64,000 nt of DNA. Origin: Mytilisepta virgata. Taxonomy: Eukaryota > Mollusca > Bivalvia > Mytilida > Mytilidae. Positions 1-64,000 of the stretch are shown here, piece by piece. The position numbers and the translations under genes are program-made. Location: NCBI GenBank assembly GCA_028015205.1, contig JAPWFG010000073.1:61001-125000 (forward strand). The letters run 5' to 3'. The notes beneath the pieces were generated by a model. It worked only from the letters and a program-made list of their open reading frames with translations. It did no database searches and was not told the origin of the DNA. The first letter of the stretch is position 1, and every line of letters begins with the position of its first letter.

Positions 1-180
1 CATTTAGATTCTTAATTGTTGGTCCCGTTTTCAAATTGGTCTACATTAAGGTCCAAAGGGTCCAAAATTAAACTTTTGTTTGATTTTAACAAAAATTGAA
101 TTCTTTGGGTTCTTTGATATGCTGAATCTAAACATGTACTTAGTTTTTTTTATTATGGGCCCAGTTTTCAAGTTGGTCCA

Positions 181-1196
181 GATCGGGGTCCAAAATTAAA
201 GCTAAAAAAGGGGTAAGTTTTTTTTTTTTTTGGGGGGGGGGGGGCAATTCTCCACAGCATATTGTATTGCACAAGAACCAAAAAATTGAATATAAATTCA
301 AATCATATGATCAATTCTAAGTTCTTTATTTCAGGTATTCTGTGTCAGAAACCTATTATGTGTCAAATATTTGAAGAAATTTTCAATTGCACAGTATTGT
401 GCAATAGCAAGAAATCTTCAATTGCACAGTATTGCGCAATACCAAGAAATTGATATGTGTGCCCTGTTATCAAAACTTTATTATTAACAAATTCCATTGG
501 AAATTTGCCAATAACTCTAGTTTAATGAACTTCATTTGAAATTTGCCAATATAAAATGTGCTGATGAAGCTTTTTTGTTTATATCATCTAAACTGCTTTT
601 AAATTATGTATATTTAAAATTTGCCATCCATGACTATGATGTCATTTTCTATTTTAATATGTTATGGTGTATTTAAATGGGCTGTTATGGTTGCACAGTA
701 TAAAGAAATGGGGGGGGGGGGGGGGGGGGGTTGAAAACAAAATTTGTGGGGGGTAAATGAGAAATTGGGGAGGGGGTAATTTTTTTCTCATTTCAGATTT
801 CATAAATTAAAAAGAAAATTTCAAATTTTTTTTAGCAAAAAAGGAGGGGGGTTACAATAAATTTTATTATTTTTTGTTTTTTTTTTGGGAGGGGGTCAAT
901 GTGCAACTTCATAGTGTATTGCACAAAAGCTAAAAAAAGGGGTAAATTATTATTTTTTTTTTTGGGGGGGGGCAATTCTCCACAGCATATTGTATTGCAC
1001 AAGAAGCAAAAAATTGAATATAAATTGAAATCATATGACCAATTCTAAGTTCTTTGATTTCAGTTATTCTGCGTCAGAAACCTATTATGTGTCAAATATT
1101 TGAAGAAATTTTTAATTGCACAGTATTGCGCAATAGCAAGAAATCTTCAATTGCATAGTATTGCGCAATAGCAAGAAATTGATATGTGTGCCCAAT
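181..1196. repeat. Direct repeat pair with inverted TTGCAC motifs
   Basis: Two homologous blocks (about 181-460 and 925-1,196) carry the same order: an A/T-rich lead, a poly-T/poly-G run, then a segment with repeated ATTGCAC-AGTATT-GTGCAAT motifs (for example 386-405, arms of 7 bp). No coding potential was recognised. It looks like part of an interspersed repeat. Confidence 0.7.
710..730 (+). repeat. Poly-G homopolymer (21 G)
   Basis: An uninterrupted run of 21 G. Similar runs occur at 232-244 (13), 50,600-50,615 (16) and 63,781-63,795 (15). They are G-quadruplex-capable, and their length in an assembly is error-prone. Confidence 0.9.
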
Positions 1197-1739
1197 TTTA
1201 AATTTTAAATTGGTTATTTCTGATTTATATATAAAAACAAATAATACTGATATGGTTTGAATAGGTAAATTAAAATTTTTTAAGTTCTTAGACAACATTC
1301 ATTCTGTGTCAGAAACCTATGCTGTGTCAAATATTTATTCACAATCCAAATTCAGTATTGTATCAAGCTTGAATGTTGTGTTCATAATTGCCCCAACTAT
1401 TCAGGGTTCGACATCTGCGGTCGTATCTAACTGCGCCCAGCGGAGCATTTTATTAATATAAATGATGAACGCAATAGATAATTTCGAACCTGCAATTTCG
1501 CGGTTGTGATCTATGTAAAAAATACGATTCAGAACGTGTATTAAAGGGCTATAGCAACCAAAAAAAATCGCTTGTTTTTTTCATGTTTTTATTTCATATT
1601 CCAATGTATAACGCTTATATTAGCTTCACATACTAACAAAAACTGTAGGATACTTTCAATTTCTTCCACCAAACCTTATAGAAGAAATGAGCCAATCTAA
1701 AAGGAATATCGCAACTGTAGACCACCATTCATTCAAGAT

Positions 1740-2660
1740 TGGAGGCCAAGTTCGATTATGACCCTTTTCACTTTAACCACTCCGGAGTTAAGGTCTTTGA
1801 TAAATTGGGAAATGACACTTTTTGTCGATTCCATGCAATAACAAATTAACCGATCAAGCAATTCTTTTCAAATTATATTATGTTGTTCCCGATGATAAAA
1901 TGGAGGTCAAGTTCGATATTGACCATTTTCATTTTACCGCTCTGGAATTACGGTCCTTGATTAAATTGGAAACTGACAGGTTTTGTCGTTTACGTATATA
2001 ACAAACATATTGTACAACATATGTTTCTTTAATAGCTCTTATCGGGTACACTGGAGACCTAAAGTTTTAAAAGTAAAAAAAAAAAAAAAAAAAACCAAAA
2101 AACAAAAAACAAAAAAAACAAAAAAAAACAACGGAAAAAAAACTACCTACCTGTTATAGTCAAGGTTTGAATATATGTCGCTTCAGTGGTCAGGTCAATT
2201 TATGTGTCTTACTATACATGGTTGGTCAGCTTTGTTGTGAAAAGTCCTCTCAGAGGAATATGTCTTTCGGACATTTGTTGCATCTCTTTAAACTCATGTG
2301 CCGATCGGGTTATTACGGTGTACCCCTTGCAAACATAGTTTTAAGATTTGTTGGAGTCAGTCTGTCCATACGTCTTCGTCCGTTTCACATATTCAAGGAC
2401 TTTTCTCACAGCTCAAGCCGGTAGAGGACAGTTTATTTCCCAGCAATTAATAAGTAGTAACGCAACTGTATTTGGTTCGTATATACCATTTAGCACGGCT
2501 GTCTGATATATGTCACCCGATCTTGACCTCACTTCAACTAAACAGGAGGCAGGCGAGGCATTTTTGTTGTTGCTTATCTTTGATTTCAGTTTTGGAGTGG
2601 TCATTTACTTCATAAATATAACCTACTAAGAAATTGTAAAGTGACTGATGTTTATTTTGA
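1740..2660 (+). repeat. Left edge of segmental duplication, copy 1
   Basis: Aligns by eye with about 43,600-44,950 (shared words such as the TATCGGGTACACTGGA stretch and the block around the CAGCTCAAGCCGGTAG word). From 2,603 it aligns with 49,097 onward. Copy 2 is interrupted by a Penelope-like element exactly where copy 1 runs from the first part into the second. It contains a poly-A-rich stretch at 2,076-2,140. The open frames inside it are not convincing genes. Confidence 0.7.
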
Positions 2661-2672
2661 ATAATATTTTAG

Positions 2673-2693
2673 GACGATCCCCAGAGGATGCAT
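2673..2693 (+). pseudogene. Shortened remnant of the upstream ROCO-associated exon
   Basis: Homologous to the exon at 49,172-49,240: the same intron lead (GTGACTGATG...ATTTTAG) and the same first codons (R-x-P-E-x), and the flanking ATATATCAAAGTT word is retained. About 48 interior bases are missing. The remaining 21 nt between AG and GTACAA keep phase 1 on both sides (2+18+1). However, the exon now ends in T. Joining it to the P-loop exon (starts GA) or to microexons starting AA would create a stop codon. I therefore treat it as probably non-functional, although splicing to a microexon starting GG or TG would stay open. Confidence 0.5.
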
Positions 2694-2826
2694 GTACAAT
2701 TAATATATCAAAGTTTAATGTAAGTAATTTGGTATCGCCCTTTGGCAAGAAGCCTCAACATTAACCAAAATCAAGAATGCAAAAATAGCTTCAGGTCCAT
2801 TCCTCGTTTTACCGGATTTCCAACAT

Positions 2827-2887
2827 TTTGATCTCGAGCACTGCTGATGAGTTGTCAGTGAACGAAATGGCCATACAGTGCATCAAA
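2827..2887 (+). ncRNA. Type I hammerhead ribozyme
   Basis: The catalytic core is CTGATGA (2,844-2,850) and GAAA (2,864-2,867). Helix I is GCACTG (2,838-2,843) with CAGTGC (2,876-2,881), extended by TTTGAT/ATCAAA outside an internal loop. Helix II is GTT/AAC with a 7-nt loop. Helix III is the self-complementary ATGGCCAT, as in minimal hammerheads that work as dimers. The cleavage triplet is ATA, with the predicted cut after 2,875. The ~115-bp block carrying it is absent from the homologous intron of copy 2 (near 49,380), so it is a discrete insertion. Hammerheads of this type are known in Penelope-like elements and animal retrozymes. Confidence 0.85.
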
Positions 2888-3369
2888 TTTATTCAGTATT
2901 TTTGTGCTACATTTTATTTGCATATGCTCAAACCTTTTCATGGAGGTGACCCACAGGAGAGCATGCTGTAGATCTGTGGTTACAGGCCATAAATATTTTA
3001 ACATTTTATCAATAAATAATTTTGTTAACTTAAGACACTTAATGCTATAGATTTGCTGACAAAATATACATATAATATAAGATGAACAGCTATAGCAGAA
3101 TAGCGGAAAAAATACACTAAAGCTAGTTATCCTTCATTGTCACAATTAACGCAATACCGAGCGAAACGTGTATATATGCCTGCTTCCATATCAAATTGTG
3201 GAGCCTTTTTTAAATATAACTTATTTTAAATGCACATTTATACCCCAGAGGGTTGACAGCATTATTTAAACATTAAAACAACATAAATTAAAAGTAGAAC
3301 AGAAATACATAAAAAAAATGTGTAAAACAATACACATATTATGCAGATGTAGAGTCACTTTCCTCTATG

Positions 3370-3600
3370 GACTTTTTTTATAAATGGAGCAACAAACCGC
3401 ATAGGATCGTTCGAAGTTAAAATAAGTTTTAGTTTTTCAAAAGGCAAATAAATATTTATACTTCGTTGTATTTCAATGATCTTATTTAAGTAATCTTGCT
3501 TTAAAATGTCATATTTCGGACAATTAAAGAAGAAATGTATTTCATGTTGTATTTCATTTAAATTACATTTTTGACTTACATTTGACCAACAGTAATTATG
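3370..3600 (-). pseudogene. Fragment of non-LTR retrotransposon ORF2 C-terminus
   Basis: Translated on the minus strand, one frame gives a continuous stretch: a Cys-Asn-Leu-Asn-Glu word, then His and Asn-Cys-Pro-Lys-Tyr. This is the C...H...C pattern found after the reverse transcriptase in LINE ORF2 proteins. It continues with L-P-F-E-K-L and a F-V-A-P-F-I-K-K tail near 3,380. It has no start codon and is a truncated relic. Family assignment from memory of the pattern only. Confidence 0.55.
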
Positions 3601-4290
3601 ACGTCAACGACAGACACATATTTGAGTTGCACACGGATTTGGGACTACATGACGCAAATATAAATGATATATAAAAAATAGTGACATAATAGAAGAATTG
3701 TCTTAATAGTAAAACCATATTAACAGATTAATTTGAGACCACTCCCAATATGCCACAAATTATTCAACACCTACTTTCTTTCCATAAATATTTCATCACG
3801 TAGTTTTGTTATATTTTCGTGACATTCATTAAATCAGTTTCATATCAAAAGAATTGGTGTACGACTAATATAATATTATGTTTCCTGGTATTTTAATACT
3901 TTCCTTGGTTATCGGTGGGTGGATGTCAGACTTTAATTTTCTTTCCATCAATATTTCATCACGTAGTTTTGTTATATTTTCATCACATTACTTAAATCAG
4001 TTTCATATCAAAAGAAAAAACTCAATTTGTTTCAAAATATACTAACATAAGTAGATCGGATGGATAATGTCTACACAAGTTGTAAGATTTTGTTGATAAT
4101 GATATTGGGAGAAATATTTGATTCAGTATATGTCTGTGCTTTCATTCATACACATATATAATGAAAAGAAAACAATTCGGAGGTTTAGCATATCATCTCA
4201 TTTTATTAAGAGCGAAAATATAGATACAATGAGACAAGTAAATGTATTATTAAATTCATTGTTGATAGGGTTTTTATATTTATTTTACAG

Positions 4291-4299
4291 AAAGTATAC
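4291..4299 (+). CDS. Candidate microexon A1 (9 nt)
   Basis: AAAGTATAC lies between a TTTATTTTACAG acceptor and a GTAAGTATAA donor. In the phase-1 frame (2+6+1) the complete codons read Ser-Ile. Length is a multiple of three. No transcript evidence is available here. Confidence 0.55.
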
Positions 4300-5024
4300 G
4301 TAAGTATAATCTAGATATTTAAAATAAATGAAACTGCAGGTAATTGTTGAATAAATGCCAAAGTCTGTATTGTTAATAAGATATAATACATTCATTGTAC
4401 TAAATATTAGACATTGTATTCTCTTTTCTAATATAATGGATCGCTGTCCCGCAGAGTAGACAAGAACAATAAAATCTTTGATACCAGTTTTGATGCACAA
4501 GATGTGCAAATTTCGTCGATTTACGACTCGTCAGTCGTTTAAAGCCAAAACAGCAATCCGAAAACTTGAAAAGAAAAAAATTTAAAATTCCAAAATAAAA
4601 CAGTGTTAGAAAATGTTGTATTGTGACTTTTTCTATAATATTAGGTACTTTCTCACAAAAATATTTTATGCGCGAAGTACTAGATAACATATCAGCATCA
4701 CTGATATCGTTGTGTTACTTTACAATTCAGATGCATTTTAAAACTTCTGCTGTCGTATAACTTAAGGATATTTTATAAACAAATTACTGATCAATACGTT
4801 AGTTAAAAATTAATTAAAAAATACGAAAAACATTTGCGGAATAAAATTACACAAAACTTTTCTGGTATTAAATTTGTGGAAATTTTTGGGCCTAACTATT
4901 CAAACTAATCAATTTTTTTGTATTAGTAATACAAGGCATCTGCTTAGTTTCGTTGATTTAAAATTTCAAAAAAATTGAAATGAAAAGGTGTTGTTATTGG
5001 CACCATTGTTTAATTTCAAATGAT

Positions 5025-5963
5025 AATTCTAATATGACGGCCTTCAAAGGCTTTGGGACCACATGCGTGGTAAAACATCAGTTGCCATATGAGCTGCACG
5101 GGACTTAGTTGGTTGTTCTACAGCAGTTACTCCCATCGGAAATCGTTTACCGCTCAATTTGATTGGTTGTTATTTTTGCAATTCTGAGAACCGTTGATTA
5201 AATTTCTATATTTAGAATAGGGGTTTCTAAATGTCGTTGTAGTTGTTATAAATACATTTTCATTCATTCTGATGTAGCGCGAATAAAAGTTAAATAAATA
5301 TAACAAAACATAATAAACTTGAACAATGTTTTATCAATAGTTTTTAACCATTGATTAATTAAAATTATGATTCCCCCATCCCTCCCCCGAAAAAAAATCG
5401 GATACAATCATTATCATCAGGCCTCGTCCGAAAGAAATTCAGACCCGAATTGTGCCTATTTGAGAGAGATTTCCTGAGGGATTCTCAGTCTGACGAGGAA
5501 TTGGGCAACATGGAATTCCTCCCTGAAGACACCACACATACTGATTCAGAAGAATGTTGGAAAAATAATGTACACACACATCACGTGTAAGATTACCGTT
5601 GTGTAAAAATCCATTCTTACAATATGACAATGTGAATTTAAACCAAATCTTCGATAGGTGTAATCGATAAATAAACATTCTCCTCTTCATTTCGTGAAAA
5701 TCTTACATCTAAACAGAAAAACAGAACCAAAACAGCGCATCGAACAGGTTTGTTGTACTTGTGACGTTGTGTGTCAAATTACCGGAATAGCCAAATACGT
5801 CGGAAATCAGAGTTCACCTTAGGTCACGGCAATATAAATAAAACATCGTAATTGTCCTATTAGAATCTAAATAATTCACGGAGACTCCAGTTTATCATTG
5901 TTTTACCACGGGCTAGCCATTTATGCCTTTTATTTTACCCTGAGCGCCCCATGAATTATTTCT
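5025..5963. mobile_element. ~940-bp insertion in array unit 1, MITE-like
   Basis: Other array units run directly from TTCAGATGATA into AATAAACAGTAAAC. Here ~940 bp lie between. A 12-bp inverted pair, CGTGGTAAAACA (5,066-5,077) and TGTTTTACCACG (5,899-5,910), sits near the ends. TAA on both sides could be a 3-bp target duplication. Inside, 5,421-5,590 holds an acidic plus-strand open frame of ~55 codons. The identical insertion occurs at 8,572-9,510, so it predates the local duplication. No transposase was recognised. Confidence 0.55.
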
Positions 5964-6525
5964 TAAATAAACAGTAAACTTCCTTGAAGTACCTCAGTGG
6001 TTAATTTTATCTCATACAGATGTATTACCATTTAGATTGAAGCAAAAAATGCTATTTCAAGAATAATTCATATTTTGTTTGGTTCGTAAATTGTTCATGA
6101 TATCCGCTAAAATTGGTGTACGACTAATATAATAGGTTCCTAGTATTTTAAAACTTTCCGTGGTTATTGGTGGATGGATGTTAGACTTTAATTTTCTTTC
6201 CATAAATATTTAATCGCGTACTTTTGTTATATTTTCATTACATTACTTAAATCAGTTTCATATCAATTTGTTTGAAAATATACTAACATAGTTAGATCGG
6301 ATGGATAATGTCTACGCAAGTTGTAAGATTTTGTAGATAATGATATTGAGAGAAATATTTGATTCTGTACATGTCTGTGCTTATATTCATACATATATAT
6401 AATGAAAAGAAAACAAGGTTTAGCATATCATCTAATTTTATTGAGAGCGGAAATATAGATACAATGAGACAAATAAATGTATTATTAAATTCATTGTTGA
6501 TAGGATTTTTATATTTATTTTACAG

Positions 6526-6537
6526 GGAAAAGTTATG
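6526..6537 (+). CDS. Candidate microexon A2 (12 nt)
   Basis: GGAAAAGTTATG lies between the conserved acceptor and a GTAAGG donor (the other units have GTAAGT). The phase-1 frame gives Lys-Ser-Tyr. Its flanks match those of A4 almost perfectly but the exon differs at three positions. Confidence 0.55.
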
Positions 6538-7837
6538 GTAAGGATAATCTAGATATTTAAAATAAATGCAACTGCAGGTAACTGTTGAAGACATGCCAAA
6601 GTCTGTATTGTTTATAAGATATAATACATTCATTGTACTAAGTATTAGACATTGTATTCTCTTTTCTAATATAATGGACCGCCGTCCAGCAGAGTAGACA
6701 AGAACAATGGATATAATAATATGTTTGATACCAGTTTTGATGCACAAGTTGTGCAAATGTTGTCGCTTTACGACTCGTCAGTCGTTGAAAACCAAAACAA
6801 TAATCCGAAAAATTGAAGAGAAAATTCTAGAAATTTCAAAATAAAACAGTGTTGGATAATGTTGTATTGTGACTTTTTCTATGATCATAGATACTTTCTC
6901 ACAACAATATTTTATGCGCGTAGTACTAGATAACATGCCAGCATCACTTATATCGTTGTGTTACTGTACAATTCAGATGCATTTTTAAGGATAATTTATG
7001 AACAAATTACTGATCAATACGTTAGTGACTAATTAATTAAAAAAAATGGAAATTTATTTGCGGAATAAAACGACACAAAGCTTTTCCGGTATTAAGTTGG
7101 TGGAAATTTTTGGGCCTGACTATTGAAACTAATCAATTTTTGTGTATTAGTAATAAAAGGCATCTGCTTAGTTTCGTTGATTTAAAATTTCAAAAAAATG
7201 AAATGAAAAGGTGTTGTTATTTGCGCCATTGTTTAATTTCAGATGATAAATAAACAATAACTTCCTTGAAGTACCTCAGTGGTTAATTTTATCTCATACA
7301 GATGTATTACCATTTAGATTGAAACAAAACATGCTATTTCAAGAATAATTCATATTTGTTGGGTTCGTAAATTGTTCATGATATCCGCTAAAATTGGTGT
7401 ACGACTAATATAATAGGTTACTAGTATTTTAAAACTTTCCGTGGTTATTGGTGGATGGATGTTAGACTTTAATTTTCTTTTTGTAGATAATGATATTTAG
7501 AGAAATATTTGATTCTGTATGTCTGTGATTTAATTCATACACATAATTATATTATGAAAGAAAAAAACTCAAGTTGTTTCAAAATATACTAGCATAAGTA
7601 GATCGGATGGATAATGTCTACACAAGTTGTAAGATTTTGTTGATAATGATATTGGGAGAAATATTTGATTCAGTATATGTCTGTGCTTTAATTCATACAC
7701 ATATATAATGAAAAGAAAACAATTCGGAGGTTTAGCATATCATCTCATTTTATTGAGAGCGAACATATTGATACAATGAGACAAGTAAATGTATTATTAA
7801 ATTCATTGTTGATAGGGTTTTTATATTTATTTTACAG

Positions 7838-7846
7838 AAATTATAC
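7838..7846 (+). CDS. Candidate microexon A3 (9 nt)
   Basis: AAATTATAC lies between the conserved acceptor and GTAAGTATAA. The phase-1 frame gives Ile-Ile. It is the duplicate counterpart of A1 (one change) and A5 (two changes). Confidence 0.55.
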
Positions 7847-8571
7847 GTAAGTATAATCTAGATATTTAAAATAAATGCAACTGCAGGTAATTGTTGAATA
7901 AATGCCAAAGTCTGTATTGTTTATAAGATATAATACATTCATTGTACTAAATATTAGACATTGTATTCTCTTTTCTAATATAATGGATCGCTGTCCCGCA
8001 GAGTAGACAAGAACAATAAAATCTTTGATACCAGTTTTGATGCACAAGGTGTGCAAATTTCGTCGATTTACGACTCGTCAGTCGTTTAAAGCCAAAACAA
8101 CAATCCGAAAACTTGAAGAGAAAAATTTTAAAAATTCCAAAATAAAACAGTGTTAGAAAATGTTGTATTGTGACTTTTTCTATAATATTAGGTACTTTCT
8201 CACAAAAATATTTTATGCGCGTAGTACTAGATAACATATCAGCATCACTGATATCGTTGTGTTACTTTACAATTCAGATGCATTTTAAAACTTCTGCTGT
8301 CGTATAACTTAAGGAGATTTTATAAACAAATTACTGATCAATACGTTAGTTAAAAATTAATTAAAAAATACGAAAAACATTTGCGGAATAAAATTACACA
8401 AAACTTTTCTGGTATTAAGTTTGTGGAAATTTTTGGGCCTAACTATTCAAACTAATCAATTTTTTTGTATTAGTAATACAAGGCATCTGCTTAGTTTCGT
8501 TGATTTAAAATTTCAAAAAAATTGAAATGAAAAGGTGTTGTTATTGGCACCATTGTTTAATTTCAAATGAT

Positions 8572-9510
8572 AATTCTAATATGACGGCCTTCAAAGGCTT
8601 TGGGACCACATGCGTGGTAAAACATCAGTTGCCATATGAGCTGCACGGGACTTAGTTGGTTGTTCTACAGCAGTTACTCCCATCGGAAATCGTTTACCGC
8701 TCAATTTGATTGGTTGTTATTTTTGCAATTCTGAGAACCGTTGATTAAATTTCTATATTTAGAATAGGGGTTTCTAAATGTCGTTGTAGTTGTTATAAAT
8801 ACATTTTCATTCATTCTGATGTAGCGCGAATAAAAGTTAAATAAATATAACAAAACATAATAAACTTGAACAATGTTTTATCAATAGTTTTTAACCATTG
8901 ATTAATTAAAATTATGATTCCCCCATCCCTCCCCCGAAAAAAAATCGGATACAATCATTATCATCAGGCCTCGTCCGAAAGAAATTCAGACCCGAATTGT
9001 GCCTATTTGAGAGAGATTTCCTGAGGGATTCTCAGTCTGACGAGGAATTGGGCAACATGGAATTCCTCCCTGAAGACACCACACATACTGATTCAGAAAA
9101 ATGTTGGAAAAATAATGTACACACACATCACGTGTAAGATTACCGTTGTGTAAAAATCCATTCTTACAATATGACAATGTGAATTTAAACCAAATCTTCG
9201 ATAGGTGTAATCGATAAATAAACATTCTCCTCTTCATTTCGTGAAAATCTTACATCTAAACAGAAAAACAGAACCAAAACAGCGCATCGAACAGGTTTGT
9301 TGTACTTGTGACGTTGTGTGTCAAATTACCGGAATAGCCAAATACGTCGGAAATCAGAGTTCACCTTAGGTCACGGCAATATAAATAAAACATCGTAATT
9401 GTCCTATTAGAATCTAAATAATTCACGGAGACTCCAGTTTATCATTGTTTTACCACGGGCTAGCCATTTATGCCTTTTATTTTACCCTGAGCGCCCCATG
9501 AATTATTTCT
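8572..9510. mobile_element. Second copy of the ~940-bp insertion
   Basis: Nearly identical to 5,025-5,963, including the internal open frame. One difference noticed turns a GAA codon into AAA. It was carried along by the ~3.55-kb tandem duplication rather than inserted independently. Confidence 0.6.
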
Positions 9511-10072
9511 TAAATAAACAGTAAACTTCCTTGAAGTACCTCAGTGGTTAATTTTATCTCATACAGATGTATTACCATTTAGATTGAAGCAAAAAATGCT
9601 ATTTCAAGAATAATTCATATTTTGTTTGGTTCGTAAATTGTTCATGATATCCGCTAAAATTGGTGTACGACTAATATAATAGGTTCCTAGTATTTTAAAA
9701 CTTTCCGTGGTTATTGGTGGATGGATGTTAGACTTTAATTTTCTTTCCATAAATATTTAATCGCGTACTTTTGTTATATTTTCATTACATTACTTAAATC
9801 AGTTTCATATCAATTTGTTTGAAAATATACTAACATAGTTAGATCGGATGGATAATGTCTACGCAAGTTGTAAGATTTTGTAGATAATGATATTGAGAGA
9901 AATATTTGATTCTGTACATGTCTGTGCTTATATTCATACATATATATAATGAAAAGAAAACAAGGTTTAGCATATCATCTAATTTTATTGAGAGCGGAAA
10001 TATAGATACAATGAGACAAATAAATGTATTATTAAATTCATTGTTGATAGGATTTTTATATTTATTTTACAG

Positions 10073-10084
10073 GGAAAAATCGTG
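10073..10084 (+). CDS. Candidate microexon A4 (12 nt)
   Basis: GGAAAAATCGTG lies between the conserved acceptor and GTAAGTATAA. The phase-1 frame gives Lys-Asn-Arg. Compared with A2, Ser became Asn and Tyr became Arg although the surrounding introns are nearly identical. Confidence 0.55.
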
Positions 10085-11384
10085 GTAAGTATAATCTAGA
10101 TATTTAAAATAAATGCAACTGCAGGTAACTGTTGAAGACATGCCAAAGTCTGTATTGTTTATAAGATATAATACATTCATTGTACTAAGTATTAGACATT
10201 GTATTCTCTTTTCTAATATAATGGACCGCCGTCCAGCAGAGTAGACAGGAACAATGGATATAATAATATGTTTGATACCAGTTTTGATGCACAAGTTGTG
10301 CAAATGTTGTCGCTTTACGACTCGTCAGTCGTTGAAAACCAAAACAATAATCCGAAAAATTGAAGAGAAAATTCTAGAAATTTCAAAATAAAACAGTGTT
10401 GGATAATGTTGTATTGTGACTTTTTCTATGATCATAGATACTTTCTCACAACAATATTTTATGCGCGTAGTACTAGATAACATGCCAGCATCACTTATAT
10501 CGTTGTGTTACTGTACAATTCAGATGCATTTTTAAGGATAATTTATGAACAAATTACTGATCAATACGTTAGTGACTAATTAATTAAAAAAAATGGAAAT
10601 TTATTTGCGGAATAAAACGACACAAAGCTTTTCCGGTATTAAGTTGGTGGAAATTTTTGGGCCTGACTATTGAAACTAATCAATTTTTGTGTATTAGTAA
10701 TAAAAGGCATCTGCTTAGTTTCGTTGATTTAAAATTTCAAAAAAATGAAATGAAAAGGTGTTGTTATTTGCGCCATTGTTTAATTTCAGATGATAAATAA
10801 ACAATAACTTCCTTGAAGTACCTCAGTGGTTAATTTTATCTCATACAGATGTATTACCATTTAGATTGAAACAAAACATGCTATTTCAAGAATAATTCAT
10901 ATTTGTTGGGTTCGTAAATTGTTCATGATATCCGCTAAAATTGGTGTACGACTAATATAATAGGTTACTAGTATTTTAAAACTTTCCGTGGTTATTGGTG
11001 GATGGATGTTAGACTTTAATTTTCTTTTTGTAGATAATGATATTTAGAGAAATATTTGATTCTGTATGTCTGTGATTTAATTCATACACATAATTATATT
11101 ATGAAAGAAAAAAACTCAAGTTGTTTCAAAATATACTAACATAAGTAGATCGGATGGATAATGTCTACACAAGTTGTAAGATTTTGTTGATAATGATATT
11201 GGGAGAAATATTTGATTCAGTATATGTCTGTGCTTTAATTCATACACATATATAATGAAAAGAAAACAATTCGGAGGTTTAGCATATCATCTCATTTTAT
11301 TGAGAGCGAAAATATTGATACAATGAGACAAGTAAATGTATTATTAAATTCATTGTTGATAGGGTTTTTATATTTATTTTACAG

Positions 11385-11393
11385 AAAGTATGC
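11385..11393 (+). CDS. Candidate microexon A5 (9 nt)
   Basis: AAAGTATGC lies between the conserved acceptor and GTAAGTATAA. The phase-1 frame gives Ser-Met. It differs at two of nine positions from A3, its closest neighbour by intron sequence. Confidence 0.55.
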
Positions 11394-12702
11394 GTAAGTA
11401 TAATCTAGATATTTAAAATAAATGCAACTGCAGGTAATTGTTGAATAAATGCCAAAGTCTGTATTGTTTATAAGATATAATACATTCATTGTACTAAATA
11501 TTAGACATTGTATTCTCTTTTCTAATATAATGGATCGCTGTCCCGCAGAGTAGACAAGAACAATAAAATCTTTGATACCAGTTTTGATGCACAAGGTGTG
11601 CAAATTTCGTCGATTTACGACTCGTCAGTCGTTTAAAGCCAAAACAACAATCCGAAAACTTGAAGAGAAAAATTTTAAAAATTCCAAAATAAAACAGTGT
11701 TAGAAAATGTTGTATTGTGACTTTTTCTATAATATTAGGTACTTTCTCACAAAAATATTTTATGCGCGTAGTACTAGATAACATATCAGCATCACTGATA
11801 TCGTTGTGTTACTTTACAATTCAGATGCATTTTAAAACTTCTGCTGTCGTATAACTTAAGGAGATTTTATAAACAAATTACTGATCAATACGTTAGTTAA
11901 AAGTTAATTAAAAAATACGAAAAACATTTGCGGAATAAAATTACACAAAACTTTTCTGGTATTAAGTTTGTGGAAATTTTTGGGCCTAACTATTCAAACT
12001 AATCAATTTTTTTGTATTGGTAATACAAGGCATCTGCTTAGTTTCGTTGATTTAAAATTTCAAAAAAATTGAAATGAAAACGTGTTGTTATTGGCGCCTT
12101 TGTTTAATTTGAAATGATAAATAAACAGTAAACTTCTTTGAAGTACCTCAGTGGTTAATTTTATCTCATACAGATGTATTACCATTTAGATTGAAACAAA
12201 ACATGCTATTTCAAGAATAATTCATATTTGTTGGGTTCCTAAATTGTTTATGATATCCGCCAAAATTGGTGTACGACTAATATAATAGGTTCCTAGTATT
12301 TTAAAACTTTTCGTGATTATCAGTGGATGGATGTTCGACTTTAATTTTCGTTCCATAAATATTTCATCACGTACTTTTGTTATATTTTCATTACATTACT
12401 TAAATAAGTTTCATATTAAAAGAAAAAAAAACTCAAATTTGTTTGAAAATACACTAACATAGTTAGATCGGATGAATAATGTCTACACAATTTGTAAGAT
12501 TTTGCAGATAATGATATTGGGAGAAATATTTGATTCTGTAAATGCCTATGCTTTAATTCATACATATATATAATGAAAAGAAAACAATTCGGAGGGTTAA
12601 CATATCATCTAATTTTATTGAGAGCGGAAATACAGATACAATGAGAGAAGTAAATGTATTATTAAATTCATTGTTGATAGGGTTTTTATATTTATTTTAC
12701 AG

Positions 12703-12714
12703 TGACAATTGAAC
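12703..12714 (+). CDS. Candidate microexon A6 (12 nt)
   Basis: TGACAATTGAAC lies between the conserved acceptor and GTAAGTATAA. Phase 0 and phase 2 readings meet TGA stops. The phase-1 frame is open and gives Thr-Ile-Glu. It is identical to B3 at 54,156, its counterpart in array B. Confidence 0.55.
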
Positions 12715-14334
12715 GTAAGTATAAACTAGATATTTAAAATAAATGCAACTGCAGGCAATTGTTGAATAAAATCCAAAGTCTTCATTGTTTATAAGATATA
12801 ATACATTCATTGTACTAAGTATTAGACATTGGATTCTCTTTTCTAATATAATGGATCGCTGTCCCGCAGAGTAGACAAGAACAATGGATATAATAAAATG
12901 TTTGATACCAGTTTTGATGCACAAGATGTGCAGATGTCGTCGATTTACGACTCGTCAGTCGTTGAAAACCAAAACAACAATCCGAAAAGTTTAAGAGAAA
13001 ATTTTAAAAATTCCAAAATAAAAGAGTTTTGGATAATGTTGAATTGTGACTTTTTCTATAATCATAGGTACATTCTCAGAAAAATATTTTATGTGCGTAG
13101 TACTAGATAACATGTCACCATCACTGATATCTTTGTGCTACTACACAATTCAGATGCATTTTAAAACCTCTGCTGTCGTATCACTTAAAGAGATTTGATG
13201 AACAAATTACTGATCAATACGTTAGTGACTAATTAGTTAAAATAATAAGAAAACAATTGCAGAATTAAAACGACACAAGGTTTATTCGCTACTAAGTTGG
13301 TGGACATTTTTGGGCCTAACTTTTCAAACTAATCATTTTTTGTGTATTGGTAATACAATTCATCTTCTTAGTTTACCTCATACATGTGTATTACCATTTA
13401 GAATATAACAAAACATGCTATTTCAAGAATAATTCATATTTTGTTGGATTCGTAAATTGTTAATGATATCCGCTAAAATTGGTGTACGACTAATATAATA
13501 GTTTCCTGGTATTTTAATACTTTCCTTGGTTATCAGGGGATTGATGTTAGACTTTGATTTTCTTTCCATCAATATTTCATGACGTACTTTTGTTATATTT
13601 TCATTACATTACTTAAATCAGTTTCATATCAAAAAGAAGAAAAGTAACTCATTTTGCGTGAAAATATACTAACATAGTTGAATCGGATGGATAACACGAG
13701 ATGTAATATTTTGTAGATAATGATATTGGGGAAAATATTTGATTCTGTTTATGTGCATGTTATAATTTATACACATATAGAATAAAAATAATGTTTGACA
13801 CTCCGATTCTTATTTATTATTAGTATTATTATTTGATACTAGATATGTGTTTACTTTGTATTTTCCTGAAAAGAGAACCATTTTTGTGTCTCCCTTCCAA
13901 GGAAGGGAGACGTATTGTTTTAGTCGTCCCCAACGAAGTGGGGTGACATATTGTTATTGTACCTTTCTTTTATTTTATTTTCTTTCTTCACCCATTTTTT
14001 CCAGACAGAATCTCGGATATGGATGGACCAATGTTGATGGAATTTGCCATCAACTGAAAATTGTGGTTTCTGCAGACAAAAAATAATTTTGAATTTGATA
14101 CTAAATATGTGTTTAGTTTGTATTTTCCTGAAAATAGAAAACCAATTTTTGATAATTATATTTGAATGGAAGAGATATAATCTTGGATTCCAAAAAATAA
14201 ATATTTTAGTTGATAGATAAAAAAGTAAAGAGCTTTTTTGTGCACGTTTTTTTTATAGTTTTTCCAATTAGTATAATGATTGGAATTTCGCAATCCATAA
14301 TTCATTTGACAAAATTCCTGCCAATGACGCAACA

Positions 14335-14612
14335 GTGGATTTTGTCAAAACATTTATGAACAACAGCATTGCCCAAAAAGATTTTTTGGGAAACACCACG
14401 GAAAAGGTTGACCTGGCAGGAAGCAGAGAATTCTTACTCTTCCGGATCACCTGTGTCTACCCTCGGTTGTTTGGTAGAGTCCATGTTGTTCATATGTTTT
14501 TAGTTTTTAATTGTAATGCATGTGTTGTTTTGGTCTTGTCTTCGTTATTTTCCGGAGTTTGTCACTTGTTTCGATTATCCCATCCTTCAAGTATTTCTTG
14601 ACTTTACCTGTG
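14335..14612 (+). mobile_element. 3' fragment of a Penelope-like element
   Basis: Matches the 3' end of the element at 44,953-49,096. The end of the reverse transcriptase frame (GCTTACTCTTCC-type word) is followed by the non-coding tail with GTCCATGTTGTT, TTTTTAGTTTTTAATTGTA and TATTTCTTGACTTTAC words (compare 48,835-49,035). It is a 5'-truncated copy sitting in the intron before the P-loop exon, duplicated at 58,893-59,172. Confidence 0.7.
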
Positions 14613-14847
14613 TTAGCCAACAAATCTGTATGGTCATTTGGCTAGATTATTACGGAAATTAATATTCTTTTAATATCGTAAATGGTGCATTGGTGGGGAA
14701 ATGTAGGTTTGGTAAAAGATATGAATTTTAAGCGAATTTTGAAAAATTTGTATTTCTTATTCAGAAAATATCAGGACAATTGATCTTCATATTTATCAGT
14801 TCATCTGTCTTAAATATCATAATTAAAAAGATCTTTTGATTTTCTAG

Positions 14848-15081
14848 GAGCTCATAGATCACAAGAAATATTAAATAGATTTCTATCAATTGACTTGGTT
14901 CCATCACATGACGGTAGAATACTTGTGGTTGGAAGTTATGGAGCAGGTAAAACTACACTAGTAATGAACCTTATCTATGAGAAGATCCCAAAAGAAAGAC
15001 AGAGTACCATTGGAATTGATGTTTATTTTGGAAACCTGCTGTTTGATGTAAAGAATAGACGACTTCTTAGGAGAAAAGCTG
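14848..15081 (+). CDS. ROCO gene, P-loop (G1/G2) exon
   Basis: A 234-nt exon, phase 1 at both ends (acceptor TTTTCTAG, donor GTAATC). It carries the Walker A motif G-S-Y-G-A-G-K-T-T (14,931-14,957) and a Q-S-T-I-G-I-D-V switch I region, the usual Roc arrangement. An ATG inside the continuation (14,895 onward) gives an open frame that runs into the intron and is not the true start. The exon is duplicated at 59,409-59,642 with six base changes, five of them amino-acid altering. Confidence 0.88.
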
Positions 15082-18000
15082 GTAATCACAACTTTATTTA
15101 TCTTGAATTTTTAACAGACCAGTTTTTTTGTTGTTTCAAGATTTGGATGATATATGCATATATATATAGATTTATCTTTAACGTTTTTTTTTTTGGGATT
15201 CTCTGGTAATTTGGTAATTAGAAGATTTTCGAGGAATTCATGTTAATTATTTCAAAAGTTATATATCCTAAAGTGACATTGATTACAAGAATAGATTCAA
15301 TGTTGGCATAATACAACGTCATTGTTTTGTCACGTAAGGATGTTCGCTTGTCATGTTTTTGAATTTTTGTAAGATGTTCAGAATCATCTGGTTTTATCAT
15401 GTGAATGCAATAAATTATTTTTCCCGCTCACACCATGAACACCCATTTTTCTTTTCATAAATCTTTTGCATCCAGAATAATAAGCCATTTGTAAAAGTCT
15501 TATAAAATCCTTGTTTATATTTAATGGTTTTTGAGAAATAAAACTTGTCAATGTTAAAGCTATGTAGAATAGAGAAAGCATATTTTTCGCGCCAATTTTC
15601 CAATGGCTTCTATCTCGAAAACAAGCACACTGACCTATATTTTTTTCTGCTCTTTTAGTTCCTTTATTAATACATTATTAAAAAATACTATTAATATTTA
15701 CCAGTGGTATGAAAGGCTTGTTATTTTGAAATTGAGCAGAGAACACCCTTAATTACTTATGCATACTCAATAATAACTCTCTTACATATTTGCAGTAAAT
15801 AGTTGTCATTAAGTTGACATTTGACTAAAACAGTGGATATTAAGACATGGATATAACTAAGACAAGAATTTGTATCAAAGTATGCTTACCATTCTTCGCT
15901 GCATCGGTTTAAAAGTGGTCAATGTTGCAACATTATACCTTTTTTTAGCCAAGAAACGTGCAAAGGTTTTTACTTCCAACTCGTCTCCTCCACGCCATCA
16001 AGCATTGTTTGTCAAGAACATCCTCGCAAGTGGTAACCAAAGGACGTCCTAAATTTCAATCCTGATATTTTTGCCCGAAACGGGAATCAAACAAGGGACC
16101 TTCTTTAAACACTATCCCATGGTGCACACTTACCACTTACTACCATTAAGGAATTATTGCCCCTGGTTTGTATCATTCCCTTAGCTGTTACTGTTTCGGC
16201 AAGGAATGCATATAAATGTGTTGTAAGTTTCATTTTGGTAATTAAGACATTTCATCACATATTGGGAAACTAAATAAAAAGTTGACCTGTTTAGCTACCT
16301 CAGGTTTTGTTTCTTTCAATGTTTTGGATTTTTCATTGTTTTGATCTCTGAAAATGTCTGATATAGAAAGTCATAACAGTTACATTCCTATGTTCATTCA
16401 CTTTTAAGTTTGGTTATTGGGAACTCCATAAAGGTTTCAAAAGATAATTTTTCTTTAGATTAAACATTTCATTAAACTAATGTGATGCTCTAATTAACGT
16501 ATTTTTTCAGGTCAGCATTCTTTCCCAAAGGCATTGTACCAAAAGTTATTGGCATACCTGAACACAGTGGACTTGATTCAAAGGAAGCGAGAACCAGAAA
16601 AGAATCAGTGGACGATAAGACCAGCAACCATAAAAAATATACAAGAAAAAGTAAATGTGTTTGCGGAATCAGCAGATGCCCACAATGAAGATTTAATTCC
16701 TATCCCGATTCTAGATTTTGCTGGTCAGATTGTCTATCTAGCAACACATCAAACATTTATTACATCACATGGTATTTATGCAGTTACTTTCGATGGAGCA
16801 AAAGATCTAAGCAGTGTATTGCAGGAAGATTTTAGCACTGTAAATGAAAACTACACAATACTTGGTAATTATGATTTAAATAAACCAACACTGTTTTCTG
16901 CATTAATTTTCCGAGAATGTATCAGCTTCATTTAGACTTTATTTATGAGATTAAAAACAAACCAAACAAAAGGGGTAGATTACTCTTATTACGTCGTTTA
17001 ATTAATGACATTTAATTGGAAACTCAAATGTATTCTTCCCCAAACAAGAACAAGTTTAGCTGTTACTGTATAAAAAGAATATGAGATTACAGTCTTCACC
17101 AAAAAAGAAAACAAGTATATAATTTTTTATCAAGTCTTTATTTGTTATTTTATTGAGGCGTGATTAGGTCATTAGGTTTTTTTTCATGTAATTTATGACG
17201 TGCAATCGATGTGTTTAGTTATTAATAGTATTAGATTTTTTTCCTGTATTGACTTTGATTTTTTATTATTATATGATTTTGAATTTCAGATGGCATCCGA
17301 CAGTGGGTTTCCTCAATTCTTACATATTGTTTCCCAGAAACCAAAGGATACCCAAAGATATTGTTTGTTGCTACGCATAGAGATCTTCTGGAAGATGTAA
17401 ATATATTCACAAAAATAACACAACGTAAAGGGGGATCTAAACACTAAATTTCCAAAAAAAGTACATAAAGAGATGCAATTATGGAATAGTAAAGCAGAAT
17501 TAAACAAAACATATGTAACAAAAATTGAAAAGCAAAGACACTCATGACCGTTAAGGAATGTTGGAAAAACAATTAACCAAGGAATATTGTCAAAGTTATT
17601 GATATATGTTTTACATCCAATATTGTTATTAAGCTTTCTTTTAAGCGTCACTCGTTTAACAAACAAACATACATGAACGTGGACATTGTTCGCTGTGCTA
17701 TCTTGTACAGTGGCAATGTTCCGCTAAAAAATGCATCCTTAGCTGAACATTCTGTATTCTGTTCTACTCACGATACAATATACTCTTTGAAAAAATATTC
17801 TAAAGGATAATTTCGTACTTAAAAGAGAATTCCATACACATGCATATCTATTCCCATCAATTTTTATAACCCATAAAGAAAAATCCCTCCGCAAATATTT
17901 ACACCGGAAGTAACTGTCTGACTTTCCGGTTGTGTAAAAAATAAGACCAGTTTATAATATATAATATTTTTTATATAACTGTTTTACGTACAGTTTTTTT

Positions 18001-21000
18001 TTTTATATGAAGAAAAACAACACATTTTACCTATAATATAAATCCGAATGGCAAACCTAATTCAAAGCTGCAAAAATCACTAAAAACAACGTGGTCCTCA
18101 ACCAACATTTTCATCGCAAATTCAAACTCAACTTGTGGAAACTTCTTTTTACAGTTAGTATTTTCAGAAATCAAAAGATAGATTTTATTCAAAATAGTAG
18201 CTAAACATTGCAAAAAAATAAATCGAATAGAGAATGGAAACAGGGAAAGTGCCAAAGAGACAACAACCCAACCAAAGAGTAGAAAACAGCCCAAAGCCAC
18301 CAATTTGTCGGGTTTCAGCTGGCCCCTAAACAATAATTCATACTGGTTCAGCGAAATGGACGCCATACTAAACTCCGAAACGTAAAAAAGAACCAATATT
18401 AATAAAACACACAAGACTAACAAAAATCCTGACTTGGGACTTGGGACAGGCGCAACAATGCGTCTGAGTTAAACGAAAGTAAGCATATTATCTGTGACAA
18501 GATTTATGCATCGGATTCCAGTACGTGCATGCATGCTAAACGATATTGAATCTATTGTCTTCTGCAAAATGTGGTCGACATTCATTATAGAATCTATATT
18601 ATGACTGAAAAAACGGAGTTATATAAAAATTAAGAATGATATGTGCATAAGTGTTTTAATGAAACGCTTTAAACGCACCATAAATAAATGATTTTTTGAA
18701 TATCAAAACAGAGTGCATATAACATAGCAACATTTCAATTTTTGTAAATTAGTTTTTGATCTTTTAAGACAATTCCTCTTATTGTTAAAAATCGTTAAGA
18801 ATAAAGCTTAATTTATACATTTTTCTTACAATATAACATATCAATGTTTGATAAATCTAAATTTCTCTCTTCTTAATGTTGGGGGCTCGAAATTGTACAC
18901 ACGATAATCATCATTTTTAATTTTCATTATTTTAGATCATATTATCGACTGAAAAAACATGTGACTTTTAAGCTTATCTGGCCAAAGGCCAATTTTAGCT
19001 ATTACCATCACTTGGTTCCATCGTTATTTCGTACGTCGTCATCAGTCCGTTAACTTTTTCGCATTTGGATCTTCTTCTTGAGATCCACTGAACAGAATTT
19101 GACCAAAGTTGTAAGAGATTTTCGTTCTTACTGTTGTTACTTGGGTACCGATTGGTCAGGAAACATGGCTGTCAGACCCTATTCTAATTTCTGATTGGTT
19201 GTACTTTGAAAATAATTCTGAAGAAACACACACCCGATTGAACCCAAACTTAATAAATATGTTTTTATAGAGGTTCTTAACAAGTCTTGTCACTTTGGTG
19301 TCGATCCGAAATCCAAGATGGCCACCACGGCTGAATCTTTTCTAACATAAGGATTATATGGGACGATTCATTTAAAATTCTTGTGTGAAACCGCATAGTC
19401 AATTGGAATAAGACAATGCAGCAATGGTCCTTGACGATACTCCTTCAGTATTGTGTCGAATGACCCAGACTGCTAACTACTATGGCTGTAACAGCCGAAC
19501 TTTGTTGAATATAGGACCCCTTGGGAAAAGTTCATCGAAAATCTTCTTATCTGAAACTATTGAGCTTATAAGAAGCAAAGTCGGCAGAACTGGTCCTTAG
19601 GTTATCTCTCTTATGACCAGGGCTGTCGAGAACGATGGCCGCCTCCGTCGAACGTTTTTTAACATAGGACCCTATAAAACAATTTTTTAAAAAATCTTGT
19701 CTGAAACTACTGAAGCAATTGAGACCAGACCAGAAATTGCGCCTGCGTGGTCCTCAGTAAGAGTTGTGTTTTATGATCCGGAATGTCCAAAAAAAAAAAA
19801 AAAAAAACGTGGGCGCCAGAGCGAAACTTAGTTTAACATAGGATCTTGCGGGAAAAAATATTCTGATCTGAAAGCATCTAACCAATTTGAACCAAACTTG
19901 GCAGAAATGTATCGTAGGGCGTCTTCCCGCAGATATGTTTCTGATGACCTGGGTTGTCAACTAAGATGGCCACCAACGCCGACTTGGCAGCCATAGTTAT
20001 TAGACTGTCCTCTCAGAGAATCATCTACAATAATATGGACTGCTGTGTATTATGTGAATCTTTTGTCTTGGTTGACAAATTGAATGCAAGTGCCAATACA
20101 GGCTCCTCGGAGACTCTTTTTCAATAGGTTTGAACAATAACAACAATAAATGAAGTTATGTTTCAGAAAATCTTTTCAGGAACAAGTGGAAGACAAGAGG
20201 GAGGAATTTCTTCGAATTCTGAGAAGCACACTTACAGAGGAAAACATGAAATCACATCTTATGCTGGACACATTATTTTTTATCAACGCGACAGACCCAG
20301 AAGACGCTGAGATAACGAATCTTCGAAATGTCCTTGAGAAACTGATCTTGGAAAATCCACATTGGGATAAAAAAGTACCACGTCAGTTCCTTGTTCTTGA
20401 GATGATGCTGGCCGCATTAGTTGAACAAGGAAAGCTGATAATGTCTCGGACAGAGATAGATGATTTGAACAGGCAGACAGGGGATAAACCTCTTTCAGAA
20501 GAAGAGTTGGCATGTTTCCTTCACATTCAACACAATTGTGGAAAGTTGACATATCTGAATGTACCGGGTCTAAAGGATAATGTTGTAATCAATCCCGTCT
20601 GTTTGGTAGATGTCCTCAAGTCAGTTGTGACTTCAACACCGACTTTGCCAGACCTGAAAGAAGGACGTCTTCGAAAATCCGACCTGGCAACATTATGGAA
20701 ATCTGGCAATTTCATACAGTTTCTGCCTTTTGAAGATTACCTTAGAGAGCTACTTGTTCACTACGACATCTTAGCAGAGGTTAGACGGTATGATAAAGAA
20801 AGTGGAAAGAGGGGAGACGTGGATGTGTATCTTGTTCCGTGCATGGCGCCTAGGCATAACAAAACATCATTTGTGAGGAATTGTCTTACCAGAGATAAGT
20901 GCATCAGCTTCGTGTTTGAGTTCAAAACATCAGTTGTTCCTTCAGCTATACCAAGCAGAATGATAGCCTGCCTTATAAGTATGTGGAATGTCAAAGCTTA

Positions 21001-24000
21001 CGAAAACACGGAACTACTTTTTTCTGGGTTTGCTGGCGTGACAGTTGACAGAAAACACGATCTTGTCTTGCAGACTGAGGGAAACATGCTGGTATTGATT
21101 TTAATCCATAAAGAAAGAAAACAGCTTATCGTACGTGATCTTGCCTCGAGTGTACGAGAATGTCTTGAACAAAATTTAATAAGAATTTCAGAGGTGTACT
21201 CTCTTTCTTTCTCTACTGATCTGATGTCAAAGAGGTACGTGCCATTTGAGCTAAAAGTAAGATCAGGATGTTTCAACTCCAGTTGCTTGTTGGATCCCAA
21301 CGATTTGCTGCAGCTAGACCAAACCTGGAAGTGTGCCAATCATGGTGTCGAGACACCATCATCAGAGCTGGATATTTGGTATACTGATAGGGTATGTCTT
21401 ATTTTATCATGAAGCGATAACAGAAAATTGTATACAGATCCTCCAATGAAAGCAAAATTAACACATTATTACAATAAAATAAACCAGGGTAAAAAGTAGT
21501 CAGACTAGGAGTCTCTCTGAGGTTAAATATTGTAAATAATAAAACTGATAACAGGAAAGATCAACATACCAATCAAATTGACAGAACCTCAGACAAACAA
21601 TATCATAAAAGATCATAAAACTAAAAACTACAAATAGAACGATAGTCTGATTTAGTAATTACAACTAACAATGCAAAAGATAATACAACGAGTTACCAAA
21701 GAGGAAAAACATATAAATTGTCTGTTATAAGCCTAACAGTTAGAAACTTTGAAAGAAAAAATATCTGCAAAATAAAAGATCAGACAAGTGTTGTATATTA
21801 ATCTTTTCCCTTTCCGTGTTATTGGTAAGAGACATGTATTGTTATTCATTCCAGATAAACTACTTGAAAGTAACCTACAAATCATGTGTACTTGTTAGCA
21901 ATTTAAGAATTTAGTAAGAAATAAAATGTTCCTTTCATTTTCTAGGGATTTCAAGAATGTACTACCTCTTGTCATGGTAAGTACTGACTGAAAATTTATC
22001 CCCCATTAGCTTGTATTTCGAAATGTAATTAACAGTTTTTGTTGTTTTGTTTTATTTAGTTCAAACTTTAAAATATTCCAAAAACAATTTTTGATAGTCT
22101 TCCAAGGTAAATATTATTTAAAATTGACCGTATTAAAGTAATATCAAAACAATGGGAAAAATAAAAAGAAAGAAACCTTTCTAGTTATATGTTTCTGTAT
22201 CAAGTTAATCGTTTAACATCTAAATGGATTTTTCCAGGCATTGTGGACGCTGTACTTTCCATGTTTTTGAACGATACACATTTGTTGCGTATATGCAGCT
22301 TTCTGACTGTAGAGGAAGTTCGTAGTCTTGCAGTACATCTTGGAATGTCTAAGCCAGAATTGGATGAAGTTGAGCAAAACAACCATATGGCATCAATGTT
22401 AAAGTTTTACAGTCTACGGGCCTGTAGAGAGAAGAATAAATCGTGTGCAGATTTTGTCAAAGCGATGGAACAGGCAGAAATCAACAAACATACAATGTGC
22501 AAGGTACTTACTTTGTTGCTATAAAAACATGTGCAAGATACCTAAAAATATTGTATTTCACTCTAAAGAATACGATCACATGAAGCCGTTGTTCCTGCCG
22601 TTCCTACTACACATAATACAGATACAAATCATAGTAATGTTTTCACCCTACTGTTTTTAATTTCAATGTGATGTGTATTTTATATTCGAAAAATAAAAAT
22701 GTGAATGTCAAATACTAAAGGGTGAATAAATAAAAAATCAAACAAGTTTAAAAGTGTGGTTTAGAAAGTTAAAGTTTAGTTTGATGATTAATTGTTTGAA
22801 GTTGCATTTAAACAGTCGGAACGTGGATGTGCAGGAGAATAAAATGTCTTGATAAAACCATCATACATATATCATGTTTTATGGTTTATGATATTTAACC
22901 ATCTTCGTTGATAAATTTTGCTTTCAAAGCTTGCAATTTAAAGATATGTGGTTGCGTAAAGTATAGTTATAATGTGCTTCTTATAAATCAAGTGGTTCTT
23001 GTTGCTTGTATCCCAGCACTTATTTACTTTAAATGCTTATAAAACATTTCTCAATTTGTAGTAAAACCTAAAAAAAAACTTATTTATCGAGAAGATATAT
23101 TTAAGGCCAAAAACGCAAACACTAATCGTGATCCAAACGGTATAATATCATAGCGTTTTCACATTCTAAGTCTTCTTAAAGATAAAATATAAATTCTTTA
23201 GAGATGAAAAAATTATTTGGTTTGTTTGATTTTGTTGACAGATACTGAGACAACAGGAGATACAAACAGGTAAAATTTTTTTTAAATTTTTTACAATGTA
23301 CATGTAAATGAAGATAGTAAATAATCGTATACACATTAATACAAATCAATACAAATGTATTAAGAAATAAGCTCCAATGTGGTATGTTTATACCTCGCTG
23401 GAAAAAAAATGTTTTATAGATTCAATGGAAGTATTGTTGTAAGAATTAGTTTGGTTTTTGGTTTTCCAAATGTTTCGGTTTTAATGCTGCTGATGAGAAG
23501 TAACTCCTTGAAATGCGTCGTATACAGCATAGTATTAATTTACTATATCTAATATTAGTATCTTTTGATTGTTATTTTGAAACTCCTGGGACGATGCCTC
23601 TGCATGGTGGACCCTAGGTCCCCGAGGGTATTCGCCAACCAAGTCGTCAGACTTATCTGACATGATTTTTCATTGATTTGTTACAGAAATTACCAGTATT
23701 TAGCCAAATTAATAGAAATACTAAGGGTTCATTCCTTGTATTGCACATGGTAGATCTCCTTAGCTGAAATTTGGCTTCCTGTTTCGGTATTTTTGTTTAT
23801 GAGTACTTCTTGTTTAAAATAAGTTTGGTTTTCTGGTCTTCAAAATGTTTCGGTTTAAATGCTCTGATGAGAGGTAACTCCTTGAAATGCGTCGTATACA
23901 TCATAGAATAAATTTACTATATCTAATATTAGTATCTTTGGATTGTTATTTTGATGACATGAACAACAACACAAATAACAGAAAGGGTCAGCAATGACAT

Positions 24001-25851
24001 ACCAACATAGACAAACATAACATAAAAGAGAACAAAACAAAAACAAAAAACTAAATATGTTGCGAAACAGCTGATGCGACAATAGATAACGAGAAAAATA
24101 AATGGAAATGGTGAGCTGTCAAAAGGGGCGTAAAACGACTGAAATGTATGAAATACACAAGTCGAACAAAACCAAATATAAAATCGTAAAAAACAACAAC
24201 AAACTAAAAAGTTAAAAATACCCAACGTTTCGACCAATATGGTCTTGATTACGAGCATGTAAAAAATAAAAATAAAAAGGTGTTGACTCTTTGAAACCCA
24301 GATTTTTAAATTTGGTTTTGTTCGACTTGTGTATTTCATACGATTTAGTCGTTTTACGCCCCTTTTGACAGCTCACCATTTCCATTTTCTTGTTATTAAA
24401 ACAAAAAAATGCTTGTAAAAACAGAGTTAGGATGGTTCGTCTTTGTACAGACAAAAAACAGGGGTTGTGTTTATCCTGTTTTATAGGTCACCCGAAATCC
24501 ATGTCTGTCCTGACCAATTAGTGAGCAAATCACATTAATGTGATTCAGTATTAAAGCTATGAAGCATGAATAAATCCAATGGAACATCCAGCAAAATTAA
24601 GTATCAATTTGCTCTGCTGTTTCTGATCTTTTCCTCTGAAACTACTGTATACATTGAGCCCAAACTCTGATTGTCCGTAGTGGTGATTTCAAGTGACCTG
24701 TACTTTGATTGAATAGTACTGCTGTTAAAATAATTAACAAATTGAACTATTCTCCTCTGAAATTGGTGAAGTTGATACTAAGGTCTGATGCAGTGGTACA
24801 TTTGGACATGTTTATATATTATCTGACACTAAATCATTACAACATAGCTTTAAACAAACTCGTGTATAACTGCTGAATTTGTCTCCTTATCACACACAAT
24901 TCTTAATGCTCAGGATTTCCTCAAAGCTCAAACCCATAATCCAAACAAACAGTCGAAGAGGAAATTCAAAAAAGGCAAATACAATCAGCAAAAATATTGA
25001 TTAGGCTTTCTTTTTAATACCGTTGTATAGTTCTTTTGAATCCAAATTAAGGGAAGGTGAGGGATAAAGGTTCAGCTTGGATAAGAAAAGAACGGATATG
25101 CAGTAAAAATATTTATACTATGCGACCAAAATTTCTGCCCTGCATGATTAATTACGTCAATGCCTTTAAATTTTCCGTTCAAAATTTGACAACATTTACC
25201 AGAAATTGCTACGGCTCTTCTTTTTTATGCAGAGGCAACCCTTAGCTGAGTTTGGATTTCTGTTTGTTTTGATTGTTTTGGTTTTTGATGGTTGTGCTTA
25301 ATAATTCATCATTGTATCTTTAATAATCTTTTAATTTCCAACATTTTGATCTCGAGCACTGCTGATGAATTGTCAGTCAACGAAATGGCCATACAGTGCA
25401 TCAAATTTACTTCTGTTTTTTGTGATATATTTTATTAATGGATGGAAACCAGCCTCAATATTGACTTATTTCTAGGATAGTATTATAAAGCCTAAGTGTT
25501 CATTGTCATTTATTAGAGTACTTAACTTTAGATTTGCCGGACAGTATTCTGAAGCATTCACCTAGTGATGAAATGTTAGACAAGATCTGTTTACGCATTG
25601 GAAAAGAATGGATGGTATTGGGCCTGGAGCTTGGATTGGAAATCGAGCGTCTCGAACAGATTGAGTATGACAGTCCGAGAGTGTTACGTGAAGTGAGTCG
25701 AAATATGCTGTACTGTTGGAGAAACCGAGACAATGAAGCTACGATTAGAGAGCTTTCACATGCCTTGGGAAGATGTGGAAGGAATCCTGGACTCATCCGG
25801 GAGATCTTGGAGAACTGCGATAGCTTCCCAAATCTCAAACCCGAAGACTAA
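14848..25851 (+). CDS. ROCO (Roc-COR) GTPase with two C-terminal Death-like domains, multi-exon gene
   Basis: Eight exons can be joined with consistent phases: 14,848-15,081; 16,511-16,864; 17,290-17,396; 20,180-21,391; 21,946-21,976; 22,238-22,503; 23,242-23,269; 25,532-25,851. Together they encode about 849 residues ending at TAA. Order: Roc GTPase, COR dimerisation domain, Death-like domain, short linker exon, Death-like domain. ROCO proteins bind and hydrolyse GTP and dimerise through COR. Death domains recruit partners for apoptotic or innate immune signalling, so a cytosolic signalling scaffold is a reasonable inference. The first exon has a phase-1 acceptor and no start codon, so the N-terminus lies upstream, possibly through the microexons of array A and exons left of the window. 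No kinase or LRR is visible. All recognised G motifs are intact and no stops or frameshifts were found in these exons, so the gene looks functional. Confidence 0.88.
16511..16864 (+). CDS. ROCO gene, switch II (G3) exon
   Basis: A 354-nt exon, phase 1-1 (acceptor ATTTTTTCAG, donor GTAATT). It encodes the variable insert of the Roc domain followed by the strand ending in D-F-A-G-Q (16,714-16,728), the Roc equivalent of Ras DxxGQ. The next stretch, Y-L-A-T-H-Q-T-F, is typical of ROCO proteins. Unlike the first exon it has no counterpart in the second copy within this window. Confidence 0.88.
17290..17396 (+). CDS. ROCO gene, G4 exon
   Basis: A 107-nt exon from acceptor TTGAATTTCAG (phase 1) to donor GTAAAT (phase 0). 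It encodes I-R-Q-W-V-S-S-I and then I-L-F-V-A-T-H-R-D (G4 motif THRD at 17,373-17,384), which sets guanine specificity. Using phase 0 at its end forces the next acceptor to 20,180. Confidence 0.85.
18200..18425 (-). repeat. High-copy interspersed repeat (AAAGAGACAACAACCC family)
   Basis: The block with AAAGAGACAACAACCCAACC and TCAGCTGGCC words recurs inverted at 28,130-28,310 (GGTTGTTGTCTCTTTGACAC, GGCCAGCTGAAGCC). The two are in opposite orientation. The element type is not recognised with certainty; I associate this sequence with abundant mussel repeats. Confidence 0.6.
18960..20020 (+). repeat. Divergent tandem repeat block 1 (CGTCGTC / AAGATGGCC family)
   Basis: Starts with TTACCATCACTTGGTTCCAT and TCGTCATCAGTCCGTTAAC, then repeats of the form (cttctctgaaac...aatttgaaccaaacttgg...gatccgaaatccaagatggccacc). 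It lies in the intron between the G4 exon and the COR exon. Open frames in it are incidental. Confidence 0.75.
20180..21391 (+). CDS. ROCO gene, end of Roc plus COR domain exon
   Basis: A 1,212-nt single exon, phase 0-0. The acceptor AAATCTTTTCAG is chosen over the TTTCAG at 20,166 because only it keeps the frame from the G4 exon. It begins with E-Q-V-E-D-K and contains L-F-F-I-N-A-T-D-P-E-D, the last beta strand of Roc. The COR domain follows: L-T-Y-L-N-V-P-G-L and V-V-I-N-P-V-C-L-V-D-V-L-K-S-V-V match the COR pattern of an aromatic strand followed by a P-x-W-L-x-D helix (here P-V-C-L-V-D). A winged-helix-like section and a beta-rich C-terminal part end with a Cys-containing segment (G-C-F-N-S-S-C) and donor GTATGT. 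404 codons without a stop. Confidence 0.92.
21946..21976 (+). CDS. ROCO gene, 31-nt exon
   Basis: Between TTTTCTAG and GTAAGT. Enters in phase 0 and leaves in phase 1, encoding G-F-Q-E-C-T-T-S-C-H. It links COR to the first Death-like domain. It is short but has strong splice sites and the right phase. Confidence 0.7.
22238..22503 (+). CDS. ROCO gene, first Death-like domain exon
   Basis: A 266-nt exon (acceptor ATTTTTCCAG, donor GTACTT), phase 1 to 0. The residues follow a six-helix Death-fold pattern: L-L-R-I-C-S-F-L, E-E-V-R-S-L-A-V-H-L-G-M, then P-E-L-D-E-V-E-Q-N (the usual helix 3/4 region) and a final A-C-R-E-K-N-K stretch with a helical tail. The classic helix-5 Trp is replaced by Tyr or Phe, so this is a diverged member. 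Confidence 0.8.
23242..23269 (+). CDS. ROCO gene, 28-nt linker exon
   Basis: ATACTGAGACAACAGGAGAT is its start; it lies between TTGTTGACAG and GTAAAA. Phase 0 to 1, encoding I-L-R-Q-Q-E-I-Q-T. It is supported only by splice sites and by supplying the phase change needed between the two Death-like exons. Confidence 0.6.
23484..23904 (+). mobile_element. Retrozyme-like unit bounded by two hammerhead ribozymes
   Basis: Two direct repeats (~23,445-23,585 and ~23,812-23,955) each hold a hammerhead. First: helix I ATGCTG/CAGCAT (23,484-23,489 / 23,525-23,530), CTGATGA 23,490-23,496, GAAA 23,510-23,513, helix III TGC-GTC-GTA, cut predicted after 23,524. Second: CTGATGA 23,864-23,870, helix II GAGG/CCTT, GAAA 23,884-23,887, cut after 23,898, with helix I damaged by loss of one G. 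The unit between the cuts is 374 bp and contains the TGGTGGAC..GTCCCCGAGG word common in bivalve repeats. This is the layout of animal retrozymes, which yield small circular RNAs. It sits in the intron before the last ROCO exon. Confidence 0.75.
24100..24380. repeat. Inverted repeat of an AAATGGAAATGGTGAGCTGTC block
   Basis: About 24,100-24,185 (AAATGGAAATGGTGAGCTGT...CAAGTCGAACAAAACCAAAT) is repeated in inverse orientation at about 24,305-24,390 (ATTTGGTTTTGTTCGACTTG...ACAGCTCACCATTTCCATTT). The arms are ~85 bp and nearly perfect around a ~120-bp centre, so this intron could form a long RNA hairpin. Confidence 0.85.
25345..25405 (+). ncRNA. Degenerate type I hammerhead ribozyme
   Basis: Close relative of the one at 2,827: CTGATGA 25,362-25,368, GAAA 25,382-25,385, the same GCACTG/CAGTGC helix I and the same palindromic helix III, cut predicted after 25,393. 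The first base pair of helix II is lost (A opposite C instead of G-C), which should weaken activity. It lies in the intron ~130 bp upstream of the last ROCO exon. Confidence 0.75.
25532..25851 (+). CDS. ROCO gene, terminal exon with C-terminal Death domain
   Basis: Acceptor TTAACTTTAG, phase 1, 105 codons and TAA at 25,849-25,851. Helical Death-fold pattern: L-D-K-I-C-L-R-I, then E-W-M-V-L-G-L-E-L-G-L (the conserved helix 2 W-x-x-L-A-x-x-L-G pattern), L-E-Q-I-E-Y-D (helix 3), M-L-Y-C-W-R-N-R (helix 5 with the typical Trp) and E-L-S-H-A-L-G-R-C-G-R (helix 6). It is a better match to classic Death domains than the preceding one. Confidence 0.88.
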
Positions 25852-26460
25852 ATAAGTCTGATAGTAACATTGTTTTAGATAGAGATATGGAATGACTTAA
25901 ACAAATTTCATTATCTAACTGTACATATTTATAGAAAATTTTTGTATAGCGAATGAAATTTAAATATTAGTGTAAATAGAAAATGGAAAAAGCGTATATT
26001 TTGTCTACATTCAAAATCGTTCATGTGCTTTGAATTTGAATTTAACATCAGATTTATAAAGACATTTTAGTTAGTTAGTAGTTTTCACCTTCGTCTGAAA
26101 AGTGTGCGTCTGAACTGTCATATATATGTTTTCACACATTTTGAAAACTGCTTTGAATTTAGACAAACACAGCCAAATACGTTAGTTTAAATACTTTCAA
26201 AAATTAAAGCCAATTCAATGCGGTATGAAAATATAGAAAACTACTATATGATTAAGAACGTAGAAATGTATTCTACTTAAAGGGAAGTCTGTTAATCAGA
26301 TATGTTAACAATTTTGTCTCCAGGTCCATGATTCTGTAAGGTTTATATATATACCTGTGCATGTAAATATGTTCTTGTACATGCATGCCCATAAAGTGTA
26401 TGGTACAAGATTTACCGTTATATAATTCGCATACTAATAAACTTAGACAATAAAATTAGA
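25852..26460 (+). other. Probable 3' UTR of the ROCO gene
   Basis: AT-rich, with no open frame of note. The first canonical AATAAA after the stop is at 26,436-26,441, and ATTAAA variants occur near 26,203. The polyadenylation site is not determined. Confidence 0.45.
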
Positions 26461-28125
26461 AAGACAAAACCAAGGAAATATATCCACCGAAAATATCGTG
26501 CATGTTATCAACTTTTTTAAATCAAAACGGGTCTGGATATACAAATTCTGAAACTAACCTTAGTTTAATTGTCACACTCATTGTCCCAAAGCTGCAGGAA
26601 GGACATACGAACAAACAGATGGATGGAAGAAACAATAACAAAACTCTAAACATTTTTTTATCTCAATATTCTTTCCAATGGTTCTACTTAAAACACGTCG
26701 AAAGAAAAAGAATTTTGTTGAGGTAGGGAAAATTCTGTACGCACTCTAAAATTGCTTTAAAATGAACTTTGTCCAAATTCAAAACAATAAATAATATATA
26801 TGAAAGTTTAAAGAATAATATGTTTGTTTTAAAAAGCTACTTGTTGGGTAACGGTTAAGTTAAATTATTTTTGTTTGTTTATATTTGATCATCTTGAATA
26901 ATGAGAAGAGCATATTTACATTGTAGCTAATTTTTTATATATGTATATTTCAGCTTTATTTCTAATAAATATTTGCTGTCTTTGTGTTGTAATTCAAATT
27001 AAAAATGAAACAAGACAAGAAATCGTTTACCTTTACAAACAATCATACGATACAACAATAATTGTACACACTAAAATAAACATTAATGTGGCCCGCGTTA
27101 TCCTGGTTTTTTCATCACATGACGGCTACCAATAGGTCTGTGAAATATGCGTCCTATTATTATTTCCTCACTTTCGAAGAAATTTCGTAGATATAGCGAT
27201 TGTGTCCGTCCCTCACAAATTCTTGTGACATCAACTCACCCTTCACTTTTGGGTTTAAGAGAGACGTGTTGCCCAATACCTCTAGATGCGCTATAATTTT
27301 TTGGAATTTTTATTTTCTAAAATTGTGGCTCACAGGGGTCGAATTTGGAAAATTATCAATTTAAGTTTGTGACGTAAACTGATGTTTTACAGTTTACTTA
27401 GTTCTAGCTACAAAAGAAACAGTAGAGTGGTGAGTAATAATTTTATAATACATAACGTTCTTCAAATCGAAATATCGATACGTGGTATTTCTATTTGATG
27501 ACTTTGTGATACATTTGGATAACAACCTGGTGTTAAAGGTAGATTGAAATAGTCAAGTTACTTTAAGCTGGTTCGGGCTTAAAATGAAATTCAAAGGCAT
27601 GGTTGTTTTTGTTCTAATTTTTTTTTATTTCTAGAAAAAACCTGTCCTGCAACTTCATAAATATATAAGAATCTCAGCAGTTTTACAATTGAGACGAACA
27701 TATTCACCCCATGCAATCTACGTAACAAAACATGTCATTACTGGCTAGCTGTCGTCTTATCTTTATTCATCTGGATCTTGACTTTTATGGTAAGTTTGGT
27801 TTAAACACCAAAAGGTCAGGACGAATAAGGGTGGACTTTGCATTAAACCTTATAATGTTAAATGTCTGTACAATGTCACAGTATACCAATAGGTTGACTA
27901 ATGTTTGCTGTTTTCGCGTTTTCGTCAAATGAACTGTTCGTGTTAATTGACTGATTGTCGTTCCCTTCTGTTATCCATTTTCTTATTTCTTTTTAGATTT
28001 ACAGTAAAAATATAATAAAACTAAAACATTGATCCTGGCCTGCTACAGCAATTATGTTCTAATTCGTGAATAATATTTTATCGAAACAAGAATTTGGGTT
28101 CATTTGTATGTTTCGCAGATAAGTG
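26460..28125. other. Intergenic stretch, nothing recognised
   Basis: Short open frames only, with AT-rich low-complexity composition. No coding signature, RNA gene or clear repeat was seen apart from simple A/T runs. Confidence 0.5.
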
Positions 28126-28529
28126 TGGGGTCCATTTCGCTGAACTAATACGCATATTTGTTCAGAGGCCAGCTGAAGCCCGCCTACGAATGCTGGTTTT
28201 CTCGCTACGTTGAAGACCCATTTGTGGCATTGGGTTGTTTCTGTTCTTTTGTCGGGTTGTTGTCTCTTTGACACATTCCCCGTTTCCATTCTCTATTCTA
28301 TAAGATATTACTAACTGCACATTGTACGTATTTGACAAAGTATTCAATGTTCTATATTAATCCCTATGAATCAAGTTACACTGACAAAGGAAAGTAATTT
28401 CTGCCATAAAAAAGGAACATTACTGCAGCAAAAGAATGATGGAGATAAGCAAAACGAAACTATATGGAGACACTTGAATTTCAGATTTAGAAAACTGCAT
28501 TGAAAACGTGCAACTCGACCCTTTCTTTT

Positions 28530-28640
28530 CAGAATAATTTCTTTGATACCAAATTCGATGCACAAGGTATGCACATGTCGTCTATTTAGGACTCATTAGT
28601 TGTGCTAAAGTCCCAAAAAATAATCTAAAACGTTTAGATG
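28530..28640 (+). repeat. Stray diverged piece of an array unit
   Basis: TTTGATACCAAATTCGATGC...GTATGCACATGTCGTCTATTTA resembles the block after each microexon (for example 54,354-54,415) but carries many changes and no splice cassette. An old, isolated copy. Confidence 0.6.
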
Positions 28641-28971
28641 CCGAAATGCCTCCCAAAACGTAGAGCCCAAACCATATCAGGACAGAGTTACGTCTATATA
28701 AGAGAAAAATACTCCTTATATATATATTTTTTTTTTTGCAACATTATATTTGAAAAGTCAATTGGTGAATATAATGTCGCAGTTTTTTTATGATGAATTG
28801 ACCAGAAATTTTATAAATTGATTCTTATGAATTATTTTGTTTTATTTCAATAGTACAATGTAAGCACAAGTAATACTTATAAAGGTTGGGTTAAATGGAG
28901 TTATTTGTTAGAAAGCATTTAAAACATACCATGATATTACAGACTATATTACTTTCGAACTTTAGTGTATT

Positions 28972-29364
28972 CTAATTTATCATAAAGCCACAAAAGGAAT
29001 ATGAATCCTTTCCACTTTCAGCGCCACCGAATCCCCAAACTCGTTGCTACCAGTACTGCAACAGTGTCACCTTGGTTAAGGAAGACAACAACGTTACCTG
29101 TCCGACTTTGAGAATATGTAGTCCTTTCTCTAAGTTTTAACAATCTTTGGTTACCATTTTTTACAAGTTGATTATCATGGTCGTTGAGTGGTATAGTTGT
29201 AGAGAAGAAGTACATTTCTGATCTGGGAGCTGTAAACAAACCACTTGAGGAACTATATCCACCATCTACATTAGTAACTACTTTGTCGAATTTGAGATAA
29301 CCCCCTTTGTTCACAGATGCTGGTGTTCTTAGCATGGCAAAAAATGCCGGATGTACTTTCGATT
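28972..29364 (-). pseudogene. C1q-domain exon with a late frameshift
   Basis: Read on the minus strand after a TTTTCAATTGACAG acceptor (phase 1): H-P-A-F-F-A-M-L, F-D-K-V-V-T-N, G-L-F-T-A-P, a Y-F-F-S strand and V-V-V-F-L-N-Q-G-D-T-V. These are the successive strands of a globular C1q domain, a family greatly expanded in bivalves as secreted lectin-like immune proteins. Near 29,035-29,050 the frame breaks. A shifted frame restores the expected C-terminal strands (G-F-G-G, then Y-S-F-C-G-F-M) and ends at a stop at 28,972. No signal-peptide exon was found upstream. Probably a pseudogene, unless the frame break is an assembly error in a GT-rich stretch. Confidence 0.75.
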
Positions 29365-29439
29365 CTGTCAATTGAAAAGGTAAATGGTGATTTGTATGTT
29401 CCTTTGGCAGTGTACATAGAAACATTAGGTAATAAATTT

Positions 29440-29620
29440 GAAGAATTGACTCTTGACATACAGTTGACTCTCTTTATCTCAAAGTTGAAGGGACCAACAC
29501 AAATAGTTTGAGATATCAGGAGGAAATATAGTGCAAAGTTTAATCTAGGGACCAAAACATCACTTTGAGATATCGGAAGTTGTGAGATCAAATAGTTTGA
29601 GATAACGAGAGTCAACTGTA
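29440..29620. repeat. GTTGACTCTCTTTATCTC-type repeat
   Basis: The CTTTATCTCAAAGTTGA, TTTGAGATATCAGG, TTTGAGATATCGGAAG and TTTGAGATAACGAGAGTC words repeat and are partly inverted: TTGACTCTCTTTATCTC near 29,464 against GAGATAACGAGAGTCAAC near 29,598. It probably belongs to a short MITE-like element of ~150 bp beside the C1q exon. Confidence 0.55.
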
Positions 29621-29624
29621 TTTA

Positions 29625-32600
29625 TAGAATTGAGGAAATTAAATTCTTAAATTTGGAATATAAGTACATGTATAGCATAATGATGACTTGAGTCTTGAAT
29701 ATATAGAGATACAATGTATAGGGTAAAAGATGAAAGAGGAGTTTAGGTCTCAAATTTAAGTTTTGAAATCCGACTCCTGAAGGCAGCACGTTTTGAAGTA
29801 ATAATTCTAAAACCTTATAGTGCATTTACATATGAAGAAAGTTTGGAATCATCCGATTGTATTCATGCGTTTGTCCGTCTGTCATTTTCATGTGACATCA
29901 AGTCATCTTTCAGCTTTCCGTTTAGGTATTTAATTTTGTATAGAATGGTTGTTGACCATCTATAAATAAGATTTGATTGTCAAATTTCAAAAATCTATAA
30001 GCTTGGAACCCAAACTCTTGTTTCAGTTTGCAATTTATGAATTATTTTTACAGAATATTGTCACACACTGTATATTGCTGCGCTTTAAGATTTTAGAATA
30101 ATAATGATTTTGGGGCACACATGGTCTAATTTCAAACTTGGAAATTTCAGATATTTCCCTAAACCCTTTTTTTATTTTCATTTTATGCATTTTATTTCTT
30201 CAGTTTATCGTTTTATATTTAATGTACATGCGCAACTAGGTATAAGAATTTTTCATTTTCAAAATCGGGGCCCACAAGGGTCTAATATCGAATTTAAGCT
30301 TGACACCAAAACTTTTGCAATCACCACTGGGCTGAGTTTTATATTTTTTTATTAGAATGATAGCATACAAAAAGAAGTTGGAGAAACAGATTTTATGTTT
30401 TGTATTTGGATAAGTGCTAATACATGCATAGGGTGTGGGGATCGATTCAAAGGTTCCAAAATTTGCCCAGATGAAATCTCCCCGTCTGATAAGTATAACT
30501 TGCATCTCTATTTTTTCGCATATGGAATTTCATATACGTATTAATAACAAAAAATTATCGGAGACAAAAGTAGCTTCTAATGCTTTATCCCAAACACTCT
30601 TCATGACTGGATTTAATTTATAGTTTAGATACAGTGTACATGTACAATGACTGCATTAAAAACAAAAAGTAAATATTACACCCAGACGCATGTTACATCC
30701 TTCAATTCCGGAAAAGGTTCTTCAAGTTTCCTTCGTAGATAAAGAATATAGGAATAAACACTCAAGAGAACGTGACATGTGTGAAGTATTACAAGGACGA
30801 TGTATAGCTATTATTTTTGTAATTAACTTGTTTACAGGCTAAATAAAGAGGTTTAATAAAATAATTTCTTATATCATGTCTATATTGACAGACTGGAATA
30901 ACGCAGCATAAAATACAGTTGTTTGATCTTGCTTCGACGTTTTATGCGTATTATAGATCTCCTGACCCTGGTGCTATAATATGTAACTTTTGAAATGTAC
31001 ATATATATCTACACACATGGATAAAAAGTTATTTCAATCTATAGTACTCCATCCAAATAAGCTTTATAAAGAAATTAATTATTTTCTTTCAAAATTTATA
31101 TAAATTATATTTGTTCCAGAATTTTACGTTTTGCAGTATGTAATACTTGAAATTAATAAGCAATGGTAAACACATTTTGTATGACTGTATTTTTATTTCA
31201 TGTGTATGTATGTTTTGCAGTGTGTTTCCTCCTTGTTACTGAATTTGTTCCACTTGCAATGCTATAGCGGTGTCGTTAGCGGGGCGGGACATACACTTCC
31301 GAACGTCGTTTTAGTTGGGTTCCCATTGTTCACTTTTTGTTTATTTTATTATACGTTTTTTATTCTTTCGGTTATAGGTGTATTCTTGACCTGTTTTTTT
31401 CTCTTTTCCTTGGATTTCGAATTTACGGATTATCCCACTGTTTTTTTTCGCTTCCGTATTCTTTTTCCGATATGTGTTGAATATTACAGTATTAGAAATA
31501 TTACTTATAATTTAATGAATAATTTTTTAATATGTATTGATTATCTCGTTTGGAATCCAATTATTCATTTTAGTTTTCAAAGTATAGTGCCTAAATGTAT
31601 TACAGTGTCAAACGGTGTCGAAATGAAAGTTTATTTTGACCCATTGTTAGCGATTAAAAACGGTTCATTATCCAATTTTAATATTTTAAACTATTAAATA
31701 TTAAATGTCCTTTTCTTTATGAGTGAACATATTTTACTATAATGGTATGTTAAACTACACTAGCCAAAAAAAAACAAACGTTACATGGTAATGTATTTCC
31801 AATTGACACAAGATTTTAAAACGTCGTAGTGAGCTTCAAAATTTTCCGATCCTTCTCATGATCACAGGGCATCGTTTTCTCGTCAAACCTTAGGTTTTGT
31901 GAAAAAAAAATAAATACCACATTTTACCAAAAAATTTAACAAACTGTAATTTTAACATTAAGTTTGAAGTACGAATAATGTCTCATTGCCATATTGTTCG
32001 GTTTTCAATAATACTGGACTATAAATTTTTTTGATTTTCCAATTCTGATAATGATTTTGGTCATGACTTTTCCGAAATTGAATTTGAGCCTTTCGATCAA
32101 AACTCCAGTTTTTATACATGTTCTTGTGATATCAGATTATCGAGATCAATCAAATAATTTTTATTGAATGATACATTTTAGCAGAATAAAGTGGAAAACG
32201 TATCTTTCTTTGCAGGTAAGATTTTTACTCTTTTACCCGATAACTTATAACAACATATCGAAAAGGTAGTATGTTAGATATCACAATAAATAAAGTAACT
32301 AAACCCTTCAAAGTTAGATGATTTTATTTCATACATACATGTATTGAATTACCTTTCTTTATCTGGTAAATTGTAATATTCGTTTTTCATTAACCATTAA
32401 TGTATGGTTTTATCACATAGCAAAAATTCCACAATTTTTCTAGTTTTGGTGTAAGTATGTATATTGAATTCCAGGTTTAAATTCACATTATCAATGTATC
32501 ACGGTCGTTAACTTACAATGAATTCTTCTGTTTCTTTTCTTTCTTTCTGTAGATTTGTTAGGTTTTCTTTAAGAAATGCCTGAATTTAGTTGATGGATGT

Positions 32601-33590
32601 CGCATGTAGCATAAAAAGAAAAAAAAACAGAATTGAAAGCCAAGTCATTTACATGCTATTATTATGACACACAGATATAGTAGTATCAAACCTATTGCCA
32701 AATAAACAAAGTAGAAGAAAAATGTATTATTACTTTACATGTTTTATATAATGACGAATTTCTAAACATCATTTCTTATTTTTCAACCTAAATGGCTTTT
32801 GTGCTTTTTATTCGTATATTGATCATGTTATTCATTTTCTTTTAACTCAACAGAAATTGATTATGGTAAACTCCAGCACAGTAAACCAACATAAGTGTTT
32901 TTACAAAAATTGACAAATTGATCGTTTTCAAAACCAAACATTGTATTTATTTGTTATTTCAACCTATTATCTAATCTTATCCGAGGCAGATGTCAATTGG
33001 CAGTTCATTCTTACATAATGATAATTGATTTTAAGAGTAAAGCCAGGATTTATACATTTTTCGTACTAATTCTATTTTCTCATATTGTAGTCACTGTCTG
33101 TAAGTATACAGAACATACTGTGACTTGTAAATCATTGTTCCAGTTTAAAGACAGACTTTTCTGTTTTTTTACCAGAATGTCTTGTAGAAAAATGTCCAGT
33201 AAAGTAACACTTCTTTTCAAACATCTCGCAGACAGAAGATAGTGTTCTAATTATATAGGCAATTTGTTTACGCATGTCCACTTTCTATTGAATATATTTT
33301 GTTTCTACTTGTACAAGGGTTTTGGGTTAACACAGGAATTGGGCGAGACAAGTTCACATAATATCGTTTCAACATATAATAGAAAGTTTGTTCCACTAGA
33401 TTGGGAACATCAATGGCTGTCTATTTTTTAGGAACAATGACATGAAACTTCCTCAATAGAATTTACAAGGCAGGGTGAATGCGTGTTTCTCTTGATATTA
33501 TATATGGGGACGGTTTAGCACTTTACACATATGTATCCCCTAACATTCTACAGTAGATATCTAACCTCTCGACTATTCTGTTAGCGAATA
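29625..33590. other. Intergenic stretch, nothing firmly recognised
   Basis: Contains a 165-codon plus-strand frame (31,200-31,697), very rich in Phe, Ile, Leu and Tyr, without recognisable motifs or splice context. It is not called as a gene. The rest is AT-rich non-coding sequence. Confidence 0.4.
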
Positions 33591-33594
33591 CTGT

Positions 33595-33960
33595 CTTAGA
33601 ACCATTCTAGAACGGTTCTTGGGTATGGTAGAACCAAACCTGTAATAAATGGTTCTGAGGTAGAATCGTCATAAATAGTTCGATGGTAGTGCTGTCATAA
33701 ATGGTTCTAGGGTAGAAACGTTCAGAATGGTTTTACCTTAGAACTGTCATAAATGGTTCTAGGACAGAACCCTCAAGAATGGTTATAGGGTCGTTAACAT
33801 TTTTATTTTCAACACCAGAATGGTTCTAGGGTAGAACTGTCCAGAACGCTCCAGATTAGGACGACATACCCTGTCATACATGGTTCTAAAAGCGTCAGAA
33901 TAATTCTAGAACCATTCTAAAATAGTTTTTTCTAACAGTTTAGGAATGTTAGAACTGAGC
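33595..33960. repeat. Degenerate minisatellite with GGTTCTA..TAGAACC palindrome
   Basis: About ten imperfect units of ~30-38 bp built on AATGGTTCTAGGGTAGAAC-TGTCATA. Each unit holds the two inverted halves GGTTCTA and TAGAACC. Confidence 0.8.
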
Positions 33961-36900
33961 CCAGCTGAAAATGTGCCTGCCAGGACTTCAATCTATGTAC
34001 TTTTATTTGCAGTCTCAAATTGACTGGGCGATGAATGATTGGAACACTGAATTTTATGGAGGGATTTATAGTTACTTTTGTTTCAGATATATTTTGTAGG
34101 GAGTGTTACTTCTTTTCTAAATTAATATTAAAATACCAAATCAAGAAATTTCGCCTTTCAATCAATCAAGATTAGTCAAGATCAGTTGAGGTGAGTTCGG
34201 CACAGGTAAATAGTATAATGGTTATGAATATATGTGTCTTATTTTGACTCGCCTTGATTGACTGCAAAGCAATTATAATATTTAATTTTGGTCATGTTAT
34301 CTCCACTTAGTCCCAAATTTTATATATTGTGGAAATAAAGTTAGTCAAGATTAAACAAGACAAAAAAGGCCATTTTCGATTCAAAATGGTTTACTAGTGA
34401 TTAAAATACCTTTCTCTAATTATGTGCGCATTTATAGATCTCTTGACCGGTTAGATCAGTTCTGATATCACCACACGTTGAATAATAAATGCTCGTGAGA
34501 TCCCCCCCCCAAAAGCATTCGGAAGACCTTTCGGAAGTTTACATTGTCATAACAGAAACACGATTCTAAAAATCTTGACGCGTTAAGTATTAATTGTATC
34601 CACGCTCGATAATTAAATTTCATTTTAAATTTTAAAATTAAATTTTTGGTGGGGTGCATGTTGCCCATCGTCGTTGTTATTTTCTTAAGTTAGGTGTCTA
34701 GGTTATGTCTCTTTTTCTAGGTCGATGCATGTTGGATGACCTGGATTTCTTCACCTCGCCATAACCTTCGATTATGAAAGTCCGAGCAGTTACATTTGTA
34801 CACTCCTTTGAATCCAAACCTGCTCCAGGCTACGTATCTGATAAAAAAAAGTTATTGTTATACACTGAATGCCTCATTGCACATCTACATGAGATGTATT
34901 ACAATACTGTTGAATATATAATGCATAAATTGAAAGAGCTCAGGTCACAATATTAAATTCAAAGTTTTGGAAGTTTAAACAGCATCGGCGCAAAGTTTTG
35001 AAAATCAAAATTATAAAACCTTATTGCACATCTACATGTTGTGAAAGAGGAGTTTGCGCCACAGGCATAGACCCTCTAGTTTACAAAATGAAAATTATAA
35101 AACTGTATTGCTCATCTACAGGTAGCACGGTAAGTATGCAAACATTCCATATAGAAATGTAACCCCTAAACTGAAAAGAGAAGTATACTTTGTGTCAGAA
35201 GACAGACAGGCGAGCAAGTGGAGACAAATACAACATCCTTGACCTTTCTTAAAAAGTAAGGAAATAATATCAGCAGATTTCTTCTCTATTTTTGGTTACT
35301 TTTCCTCCTCTGAGACCGCGATGCAGCCGTCTACAGTGTGAAACAGAAAAATAAATAAAATTAATGTAAAGAAGGGGACTGCTTTCTTCAATAGGAACTC
35401 TCGTGTGTCTTACTATTTATGACTCTCTGTGCCACTTTCATGGCTGTTCATTGAACCCTTAAATTTTTGTCATATGTTAATGGGATTATAATTGATTCAC
35501 TCTCTCAAGATCCTTTACTTTTTAATTTCGGTCCATTATATTATTTCAGTTGTGTTTGACGTCATATAACCCCCCTCCCTTCTTGAAAAGGATGGATGAA
35601 TTATTTTTTAAAGTCTAGTGGCAATTACTGAATGCATATCAGGGCGAGAACATATTAATATGATATAAATACAGTGTATGAACCCTGCTTTGCACTAGAC
35701 TGACATGCTAAGCCGAATTTTTAACATACGTGCAATCTCACGAGTATACATACTTCCAGACGACCAGTTCTTTGCTCTTACATTTCACTATTAGATGCGG
35801 CGTGTTCGGCAGAGAAGCAGAACTATTATAAATACCATCTACATGCGTTAATTATGCGTTATTTTGTTCAATTATACATGTAAATTATATTATAAAAAAC
35901 ATTAGTGGTATGATTGTGTTTGTATTGTGTTAATAACCCATTTGGGTTTTTGTTCTGTTCTGCAATAAAGTTACTAAAGTTGTCATAGTTATTAAACAAT
36001 GTACAACTACAGTCATTAACATGAGAGATGAGGTTCGTGTTCATACTTGCCAACAGATTTTTGCTAGAATCCCTGATAAAATCGCAAGGGGTCTGCGGTC
36101 CCGAGTGGGTCCATGGTGAAGCCCCAGCCGAAAACGATTTTAAGGTATTCGGAAGCTGTTTCCAGAGTGCAAAAATGTGAATAAATGTTTATGAATATTA
36201 CTTGATTTTGATGTAAAATATTATCTTAATTCTTGATATTTTGACTGGAACAGCAGTACTGAAAACACAAGATGCAAATGCATATGGATATCCACTGTGA
36301 TGAACACCTTGTGGTGACTTCTGAATTGGTGTCTTCATTAAGAGAAGGAATTTTGTATATCTTACATTATTATAAGTATAAGCATTGAAAAAATTCCTGG
36401 GAAATTTAGAAATCCCGGAGAATATGGCAGTGACTGAGTCGGTATAATGGGATAATGGGGCAAAATCAGTTCCGGAGGTTCCGGGGGTAATCCGGAGCAT
36501 TTACATGTATGCGTGTTGGTCATGCCTCGACCATTCCATCATACACTGGGGTTTAACCATTTTGTGTATATGCCTTTAATTAAGATCTAGGGGGGATTTG
36601 TAACCCCACCATTTTCATAGAATTAAAATTTTGAAAATATATACCTTTTCATACATGTTGATGTTGCGCAGGCAAAAATTTAAATGAAAAACAAACTATA
36701 TAAAAACAATACCTTTACAGTATATATAACCTGATGGGAACGTACATCACTACCAAACTTTGTGTGAATGGTTTTTTTCCTCCAGTACAGGTAGCTATAT
36801 ATATATATAGGGAAGAAAATACAACAAAAAATACATTTGAATTTTTAACAGCGGTTATATTTAATATTAAATATCATGCGCGTATATTAAAACACAAGAT

Positions 36901-37380
36901 CTTTTTGGTTCACGCGGTGTGATAATTTACTTCAGGAATTTGTTTTGTTTATATTTCTAGCCATTTCTAACCCTGAGAGAAAATGTTTAAAAACCATTGA
37001 TACGCACTGTATCCGGTAGACTAAGTGTAGTATTTAACCTTTTTGCTATATTTAGATGCATGGGAATGCACTCGTAAACTCTTTCGTTTTCAATGGTTTG
37101 TAGGCCGACTGAGGACATATTTATTGTTGAAACTGTAACGGCAGTGGATTGTTATGGATTCTCCGCGTAAGTAATGTTTCCTTTTTGGTTGTCGTAGCTA
37201 AAATTACAATTATTATAATTAAGAAAATTAACACAAATCGTAGTTTTTCCTTATTTGATCGATGTGTTAACCGTATGACTTTTTGTGTCCATGCAAAATT
37301 CTGTACAGAAATATTACTTAAAATCAAAATAATAGAGAGTGAAAAAAGTGATTTAAAACTTTCAAACAACTCGGTCCTAA
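33960..37380. other. Intergenic stretch with scattered repeats
   Basis: No gene recognised. 34,500-34,508 is a short C run. 36,060-36,150 and 36,400-36,530 contain GC-richer words (GGTCTGCGGTCCCGAGTGGG, CCGGAGGTTCCGGGGGTAAT) that look like interspersed repeats. 36,797-36,811 is a (TA)n run. Confidence 0.4.
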
Positions 37381-37389
37381 ATCGAGCTA

Positions 37390-37870
37390 TTGGCCAGTAG
37401 TTATGGACGAAGGCTTATGGTTAATTTCGAACTATTTGAAAGGTCAGTAATAACGGAAGAAGACCAATTAAATTTTGAAATATTTTTATGAGGAAATATT
37501 TGAAGGGTTAGTATTTACCATGGTTACGGACGAAGACCAATTAAATTTTGAAATATTTTTATGAGGAAATATTTGAAGGGTTAGTATTTACCATGGTTAC
37601 GGACGAAGACCAATTAAATTTGAAATATTTTTATGAGGAAATAGTTGAAATCTCAGTAGTACAGACGAAGGCCCATGGTTAATTTTAAAATAATTGGAAG
37701 GGCCATTAGATATGAAAACCCATGGTTAATTTGGAATTAATTTTATGAGGATATATTTGAAGGGTTTAACGGTGACCTATGGTAACATTTTGACTGAGTG
37801 TTATTCTATGAGAAGATAGCAAAAGGTCGATAGTTTTTCGTGAAGACCCATTGGTGATTCGACCAAAATT
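37390..37870. repeat. 73-bp tandem repeat
   Basis: AGACCAATTAAATTTTG starts at 37,461, 37,534 and 37,607, giving two exact 73-bp steps with almost no differences. Decayed units (CGAAGGCCCATGGTTAATTT and similar) flank it on both sides. Confidence 0.9.
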
Positions 37871-38324
37871 TTACGAGTTAAATGCTTGAATAAGTTGTTT
37901 CCTCTGTGTTTTGATGACAAAATTTCACGAAATTAAAGATTATCAGAGGTCATTGAACAGCTTGAGCATACAACTCAAATTAGATAGTCCTTTGTTGTAG
38001 TTTCTGGAACTTACGTCTAATGGTTTGGTGGGTGTGATATTTAATTTCAATACCAAGCTAGTTTCAAGTGGTTGTGTTAACATATTCCTGGACAGTTATA
38101 TTTTAAACATACTTAATTTCAAGTAGTTATCTTTATTGTTTACATGTGATCGATTTTCACATTTTGTAGTCAGCAGAGCGTGAATTTATCTATCGTTTTA
38201 ATTTTGATCTGTTGACTTTTTCAAGTTATATTTTTGCGGTAAGACTTTTATCTGAACCCTCTTCATGTATATCTTTATTTATTCCGTCATTTGTGGGGGG
38301 TTTAACAGGAAGTATTTCCAACGT

Positions 38325-39430
38325 TTTAGCTCACCTGGCCAAAGTTTTTGTCATCACTTTACGTCCGTCGTCCGTCGTCCGTCGTCCGTCCGTCGTCCGT
38401 TAACTTTTCACATGTTAATCTTCTTCTCTGAGACCACTGGACCAAATGAAATTAAATTGGGCAGGAAACATCTATGTAAGGTCCTTAATCAAGTTTGCTC
38501 ATTTCGTCCTAATCGGACAACAACCATGCCGGCATTGGCAAATGTTGATTTTGATTGGCTGAGTTTTCAAAAATCTTCTCCTCTGAAACTGCTAGACTAA
38601 ATGGAACAACCCTTAATATATAGGAGGTCCTTTATGAAGTTTGCTCATTTCGTCCCAGTCTGATTACAAATATGCCCGCAATGGACAGTTCTTTTTTTGA
38701 TTGGCTGATATATAAAAATCACCTCCGCTGAAATTGCTTGGCCAAATGGAACTAAACTTAACAGGTCCCGATCTGGCAACAAACATGGCCATCATGGGCA
38801 ATTCTTGTTCTCATTGGTTAATTTTAATCTCCTCTGAAATCACTGGGCCAAATGGAACGAAACTTGACAAGAAGCATATATGTGAGGTCCTTTATAAAAT
38901 TTCCTCATTTCGTCCCCATTAGACTACAAATATGGTCGCCATGGGCAGTTATTTTTTTTGATTGGCTGATATAAAACAAACTTTTCCTATGAAGTCACTT
39001 GGCCAAATGGATTGAAACTTGTAATGAAACATCTATGGGGGTTCTTTACGACATTTCTTAATTTCGTCATGATCGGGGGACAAACATGGCGGTCATAGGC
39101 AATTCTTGTTTCTCATTGGTTGATTAAAAAAAAATTCTGGAACTACCTGCCCAAAATTGTCGATTAAACTTGACAGGAAGCATCAAATGAAAGTCTGTTA
39201 TGAAATCAATGTTTTCATCCTGATTGGAAGAGAAGCATAGCTGCAGTGGGCAATTCTTGTTTATGATAGGCTGATATAAAGAAATCTTCTTCTCTGAAAC
39301 CGCATGTCTAAATGAAACGATACTTGACAAGAAGCATCTGCGGGAGGTTTTGTTACAAATTTTCTCATTTTGTCAAGATCATGCGACAAACATGGCCGCC
39401 GTGGGCAACTCTTCTTTCTGCGAGCCTCTA
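38325..39430 (+). repeat. Divergent tandem repeat block 2, ~150-bp period
   Basis: Opens with AGCTCACCTGGCCAAAG and a CGTCGTC microsatellite (38,361-38,402). Units then start with CTTCTTCTCTGAGACCACTG-like words near 38,411, 38,575, 38,722, 38,829, 38,984, 39,133 and 39,289. One unit is short (~107 bp). Confidence 0.85.
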
Positions 39431-40300
39431 GTTTTTTTTTTTTTTGTTTCCTTTCACATGCTGCACTTGCTTATGTGTTGGTTGATACTATAAAATTTAT
39501 AACAAAGTGTTTACAGAAAGAATACAAATACTACGTAAAATTACTTTTGCAAATGGATAGGGAGTTTTTAAATTTCTGTGTCAAATATTTCTTTTGGTTA
39601 CCTACATGTGCCCAACGTACCTGTTCCTTGATGAAATTGGCTGACCAAACAAACAACTACGCGCCCAAAATTATCTTAATTTTCAAACATAATGTAAAAT
39701 AAAATAAAAATAGATTAAACAAAGCATAACATGATTAGTTTTGATTTAATTGATTAAAGTAAATGAAATATGAAAATATGTACACTTGTATGACCCATTG
39801 TTTGTTACTCTTGTCCCCTTACTGGACAGCACACCTAACCGGTGTAATAGTTATATAGAAAAACCAATTGAACCCATGTTTTTTTTTATTTTGTTTATAT
39901 TGTTTACCAAGTGACAAAAAGGGAACCCAACATATAGGAATTTTCTGATAATGAATTATCAATCTTTAAAGAAGATATCATTTCGTTGCCGAAGTTTACA
40001 AATTAAAGGCTCATATATGTATAGTGCATACATGCACGAAGTATCCAGAAGAAATCCGCTTTGTCCGTTTAGAAATTGTGAAATCCTAATTTAAGGCTAA
40101 ACGCAAACGTTTGAGTGATAACAAGTGTAATATTTTCTCATTTTGTACAAAAATATAATTCTGTTTAATTTCCCATAATTCTAGGTTTCATATTTCATTG
40201 CGAACTAATGATTCAGTCATGGTTTATTATTTCTCCACAAACACGATCGCATTTACGGCATTTTACTCTTATTTTTTAACTTTTTGTAAGCCTCTATAAC
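39430..40300. other. Intergenic stretch, nothing recognised
   Basis: AT-rich, with a poly-T run near 39,430-39,445. No coding or repeat structure that I can name. Confidence 0.4.
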
Positions 40301-40309
40301 AACATTAAA

Positions 40310-40500
40310 GACTTGGGCGGCCCCGATTTACTATGTTATGATATAGTACATCGGGACAGCCCCGGTCTCGCAGGTTATTAAATACCAAAAAATAAATAGA
40401 TACGCGTCTCTATGTACCAACCGAAGATCTTTGTTTCAGTAGTCTACTGCCCTACCAACTGAGCTTCACTAATTAAGGACTATTGCCCTAATGCAGCTTA
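40310..40500 (-). repeat. tRNA-derived SINE-like sequence
   Basis: On the minus strand, GTGAAGCTCAGTTGGTAGGG (40,450-40,469) is a good tRNA D-arm / A-box. About 40 nt later CTTCGGTTGGTACATAG is only a weak B-box. The arms do not fold into a convincing functional tRNA. Just beyond is an imperfect hairpin (CCGATTTACTAT / ATAGTACATCGG, 40,324-40,355). Best read as a SINE head or tRNA pseudogene. Confidence 0.4.
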
Positions 40501-40679
40501 TGAATGATACAAATGAACTTTTTACAGTTCTATGCACGTCTGTCGTACGTGGGGGTAGCGTCATTGTACCAAATGAGGGCTCCTGTATTTGTAAACGTTT
40601 TCCTGATCCGGTTATGTATATTCATATTGGAAAACCAGTAAAATGTGTATGCTAGATTCTTACATGTTTTAAATTTTTA

Positions 40680-41760
40680 GCCCGAAGGGTCATGTGAGCT
40701 ATTACCATCGTTTTGTGTCCGTCGTCCGTCCGTGCGTTCGTCTGTTCACATTTTACATTTTGAACTTCTAATGGATGGAAAAGAAAGATGGCTCATATGT
40801 TCCTTACAAGGTGCTGACCAAGTGCTGCTCTTTTGGTTCCGATCCGGCATCCAACATGGCTGCCAACAGGGACTTAGTTTAACATAGGACCCGTTATTGG
40901 AACATTTTCTCTTAGAGAATCGCTGAATGGATTGAAACAAAAATGGCATGAGCTGCTGACCAAGTGTTGTTACTTTGATACCGATCCGTTTTCCGAGATG
41001 GCCACCAGCGGACTTAGTTTAACACAGAACGATATGGGAAATACATACAAAAATCTTATTCTAGAGAACCGCCGAATGAATTGAAACGAAACTTGGCATG
41101 AATGTTTCTTATTAGGTCCTCACCAAGTGTTGTTACTTTGGTGCCTATCCGTTATCTAAGATGGCCGCCAGCGGGAGCTCTAGTTTAACATAGAACCGTA
41201 TGGGAAAAGCACACAAAAATCGTTTTCTAAAGAACCGCTAAATGGATTGAAATCAAACATGACATGACTGTTCTTTGTGAGGGGCTGACGAAGCATCGCT
41301 ACTTTGATTCCGATCCGTTTTCCAAGATGGCTTCGTTTAACATAGGATCGTATGGGTAATACATACACAAACCTTCTTCTAGAGAACCTCTAAATGGATT
41401 GAAACGAAACATTGCGTGAATGTTCGTTATGAGTTACTGACCAAGTGTTGTTATTTTGGTGCTGATATGTCGCCCAAGTTGGCTGCCAGCGGGGGACTTG
41501 GTAAAAGATAGGACCCAATTTAAGAAACATACAGAAATCTTCTTCTAGAGAACCGTTGAATGGATTGAAAGCAAACATAGCACGAATGTTCCATATGACC
41601 TTCTGAGCATGTGTTGTTACTTGCTGCCCATCTTTTATCCAAAATGAAACTAAACATTGCATGGATGTTAATCATGTTAATCTCGAGGTCCTTAAGCAAT
41701 GAACAAATGGAAATATCAGTTGACCGATAGCGGCTCCTGGGATCCTCTGGTTTTATATAT
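40680..41760 (+). repeat. Divergent tandem repeat block 3, ~145-167-bp period
   Basis: Begins with GTGAGCTATTACCATCG and CCGTCGTCCGTCCGTGCG. Units are marked by CTGACCAAGTGTTGTTACTT near 40,811, 40,955, 41,122, 41,285, 41,437 and 41,604, with CCGATCCG...AAGATGGC words between. Confidence 0.85.
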
Positions 41761-42019
41761 ATTTCATTGCATAAGAAGCAGTATAGCAGAAAGAATCAGA
41801 GTACATGTATGTACATGTACGGCCAATTCAATTCAATTCAATATGTTTATTGGAAAATAATACGACACCCCCAGGAAAGATGGCAAAATCAAACTTTAAA
41901 TACTTTAACTGTTTGAGCGGAGGGTATTCAAATTTAGAGTACAATCAATCCTTGCTTGAAAAACGAACTGTTAAACGAACACGTCACATCAAATCGTTTG
42001 GATAAACTCTTTTTAAGTT

Positions 42020-43520
42020 CACATGACCTAAAAGGCCATGTGAGCTATTGCCATCACTTTACATCCGTCGTCGTCCGCTTTTCACATTTAAATCTTCTTC
42101 TCCAAACCCCATCGCCAATTGAAACCGAACTTGGTGGGGATGTTCATTGGATGGTCCTCTACAAACTTTAGGTTTTTGATTCTAATCCAAAATTCAACAT
42201 GGCTGCCAGGGCCAGTTATTCACCCTGATTGGCTGAATTTAAAAAATCTCTGATACATGTACTACAAAAGCAATTCAATTGTTATGTTGCAGAAATGATC
42301 CGTACATGGTCGTCTACAACGTTTATGTTTTTTTGTACCGATCTGAAATCCAAGATGCCCGCCACCACAGTACACATTTAACATCGGATCCTTTGGGAAA
42401 TACATATTGTCAGAAACCGTTTGAGTGATGGACGTAATATCATACCTGAATGAATAGATTGTGGTCCCTGACAAAATGGATGTTTTTGGTTCTGATCCGA
42501 AATTCAAAAACATGGCTACCAGGGCCATTGATGTCCCCTGATTGGTTGAAATTGAAAAAAAATCTTCTCTGAACGACAAAAGCAATAAATTAATTGTTAT
42601 ATTGCAGGAATGATGCTTACATGGTCCTCTAAAAAATGTATGTTTTTTTTGTGCCGATCTGATATCCAAAATGGCCGCCACCACGGGACATATTTAACAT
42701 AGGATCCTATGGGAAATACATACAAACACCTTCTTGTCAGAATATGTTTGACAGATGGAAACAATTTTATGCCTGAATGATCAGATAATGGTCATTAACA
42801 AAACTGATGTTTTCGATGTCGATTCGAAATTCAACTTGGCTGCCGGGGTCAATTATGCACTCTGATTGCCTGCAATTTCAAAAAATCTTCTCATAAACTA
42901 CAAAAGCAATTGCATCGTTACATTACAGGAATGATCTTTATCTGGTTCCCTACCAAGTTTATGTTTTTCGTGCCGAACTGAAATCCAAGATGGCCACCAC
43001 TGCGAGAGACAGTTAACATGGGATCCTATGGGAAATACATACAAAAAGTTCCTTGTCAGAAACCGTTTGACAGGTGGAGGTAATATAATGCCTGAATGAT
43101 CAGATAATGGTCCTTAACAAAATGTATGTTTTTTGTGCCGATCCGAAACTCAACATGGCTGCCACGGGCTATTATGCACTCTGATTGGCTGAAATATCAA
43201 ACATATTCTTCTCTGAAACTACAAAAGCAATTGAATCGTTACATTGCAGGAATGATCCTTACATGGTCATCTACCAACTTGTTTTTCATGCAAATATGAA
43301 ATCCAAGATGTCTGAAACTACAAAGCCAGTTGGAACCAAAATTAGCAGAAATGGTCCTAAAATGGTCCTGTGTCAGAATTGTGTCCGATGACCCAGAATG
43401 TCAACCAAAATTGCCGACATAGCCGAACTTAGGTAAACAAAGTTCCCTATTGGAAAATTCATTAAAAAATCTTCTTTTCTGAAACCACTGAGCCGTATTT
43501 GTTAGCTGACCTTATTTTCA
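42020..43520 (+). repeat. Divergent tandem repeat block 4, ~318-bp higher-order period
   Basis: Opens with GTGAGCTATTGCCATCACTT. The word ACAAAAGCAATTGAATCGTT recurs near 42,262, 42,577, 42,899 and 43,217 (about 318 bp apart), each period consisting of two related halves. Confidence 0.85.
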
Positions 43521-43599
43521 CATTTCAGTGGTCACTACTTGTATAGATGATGTGTAGATTTGTTGCGATGAGTAAATGTCCGTACATGCCAAGTGTTGC

Positions 43600-44952
43600 A
43601 TGTTCTTGGCCTCATTAACCGAGCTTTGCAATGGAATAATCCATTTATTAATTTGGTGATGTACGGCGGACGGGCAATAACTGATGAACCCTTCAACCAA
43701 AGCTTTTCAAATTATGATATGTTGTTCCTGATGATAAAATGGGGGTCAAGTTCGGTAGTGACCATTTACCGCTCCGGAATTACGGTCCTAAATTAAATTG
43801 GAAAATTAAAGTTTTTGTCGTTTCCGCATATTATAAACGTAATGTACAACATATGTTTCTCTAAAACCTCTATCGGGTACACTGGACACCAAAAGTTTGA
43901 AAAGCCGAAAACAAAAAACAAGGGAACAATTAAGTAACTAACAGTTATAGACAAGATTTGCACATAACAAATGCATATGTTTCAACAACAAATATTTGAT
44001 AAAACCCGATTTGCTGTCATTTTGACAGACTTTTGCTTGTATTCATAATGAACTGGTCTTGTTCAAGTTCTTGTGCTGGATCTGTTTCTTAGTATCCATA
44101 CTTGGTAGGCCAACTGTATTTGGAATATAGCTTTTCTATAAAGGTATATGTCGCCTCACTGGCCAGGGTAATGTTTATGTATGTTACTATAAATGGTAGG
44201 TCAACTTTGTTGTGGAAAGTACCCAGTTGATGTATGTCTGTCGGACATTTGTTGCATTTGTTGCATCTCTTGACCTCATTTTCATGATTCACATTCAATT
44301 ATTCAAATCAAGTTTGACTTTCACGCGGATCGGTTAATTATTGTGAGTGCGTTTCCCTTAGAGATATGAATATTGTCAAAATATTAGTTTTCCAAACTTT
44401 TTTTGCAAACCCTTTTAACAAGTAACGTTTTTAGCAAATGCTTTTGCGAAATGGTCTTAGCTTTGGTATGTTAGCTTATAATAATGAGATACGGTTCACA
44501 TTTGAGTTTCACATTGATTGGGTAATTTTTGTGTGGCCCTTGGAAATAGAAATTTATTGCTAAAATAATAGTTTTCCGGACTTTTTGACGCAAATGCTTT
44601 TACCAAATGAACTTATTGTTGGTATGCGAGCTTATAATGATGAGCCACTGATCATGGTTGACTTTCATGCTGATCGGGTTATTATGGTGTACCCCTTGCA
44701 AACACAGTTTTGTAGGAGTCAGTCTGTCCATACGTCTTCGTCCGATTCATATAGTCAAGGACTTTTCTCCCAGCTCAAGCCGGTAGTGGACATTGTATTG
44801 CCCAGCAATACTGTCAGAATGCTTGGTAATAATAAGTAGTACCTCGACTGTATTTGGTCCGTATATACCTTTTAAAGTGTGCACGGCTGTCTGACATATG
44901 TCCCACTACTTTGACAGGCGAGGCATTTTTTTTGTTGCCTTATCTTTGATTT
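43600..44952 (+). repeat. Left edge of segmental duplication, copy 2
   Basis: Counterpart of 1,740-2,600 (see that entry), diverged by many small changes. Part of it (43,500-43,800) has a further relative at 51,490-51,830. Confidence 0.65.
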
Positions 44953-45204
44953 ATACCGTTAAATTTTCTTAGAAACTCCATCTTCCTCTTTAATAAAACA
45001 AATGTGTTTCTCGCCTTCGACTATCCCTTTAGTATTTCTTGACTTTACTTATTACCATTGAGTGTATGTCGCTGCTGGTGGACATTTTGTCCCCGAGGAC
45101 ATCATCTACTCAGTAGCTCTTACACAGCATGAACACAAAAAAATTAGGAAGGATACTAGTCGCCCAGTATAAAAAGGCCCAACCCCGACGATGTTACGTA
45201 CACG

Positions 45205-46143
45205 ATGTCGTCGGTAAAGTCAGGTGTACAACATACCTCGGATTTGACTAATACATCTTATTTTCAATCAGATGACCTTCGATTCCAGTATAAAAACTCA
45301 GATCTGTTCAACAAAATTCGTCCCTGCTCTGTTCAGTTGCATAATATCTTCAACTATAATGACAATGAACAGCACTGCTCCATCTCTAAATGCAGGGTAA
45401 AAATTGTAAAACATGTAACATTCTAATTACTGACACAACATTCAACAGTAATTTGAAAACATATAACACCAGAAGCGTTGATGATCTGAGCTGTAAATCA
45501 GAGAATGTTGTCTACGGTTTAGAATGCAATTTATGTGGACTGGTTTATGTCGGGGAAGCAAAAGGTAGACTTAACAAACGCATGAATACCCATCGCTCAA
45601 GTGTAAACAGCAGCGATTTTCCTGAAGTCTACCAGCACTTCAACTACCCTGATCATTCTATTCTTTCAATGAAATCCGGATTATTGAGAAAATTTACCAT
45701 TCAACCAATCATCCTAATTTAAGTACACACGTACGTAGACAAAAAGATGAATGCTGGATTCGTACCATGGTGACTGCAATACCATATGGATGCAATGATC
45801 AAATCGATAGTGTAGGTATTCTTTCAAGTCCCAGATGTGGTGATGTGAATGTGATGAAGCTGTTTCGAAATCATCAACGACGTAAACGGAGTAATGGCAA
45901 TATACATTATACAAAACCTCAATGTCATGATTTATCTATCAAAGGCCTTCTCCCTTTCATACAACAACTATAAGGTCTTCATCACATTCGCACTCAATTA
46001 TATTCTTTACACCTCCGAAAGCTACACACTTTATTCCAAGCCTGTTTAGACAGTAGAGCTACTGATTCCAATTCACCTGAATATAAACTGACCTCTGTTG
46101 TGTTGGATATTGGACGTCTCCTGCTTTTCAAACCAGTTGGTAC
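45205..46143 (+). pseudogene. Naiad ORF, N-terminal part with GIY-YIG endonuclease
   Basis: Broken over at least three frames (45,205-45,426; 45,390-45,722; 45,767-45,973; continuing to 46,143). Recognisable: C-K-T-C, V-V-Y-G-L-E-C-N-L-C-G-L-V-Y-V-G (Cys pair combined with the GIY..YIG core) and G-R-L-N-K-R-M-N-T-H-R-S (conserved Arg and His). Later, P-Y-G-C-N-D and R-R-K-R-S-N-G precede the RT part. The endonuclease would nick target DNA to prime reverse transcription. The reading resumes after the nested insertion. Confidence 0.75.
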
Positions 46144-46144
46144 T

Positions 46145-46812
46145 GTTACCGCCGAAATCGCCTTTAAATTGTAGCCAACAAAAGACACAAATCAATAATA
46201 AAATTTAACAAGATTTATTATATTCACGTTTACAAAAAAATATTACACAAACTAAAATGTCAACTTAACTGTTCAAAATCCTTCGTCTTTTCCTAATCCG
46301 GAATTCTTCTCGTCACTGTTGCGGGAATCCAAACGGAATATTATATCCAATCAGTCACAATCTAGTATGATGTAACGTAAATAAAAGTATGATGTGTGTA
46401 ACGTAAATAAAAGTGTCAATCCAACAGCTGAGAACACAAGAATGTCTGGTCCAATACGTTCTGCTCTAAAAGTCTAACTCTCTTGTCCGTATATATACTG
46501 TATATATATACGGTATATATATATATATATATAGTGTTGGAATATATAACTTCTGGAATACGGTGGAAGTTTGAATTACACCAGAATTATTACGTAAGTC
46601 AAATAGAAAGTTCTAGTCATTCCATCGGTATCTATTGTTGTTCCAGTGATTTCTAAACTGCGCAGTTATAACATTATTTGGTAAACAACTATAAGTATTA
46701 TGTAAACATATTATACATGTTATAAGGCCATACAAATCAAATTAGGCCAAGATAAATAAACACAATAATACAATATCATATCAAAATAAATATAATAATA
46801 CAATATCATAAC
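46145..46812. mobile_element. Nested insertion with palindromic GTAC boundaries
   Basis: The Naiad frame reads ...P-V-G-T up to 46,144 and resumes at 46,817 in the expected protein context. Left junction GGTAC|TGTTA, right junction TAACA|GTACC. This fits either a 4-bp GTAC target duplication with TGTTA/TAACA ends, or a TA duplication with CTGTTA/TAACAG ends. The ~665-bp insert is AT-rich with a (TA)n stretch (46,484-46,537) and a duplicated AATAATACAATATCATA near its right end. No transposase, so it is a non-autonomous DNA element. Confidence 0.7.
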
Positions 46813-46816
46813 AGTA

Positions 46817-48864
46817 CCCATGAAATTGAACAAGACAACCGTTTTTTCTTCCACTCTTTTTTCCAACAAAAGTTTAGATGCCGTAAATCTTGGCAATATC
46901 CTTCACCACAAATCGGTCAGATTAACAGTTCCACCTTATTTCAAAGACCAGTCCGTTCCCATTATTTCTTATACCTATACTACACCCATTGCATTAAAAA
47001 TATTCAAAGACAAAGGTGCATTGCAGGATGTCAAAATCGATGATCTCAAAGCTAAGCCACCTGATTGTTCATGCAACAGTTCTCCATTCAAATATATCCT
47101 GCTGGTCATGTCATTACAGGAGACTTAAATATCATAGACAACGAGTCTCGTCGTGATGTCCTTGCAAAAGGTCCTAAGTATAGCGAACCCTTATCCATAA
47201 ATTAGAAATATAATTTCAAACTACTGATGGATGATGTGGAGGACTATGCCAAAAAATGGACCAAACGTGAACAAGAGCCACTAGATTCACTTTCAGAGTG
47301 GGTTAAAGCTGTGAGATCGTTGATTCAAGTCCGAATTGATAAACGTAGAATGTCTATGAGTAAAAAAACGGAACATCAGTCTTCATTAACCCCGATGCTG
47401 CTAAGACATCGTCCGCCATTCATGACAAATATGTTGTTGTTCCTGCAGACAAGACCCCTAATAACATCGTTTCTTGTATGCAAAAGCTACTATATTCAAT
47501 GCTTGATTAACGAACTAGGGCTTGCTAGTTCACTTGGCAACCCTACCTATAAAGCTACTACACTTTCAAAGGAAGAAATAACCGACAGTCATAGATCGGT
47601 CTTTTCGTCATTTGATACTTCCATCAAAGATGATGATTGTGATCTTCCTACCTTGTACTAGATACCCAAGTTACATAAGTGTCCATACAAACAACGCTTT
47701 ATAACTGGATCTGCCAAGTGTTCCACCAAACCATTGTCTTAACTTCTAACTTCTATTTTAACAGCTGTCAAAACGGGCCTCCAAAAGTTATTGTGAGACA
47801 AGCTATTCAAGAAGTGGTATCAATCAAATGTGGATATTAAGGAACTCCAAAGACCTAAAGGATATTTTACGATCTTGGTTCATTTCAGTCTGTAACAGCA
47901 TAAAAAACATTTGATTTCTCTACCCTCTATACCACAAGTCATCATTCACAACTGACGGAGAAGTTGAAAGATCTAATCCATCGATGCTTTCAAAATAAAA
48001 ATGGCAACAACAGATACACATACTTTGTCATTGGTAGAGATAAATCATAATTTCTTAAAAAAACACTCTAAATCTAAAATAAAAAATAAAAAATAGAAAG
48101 AGGACGAAATTGTCCTGATGATTGAATTTTTTCATCGACAACATATTTGTTCAATTTGGTGGACGTGTTTTCCAACAGACATTTGGCATTCCTATGTGTA
48201 CTAATTGTGACCCCTACTGGCTGACTTGTTCCTTTACTCATATGAGGCAGTTTTCCTTGACGGGCTTCTTAAGGAAAAACAGAAGAAGTTAGCCCGTACC
48301 TTAAATTTCAGGTTTCGCTATATAGATGATGTTTTATCACTCAACAATTCACGTTTTGGGAATTTCTTACATCTCATCTATCCCAGTGAGCTTGAAATTA
48401 AGGATCCCACAGACACTGCCAAGTCTGCATCTTATCTTAACATTCACCTCGACATTGACACCAGAGAAAGGTTGAATACCAAATTTTACGACAAACGAGA
48501 TGACTTTGACTTTCCAATCGTCAACTTCCCATTTTTGAGCGGCAATATTCCAGAGGCGCCGGCATATGGAGTATATATTTCACAAATCATACGTTATTCC
48601 AGAGCTTCTGACATATACATTGACTTCCTGGACAGAGCCCGGGTCCTGACAGAAAAGTTGCTCAGACAGGGGTACGTTCCTCCTAAGCTGAAGTCATCCT
48701 TATTAAAGTTTTATGGGCTTCATTATGACTTTGTTGACAGGTATGAAAAAACCGTTTTCCAAATAGACCTGTTGCATATATATTATCCCTTCCTCATACC
48801 GAATTTGACATGGGCAGCATGGCGGGTGTCCTGCAGAAAACAGAGACTGCTTACTCTTCCATAG
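46817..48864 (+). pseudogene. Naiad ORF, reverse transcriptase part
   Basis: Fragments at 46,820-47,128, 47,227-47,661 and 48,226-48,864 align in order with the RT of this family: L-D-A-V-N-L-G-N-I-L-H-H-K, V-E-D-Y-A-K-K-W-T-K-R-E and C-K-S-Y-Y-I-Q-C-L-I-N-E-L-G, then a poorly preserved 47,660-48,225 with a TAG where Trp is expected, and finally F-R-Y-I-D-D-V-L-S-L with the catalytic Asp pair, Y-D-K-R-D-D-F-D-F-P and a C-terminal R-Y-S-R-A thumb region. The last 212 codons are intact although the whole is dead. Confidence 0.8.
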
Positions 48865-49171
48865 CACCTGAGTCTACCCCCGGTTTTTTGGTGGGGTCCA
48901 TGTTGTTTATATGTTTTTAGTTTTTAATTGTAGTGCATACATTGTTTTGGCTTGTCTTCGTTGTTCTCCGGAGTTTGTCAGTTGTTACGATTTTTCTCTC
49001 CTTCGAATATCCCTTTGGTGTTTCTTGACTTTACTTAGTATTGCTAAGAAAAGATTTAAAATGGAATTTGATATAAAACACAACAGAAATTGTTCGTGGT
49101 CATTTACTTCATGAATATAACCTACTAAGAAATTGTAAAGTGACTGATGTTGATTTTGAATAATATTTCAG

Positions 49172-49240
49172 AACGATTCCCAGAGGAAGCTGGTGGAAAA
49201 ATACCAGATGACATCAATATGTCGGATAGGATAGATGAAG
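49172..49240 (+). CDS. Upstream exon of copy 2, phase 1-1 (69 nt)
   Basis: Between AATAATATTTCAG and GTAATA. Two bases, 22 codons, one base, so phase 1 at both ends. Encodes R-F-P-E-E-A-G-G-K-I-P-D-D and I-N-M-S-D-R-I-D-E, a hydrophilic acidic linker. It ends in G, so joining to any microexon (AA, AG, TG) or to the P-loop exon (GA) gives a sense codon. It is preceded by the same intron words as the remnant at 2,673. No further upstream exon or start was found. Confidence 0.6.
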
Positions 49241-49639
49241 GTAATAATAATATATCAAAGTTAAATGTAAGTAATTTGGTATTTGCAAGAAGCTTCAACA
49301 GTAAACATTAAAGACAAAGCAAACTGTAACCAAAATCAACAATGCAAAAATAGCTTTATGTCCACTTCTCATTCTAAAGGATGCCTTGCATATGCTCAAA
49401 AATTCCAGGTAAGTGACCCACATGAGAACAAACTATATCTATGGTTACAGGTCATAACTTTTTTTTTATTTTTTCAACAAATAATGTTAAACTTAAGACA
49501 CTTAATTGTATAGATTTGCTGACAAAATAGACCTAAAATATATTAGTTGATAGGTTATAGGAGAATAGCAGAAAAAATACACTAAAGGTAGTTATGCTTT
49601 ATTTTCACAATTGACACAATTCTAAGAGTGTAAAATTTG

Positions 49640-51480
49640 TTTTGGACGCCCACATGTAGGCGTCGATGGACGGGAAATATATATTTATGATTCTCAGTCT
49701 GGAAAAAACGTTATAAAGTACAAAAATGTCATGTTAACTTTGTCCGAGGCGAGGATTTCCTGCAGTAATCCATTTGCATGACCCGGCTGTCGTTGCAGCA
49801 ATCGTAAGATCGGCTTATTCCGTCTCGCATGCGAGACGGGGTAAGTAATCAAAAGCTAAACAGAGGGAACCAGTCGTCAAAAAGGATCAGAATAAGTTTC
49901 CTGATTGGCCGTCCCAACATCATTAGATGTTCGCATGCATTATCAACGGCCTCTGATTGGTCAGACAACTGGAATAGCTGATCTGCGGATGCAACTCCGT
50001 ACATGATTACGGGATAGCATTACCTAAACTAGGGAAAATCGTCACGTGTGTACAACATACATTACTTGTTCAGTTTACCGTAGAAAAGATTTAAACTTAT
50101 CGCTTGGTGTCTAATAAAACCATGAACTTCATTTGTCGCCTTTACCTTGCTTCTTTAACAAGCGTGTTTCACACCGTGTTTAACACTGTCGTACCTGTAC
50201 ATCTGCATTCTATGAATAGACAAATAAAGTCTATTTATAGATACATTGACTGAATATATATCGAGATACATTGTTAAGATCTGTATGGAAATTTAAAAAA
50301 AAAACAAGTATAAAAAATTAAAATCTTTGAATATCCTTTAGTAAAAAAAGACAGCACAAGAAAGCCATCACAAAACAGACTTAAAAAAACTATGTAGTAA
50401 TATATCTATTGAAAGGTAGTAATAATACATATAATAAGGGAAAGTTTAATCTGATGACATTACGAACATTTAATAATACATAAAAAATAATACTCTTTAT
50501 TAATAAAAAGCTAAGACACGACTAGCTTTTTAGAACAGCTATTACTTGTAGTTACTGTTATATTCATATTCCCGTTTCCCTTGTATCGTTGTCACCGGTG
50601 GGGGGGGGGGGGGGGTCACATATAAGAGGCGTGATTTATCAATAAGTTGCCTGCTACATTTACTTCAAAATCTTCTATTTCTTATTTTCTCCTAATGTTG
50701 TTATAATAAGGACACCGGAGGATGTATTTCGTCCTCTCTTTTATTCGAACAAAATTTACAAAATATTTCAATGGATAGGGAGTGAGCACTTATTCTCATT
50801 TTTCTGATTTTTGTCCAACTCATCAATACCAACACTTAAATATTCTTCCAATTTGAACTCTCAATAATTTTGCTATAAAATTTAAGAGTTTCTTTAATTT
50901 TTGAGGATTCACATTTCATTTTGATTTGTAAAATTCCACTATTCTTGTCTTTAAAACTTTGTTCAATTCAGTTGCTAGTATCTCGGTATTTGTCTGAAAT
51001 TTATCATTTAAATCATCACGCGACATAGAAGATGAGGAAAATTCGAACGGCCACCCAAACAATCATGAATCGAGAGAATCATTATGTTGATAAAATATAA
51101 ATATAATTCAGAATTAACAAAACATTGTCAAGCGAAAATTGCAGGTCTTTGGCTTGCACACGCAAGAATGGTCCGTCTTCAAAAGCAGAGAACGAACTTC
51201 AAATTTATATTTCAATATCAAGTTCTAAATTAAAATAAAATTATTATTCATACAAGCTTTGAAAGACTTTAATACTGATAATGCAAACATTATTGACCAC
51301 TTACCGCAACACAGAAGTACACAGGACTCAACAAAATATGAAGGGAAACAAAACGAAAAAAAAAGGCGAAAAAATAGAAACGAAACAATATCCAGTGAAA
51401 TATACGAAAACAATATCTAAAGATTCATTTATTCTAGACAACGGCGACCGCATTAAAAACAGGTATCTCAGCATTGCTAA
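49640..51480. other. Intergenic/intronic stretch with a perfect palindrome
   Basis: GC-richer around 49,640-50,100 with two ATTGG (inverted CCAAT) words (49,903 and 49,956 area) and a perfect 20-bp palindrome at 49,820-49,839. The remainder is AT-rich. No gene recognised. Confidence 0.4.
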
Positions 51481-51489
51481 GAAGATTTG

Positions 51490-51830
51490 TTAGGTGACCT
51501 CATTTTCACATTTCAATGGTCAATAACTATATATACAAGGTAGGTCTCTACTTGTATATATGATGTGTAGATTTGTTTCGGTGACTAAATGTCCGTCTGA
51601 CAAGTGTCGCATATTCTTGACCTCATTAACCCGTGGTTTTCCAGCGGAATAATTCGGTTATTAATTTGGTGAAGTACGGCGGACGGGCGGACGGACAGAC
51701 GGGCAGCTGCCAGAAGTTTCCGATCCAGTTTGATATTGAGCATTTTCACTTTTACCGCTCCGGAGTTAAGGTCCTTGATTTATGGAAAATGACACTTTTT
51801 TTAAAGAACACACTTTCATAATTATTTCTA
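51490..51830 (+). repeat. Third copy of the GATGTGTAGATTTGTT repeat
   Basis: Homologous to 43,500-43,800 (shared ATGATGTGTAGATTTGTT, GTACGGCGGACGGGC and CCGCTCCGGA words) and to 1,740-1,990. It lies directly left of array B. Confidence 0.7.
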
Positions 51831-52039
51831 AGTTTCTGTTTCAAAGTTTTAGTTAACTTAAATTTCTTTTAAAACTCATTTGTGGCTTGTGTCCCCTAAA
51901 AATAAAACGGATTTCATTTTATTTACGTCACTTTTAGCATATCATCTAATTTTATTGAGAGCGAAATTATAGATACAATGAAACAATTAAATGTATCATT
52001 AAATTCATTGTTGATAGGGTTTTTATATTTATTTTACAG

Positions 52040-52051
52040 AGGAAATTAAAA
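52040..52051 (+). CDS. Candidate microexon B1 (12 nt)
   Basis: AGGAAATTAAAA between the conserved acceptor and GTAAGTATAA. The phase-1 frame gives Glu-Ile-Lys. It sits in a truncated unit but the splice cassette is intact. Confidence 0.5.
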
Positions 52052-52825
52052 GTAAGTATAATCTAGATATTTAAAATAAATGCAAAAATTTACTGTAATT
52101 TTTGGGCCGAACTATTCAAACTAATCATCTTTTGTGTATTGGTAATAAAAGGCATCTGCTTAGTTTCGTTGATTTAAAATTAAAAAAAAATGAAATGAAA
52201 AGGTGTTGTTATTGGCGCCATTGTTTAATTTCAGATGATAAATAAACAGTAAACTTCCTTGAAGTACATCAGTGGTTAATTTTTATCTAATACAGATGTA
52301 TTACCATTTAGATTGAAACATAACATGCTATTTCGAGAATAATTCATATTTTGTTTGGTTTGTAAATTGTTCATGATATCCGCTAAAATTAGTGTACGAG
52401 TAGTATAATAGTTTCCTAGTATTTTAAAACTTTCCGTGATTATCGGTGGATGGATGTAAGACTTTAATTTTCTTTCCATAAATATTTCATCACGTACTTT
52501 TGTTATATTTTCATTACATTACTTAAATCAGTTTCATATTAAAAGAAACAAAAAACTCAATTAGTTTGAAAATACACTAACATAGTTAGATCGGATGGAT
52601 AATATCTACACAAGCTGTAAGATTTTGCAGATAATGATATTGGGAGAAATATTTGATTCTGTACATGTCTGTGCTTTAATTCATACATATATATAATGAA
52701 ACGAAAACAATTCGGAGGGTTAGCATATCATCTAATTTGATTGAGAGCGGAAATATAGATACAATGAGACAAGTAAATGTATTATTAAGTTTAATGTTGA
52801 AAGGGTTTTTATATTTATTTTACAG

Positions 52826-52837
52826 AGGAATTAGCCA
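52826..52837 (+). CDS. Candidate microexon B2 (12 nt)
   Basis: AGGAATTAGCCA between the conserved acceptor and GTAAGTATAA. The phase-0 reading meets TAG. The phase-1 frame is open and gives Glu-Leu-Ala. Confidence 0.52.
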
Positions 52838-54155
52838 GTAAGTATAATCTAGATATTTAAAATAAATGCAACTGCAGGTAATTGTTGAAGAAATGCCAAA
52901 GTCTGTATTGTTTATAAGATATAAAACATTCATTGTACTTATTACTAGACACTGTATTCTCTTTTCTAATATAATGGACCGCCGTCACGCAGAATAGGCA
53001 AGAACAATGGATATAATAAAATGTTTGATACCAGTGTTGATGAACAAGATGTGGAAATGTCGTCGATTTACGACCTGTTAGTCGTTGAAAACCAAAACAA
53101 CAATCCGAAAACTTGAAGAGAAAATTTTAAAAATTCCAAAATAAAACAGTGTTGGATAATGTTGAATTGTGACTTTTTCTATAATCATAGGTACGTTCTC
53201 AGAAAAATATTTTATGCGTGTAGTACTAGATAGCATGCCAGCATCACTAATAGGTTGTGTTACTTCACAATTCAGTTGCATGTTAAAAACTCTGCTGTCG
53301 TATAACTTAAGGTGATTTTATGAACAAATTACTGATCAATACATTAGTGACTAATCAGTTAAAAAATAAGAAAACATTTTCATGATTTTGCAGAATAAAA
53401 CGACACAAGGTTTATTCGGTACTATGTTGGTGAAAATCTGCGGGCCTAACTATTCAAACTAATCAGTTTTTTGTATTGGTAATAAAAGTCATCTTAGTTT
53501 CGTTGATTTAAAATTTCAAAAAAATAATGAGATGAAAAGGTGTTGTTATTTGTGCCATTGTTTAATTTCAGATAAATAAAGAGTAAACTTGCTTTAAGTA
53601 CCTCAGTGGTTAATTTTATCTCATACAGATGTGTTACCATTTAGATTGAAACAAAACATGCTATTTCAAGAATAATTCATATTTTGTTGGGTTCGTAAAT
53701 TGTTCATGATACCCGCTAAAATTGGTGTACGACTAGTATTATAGTTTCCTAGTGATTTAAAACTTTCCGTGATTATCGGTGGATGGATGTAAGACTTTAA
53801 TTTTCTTTCCATAAATATTTCATCACGTACTTTTGTTATATTTTCATTACATTACTTAAATCAGTTTTATATTAAAAGAGACAAAAACTCAATTGTTTGA
53901 AAATATACAAACATAGTTAGATCGGATGGATAATGTCTACAGAAGTTGTAAGATTTTGTAGATATTGATATTGGGAGAAATATTTGATTCTGTATATGTC
54001 TGTGGTTTAATTCATACACATATATGATGAAAAGAAAACAATTTGGGGTTATGAATATCATCTATTTTTATTGAGAGCGGAAATATAGATACAATGAGAG
54101 AAGTAAATGTATTATTAAATTCATTGTTGATAGGGTTTTTATATTTATTTTACAG

Positions 54156-54167
54156 TGACAATTGAAC
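54156..54167 (+). CDS. Candidate microexon B3 (12 nt)
   Basis: TGACAATTGAAC, identical to A6. The phase-1 frame gives Thr-Ile-Glu. Its surroundings also match A6 best, marking equivalent positions in the two arrays. Confidence 0.52.
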
Positions 54168-54441
54168 GTAAGTATAAACTAGATATTTAAAATAAATGCA
54201 ACTGCAGGCAATTGTTGAATAAAATCCAAAGTCTTCATTGTTTATAAGATATAATACATTCATTGTACTAAGTATTAGACATTGTATTCTCTTTTCTAAT
54301 ATAATGGACCGCAGTCCCGCAGAGTAGACAAGAACAATGGATATAATAAAATCTTTGATACCAGTTTTGATGCACAAGATGTGCAAATGTCGTCGATTTA
54401 CGACTCGTCAGTCGTTGAAAGCCAAAACAACAAACCAAAAA

Positions 54442-54850
54442 CTTGAAGAGAAAATTTTAAAAATTCCAAAATAAAACAGTGTTGTATAATGTTGTATTGT
54501 GACTTTTTATTGAAGAGAAAATTTTAAAAATTCCAAAATAAAACAGTGTTGTATAATGTTGTATTGTTACTTTTTATTGAAGACAAAATTTTAAAAATTC
54601 CAAAATAAAACAGTGTTGTATAATGTTGTATTGTGAATTTTTATTGAAGAGAAAATTTTAAAAATTCCAAAATAAAACAGGGTTGTATAATGTTGTATTG
54701 TTACTTTTTATTGAAGACAAAATTTTAAAAATTCCAAAATAAAACAGTGTTGTATAATGTTGTATTGTGACTTTTTATTGAAGAGAAAATTTTAAAAATT
54801 TCAAAATAAAACAGTGTTGGATAATGTTGCATTGTGATTTTTTCTATAAT
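54442..54850 (+). repeat. 68-bp tandem expansion inside an array unit
   Basis: Six copies of a 68-bp segment beginning TTGAAGAGAAAATTTTAAAA, where other units have one. Copies alternate between TTGTGAC/TTGTGAA and TTGTTAC and between GAAGAG and GAAGAC, indicating growth by duplication of a two-copy block. Confidence 0.92.
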
Positions 54851-55824
54851 CATAGCTACTTTCTCACAAAAATATTTTATGCGTGTAGTACTAGATAACA
54901 TGTCAGCATCACTGATATGGTTGTGTTACTTCACAATTCAGATGCATTTTAAACCCTCTGCTGTTGTATAACTTAAGGTGATTTTATGAACAAATTACTG
55001 TTCAATACATTAGTGGCTAATTAATTACAAAATATGAAAACATACGAAAATATTTGCTGAATAAAACGACACAAAGATTTTCCGGTATTAAATTGGTGGA
55101 ACTTTTTGGGTCTAACTATTCAAACTAATTAATTTTTGTGTATTAGTAATAAAAGGCATCTGTTTAGTTTCGTTGATTTAAAATTTTAAAAAAAATGAAA
55201 TGAAAAGGTGTTGTTATTTGCGCCATTGTTTCATTTCAGATGATAAATAAACAGTAAACTTCCCTGAAGTACCTCAGTGGTTATTTTAACCTCATACATG
55301 TGTATTACCGTTTAGAATATAACAAAACATGCTATTTCAATAATAATTTATATTTTGTTGGATTCGTAAATTGTTCATGATATCCGCTAAAATTGGTGTA
55401 CGACGAATATAATAGTTTCCTAAAATTTTAAAACTTTCCTTGGTTATCGGTGGATGGATGTTAGACTTTGATTTTCTTTCCATAAATATTTCATTACGTA
55501 CTTTTGTTATATTTTCATTACATTACTTAAATCAGTTTCACATCAAAAGAAAAAACTCACTTTGTTTGAAAATACACCAACATAGTTAGATCGGATGGAT
55601 AATGTCTACACAAGTTGTAAGATTTTGTAGATAATGATATTGAGAGAAATATTTGATTCAGTAAATGTCTGTGCTTTAATTCATACACTTATATAATGAA
55701 AAGAAAACAATTCAGGGTTTAGCATATCATCTATTTTTATTGAGAACGAAAATATAGATACAATGAGACAAGTAAATGTATTATTAAATTCATTGTTGAT
55801 AGGTTTATTATATTTATTTTACAG

Positions 55825-55833
55825 AACGTTTAC
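55825..55833 (+). CDS. Candidate microexon B4 (9 nt)
   Basis: AACGTTTAC between the acceptor (here TATTATATTTATTTTACAG) and GTAAGTATAA. The phase-1 frame gives Arg-Leu. It is the only 9-nt cassette in array B and corresponds to the A1/A3/A5 type. Confidence 0.52.
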
Positions 55834-57145
55834 GTAAGTATAATCTAGATATTTAAAATAAATGCAACTGCAGGTAATTGTTGAAGAAATGCCAAAGTCT
55901 GTATTGTTTATAAGATATAATACATTCATTGTACTAAGTATTGGACGTTGTATTCTCTTTTCTAAGTAATGGTTCGCCGTCCCGCAGAGTAGACAAGAAC
56001 AATGGATATAATAAAATCTTTGATACCAGTTTTGATGCATAAGATGTGCAAATTTCGTCGATTTACGACTCGTCAGTCGTTGAAAGCCATAACAACAATC
56101 CGAAAACTTCAAGAGAAAAATTTTAAAAATTCCAAAATAAAACAGTGTTGGAAAATGTTGTATTGTGACTTTTTCTATAATATTAGGTACTTTCTCACAA
56201 AAACATTTCATGCGCGTAGTACTAGATAACATGTCAGCATCACTGATATTGTTGTGTTACTTTACAATTCAGATGCATTTTAAAACTTCTGCTGTCGTAT
56301 CACTTAAGGAGATTTTAGAAACAAATTACTGATCAATACGTTAGTGACAAATTCATTAAAAAATACGAAAACATATTGCGGAATAAAATGACACAAAGCT
56401 ATTCTGGTATTAAGTTTGGGGAAATTTTTGGGCCTAACTATTCAAACTAATCAGTTTTTTGTATTGGTAATACAAGGCATCTGCTTAGTTTCGTTGATTT
56501 AAAATTTCAAAAAAATTGAAATGAAAACGTGTTGTTTTTAGCACCATTGTTTAATTTCAGATGATAAATAAACAGTAAACTTCCTTGAAGTACCTCAGTG
56601 GTTAATTTTATCTCATACAGATGTATTACCATTTAGATTGAAACAAAACATGCTATTTCAAGAATAATTCATATTTTGTTGGGTTCTTAAATTGTTCATG
56701 ATATCCGCTAAAATTGGTGTACGACTAATGTAATAGGTTCCTAGTATTTTAAAACTTTCCGTGGTTATAGGTGGATGGATGTCAGACTTTAATTTTCGTT
56801 CCATAAATATTTCATCACGTACTTTTGTTATATTTTCATTACATTACTTAAATCAGTTTCATATCAAAAGAAAAAACTCAATTTGTTTGAAAATACACTA
56901 ACATAGTTAGATCGGATGGATAATATCTACGCAAGTTGTAAGATTTTGTAGATAATGATATTGAGAGAAATATTTAATTCTGTATATGTATGTGCTTTAA
57001 TTCATACACATATATAATGAAAAGAAAACAATTCGGGGTTTAGCATATCATCTAATTTTATTGATAGCGGAAATATAGATACAATGAGAGAGGTAAATGT
57101 ATTATTAAATTCATTGCTGATAGGGTTTTTATATTTATTTTACAG

Positions 57146-57157
57146 AGCAAATAAAAA
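57146..57157 (+). CDS. Candidate microexon B5 (12 nt)
   Basis: AGCAAATAAAAA between the conserved acceptor and GTAAGTATAA. The phase-0 reading meets TAA. The phase-1 frame is open and gives Gln-Ile-Lys. Confidence 0.52.
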
Positions 57158-58892
57158 GTAAGTATAAACTAGATATTTAAAATAAATGCAACTGCAGATA
57201 ATTGTTGAAGAAATGCCAAAGTCTGTATTGTTTATAAGATATAATACATTCATTGTACTAAGTATTAGACATTGGATTCTCTTTTCTAATATAATGGACC
57301 GCCGTCCCGCAGAATAGACAAGAACAATGGATATAATAAAATGTTTGATACCAGTTTTGATGCACAAGATGTGGAAATGTCGTCGATTTACGACCTGTTA
57401 GTCGTTGAAAACCAAAACAACAATCCGAAAACTTGAAGAGAAAATTTTAAAAATTCCAAAATAAAACAGTGTTGGATAATGTTGAATTGTGACTTTTTCT
57501 ATAATCATAGGTACGTTCTCAGAAAAATATTTTATGTGCGTAGTTCTAGATAACATGTCAGCATCACTGATATCTTTGTGCTACTACACAATTCAGATGC
57601 TTTTTAAAACCTCTGCTGTCGTATCACTTAAAGAGATTTTATGAACAAATTACTGATCAATACGTTAGTGACTAATTAAAAATAAGAAAACAATTTGCAG
57701 AATTAAAACGACACAAGGTTTATTCGCTACTAAGTTGGTGGACATTTTTGGGCCTAACTTTTCAAACTAATCATTTTTTGTGTATTGGTAATAAAATTCA
57801 TCTTCTTAGTTTCGTTGATTTAGAATTTTAAAAAAGAGAATTTGAAAGGAAAACGTGTTGTTATTGGCGCCTTTGTTTAATTTCAGATGATAAATAAATA
57901 GTAAACGTCCCTGAAGTACCTCAGTGGTTAATTTTACCTCATACAGATGTATTACCATTTAGAATATAACAAAACATGCTATTTCAATAATAATTCATAT
58001 TTTGTTGGATTCGTAAATTATTCATGATATCCGCTAAAATTGGTGTACGACTAATATAATAGTTTCCTGGTATTTTAATACTTTCCTTGGTTATCATGGG
58101 ATTTATGTTAGACTTTGATTTTCTTTCCATAAATATTTGATGACGTACTTTTGTTATATTTTCATTACATTACTTAAATCAGTTTCATATCAGAAAGAAG
58201 AAAAGTAACTCATTTTGTGTGAAAATATACTAACATAGTTGAATCGGATGGATAACACGAGATGTTATATTTTGTAGATAATGATATTGGGGGAAATATT
58301 TGATTCTGTATATGTGCATGTTATAATTTATACCCATATAGAATAAAAATAATGTTTGACACTCTGATTCTTATTTATTATTAGTATTATTATTTGATAC
58401 TAGATATGTGTTTAATTTGTATTTCCCTGAAAAGAGAACCATTTTTGTGTCTCCCCTTCAAGGAAGGGAGACGTATTGTTTTAGTCGTCCCCAACGAAGT
58501 GGGGTGACATATTGTTATTGTACCTTTTTTTATTTTATTTTCTTTCTTCACCCATTTTTCCCAGACAGAATCTCGGATATGGATGGACCAATGTTGATGG
58601 AATTTGCCATCAACTGAAAATTGTGGTTTCTGCAGACAAAAAATAATTTTGTATTTGATACTAAACATGTGATTAGTTTGTATTTCCCTGAAAATAGAAA
58701 ACCAATTTTTGATAATTATATTTGAATGGAAGAGATATAATCTTGGATTCCAAAAAATAGATATTTTAGTTGATAGATAAAAAAAGTAAAGACCTTTTTT
58801 GTGCACGTTTTTTTATAGTTTTTCCAATTAGTATAATGATTGGAATTTTGCAATCCATAATTCATTTTACAAAATTCCTGCCAATGACGCAA

Positions 58893-59172
58893 CAGTGGAT
58901 TTTGTCAAAACAATTATGAACAACAGCATTGCCCAAAAAGATTTTTTTGGGAAGCACGACGGAAAAGGTTGACCTTGCAGGAAGCAGAGAGTGCTTACTC
59001 TTCCGGATCACCTGCGTCTACCCTCGGTTGTTTGGTAGAGTCCATGTTGTTCATATGTTTTTAGTTTTTAATTGTAATGCATGTGTTGTTTTGGTCTTGT
59101 CTTCGTTATTTTCCGGAGTTTGTCACTTGTTTCGATTTTCCCCTCCTTCAAGTATTTCTTGACTTTACCTGT
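58893..59172 (+). mobile_element. 3' fragment of a Penelope-like element, copy 2
   Basis: Duplicate of 14,335-14,612. Here the word GAGTGCTTACTCTTCC is closer to the full element at 48,840 than copy 1 is. Confidence 0.7.
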
Positions 59173-59408
59173 GTTAGCCAACAAATCTGTATGGTCATTT
59201 GGCTAGATTATTACGGAAATTAATATTCTTTTAATATCGTAAATGGTGTATTGGTGGGGAAATGTAGTTTTGGTAAAAGATATGAATTTTAAGCGAATTT
59301 TTAAAAATTTGTATTTCTTATTCAGAAAATATCAGGACAATTGATCTTCATATTTATCAGTTTATCTGTCTTAAATATCATAATTAAAAACATATTTTGA
59401 TTTTCTAG

Positions 59409-59642
59409 GAGCTCGTAGATCACAAGAAATATTAAATAAATTTCTATCATTTGACTTGGTTCCATCACATGACGGTAGAATACTTGTGGTTGGAAGTTAT
59501 GGAGCAGGTAAAACTACACTAGTAATGAACCTTATCTATGAGAAGATCCCACACGAAAGACAGAGTACCATTGGAATTGATGTTTATTTTGGAAACCTGC
59601 TGTTTGATGTGAAGAATAGACGACTTCTTAGGAGAAAAGCTG
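59409..59642 (+). CDS. Second ROCO P-loop (G1/G2) exon, rest of gene not seen
   Basis: A 234-nt exon, phase 1-1, with the intact Walker A G-S-Y-G-A-G-K-T-T and Q-S-T-I-G-I-D-V. It differs from 14,848-15,081 by His to Arg, Arg to Lys, Ile to Phe and Lys to His, plus one silent change. In copy 1 the next exon lies 1.4 kb downstream. Here nothing similar appears in the remaining 4.3 kb, and homology to copy 1 stops at 60,693. It is either a partial duplicate (pseudogene) or the start of a second gene whose other exons lie beyond the window. Confidence 0.65.
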
Positions 59643-60869
59643 GTAATCACAATTTTATTTATCTTGAACTTTTAACAGTCCAGTTTTTTTGTTGTTTCAA
59701 GATTTGGATGATATATGCATATATATATAGATTCATCTTAAACGTTTTTTTTTTGATTTTGATTCTCTGGTAATTTGGTAATTAGAAGATTTTCGAGGAA
59801 TTCATGTTAATTATTTCAAAATTTATATATCCTAAAGTGACATTGATTACAAGAATAGATTCAATGTTGGCATAATACAACGTCATTGTTTTGTCACGTA
59901 AGGCTGTTCGCTTGTCATGTTTTTGAATTTTTGTAAGATGTTCAGAATCATCTGGTTTTATCATGTGAATGCCATAAATTATTTTTCCCGCTCACACCAT
60001 GACCACCCATTTTTCTTTTCGTAAATCTTTTGCATCCAGAATAATAAGCCATTTGTAAAAGTCTTATAAAATCCTTGTTTATATTTAACGGTTTTTGAGA
60101 AATAAAACTTGTCAATGTTAAAGCTATGTAGAATAGAGAAAAGATATTTTTCGCGCCAAATTTTCAATGGCTTCTATCTCGACAACAAGCACAATGACCT
60201 ATATTTTTTTCTGTTCTTTTAGTTCCTTTATTAATACACTATTAATATTTACCAGTGTTATGAAAAGCTTGTTATTTTGAAATTGAGCAGAGAACACCCT
60301 TAATTACTTATGCATACTCAATAATAACTCTCTTACATATTTGCAGTAAATAGTTGTCATTACGTTGAAATTTGACTAAAACAGTGGATATTAAGACATG
60401 GATATAACTAAGAAAAGAAGTTGTATCAAAGTATGCTTACCATTCTTCGCTGCATCGGTTCAAAAGTGGTCAATGTTGCAACATTATACCTTTTTTAGCC
60501 AAGAAACGTGCAAATGTTTTTACTTCCAACTCGTCTCCTCCACGCCATCAAGCATTGTTTGTCAAGAACATCCTCGCAAGTGGTAACCAAAGGACGTCCT
60601 AAATTTCAATCCTGACATTTTTGCCCGAAACGGAAATCAAACAAGGGACCTTCTTTAAACACTATCCCATGGTGCACACTTACCTCTTACTACCATTAAC
60701 CCTTTAGCATTTGCCCAGTTTTTGACAAAAATCATGAACAATTCGGGTTGCACAATTGACCACACAGAAAAAAAAATATTTTCAAAGATAAAAACATTTA
60801 TTGTATACATTGTAAAAGTATAATACACTAGCTTTAATTTTTCAAATTCATTACTTGATTGCCTTGATT

Positions 60870-61592
60870 ACCGTTGCTATGGTAACACATCAAACTTCAC
60901 TTCAAACTTGAATTTTAACTGTTTTTAGCCAAAATCAAAATATACTGAGGGTTCTTTTTTGTTCAGAAGTAGAAATAGGGTTTGTTTATGGTACAATAGT
61001 TTTAATAACAACCTGAACTGGATAAAACAATTGAACAGTTTTGGAAATTATATGAGAAAGTTAGGTTATTTATGTTGCTAGGCAACCATGAGAATTTGTC
61101 AATAAATGCTGATTCCATATAGTTTTCTAAATTTTTTATATAATAACATGAAATTCCACCCTTAAATTAATTATTTCTTTACCTTAACTAATTCCTATAT
61201 ATTTTTGGAGAAAATGTCATATTTTTCCTTAGCAACCAATGACATTCCCTAGCAACAAACTATGAAAAACCCTCTACTGATATATATTCAATGTAAAATG
61301 ATTTCCGAAAGTCCAATTTTATTTAAAAATCCAAAATCTTGAGTAATGTTAAATATTCACAGGTTAAGATCATTTCTACCTACTAAAAATAGTGTAAACC
61401 TTTACTTATTAAAATGCTACTAATCAACCATGTTCATTGGTTCGCAGTAGAAATTTTGTCAATTTGTAATTTTTGAAGTTTTGACATGTTCCACCATCAA
61501 CCCATTTATGACTTAAACCAGAATAAATAATACATACATGTAGATATTCAAATATTTTTCCTTAGCAACGATATTGACTCCCTAGCAACCAA
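60870..61592. promoter_or_regulatory. Cluster of X-box-like (RFX) inverted motifs
   Basis: GTTGCTATGGTAAC (60,873-60,886) and GTTGCTAGGCAACC (61,074-61,087) match the RFX X-box (GTTGCC..GGCAAC) closely. Half-sites CCTTAGCAAC and CCTAGCAAC follow near 61,227, 61,248, 61,560 and 61,580. They may be part of a repeat rather than a real enhancer. Confidence 0.35.
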
Positions 61593-61750
61593 GAATGAAA
61601 TACAGTTTTCAATTTTAAGAAGAAGGCAGAAATGATTCCTTATTTAAACATACAAGTATACTAGTTCAAAGGTTTTTACCGGCTTAAAAAGAAGAAATCA
61701 AATGATAATCAAATTATATACACCAGAGACGATGGTAAACATTTACAGTT

Positions 61751-62045
61751 GAATAGGGGACATCTCGGCCCGTGGACCACTCGGCCCAAGACCACTCAGC
61801 CCGAGGTAAAGACAACTCGGTCCGTCAGAAAAAGACAACTCGGTCCGTCAGAAAAAGACAACTCGGACCGTAACACTAACAATATTAGGTTCATTTAAAA
61901 GTTAACTTGTAAAACAACTCGGACCGTCAGAAAAAGACAACTCGGACCGTAATCCTTTTGATGGGCCGACTGGTCTTTTTAGTACAAATGAACGGGACGA
62001 GTGGTCCTGGGCCGAGTGGTCCGCGGGCCGAGTTGTCCTGCACCC
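61751..62045. mobile_element. Non-autonomous hAT-like MITE
   Basis: Flanked by an 8-bp direct repeat TTACAGTT (61,743-61,750 and 62,046-62,053). The left arm (GACATCTCGGCCCGTGGACC...) and the inverted right arm (GACAACTCGGCCCGCGGACC...) match over ~48 bp. Between them lie repeats of a 23-bp GACAACTCGG(T/A)CCGTCAGAAA unit. An 8-bp duplication points to the hAT superfamily. No transposase; the 97-codon open frame starting at 62,001 is incidental. Confidence 0.8.
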
Positions 62046-62084
62046 TTACAGTTCTCTAAAATAGATAATCATCACATTCGTTCC

Positions 62085-62170
62085 CTTTTGTCGAGCCTGC
62101 GACCTTTGTCGCAGAAGCGAGACATAGCGATCCTACAGTTCGTTGTCGGCGGCGGCGGCGTCAATATTTA
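62085..62170. repeat. Hairpin repeat followed by GGC microsatellite
   Basis: TGCGAC-CTTT-GTCGCA is a short perfect hairpin within CGAGCC...AGCGAGACATAG, followed by (CGG)n at 62,145-62,160. This combination recurs in bivalve genomes as far as I recall. Decayed related units (TTTTTAAAACATTAATAACT / TTTAAAACATTAATTACT) continue to ~62,460. Confidence 0.55.
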
Positions 62171-62469
62171 CATTCACTCTGTGTTGAAAGTTTTTAAAAC
62201 ATTAATAACTTTTTTAAATTATCCTGGATTTTTACCAAACTTGGACAGAAGCTTGTTCATATCAAAAGATAGTATCAAGAGGAAAATTTTGTAATAATTT
62301 TTTCTCCCATTTTTTCCATATTTTACTTATAAATGGACTTAGTTTATCTCCCAGTTAACATAATATACAGTCTGCAGTTAAAGTATTTAAAACATTAATT
62401 ACTTTCTTAAACCATCCTGGATTTCTATGAAACTTGGACAGAGGCTTCTTCATGATCAAGAAATAACAT

Positions 62470-63780
62470 GTGGAGAATAATTATGTACATTCTACTATTA
62501 CACTGAAAACATAGACAACAGCGAAATCAGGCGAGAAACTATTATTTGTGAATATTTCTTTCTTAGCAATCATAGATGTAGCTTTCTAACAAAGTTTGTG
62601 TTGAGATTTTAACTATAACCTTTATAGTCTATTTGATTTGATGTACAAAATAAGCATCGGTTTATTTCGCTTGCATAAAAATTTAGATAGACCAAAATGC
62701 TTAAATACTATTTTCCTTATTTTCAATAACTTTTGGCATGGGAATCTTTCAAACCAATATTTGGTATTTCATAGAAAAGATGACAACTGGAGAGACATAT
62801 TGTTGTGTACAGTTTTTTAATGAGTATTTGGGTGCAGGTTAGAAAGTATTTTGCCTTCTTGTTGCATATAAATTGTTTGTAGAAAAATGAATCCTGTCTC
62901 TCTTAGATTTTTTTCTTTGCTCCAAGATTTATGGTTATGAATACACTAATAAGCAAAGGAAGTTGTTGACTTCACATTTTGAAACTAAATAGACTAGATA
63001 AACTGCACTGTAATGTTTTAAATTAAAACAAATACTAGTATACATAATTTGAGCACTTTTTATTTTGAAATGTATTTTAAAAACAGTTCAATGCTTTCAA
63101 ACCTTCCATATGTGATTGTATATTATGATGTACACATTGAAAATCCATATAATCAATTAAATTGTTATTCAAACACAGCACTGTCACTGAAGCACCAGTC
63201 TGTATATGTAACATGTATGTCAATTCAATTAAACGAACGCCTTGTTTAGTTTGGAAAGGTTTGCTGAAATTTCGTACAACTTTCTTAGATCTACATAACA
63301 TTCTGAAAAACAAAAAGTATTTTTTAAAAATCCAATCTGAATGACCAAGACTGGTTCTTAATATGACTTCACTGAAGCAATATGAACATGCAAATACTTG
63401 TATACTGTTGAATGTGAATTTTTGAAAGACATTATCTTTTGCCTGTATTACAAATGTACATTTAATCTGACTATGTAAACACTGCAATGTAGTACATGCA
63501 TATAAAATAAGTGTCTGTTAATACTATACAGACTAATTTTATAAATGTGCAGAATAAATGTTATTAATTTGAAAATTTGAGAATAATGAAGTGTAAATTT
63601 CACTCCATGTTATGGCTGATTTAAATACAACATACATTTTGTATCACAAATTATTACTGCTATATGTATACAGAAAACTCTTAAACAATACCTGAAAAAG
63701 GCACATGCATTGATAAGCTTTAATTTATGTATAGAATTACCAGCCATTTTTCACAGTTACAGAGCTACCATTTGATTTTA
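62470..63780. other. Intergenic stretch, nothing recognised
   Basis: AT-rich sequence with short open frames only. Neither the missing ROCO exons nor any other coding signature was found. Confidence 0.4.
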
Positions 63781-64000
63781 GGGGGGGGGGGGGGGATTTC
63801 ATAGGATGTAGTAAATCAAATGTTTGATCCTGCCTATTTTTTTTGTCGAACTTTTGGTCCTGGATTTTTTACTCGCCCGCTATTGCAGCCTAAATTTTTA
63901 TTTTCATTTAAACCCAAAACTTTCCTGATTGACATAGATTCCTGCATTCCCCCCTTGAAAATCAAATGCTTGCTACCTCACAACATATCTTGTCTTTAAC

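Follow-up and report, generated by a model that had tools for sequence, protein, structure and literature searches.

Two arrays of 9- or 12-nucleotide candidate microexons ahead of a Roc-COR-Death gene and of a second copy of its P-loop exon in the mussel Mytilisepta virgata

The closest precedent for the locus described here lies in the ROCO genes of brown algae, whose tandem, diversified LRR exons, 72 nt long and in phase 2, each encode one LRR and are alternatively spliced (PMC11378527). The likeness lies in tandem exons of the same phase and of a length divisible by three placed ahead of Roc-COR, with diversifying selection, duplication and shuffling, whereas the mussel cassettes are of 9 or 12 nt, in phase 1, and correspond to about one helical turn. 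Alternative splicing is documented for the algal genes; the mussel cassettes are candidate exons of an animal Roc-COR-Death gene. Schistosome micro-exon genes, too, have tiny symmetrical exons whose skipping keeps the frame, but there the microexons form most of the coding region (PMC4350168); the mussel array is an addition to a large GTPase gene and, unlike in those genes, its repeated intron units are nearly identical. Aphid bicycle genes share the many small internal exons of a single phase and the strong positive selection, although these are phase 2 exons of putative effector proteins (PMC9168663). In arthropod Dscam, variable exons likewise stand in tandem arrays flanked by constant exons (also in PMC11378527), and exons 4-8 of human fast troponin T are several adjoining exons with alternative splicing (PMC2447309). 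The sequence-only reading of this locus knew of no such array attached to a Roc-COR-Death protein. This holds for the open-access literature among the matches listed, but has to be qualified for ROCO proteins at large by the existence of the brown-algal exon arrays (PMC11378527).

Matches to the phrases tandem or clustered microexon in the open-access literature concern plants and mouse. Bicycle exons are longer than the mussel cassettes and, to our knowledge, bicycle genes encode no Roc or Death domain. Dscam exons are domain-sized and mutually exclusive, whereas the mussel cassettes are ultra-short and potentially addable in any number. The troponin T exons are not known to form a recent array of tandem repeats in which the exons are hypervariable.

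Cassette arrays and downstream genes

Eleven cassettes were found in the 64-kb window (the whole stretch of DNA analysed), six of them forming array A and five array B (Table 1). Those of array A precede the P-loop exon of gene 1 and those of array B precede a second copy of this exon, 44.6 kb apart. In each cassette, 9 or 12 variable bases lie between an acceptor and a donor that are both nearly invariant. The six array A cassettes had been proposed from the letters alone and were all recovered at their positions, with the acceptor TTTTTATATTTATTTTACAG exact in every one and the donor GTAAGTATAA exact in five, A2 having GTAAGGATAA; array B lies outside the range then considered. A slightly shorter pattern, with 9-12 free bases between 16 bases of the acceptor and GTAAGTATAA, gave 10 matches in the window versus none in 100 dinucleotide shuffles. 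A profile of the ~165-bp unit core recovered all 11 cassettes and no further one on either strand of the window, the next two matches having E values of 5.6 and 6. The cassette pattern had no match in viral contigs, nor in a set of genome contigs that carries little weight here because it is prokaryotic.

We consider that the cassettes are probably real coding microexons, diversified by selection, that belong to a Roc-COR-Death gene and to a second, at least partial, copy of that gene. That the array stands in front of a ROCO gene, as the sequence-only reading had it, is supported by the downstream exons, in which Roc is followed by a COR-like region and Death domains. When joined, the gene 1 exons reach 40.9 bits for the Pfam Roc GTPase domain (cutoff 27). 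A COR-A match occurs at the expected place after Roc (E ~1e-6), although its 28.9-29.7 bits stay under the cutoff of 35.3, and PF16095 is listed for most close Mytilus relatives. The first Death-like domain also falls below its cutoff of 22.6, scoring 22.5 bits as an exon and 19.4 bits once the exons are joined. With exons of 234, 354 and 1212 nt, gene 1 is not made up mostly of microexons in the schistosome manner. The two P-loop exon copies differ at 6 of 234 bases and five of these differences are replacing, which counts against the coding-microexon reading. Since the gene 1 protein used as query revealed no further copy 2 exon in the remaining 4.4 kb of the window (59643-64000), copy 2 may be broken or interrupted, likewise a point against that reading.

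Table 1. Positions of the cassettes and exons in the window.
Feature	Positions	Strand	Evidence
Array A: tandem units, 6 cassettes, spacing 1.3 or 2.2 kb, partial unit at each end	3775..13788	+	self-BLAST
Cassette A1, 9 nt	4291..4299	+	acceptor/donor match, phase 1 open
Cassette A2, 12 nt, donor GTAAGG	6526..6537	+	acceptor/donor match, phase 1 open
Cassette A3, 9 nt	7838..7846	+	acceptor/donor match, phase 1 open
Cassette A4, 12 nt	10073..10084	+	acceptor/donor match, phase 1 open
Cassette A5, 9 nt	11385..11393	+	acceptor/donor match, phase 1 open
Cassette A6, 12 nt, exon sequence identical to B3	12703..12714	+	acceptor/donor match, phase 1 open
Gene 1 P-loop exon, N-terminal part of Roc, phase-1 acceptor and donor	14848..15081	+	Pfam Roc 28.1 bits, cutoff 27
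Gene 1 exon, rest of Roc	16511..16864	+	Pfam Roc 21 bits when scanned alone, under cutoff
Gene 1 exon, likely end of Roc	17290..17396	+	splice signals, frame; similar stretch in Mytilus relatives
Gene 1 exon, COR-like	20180..21391	+	Pfam COR-A 29.7 bits (cutoff 35.3, not reached)
Gene 1 small exon, 31 nt	21946..21976	+	splice signals, frame; similar residues in Mytilus relatives
Gene 1 exon, first Death-like domain	22238..22503	+	Pfam Death 22.5 bits
Gene 1 last exon, second Death domain, 5' boundary tentative	25519..25851	+	Pfam Death 43.6 bits, cutoff 22.6
Array B: 5 cassettes, spacing 0.8-1.7 kb	51933..58349	+	self-BLAST
Cassette B1, 12 nt, inside 153-bp core of unit	52040..52051	+	self-BLAST, acceptor/donor match
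Cassette B2, 12 nt	52826..52837	+	acceptor/donor match
Cassette B3, 12 nt	54156..54167	+	acceptor/donor match
Cassette B4, 9 nt	55825..55833	+	acceptor/donor match
Cassette B5, 12 nt	57146..57157	+	acceptor/donor match
Second P-loop exon copy, same phases	59409..59642	+	Pfam Roc 27.5 bits

Reading frame and residue pattern

The claim that all lengths are multiples of three extends to the 11 cassettes, which are small symmetrical exons comparable in this respect to those of schistosomes, with phase 1 at both ends by sequence. Phase 1 is the sole phase open in all of them and is also the phase of both P-loop exons. No stop occurred in any of the 94 in-order cassette subsets read into Roc, the first split codon being excluded as it needs an upstream base. 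When bases were shuffled within the 10 distinct cassettes, 0.5% of the shuffles were stop-free at all internal codons and possible junctions; with the 7 cassette classes the share was 2.2%. Since every exon has a length divisible by three and phase 1 at both ends, any number of them could be joined to one another and to the P-loop exon with the frame kept. The inserts, announced as 2-4 residues, turned out to be of 3 or 4 residues, i.e. about one helical turn, and none of two. Their third residue is I, L or M in six of the seven cassette classes, and these residues occur at none of the 12 other positions (shuffle P 0.0008). If included in the mRNA, each exon would add about one turn of α-helix with a usually hydrophobic third residue, and the string of residues may lengthen an amphipathic or coiled-coil arm running into the Roc domain. 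Such a variable arm might serve recognition or dimerisation in an innate immune or cell-death switch. With all cassettes of an array joined in full (chains A and B), the helical moment is raised in chain A (P 0.02-0.04) and not in chain B (P 0.12-0.24), a discrepancy that counts against the coding-microexon reading. The coding-microexon look is borne out by symmetric phase, freedom from stops, splice-site boundaries and replacing substitutions, and the sequence-only interpretation as a whole is partly supported.

It is quite possible that the microexons are real but all enter every transcript, which would make them a fixed helical arm and no source of isoforms. Full inclusion converts the strict alternation of array A (9, 12, 9, 12, 9, 12 nt) into an exact 7-residue period, and the splice signals are uniformly strong. 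However, constitutive use does not require all 94 subsets to be open, and the two arrays are not alike in cassette number and sequence. A more ambitious proposal, of which we are rather doubtful, is that alternative splicing mixes the microexons into up to 63 (array A) or 31 (array B) versions of a helical arm carried by an intracellular Roc-COR-Death immune switch, with a germline diversification tens of times faster than that of the introns.

Divergence limited to the cassette exons

Pairwise differences amount to 57.6% in the variable exon columns versus 8.0% in the rest of the unit. In a column scan of 10 of the 11 units (B1 left out), the exon columns ranked top of 765 windows with a peak at offset 0, and the edges of high divergence fell exactly at AG and GT. 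The flanking columns are below the unit mean, differing by 3.0% for the 24 before the exon and 2.5% for the 34 after it. An exon excess at P<0.05 was found in 17 of 21 same-length cassette pairs, which are not independent of each other; the four pairs lacking it count against the coding-microexon reading. In the two youngest pairs, 3 of 6 substitutions are inside the exon (12 of 2,491 bp; P 2e-6) and 2 of 5 (9 of 930 bp; P 9e-4), respectively. Summed over both pairs, 5 changes in 21 exon bases versus 4 in 1,500 flanking bases point to diversifying selection, as judged by substitution counts.

The best reading of these data is that the cassette exons are under diversifying selection. With strong signals on the intron side (a GTAAGTAT donor and a U-rich acceptor), the exon bases would be free to vary, and selection may have altered these bases while the splice signals were held. 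The rival view ascribes the variation to hypermutation acting locally or to conversion in short tracts from cassettes not seen here, without selection at the protein level. The very large recent rate excess (3/12 and 2/9 exon bases versus 2/750 in the flanks of each pair) and another change at donor +6 (position 6543) are consistent with such a process, and conversion tracts would be masked by identical flanks. Nevertheless, the match of the variable edges to AG and GT, the low variation of the adjoining bases and the fact that all five recent exon changes replace the amino acid make this explanation unlikely. If diversified coding microexons are confirmed, an animal gene would tune and diversify a signalling protein by single helical turns, with variation confined to 9-12 bases within otherwise near-identical introns. 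It would also be a concrete case of exon-array diversification in molluscan innate immunity. Together with the doubtful mixing of isoforms by splicing, it would parallel the exon arrays of brown-algal LRR-ROCO genes, in an animal and with the smallest useful unit of protein structure as building block.

Upstream side and related mussel proteins

No convincing in-phase upstream exon feeding an array was found within the window, which also weighs against coding microexons; a simple scan gave no candidate for copy 1 and three weak ones for copy 2. The single conserved candidate exon pair (2673-2719 and 49172-49266) was rejected, being open in both copies only if ending in phase 0. This result, the possible incompleteness of copy 2 and the fact that tandem repeats copy any sequence they contain would fit a non-coding intronic repeat, whose cassettes would either be remnants of a single ancestral microexon or act as splicing decoys. 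We regard this as quite unlikely since decay predicts neither the phase limit, nor the amino-acid pattern, nor the exon-only excess; moreover, of the 11 indel events in other parts of the aligned units, 7 have a length that is not divisible by three, whereas all 11 cassette lengths are. A location in the 5' leader, with an action through the choice of translation start, would agree with the upstream result and with the in-frame ATG from A5 and from the B2-B3 junction (M in both full chains), but it is highly improbable as most cassettes lack an ATG and leader exons need neither the phase nor the residue pattern. Structured RNA was discarded, with no Rfam match in the window and no better folding than in shuffles for the cassette regions that were folded, four of the 11 (z 0.46, 0.60, -1.05, 1.31).

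The proposed coding microexons, if real, could account for the doubtful N-termini in gene models of several related mussel proteins. Of the close Mytilus proteins, 11 cover the P-loop; a pre-Roc repeat is absent in 10 of these and present only in P0004, and none was seen by eye in the ankyrin-Roc relatives P0016-P0020. The repeat-bearing Mytilus protein is fused to a piece of RBM26, so its model may be faulty. In this protein, from Mytilus californianus, 7-residue repeats are found shortly before Roc; chain B shows no resemblance to them (P 0.98), which like the 10 repeat-free proteins speaks against coding microexons, and chain A aligns with them in register (shuffle P 0.04), which speaks for them.

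Cassettes and the divergence of their exon bases

The six cassettes of array A (A1–A6), which the sequence-only reading had placed in front of a ROCO (Roc-COR-Death) gene, here gene 1, were all recovered at the coordinates it gave, and five more (B1–B5, array B) were found at 52.0–57.2 kb, ahead of a second P-loop exon (copy 2), for a total of 11. A profile of the ~165-bp core revealed no further cassette above noise on either strand of the window. All of these putative microexons are 9 or 12 nt long. In an alignment of 10 repeat units, from which B1 was left out because just 153 bp of its unit survive, pairwise difference reaches 57.6% in the exon columns versus 8.0% in the others. Across 765 windows of 12 columns, variation is highest over the exon, with a peak falling exactly between AG and GT, and the flanking columns are nearly constant (3.0% different over the 24 before the exon and 2.5% over the 34 after it). 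The exon excess is seen at P<0.05 in 17 of 21 same-length cassette pairs, and is absent at that level in A1/A3, A1/A5, A1/B4 and A6/B3. The clearest case of exon-concentrated change is found in the two youngest duplications, in gap-free blocks that were picked once the pattern had been seen and that stop short of the duplication edges: the 12-nt exon holds three of six substitutions across 2,491 bp in A2/A4 (P 2e-6), and the 9-nt exon two of five across 930 bp in A3/A5 (P 9e-4). All five exon changes alter a residue (S-N, Y-R by two changes, I-S and I-M).

Phase symmetry and possible readings

The P-loop exon starts in phase 1 in both copies and, read in that phase, none of the 11 cassettes contains an internal stop. 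None ends in T either, and this final base matters since a terminal T would form a stop with the GA of the P-loop exon. Among the 10 distinct cassettes, stops occur in three when read in phase 0 and in two in the remaining phase. Base shuffles within cassettes are equally stop-free in 0.5% of trials, or in 2.2% with related cassettes collapsed to seven classes. Every in-order subset is open into Roc (63/63 for array A, 31/31 for array B), the first split codon, set by the upstream base, being left out. Because the cassettes can be joined in any number, alternative inclusion of the putative microexons is possible and attractive; their fixed inclusion fits equally well. As to the source of the variation, one would not expect the edges of a mutational hotspot to coincide with the splice sites. 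Ordinary repeat decay does not yield held splice signals together with phase symmetry and replaced residues, a combination expected from selection favouring diverse short peptides.

Tandem diversified exons before Roc-COR, with documented alternative splicing, are known from brown algae (PMC11378527), small symmetrical exons from schistosome micro-exon genes (PMC4350168), and small same-phase exons that show positive selection from the bicycle genes of aphids (PMC9168663). Like the brown-algal ROCO genes, the present locus has tandem diversified, here putative, exons ahead of Roc; by sequence, its cassettes share small size and symmetry with the schistosome exons, and small size and a single phase with those of the bicycle genes. 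The mussel cassette locus is a new combination of features known separately in brown algae, schistosomes and aphids.

Predicted peptide and Mytilus relatives

If numbering starts at the split codon, the third residue of 8 of the 10 distinct cassettes (6/7 classes) is I, L or M; among the other full codons this holds for 1 of 16 (0/12 by classes), and shuffles match this bias in 0.08% of trials. The three or four residues of each cassette make about one helical turn, so that the chain would retain a hydrophobic stripe at any length. In array A, the alternation of 9 and 12 nt gives a 7-residue period, and the helical moment is higher than in shuffles (P 0.02–0.04); array B displays no rise over shuffles (P 0.12–0.24).

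The nearest database proteins to gene 1 are from Mytilus (about 49–57% identity), with Roc, COR and Death distributed among them. One M. californianus protein (P0004) carries EEARRKV EEAQRKY EEAQRKH EEEMRKH a short way ahead of Roc. The peptide predicted from all array A cassettes joined aligns in register with these repeats (shuffle P 0.04), and its array B counterpart does not (P 0.98). Of the 11 close Mytilus relatives whose sequence covers the P-loop, 10 have no pre-Roc repeat of this type. The P0004 gene model may be chimaeric, as a fusion gene or an annotation error, because its residues 40–141 match RBM26, with ~94% identity to RBM26 of other mussels. The N-termini of three other related mussel proteins (P0001, P0005 and P0007) look like reading frames run on through a polypyrimidine tract, as would happen if the genuine upstream exons had been overlooked. 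Small microexons are reported to be pervasively misannotated in plants (PMC8831610).

The duplicated ROCO locus

Joined, the gene 1 exons can be read through without a stop for 844 residues, up to position 25851. Pfam searches returned Roc at 40.9 bits on joined exons 1–6 (cutoff 27), a COR-A-like region at 28.9–29.7 bits, under the cutoff of 35.3, a strong Death domain (43.6 bits) and a sub-threshold one (19.4–22.5 bits, cutoff 22.6). Judging from self-alignment, the loci of arrays A and B are parts of one segmental duplication, visible in pieces: upstream, 1835–3155 is collinear with parts of 43674–49620, and 13372–16149 matches 57933–60699 at 96.3% (self-BLAST). Both arrays end 1.06 kb before their P-loop exon, and the two P-loop exons differ at six bases, five of the differences being replacing. 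The P-loop exon is the sole exon found in copy 2, whose similarity to gene 1 stops at 60699, ahead of the next exon's expected place; a search with the gene 1 protein gave no match to later exons in 59643–64000. Copy 2 may be broken (truncated or interrupted), or may have a longer intron.

Features of the duplicated locus
Feature	Position	Remarks
P-loop exon, gene 1	14848-15081	234 nt
P-loop exon, copy 2	59409-59642	234 nt, copy of gene 1 P-loop exon
Candidate exon, first copy	2673-2719	47 nt
Candidate exon, second copy	49172-49266	95 nt
Extra segment in copy 2	44952-49096	~4.1 kb
GIY-YIG-like ORF	45390-45722	under Pfam cutoff
Internal repeats, array B	54443-54843	six, of a 67-bp piece
C1q-domain ORF	29018-29473	minus strand, 52.7 bits

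No exon upstream of the cassette arrays was found in the window. A candidate exon, of this or another transcript and kept in both copies with a length difference of 48, is open in both only if it starts in phase 1 and ends in phase 0; a well conserved stretch precedes it. The extra segment lies between collinear segments of copy 2 and is absent from copy 1; the GIY-YIG-like ORF within it suggests a Penelope-like retroelement. In array B, a piece of the repeat unit is present as internal repeats, and the C1q-domain ORF sits between both ROCO copies.
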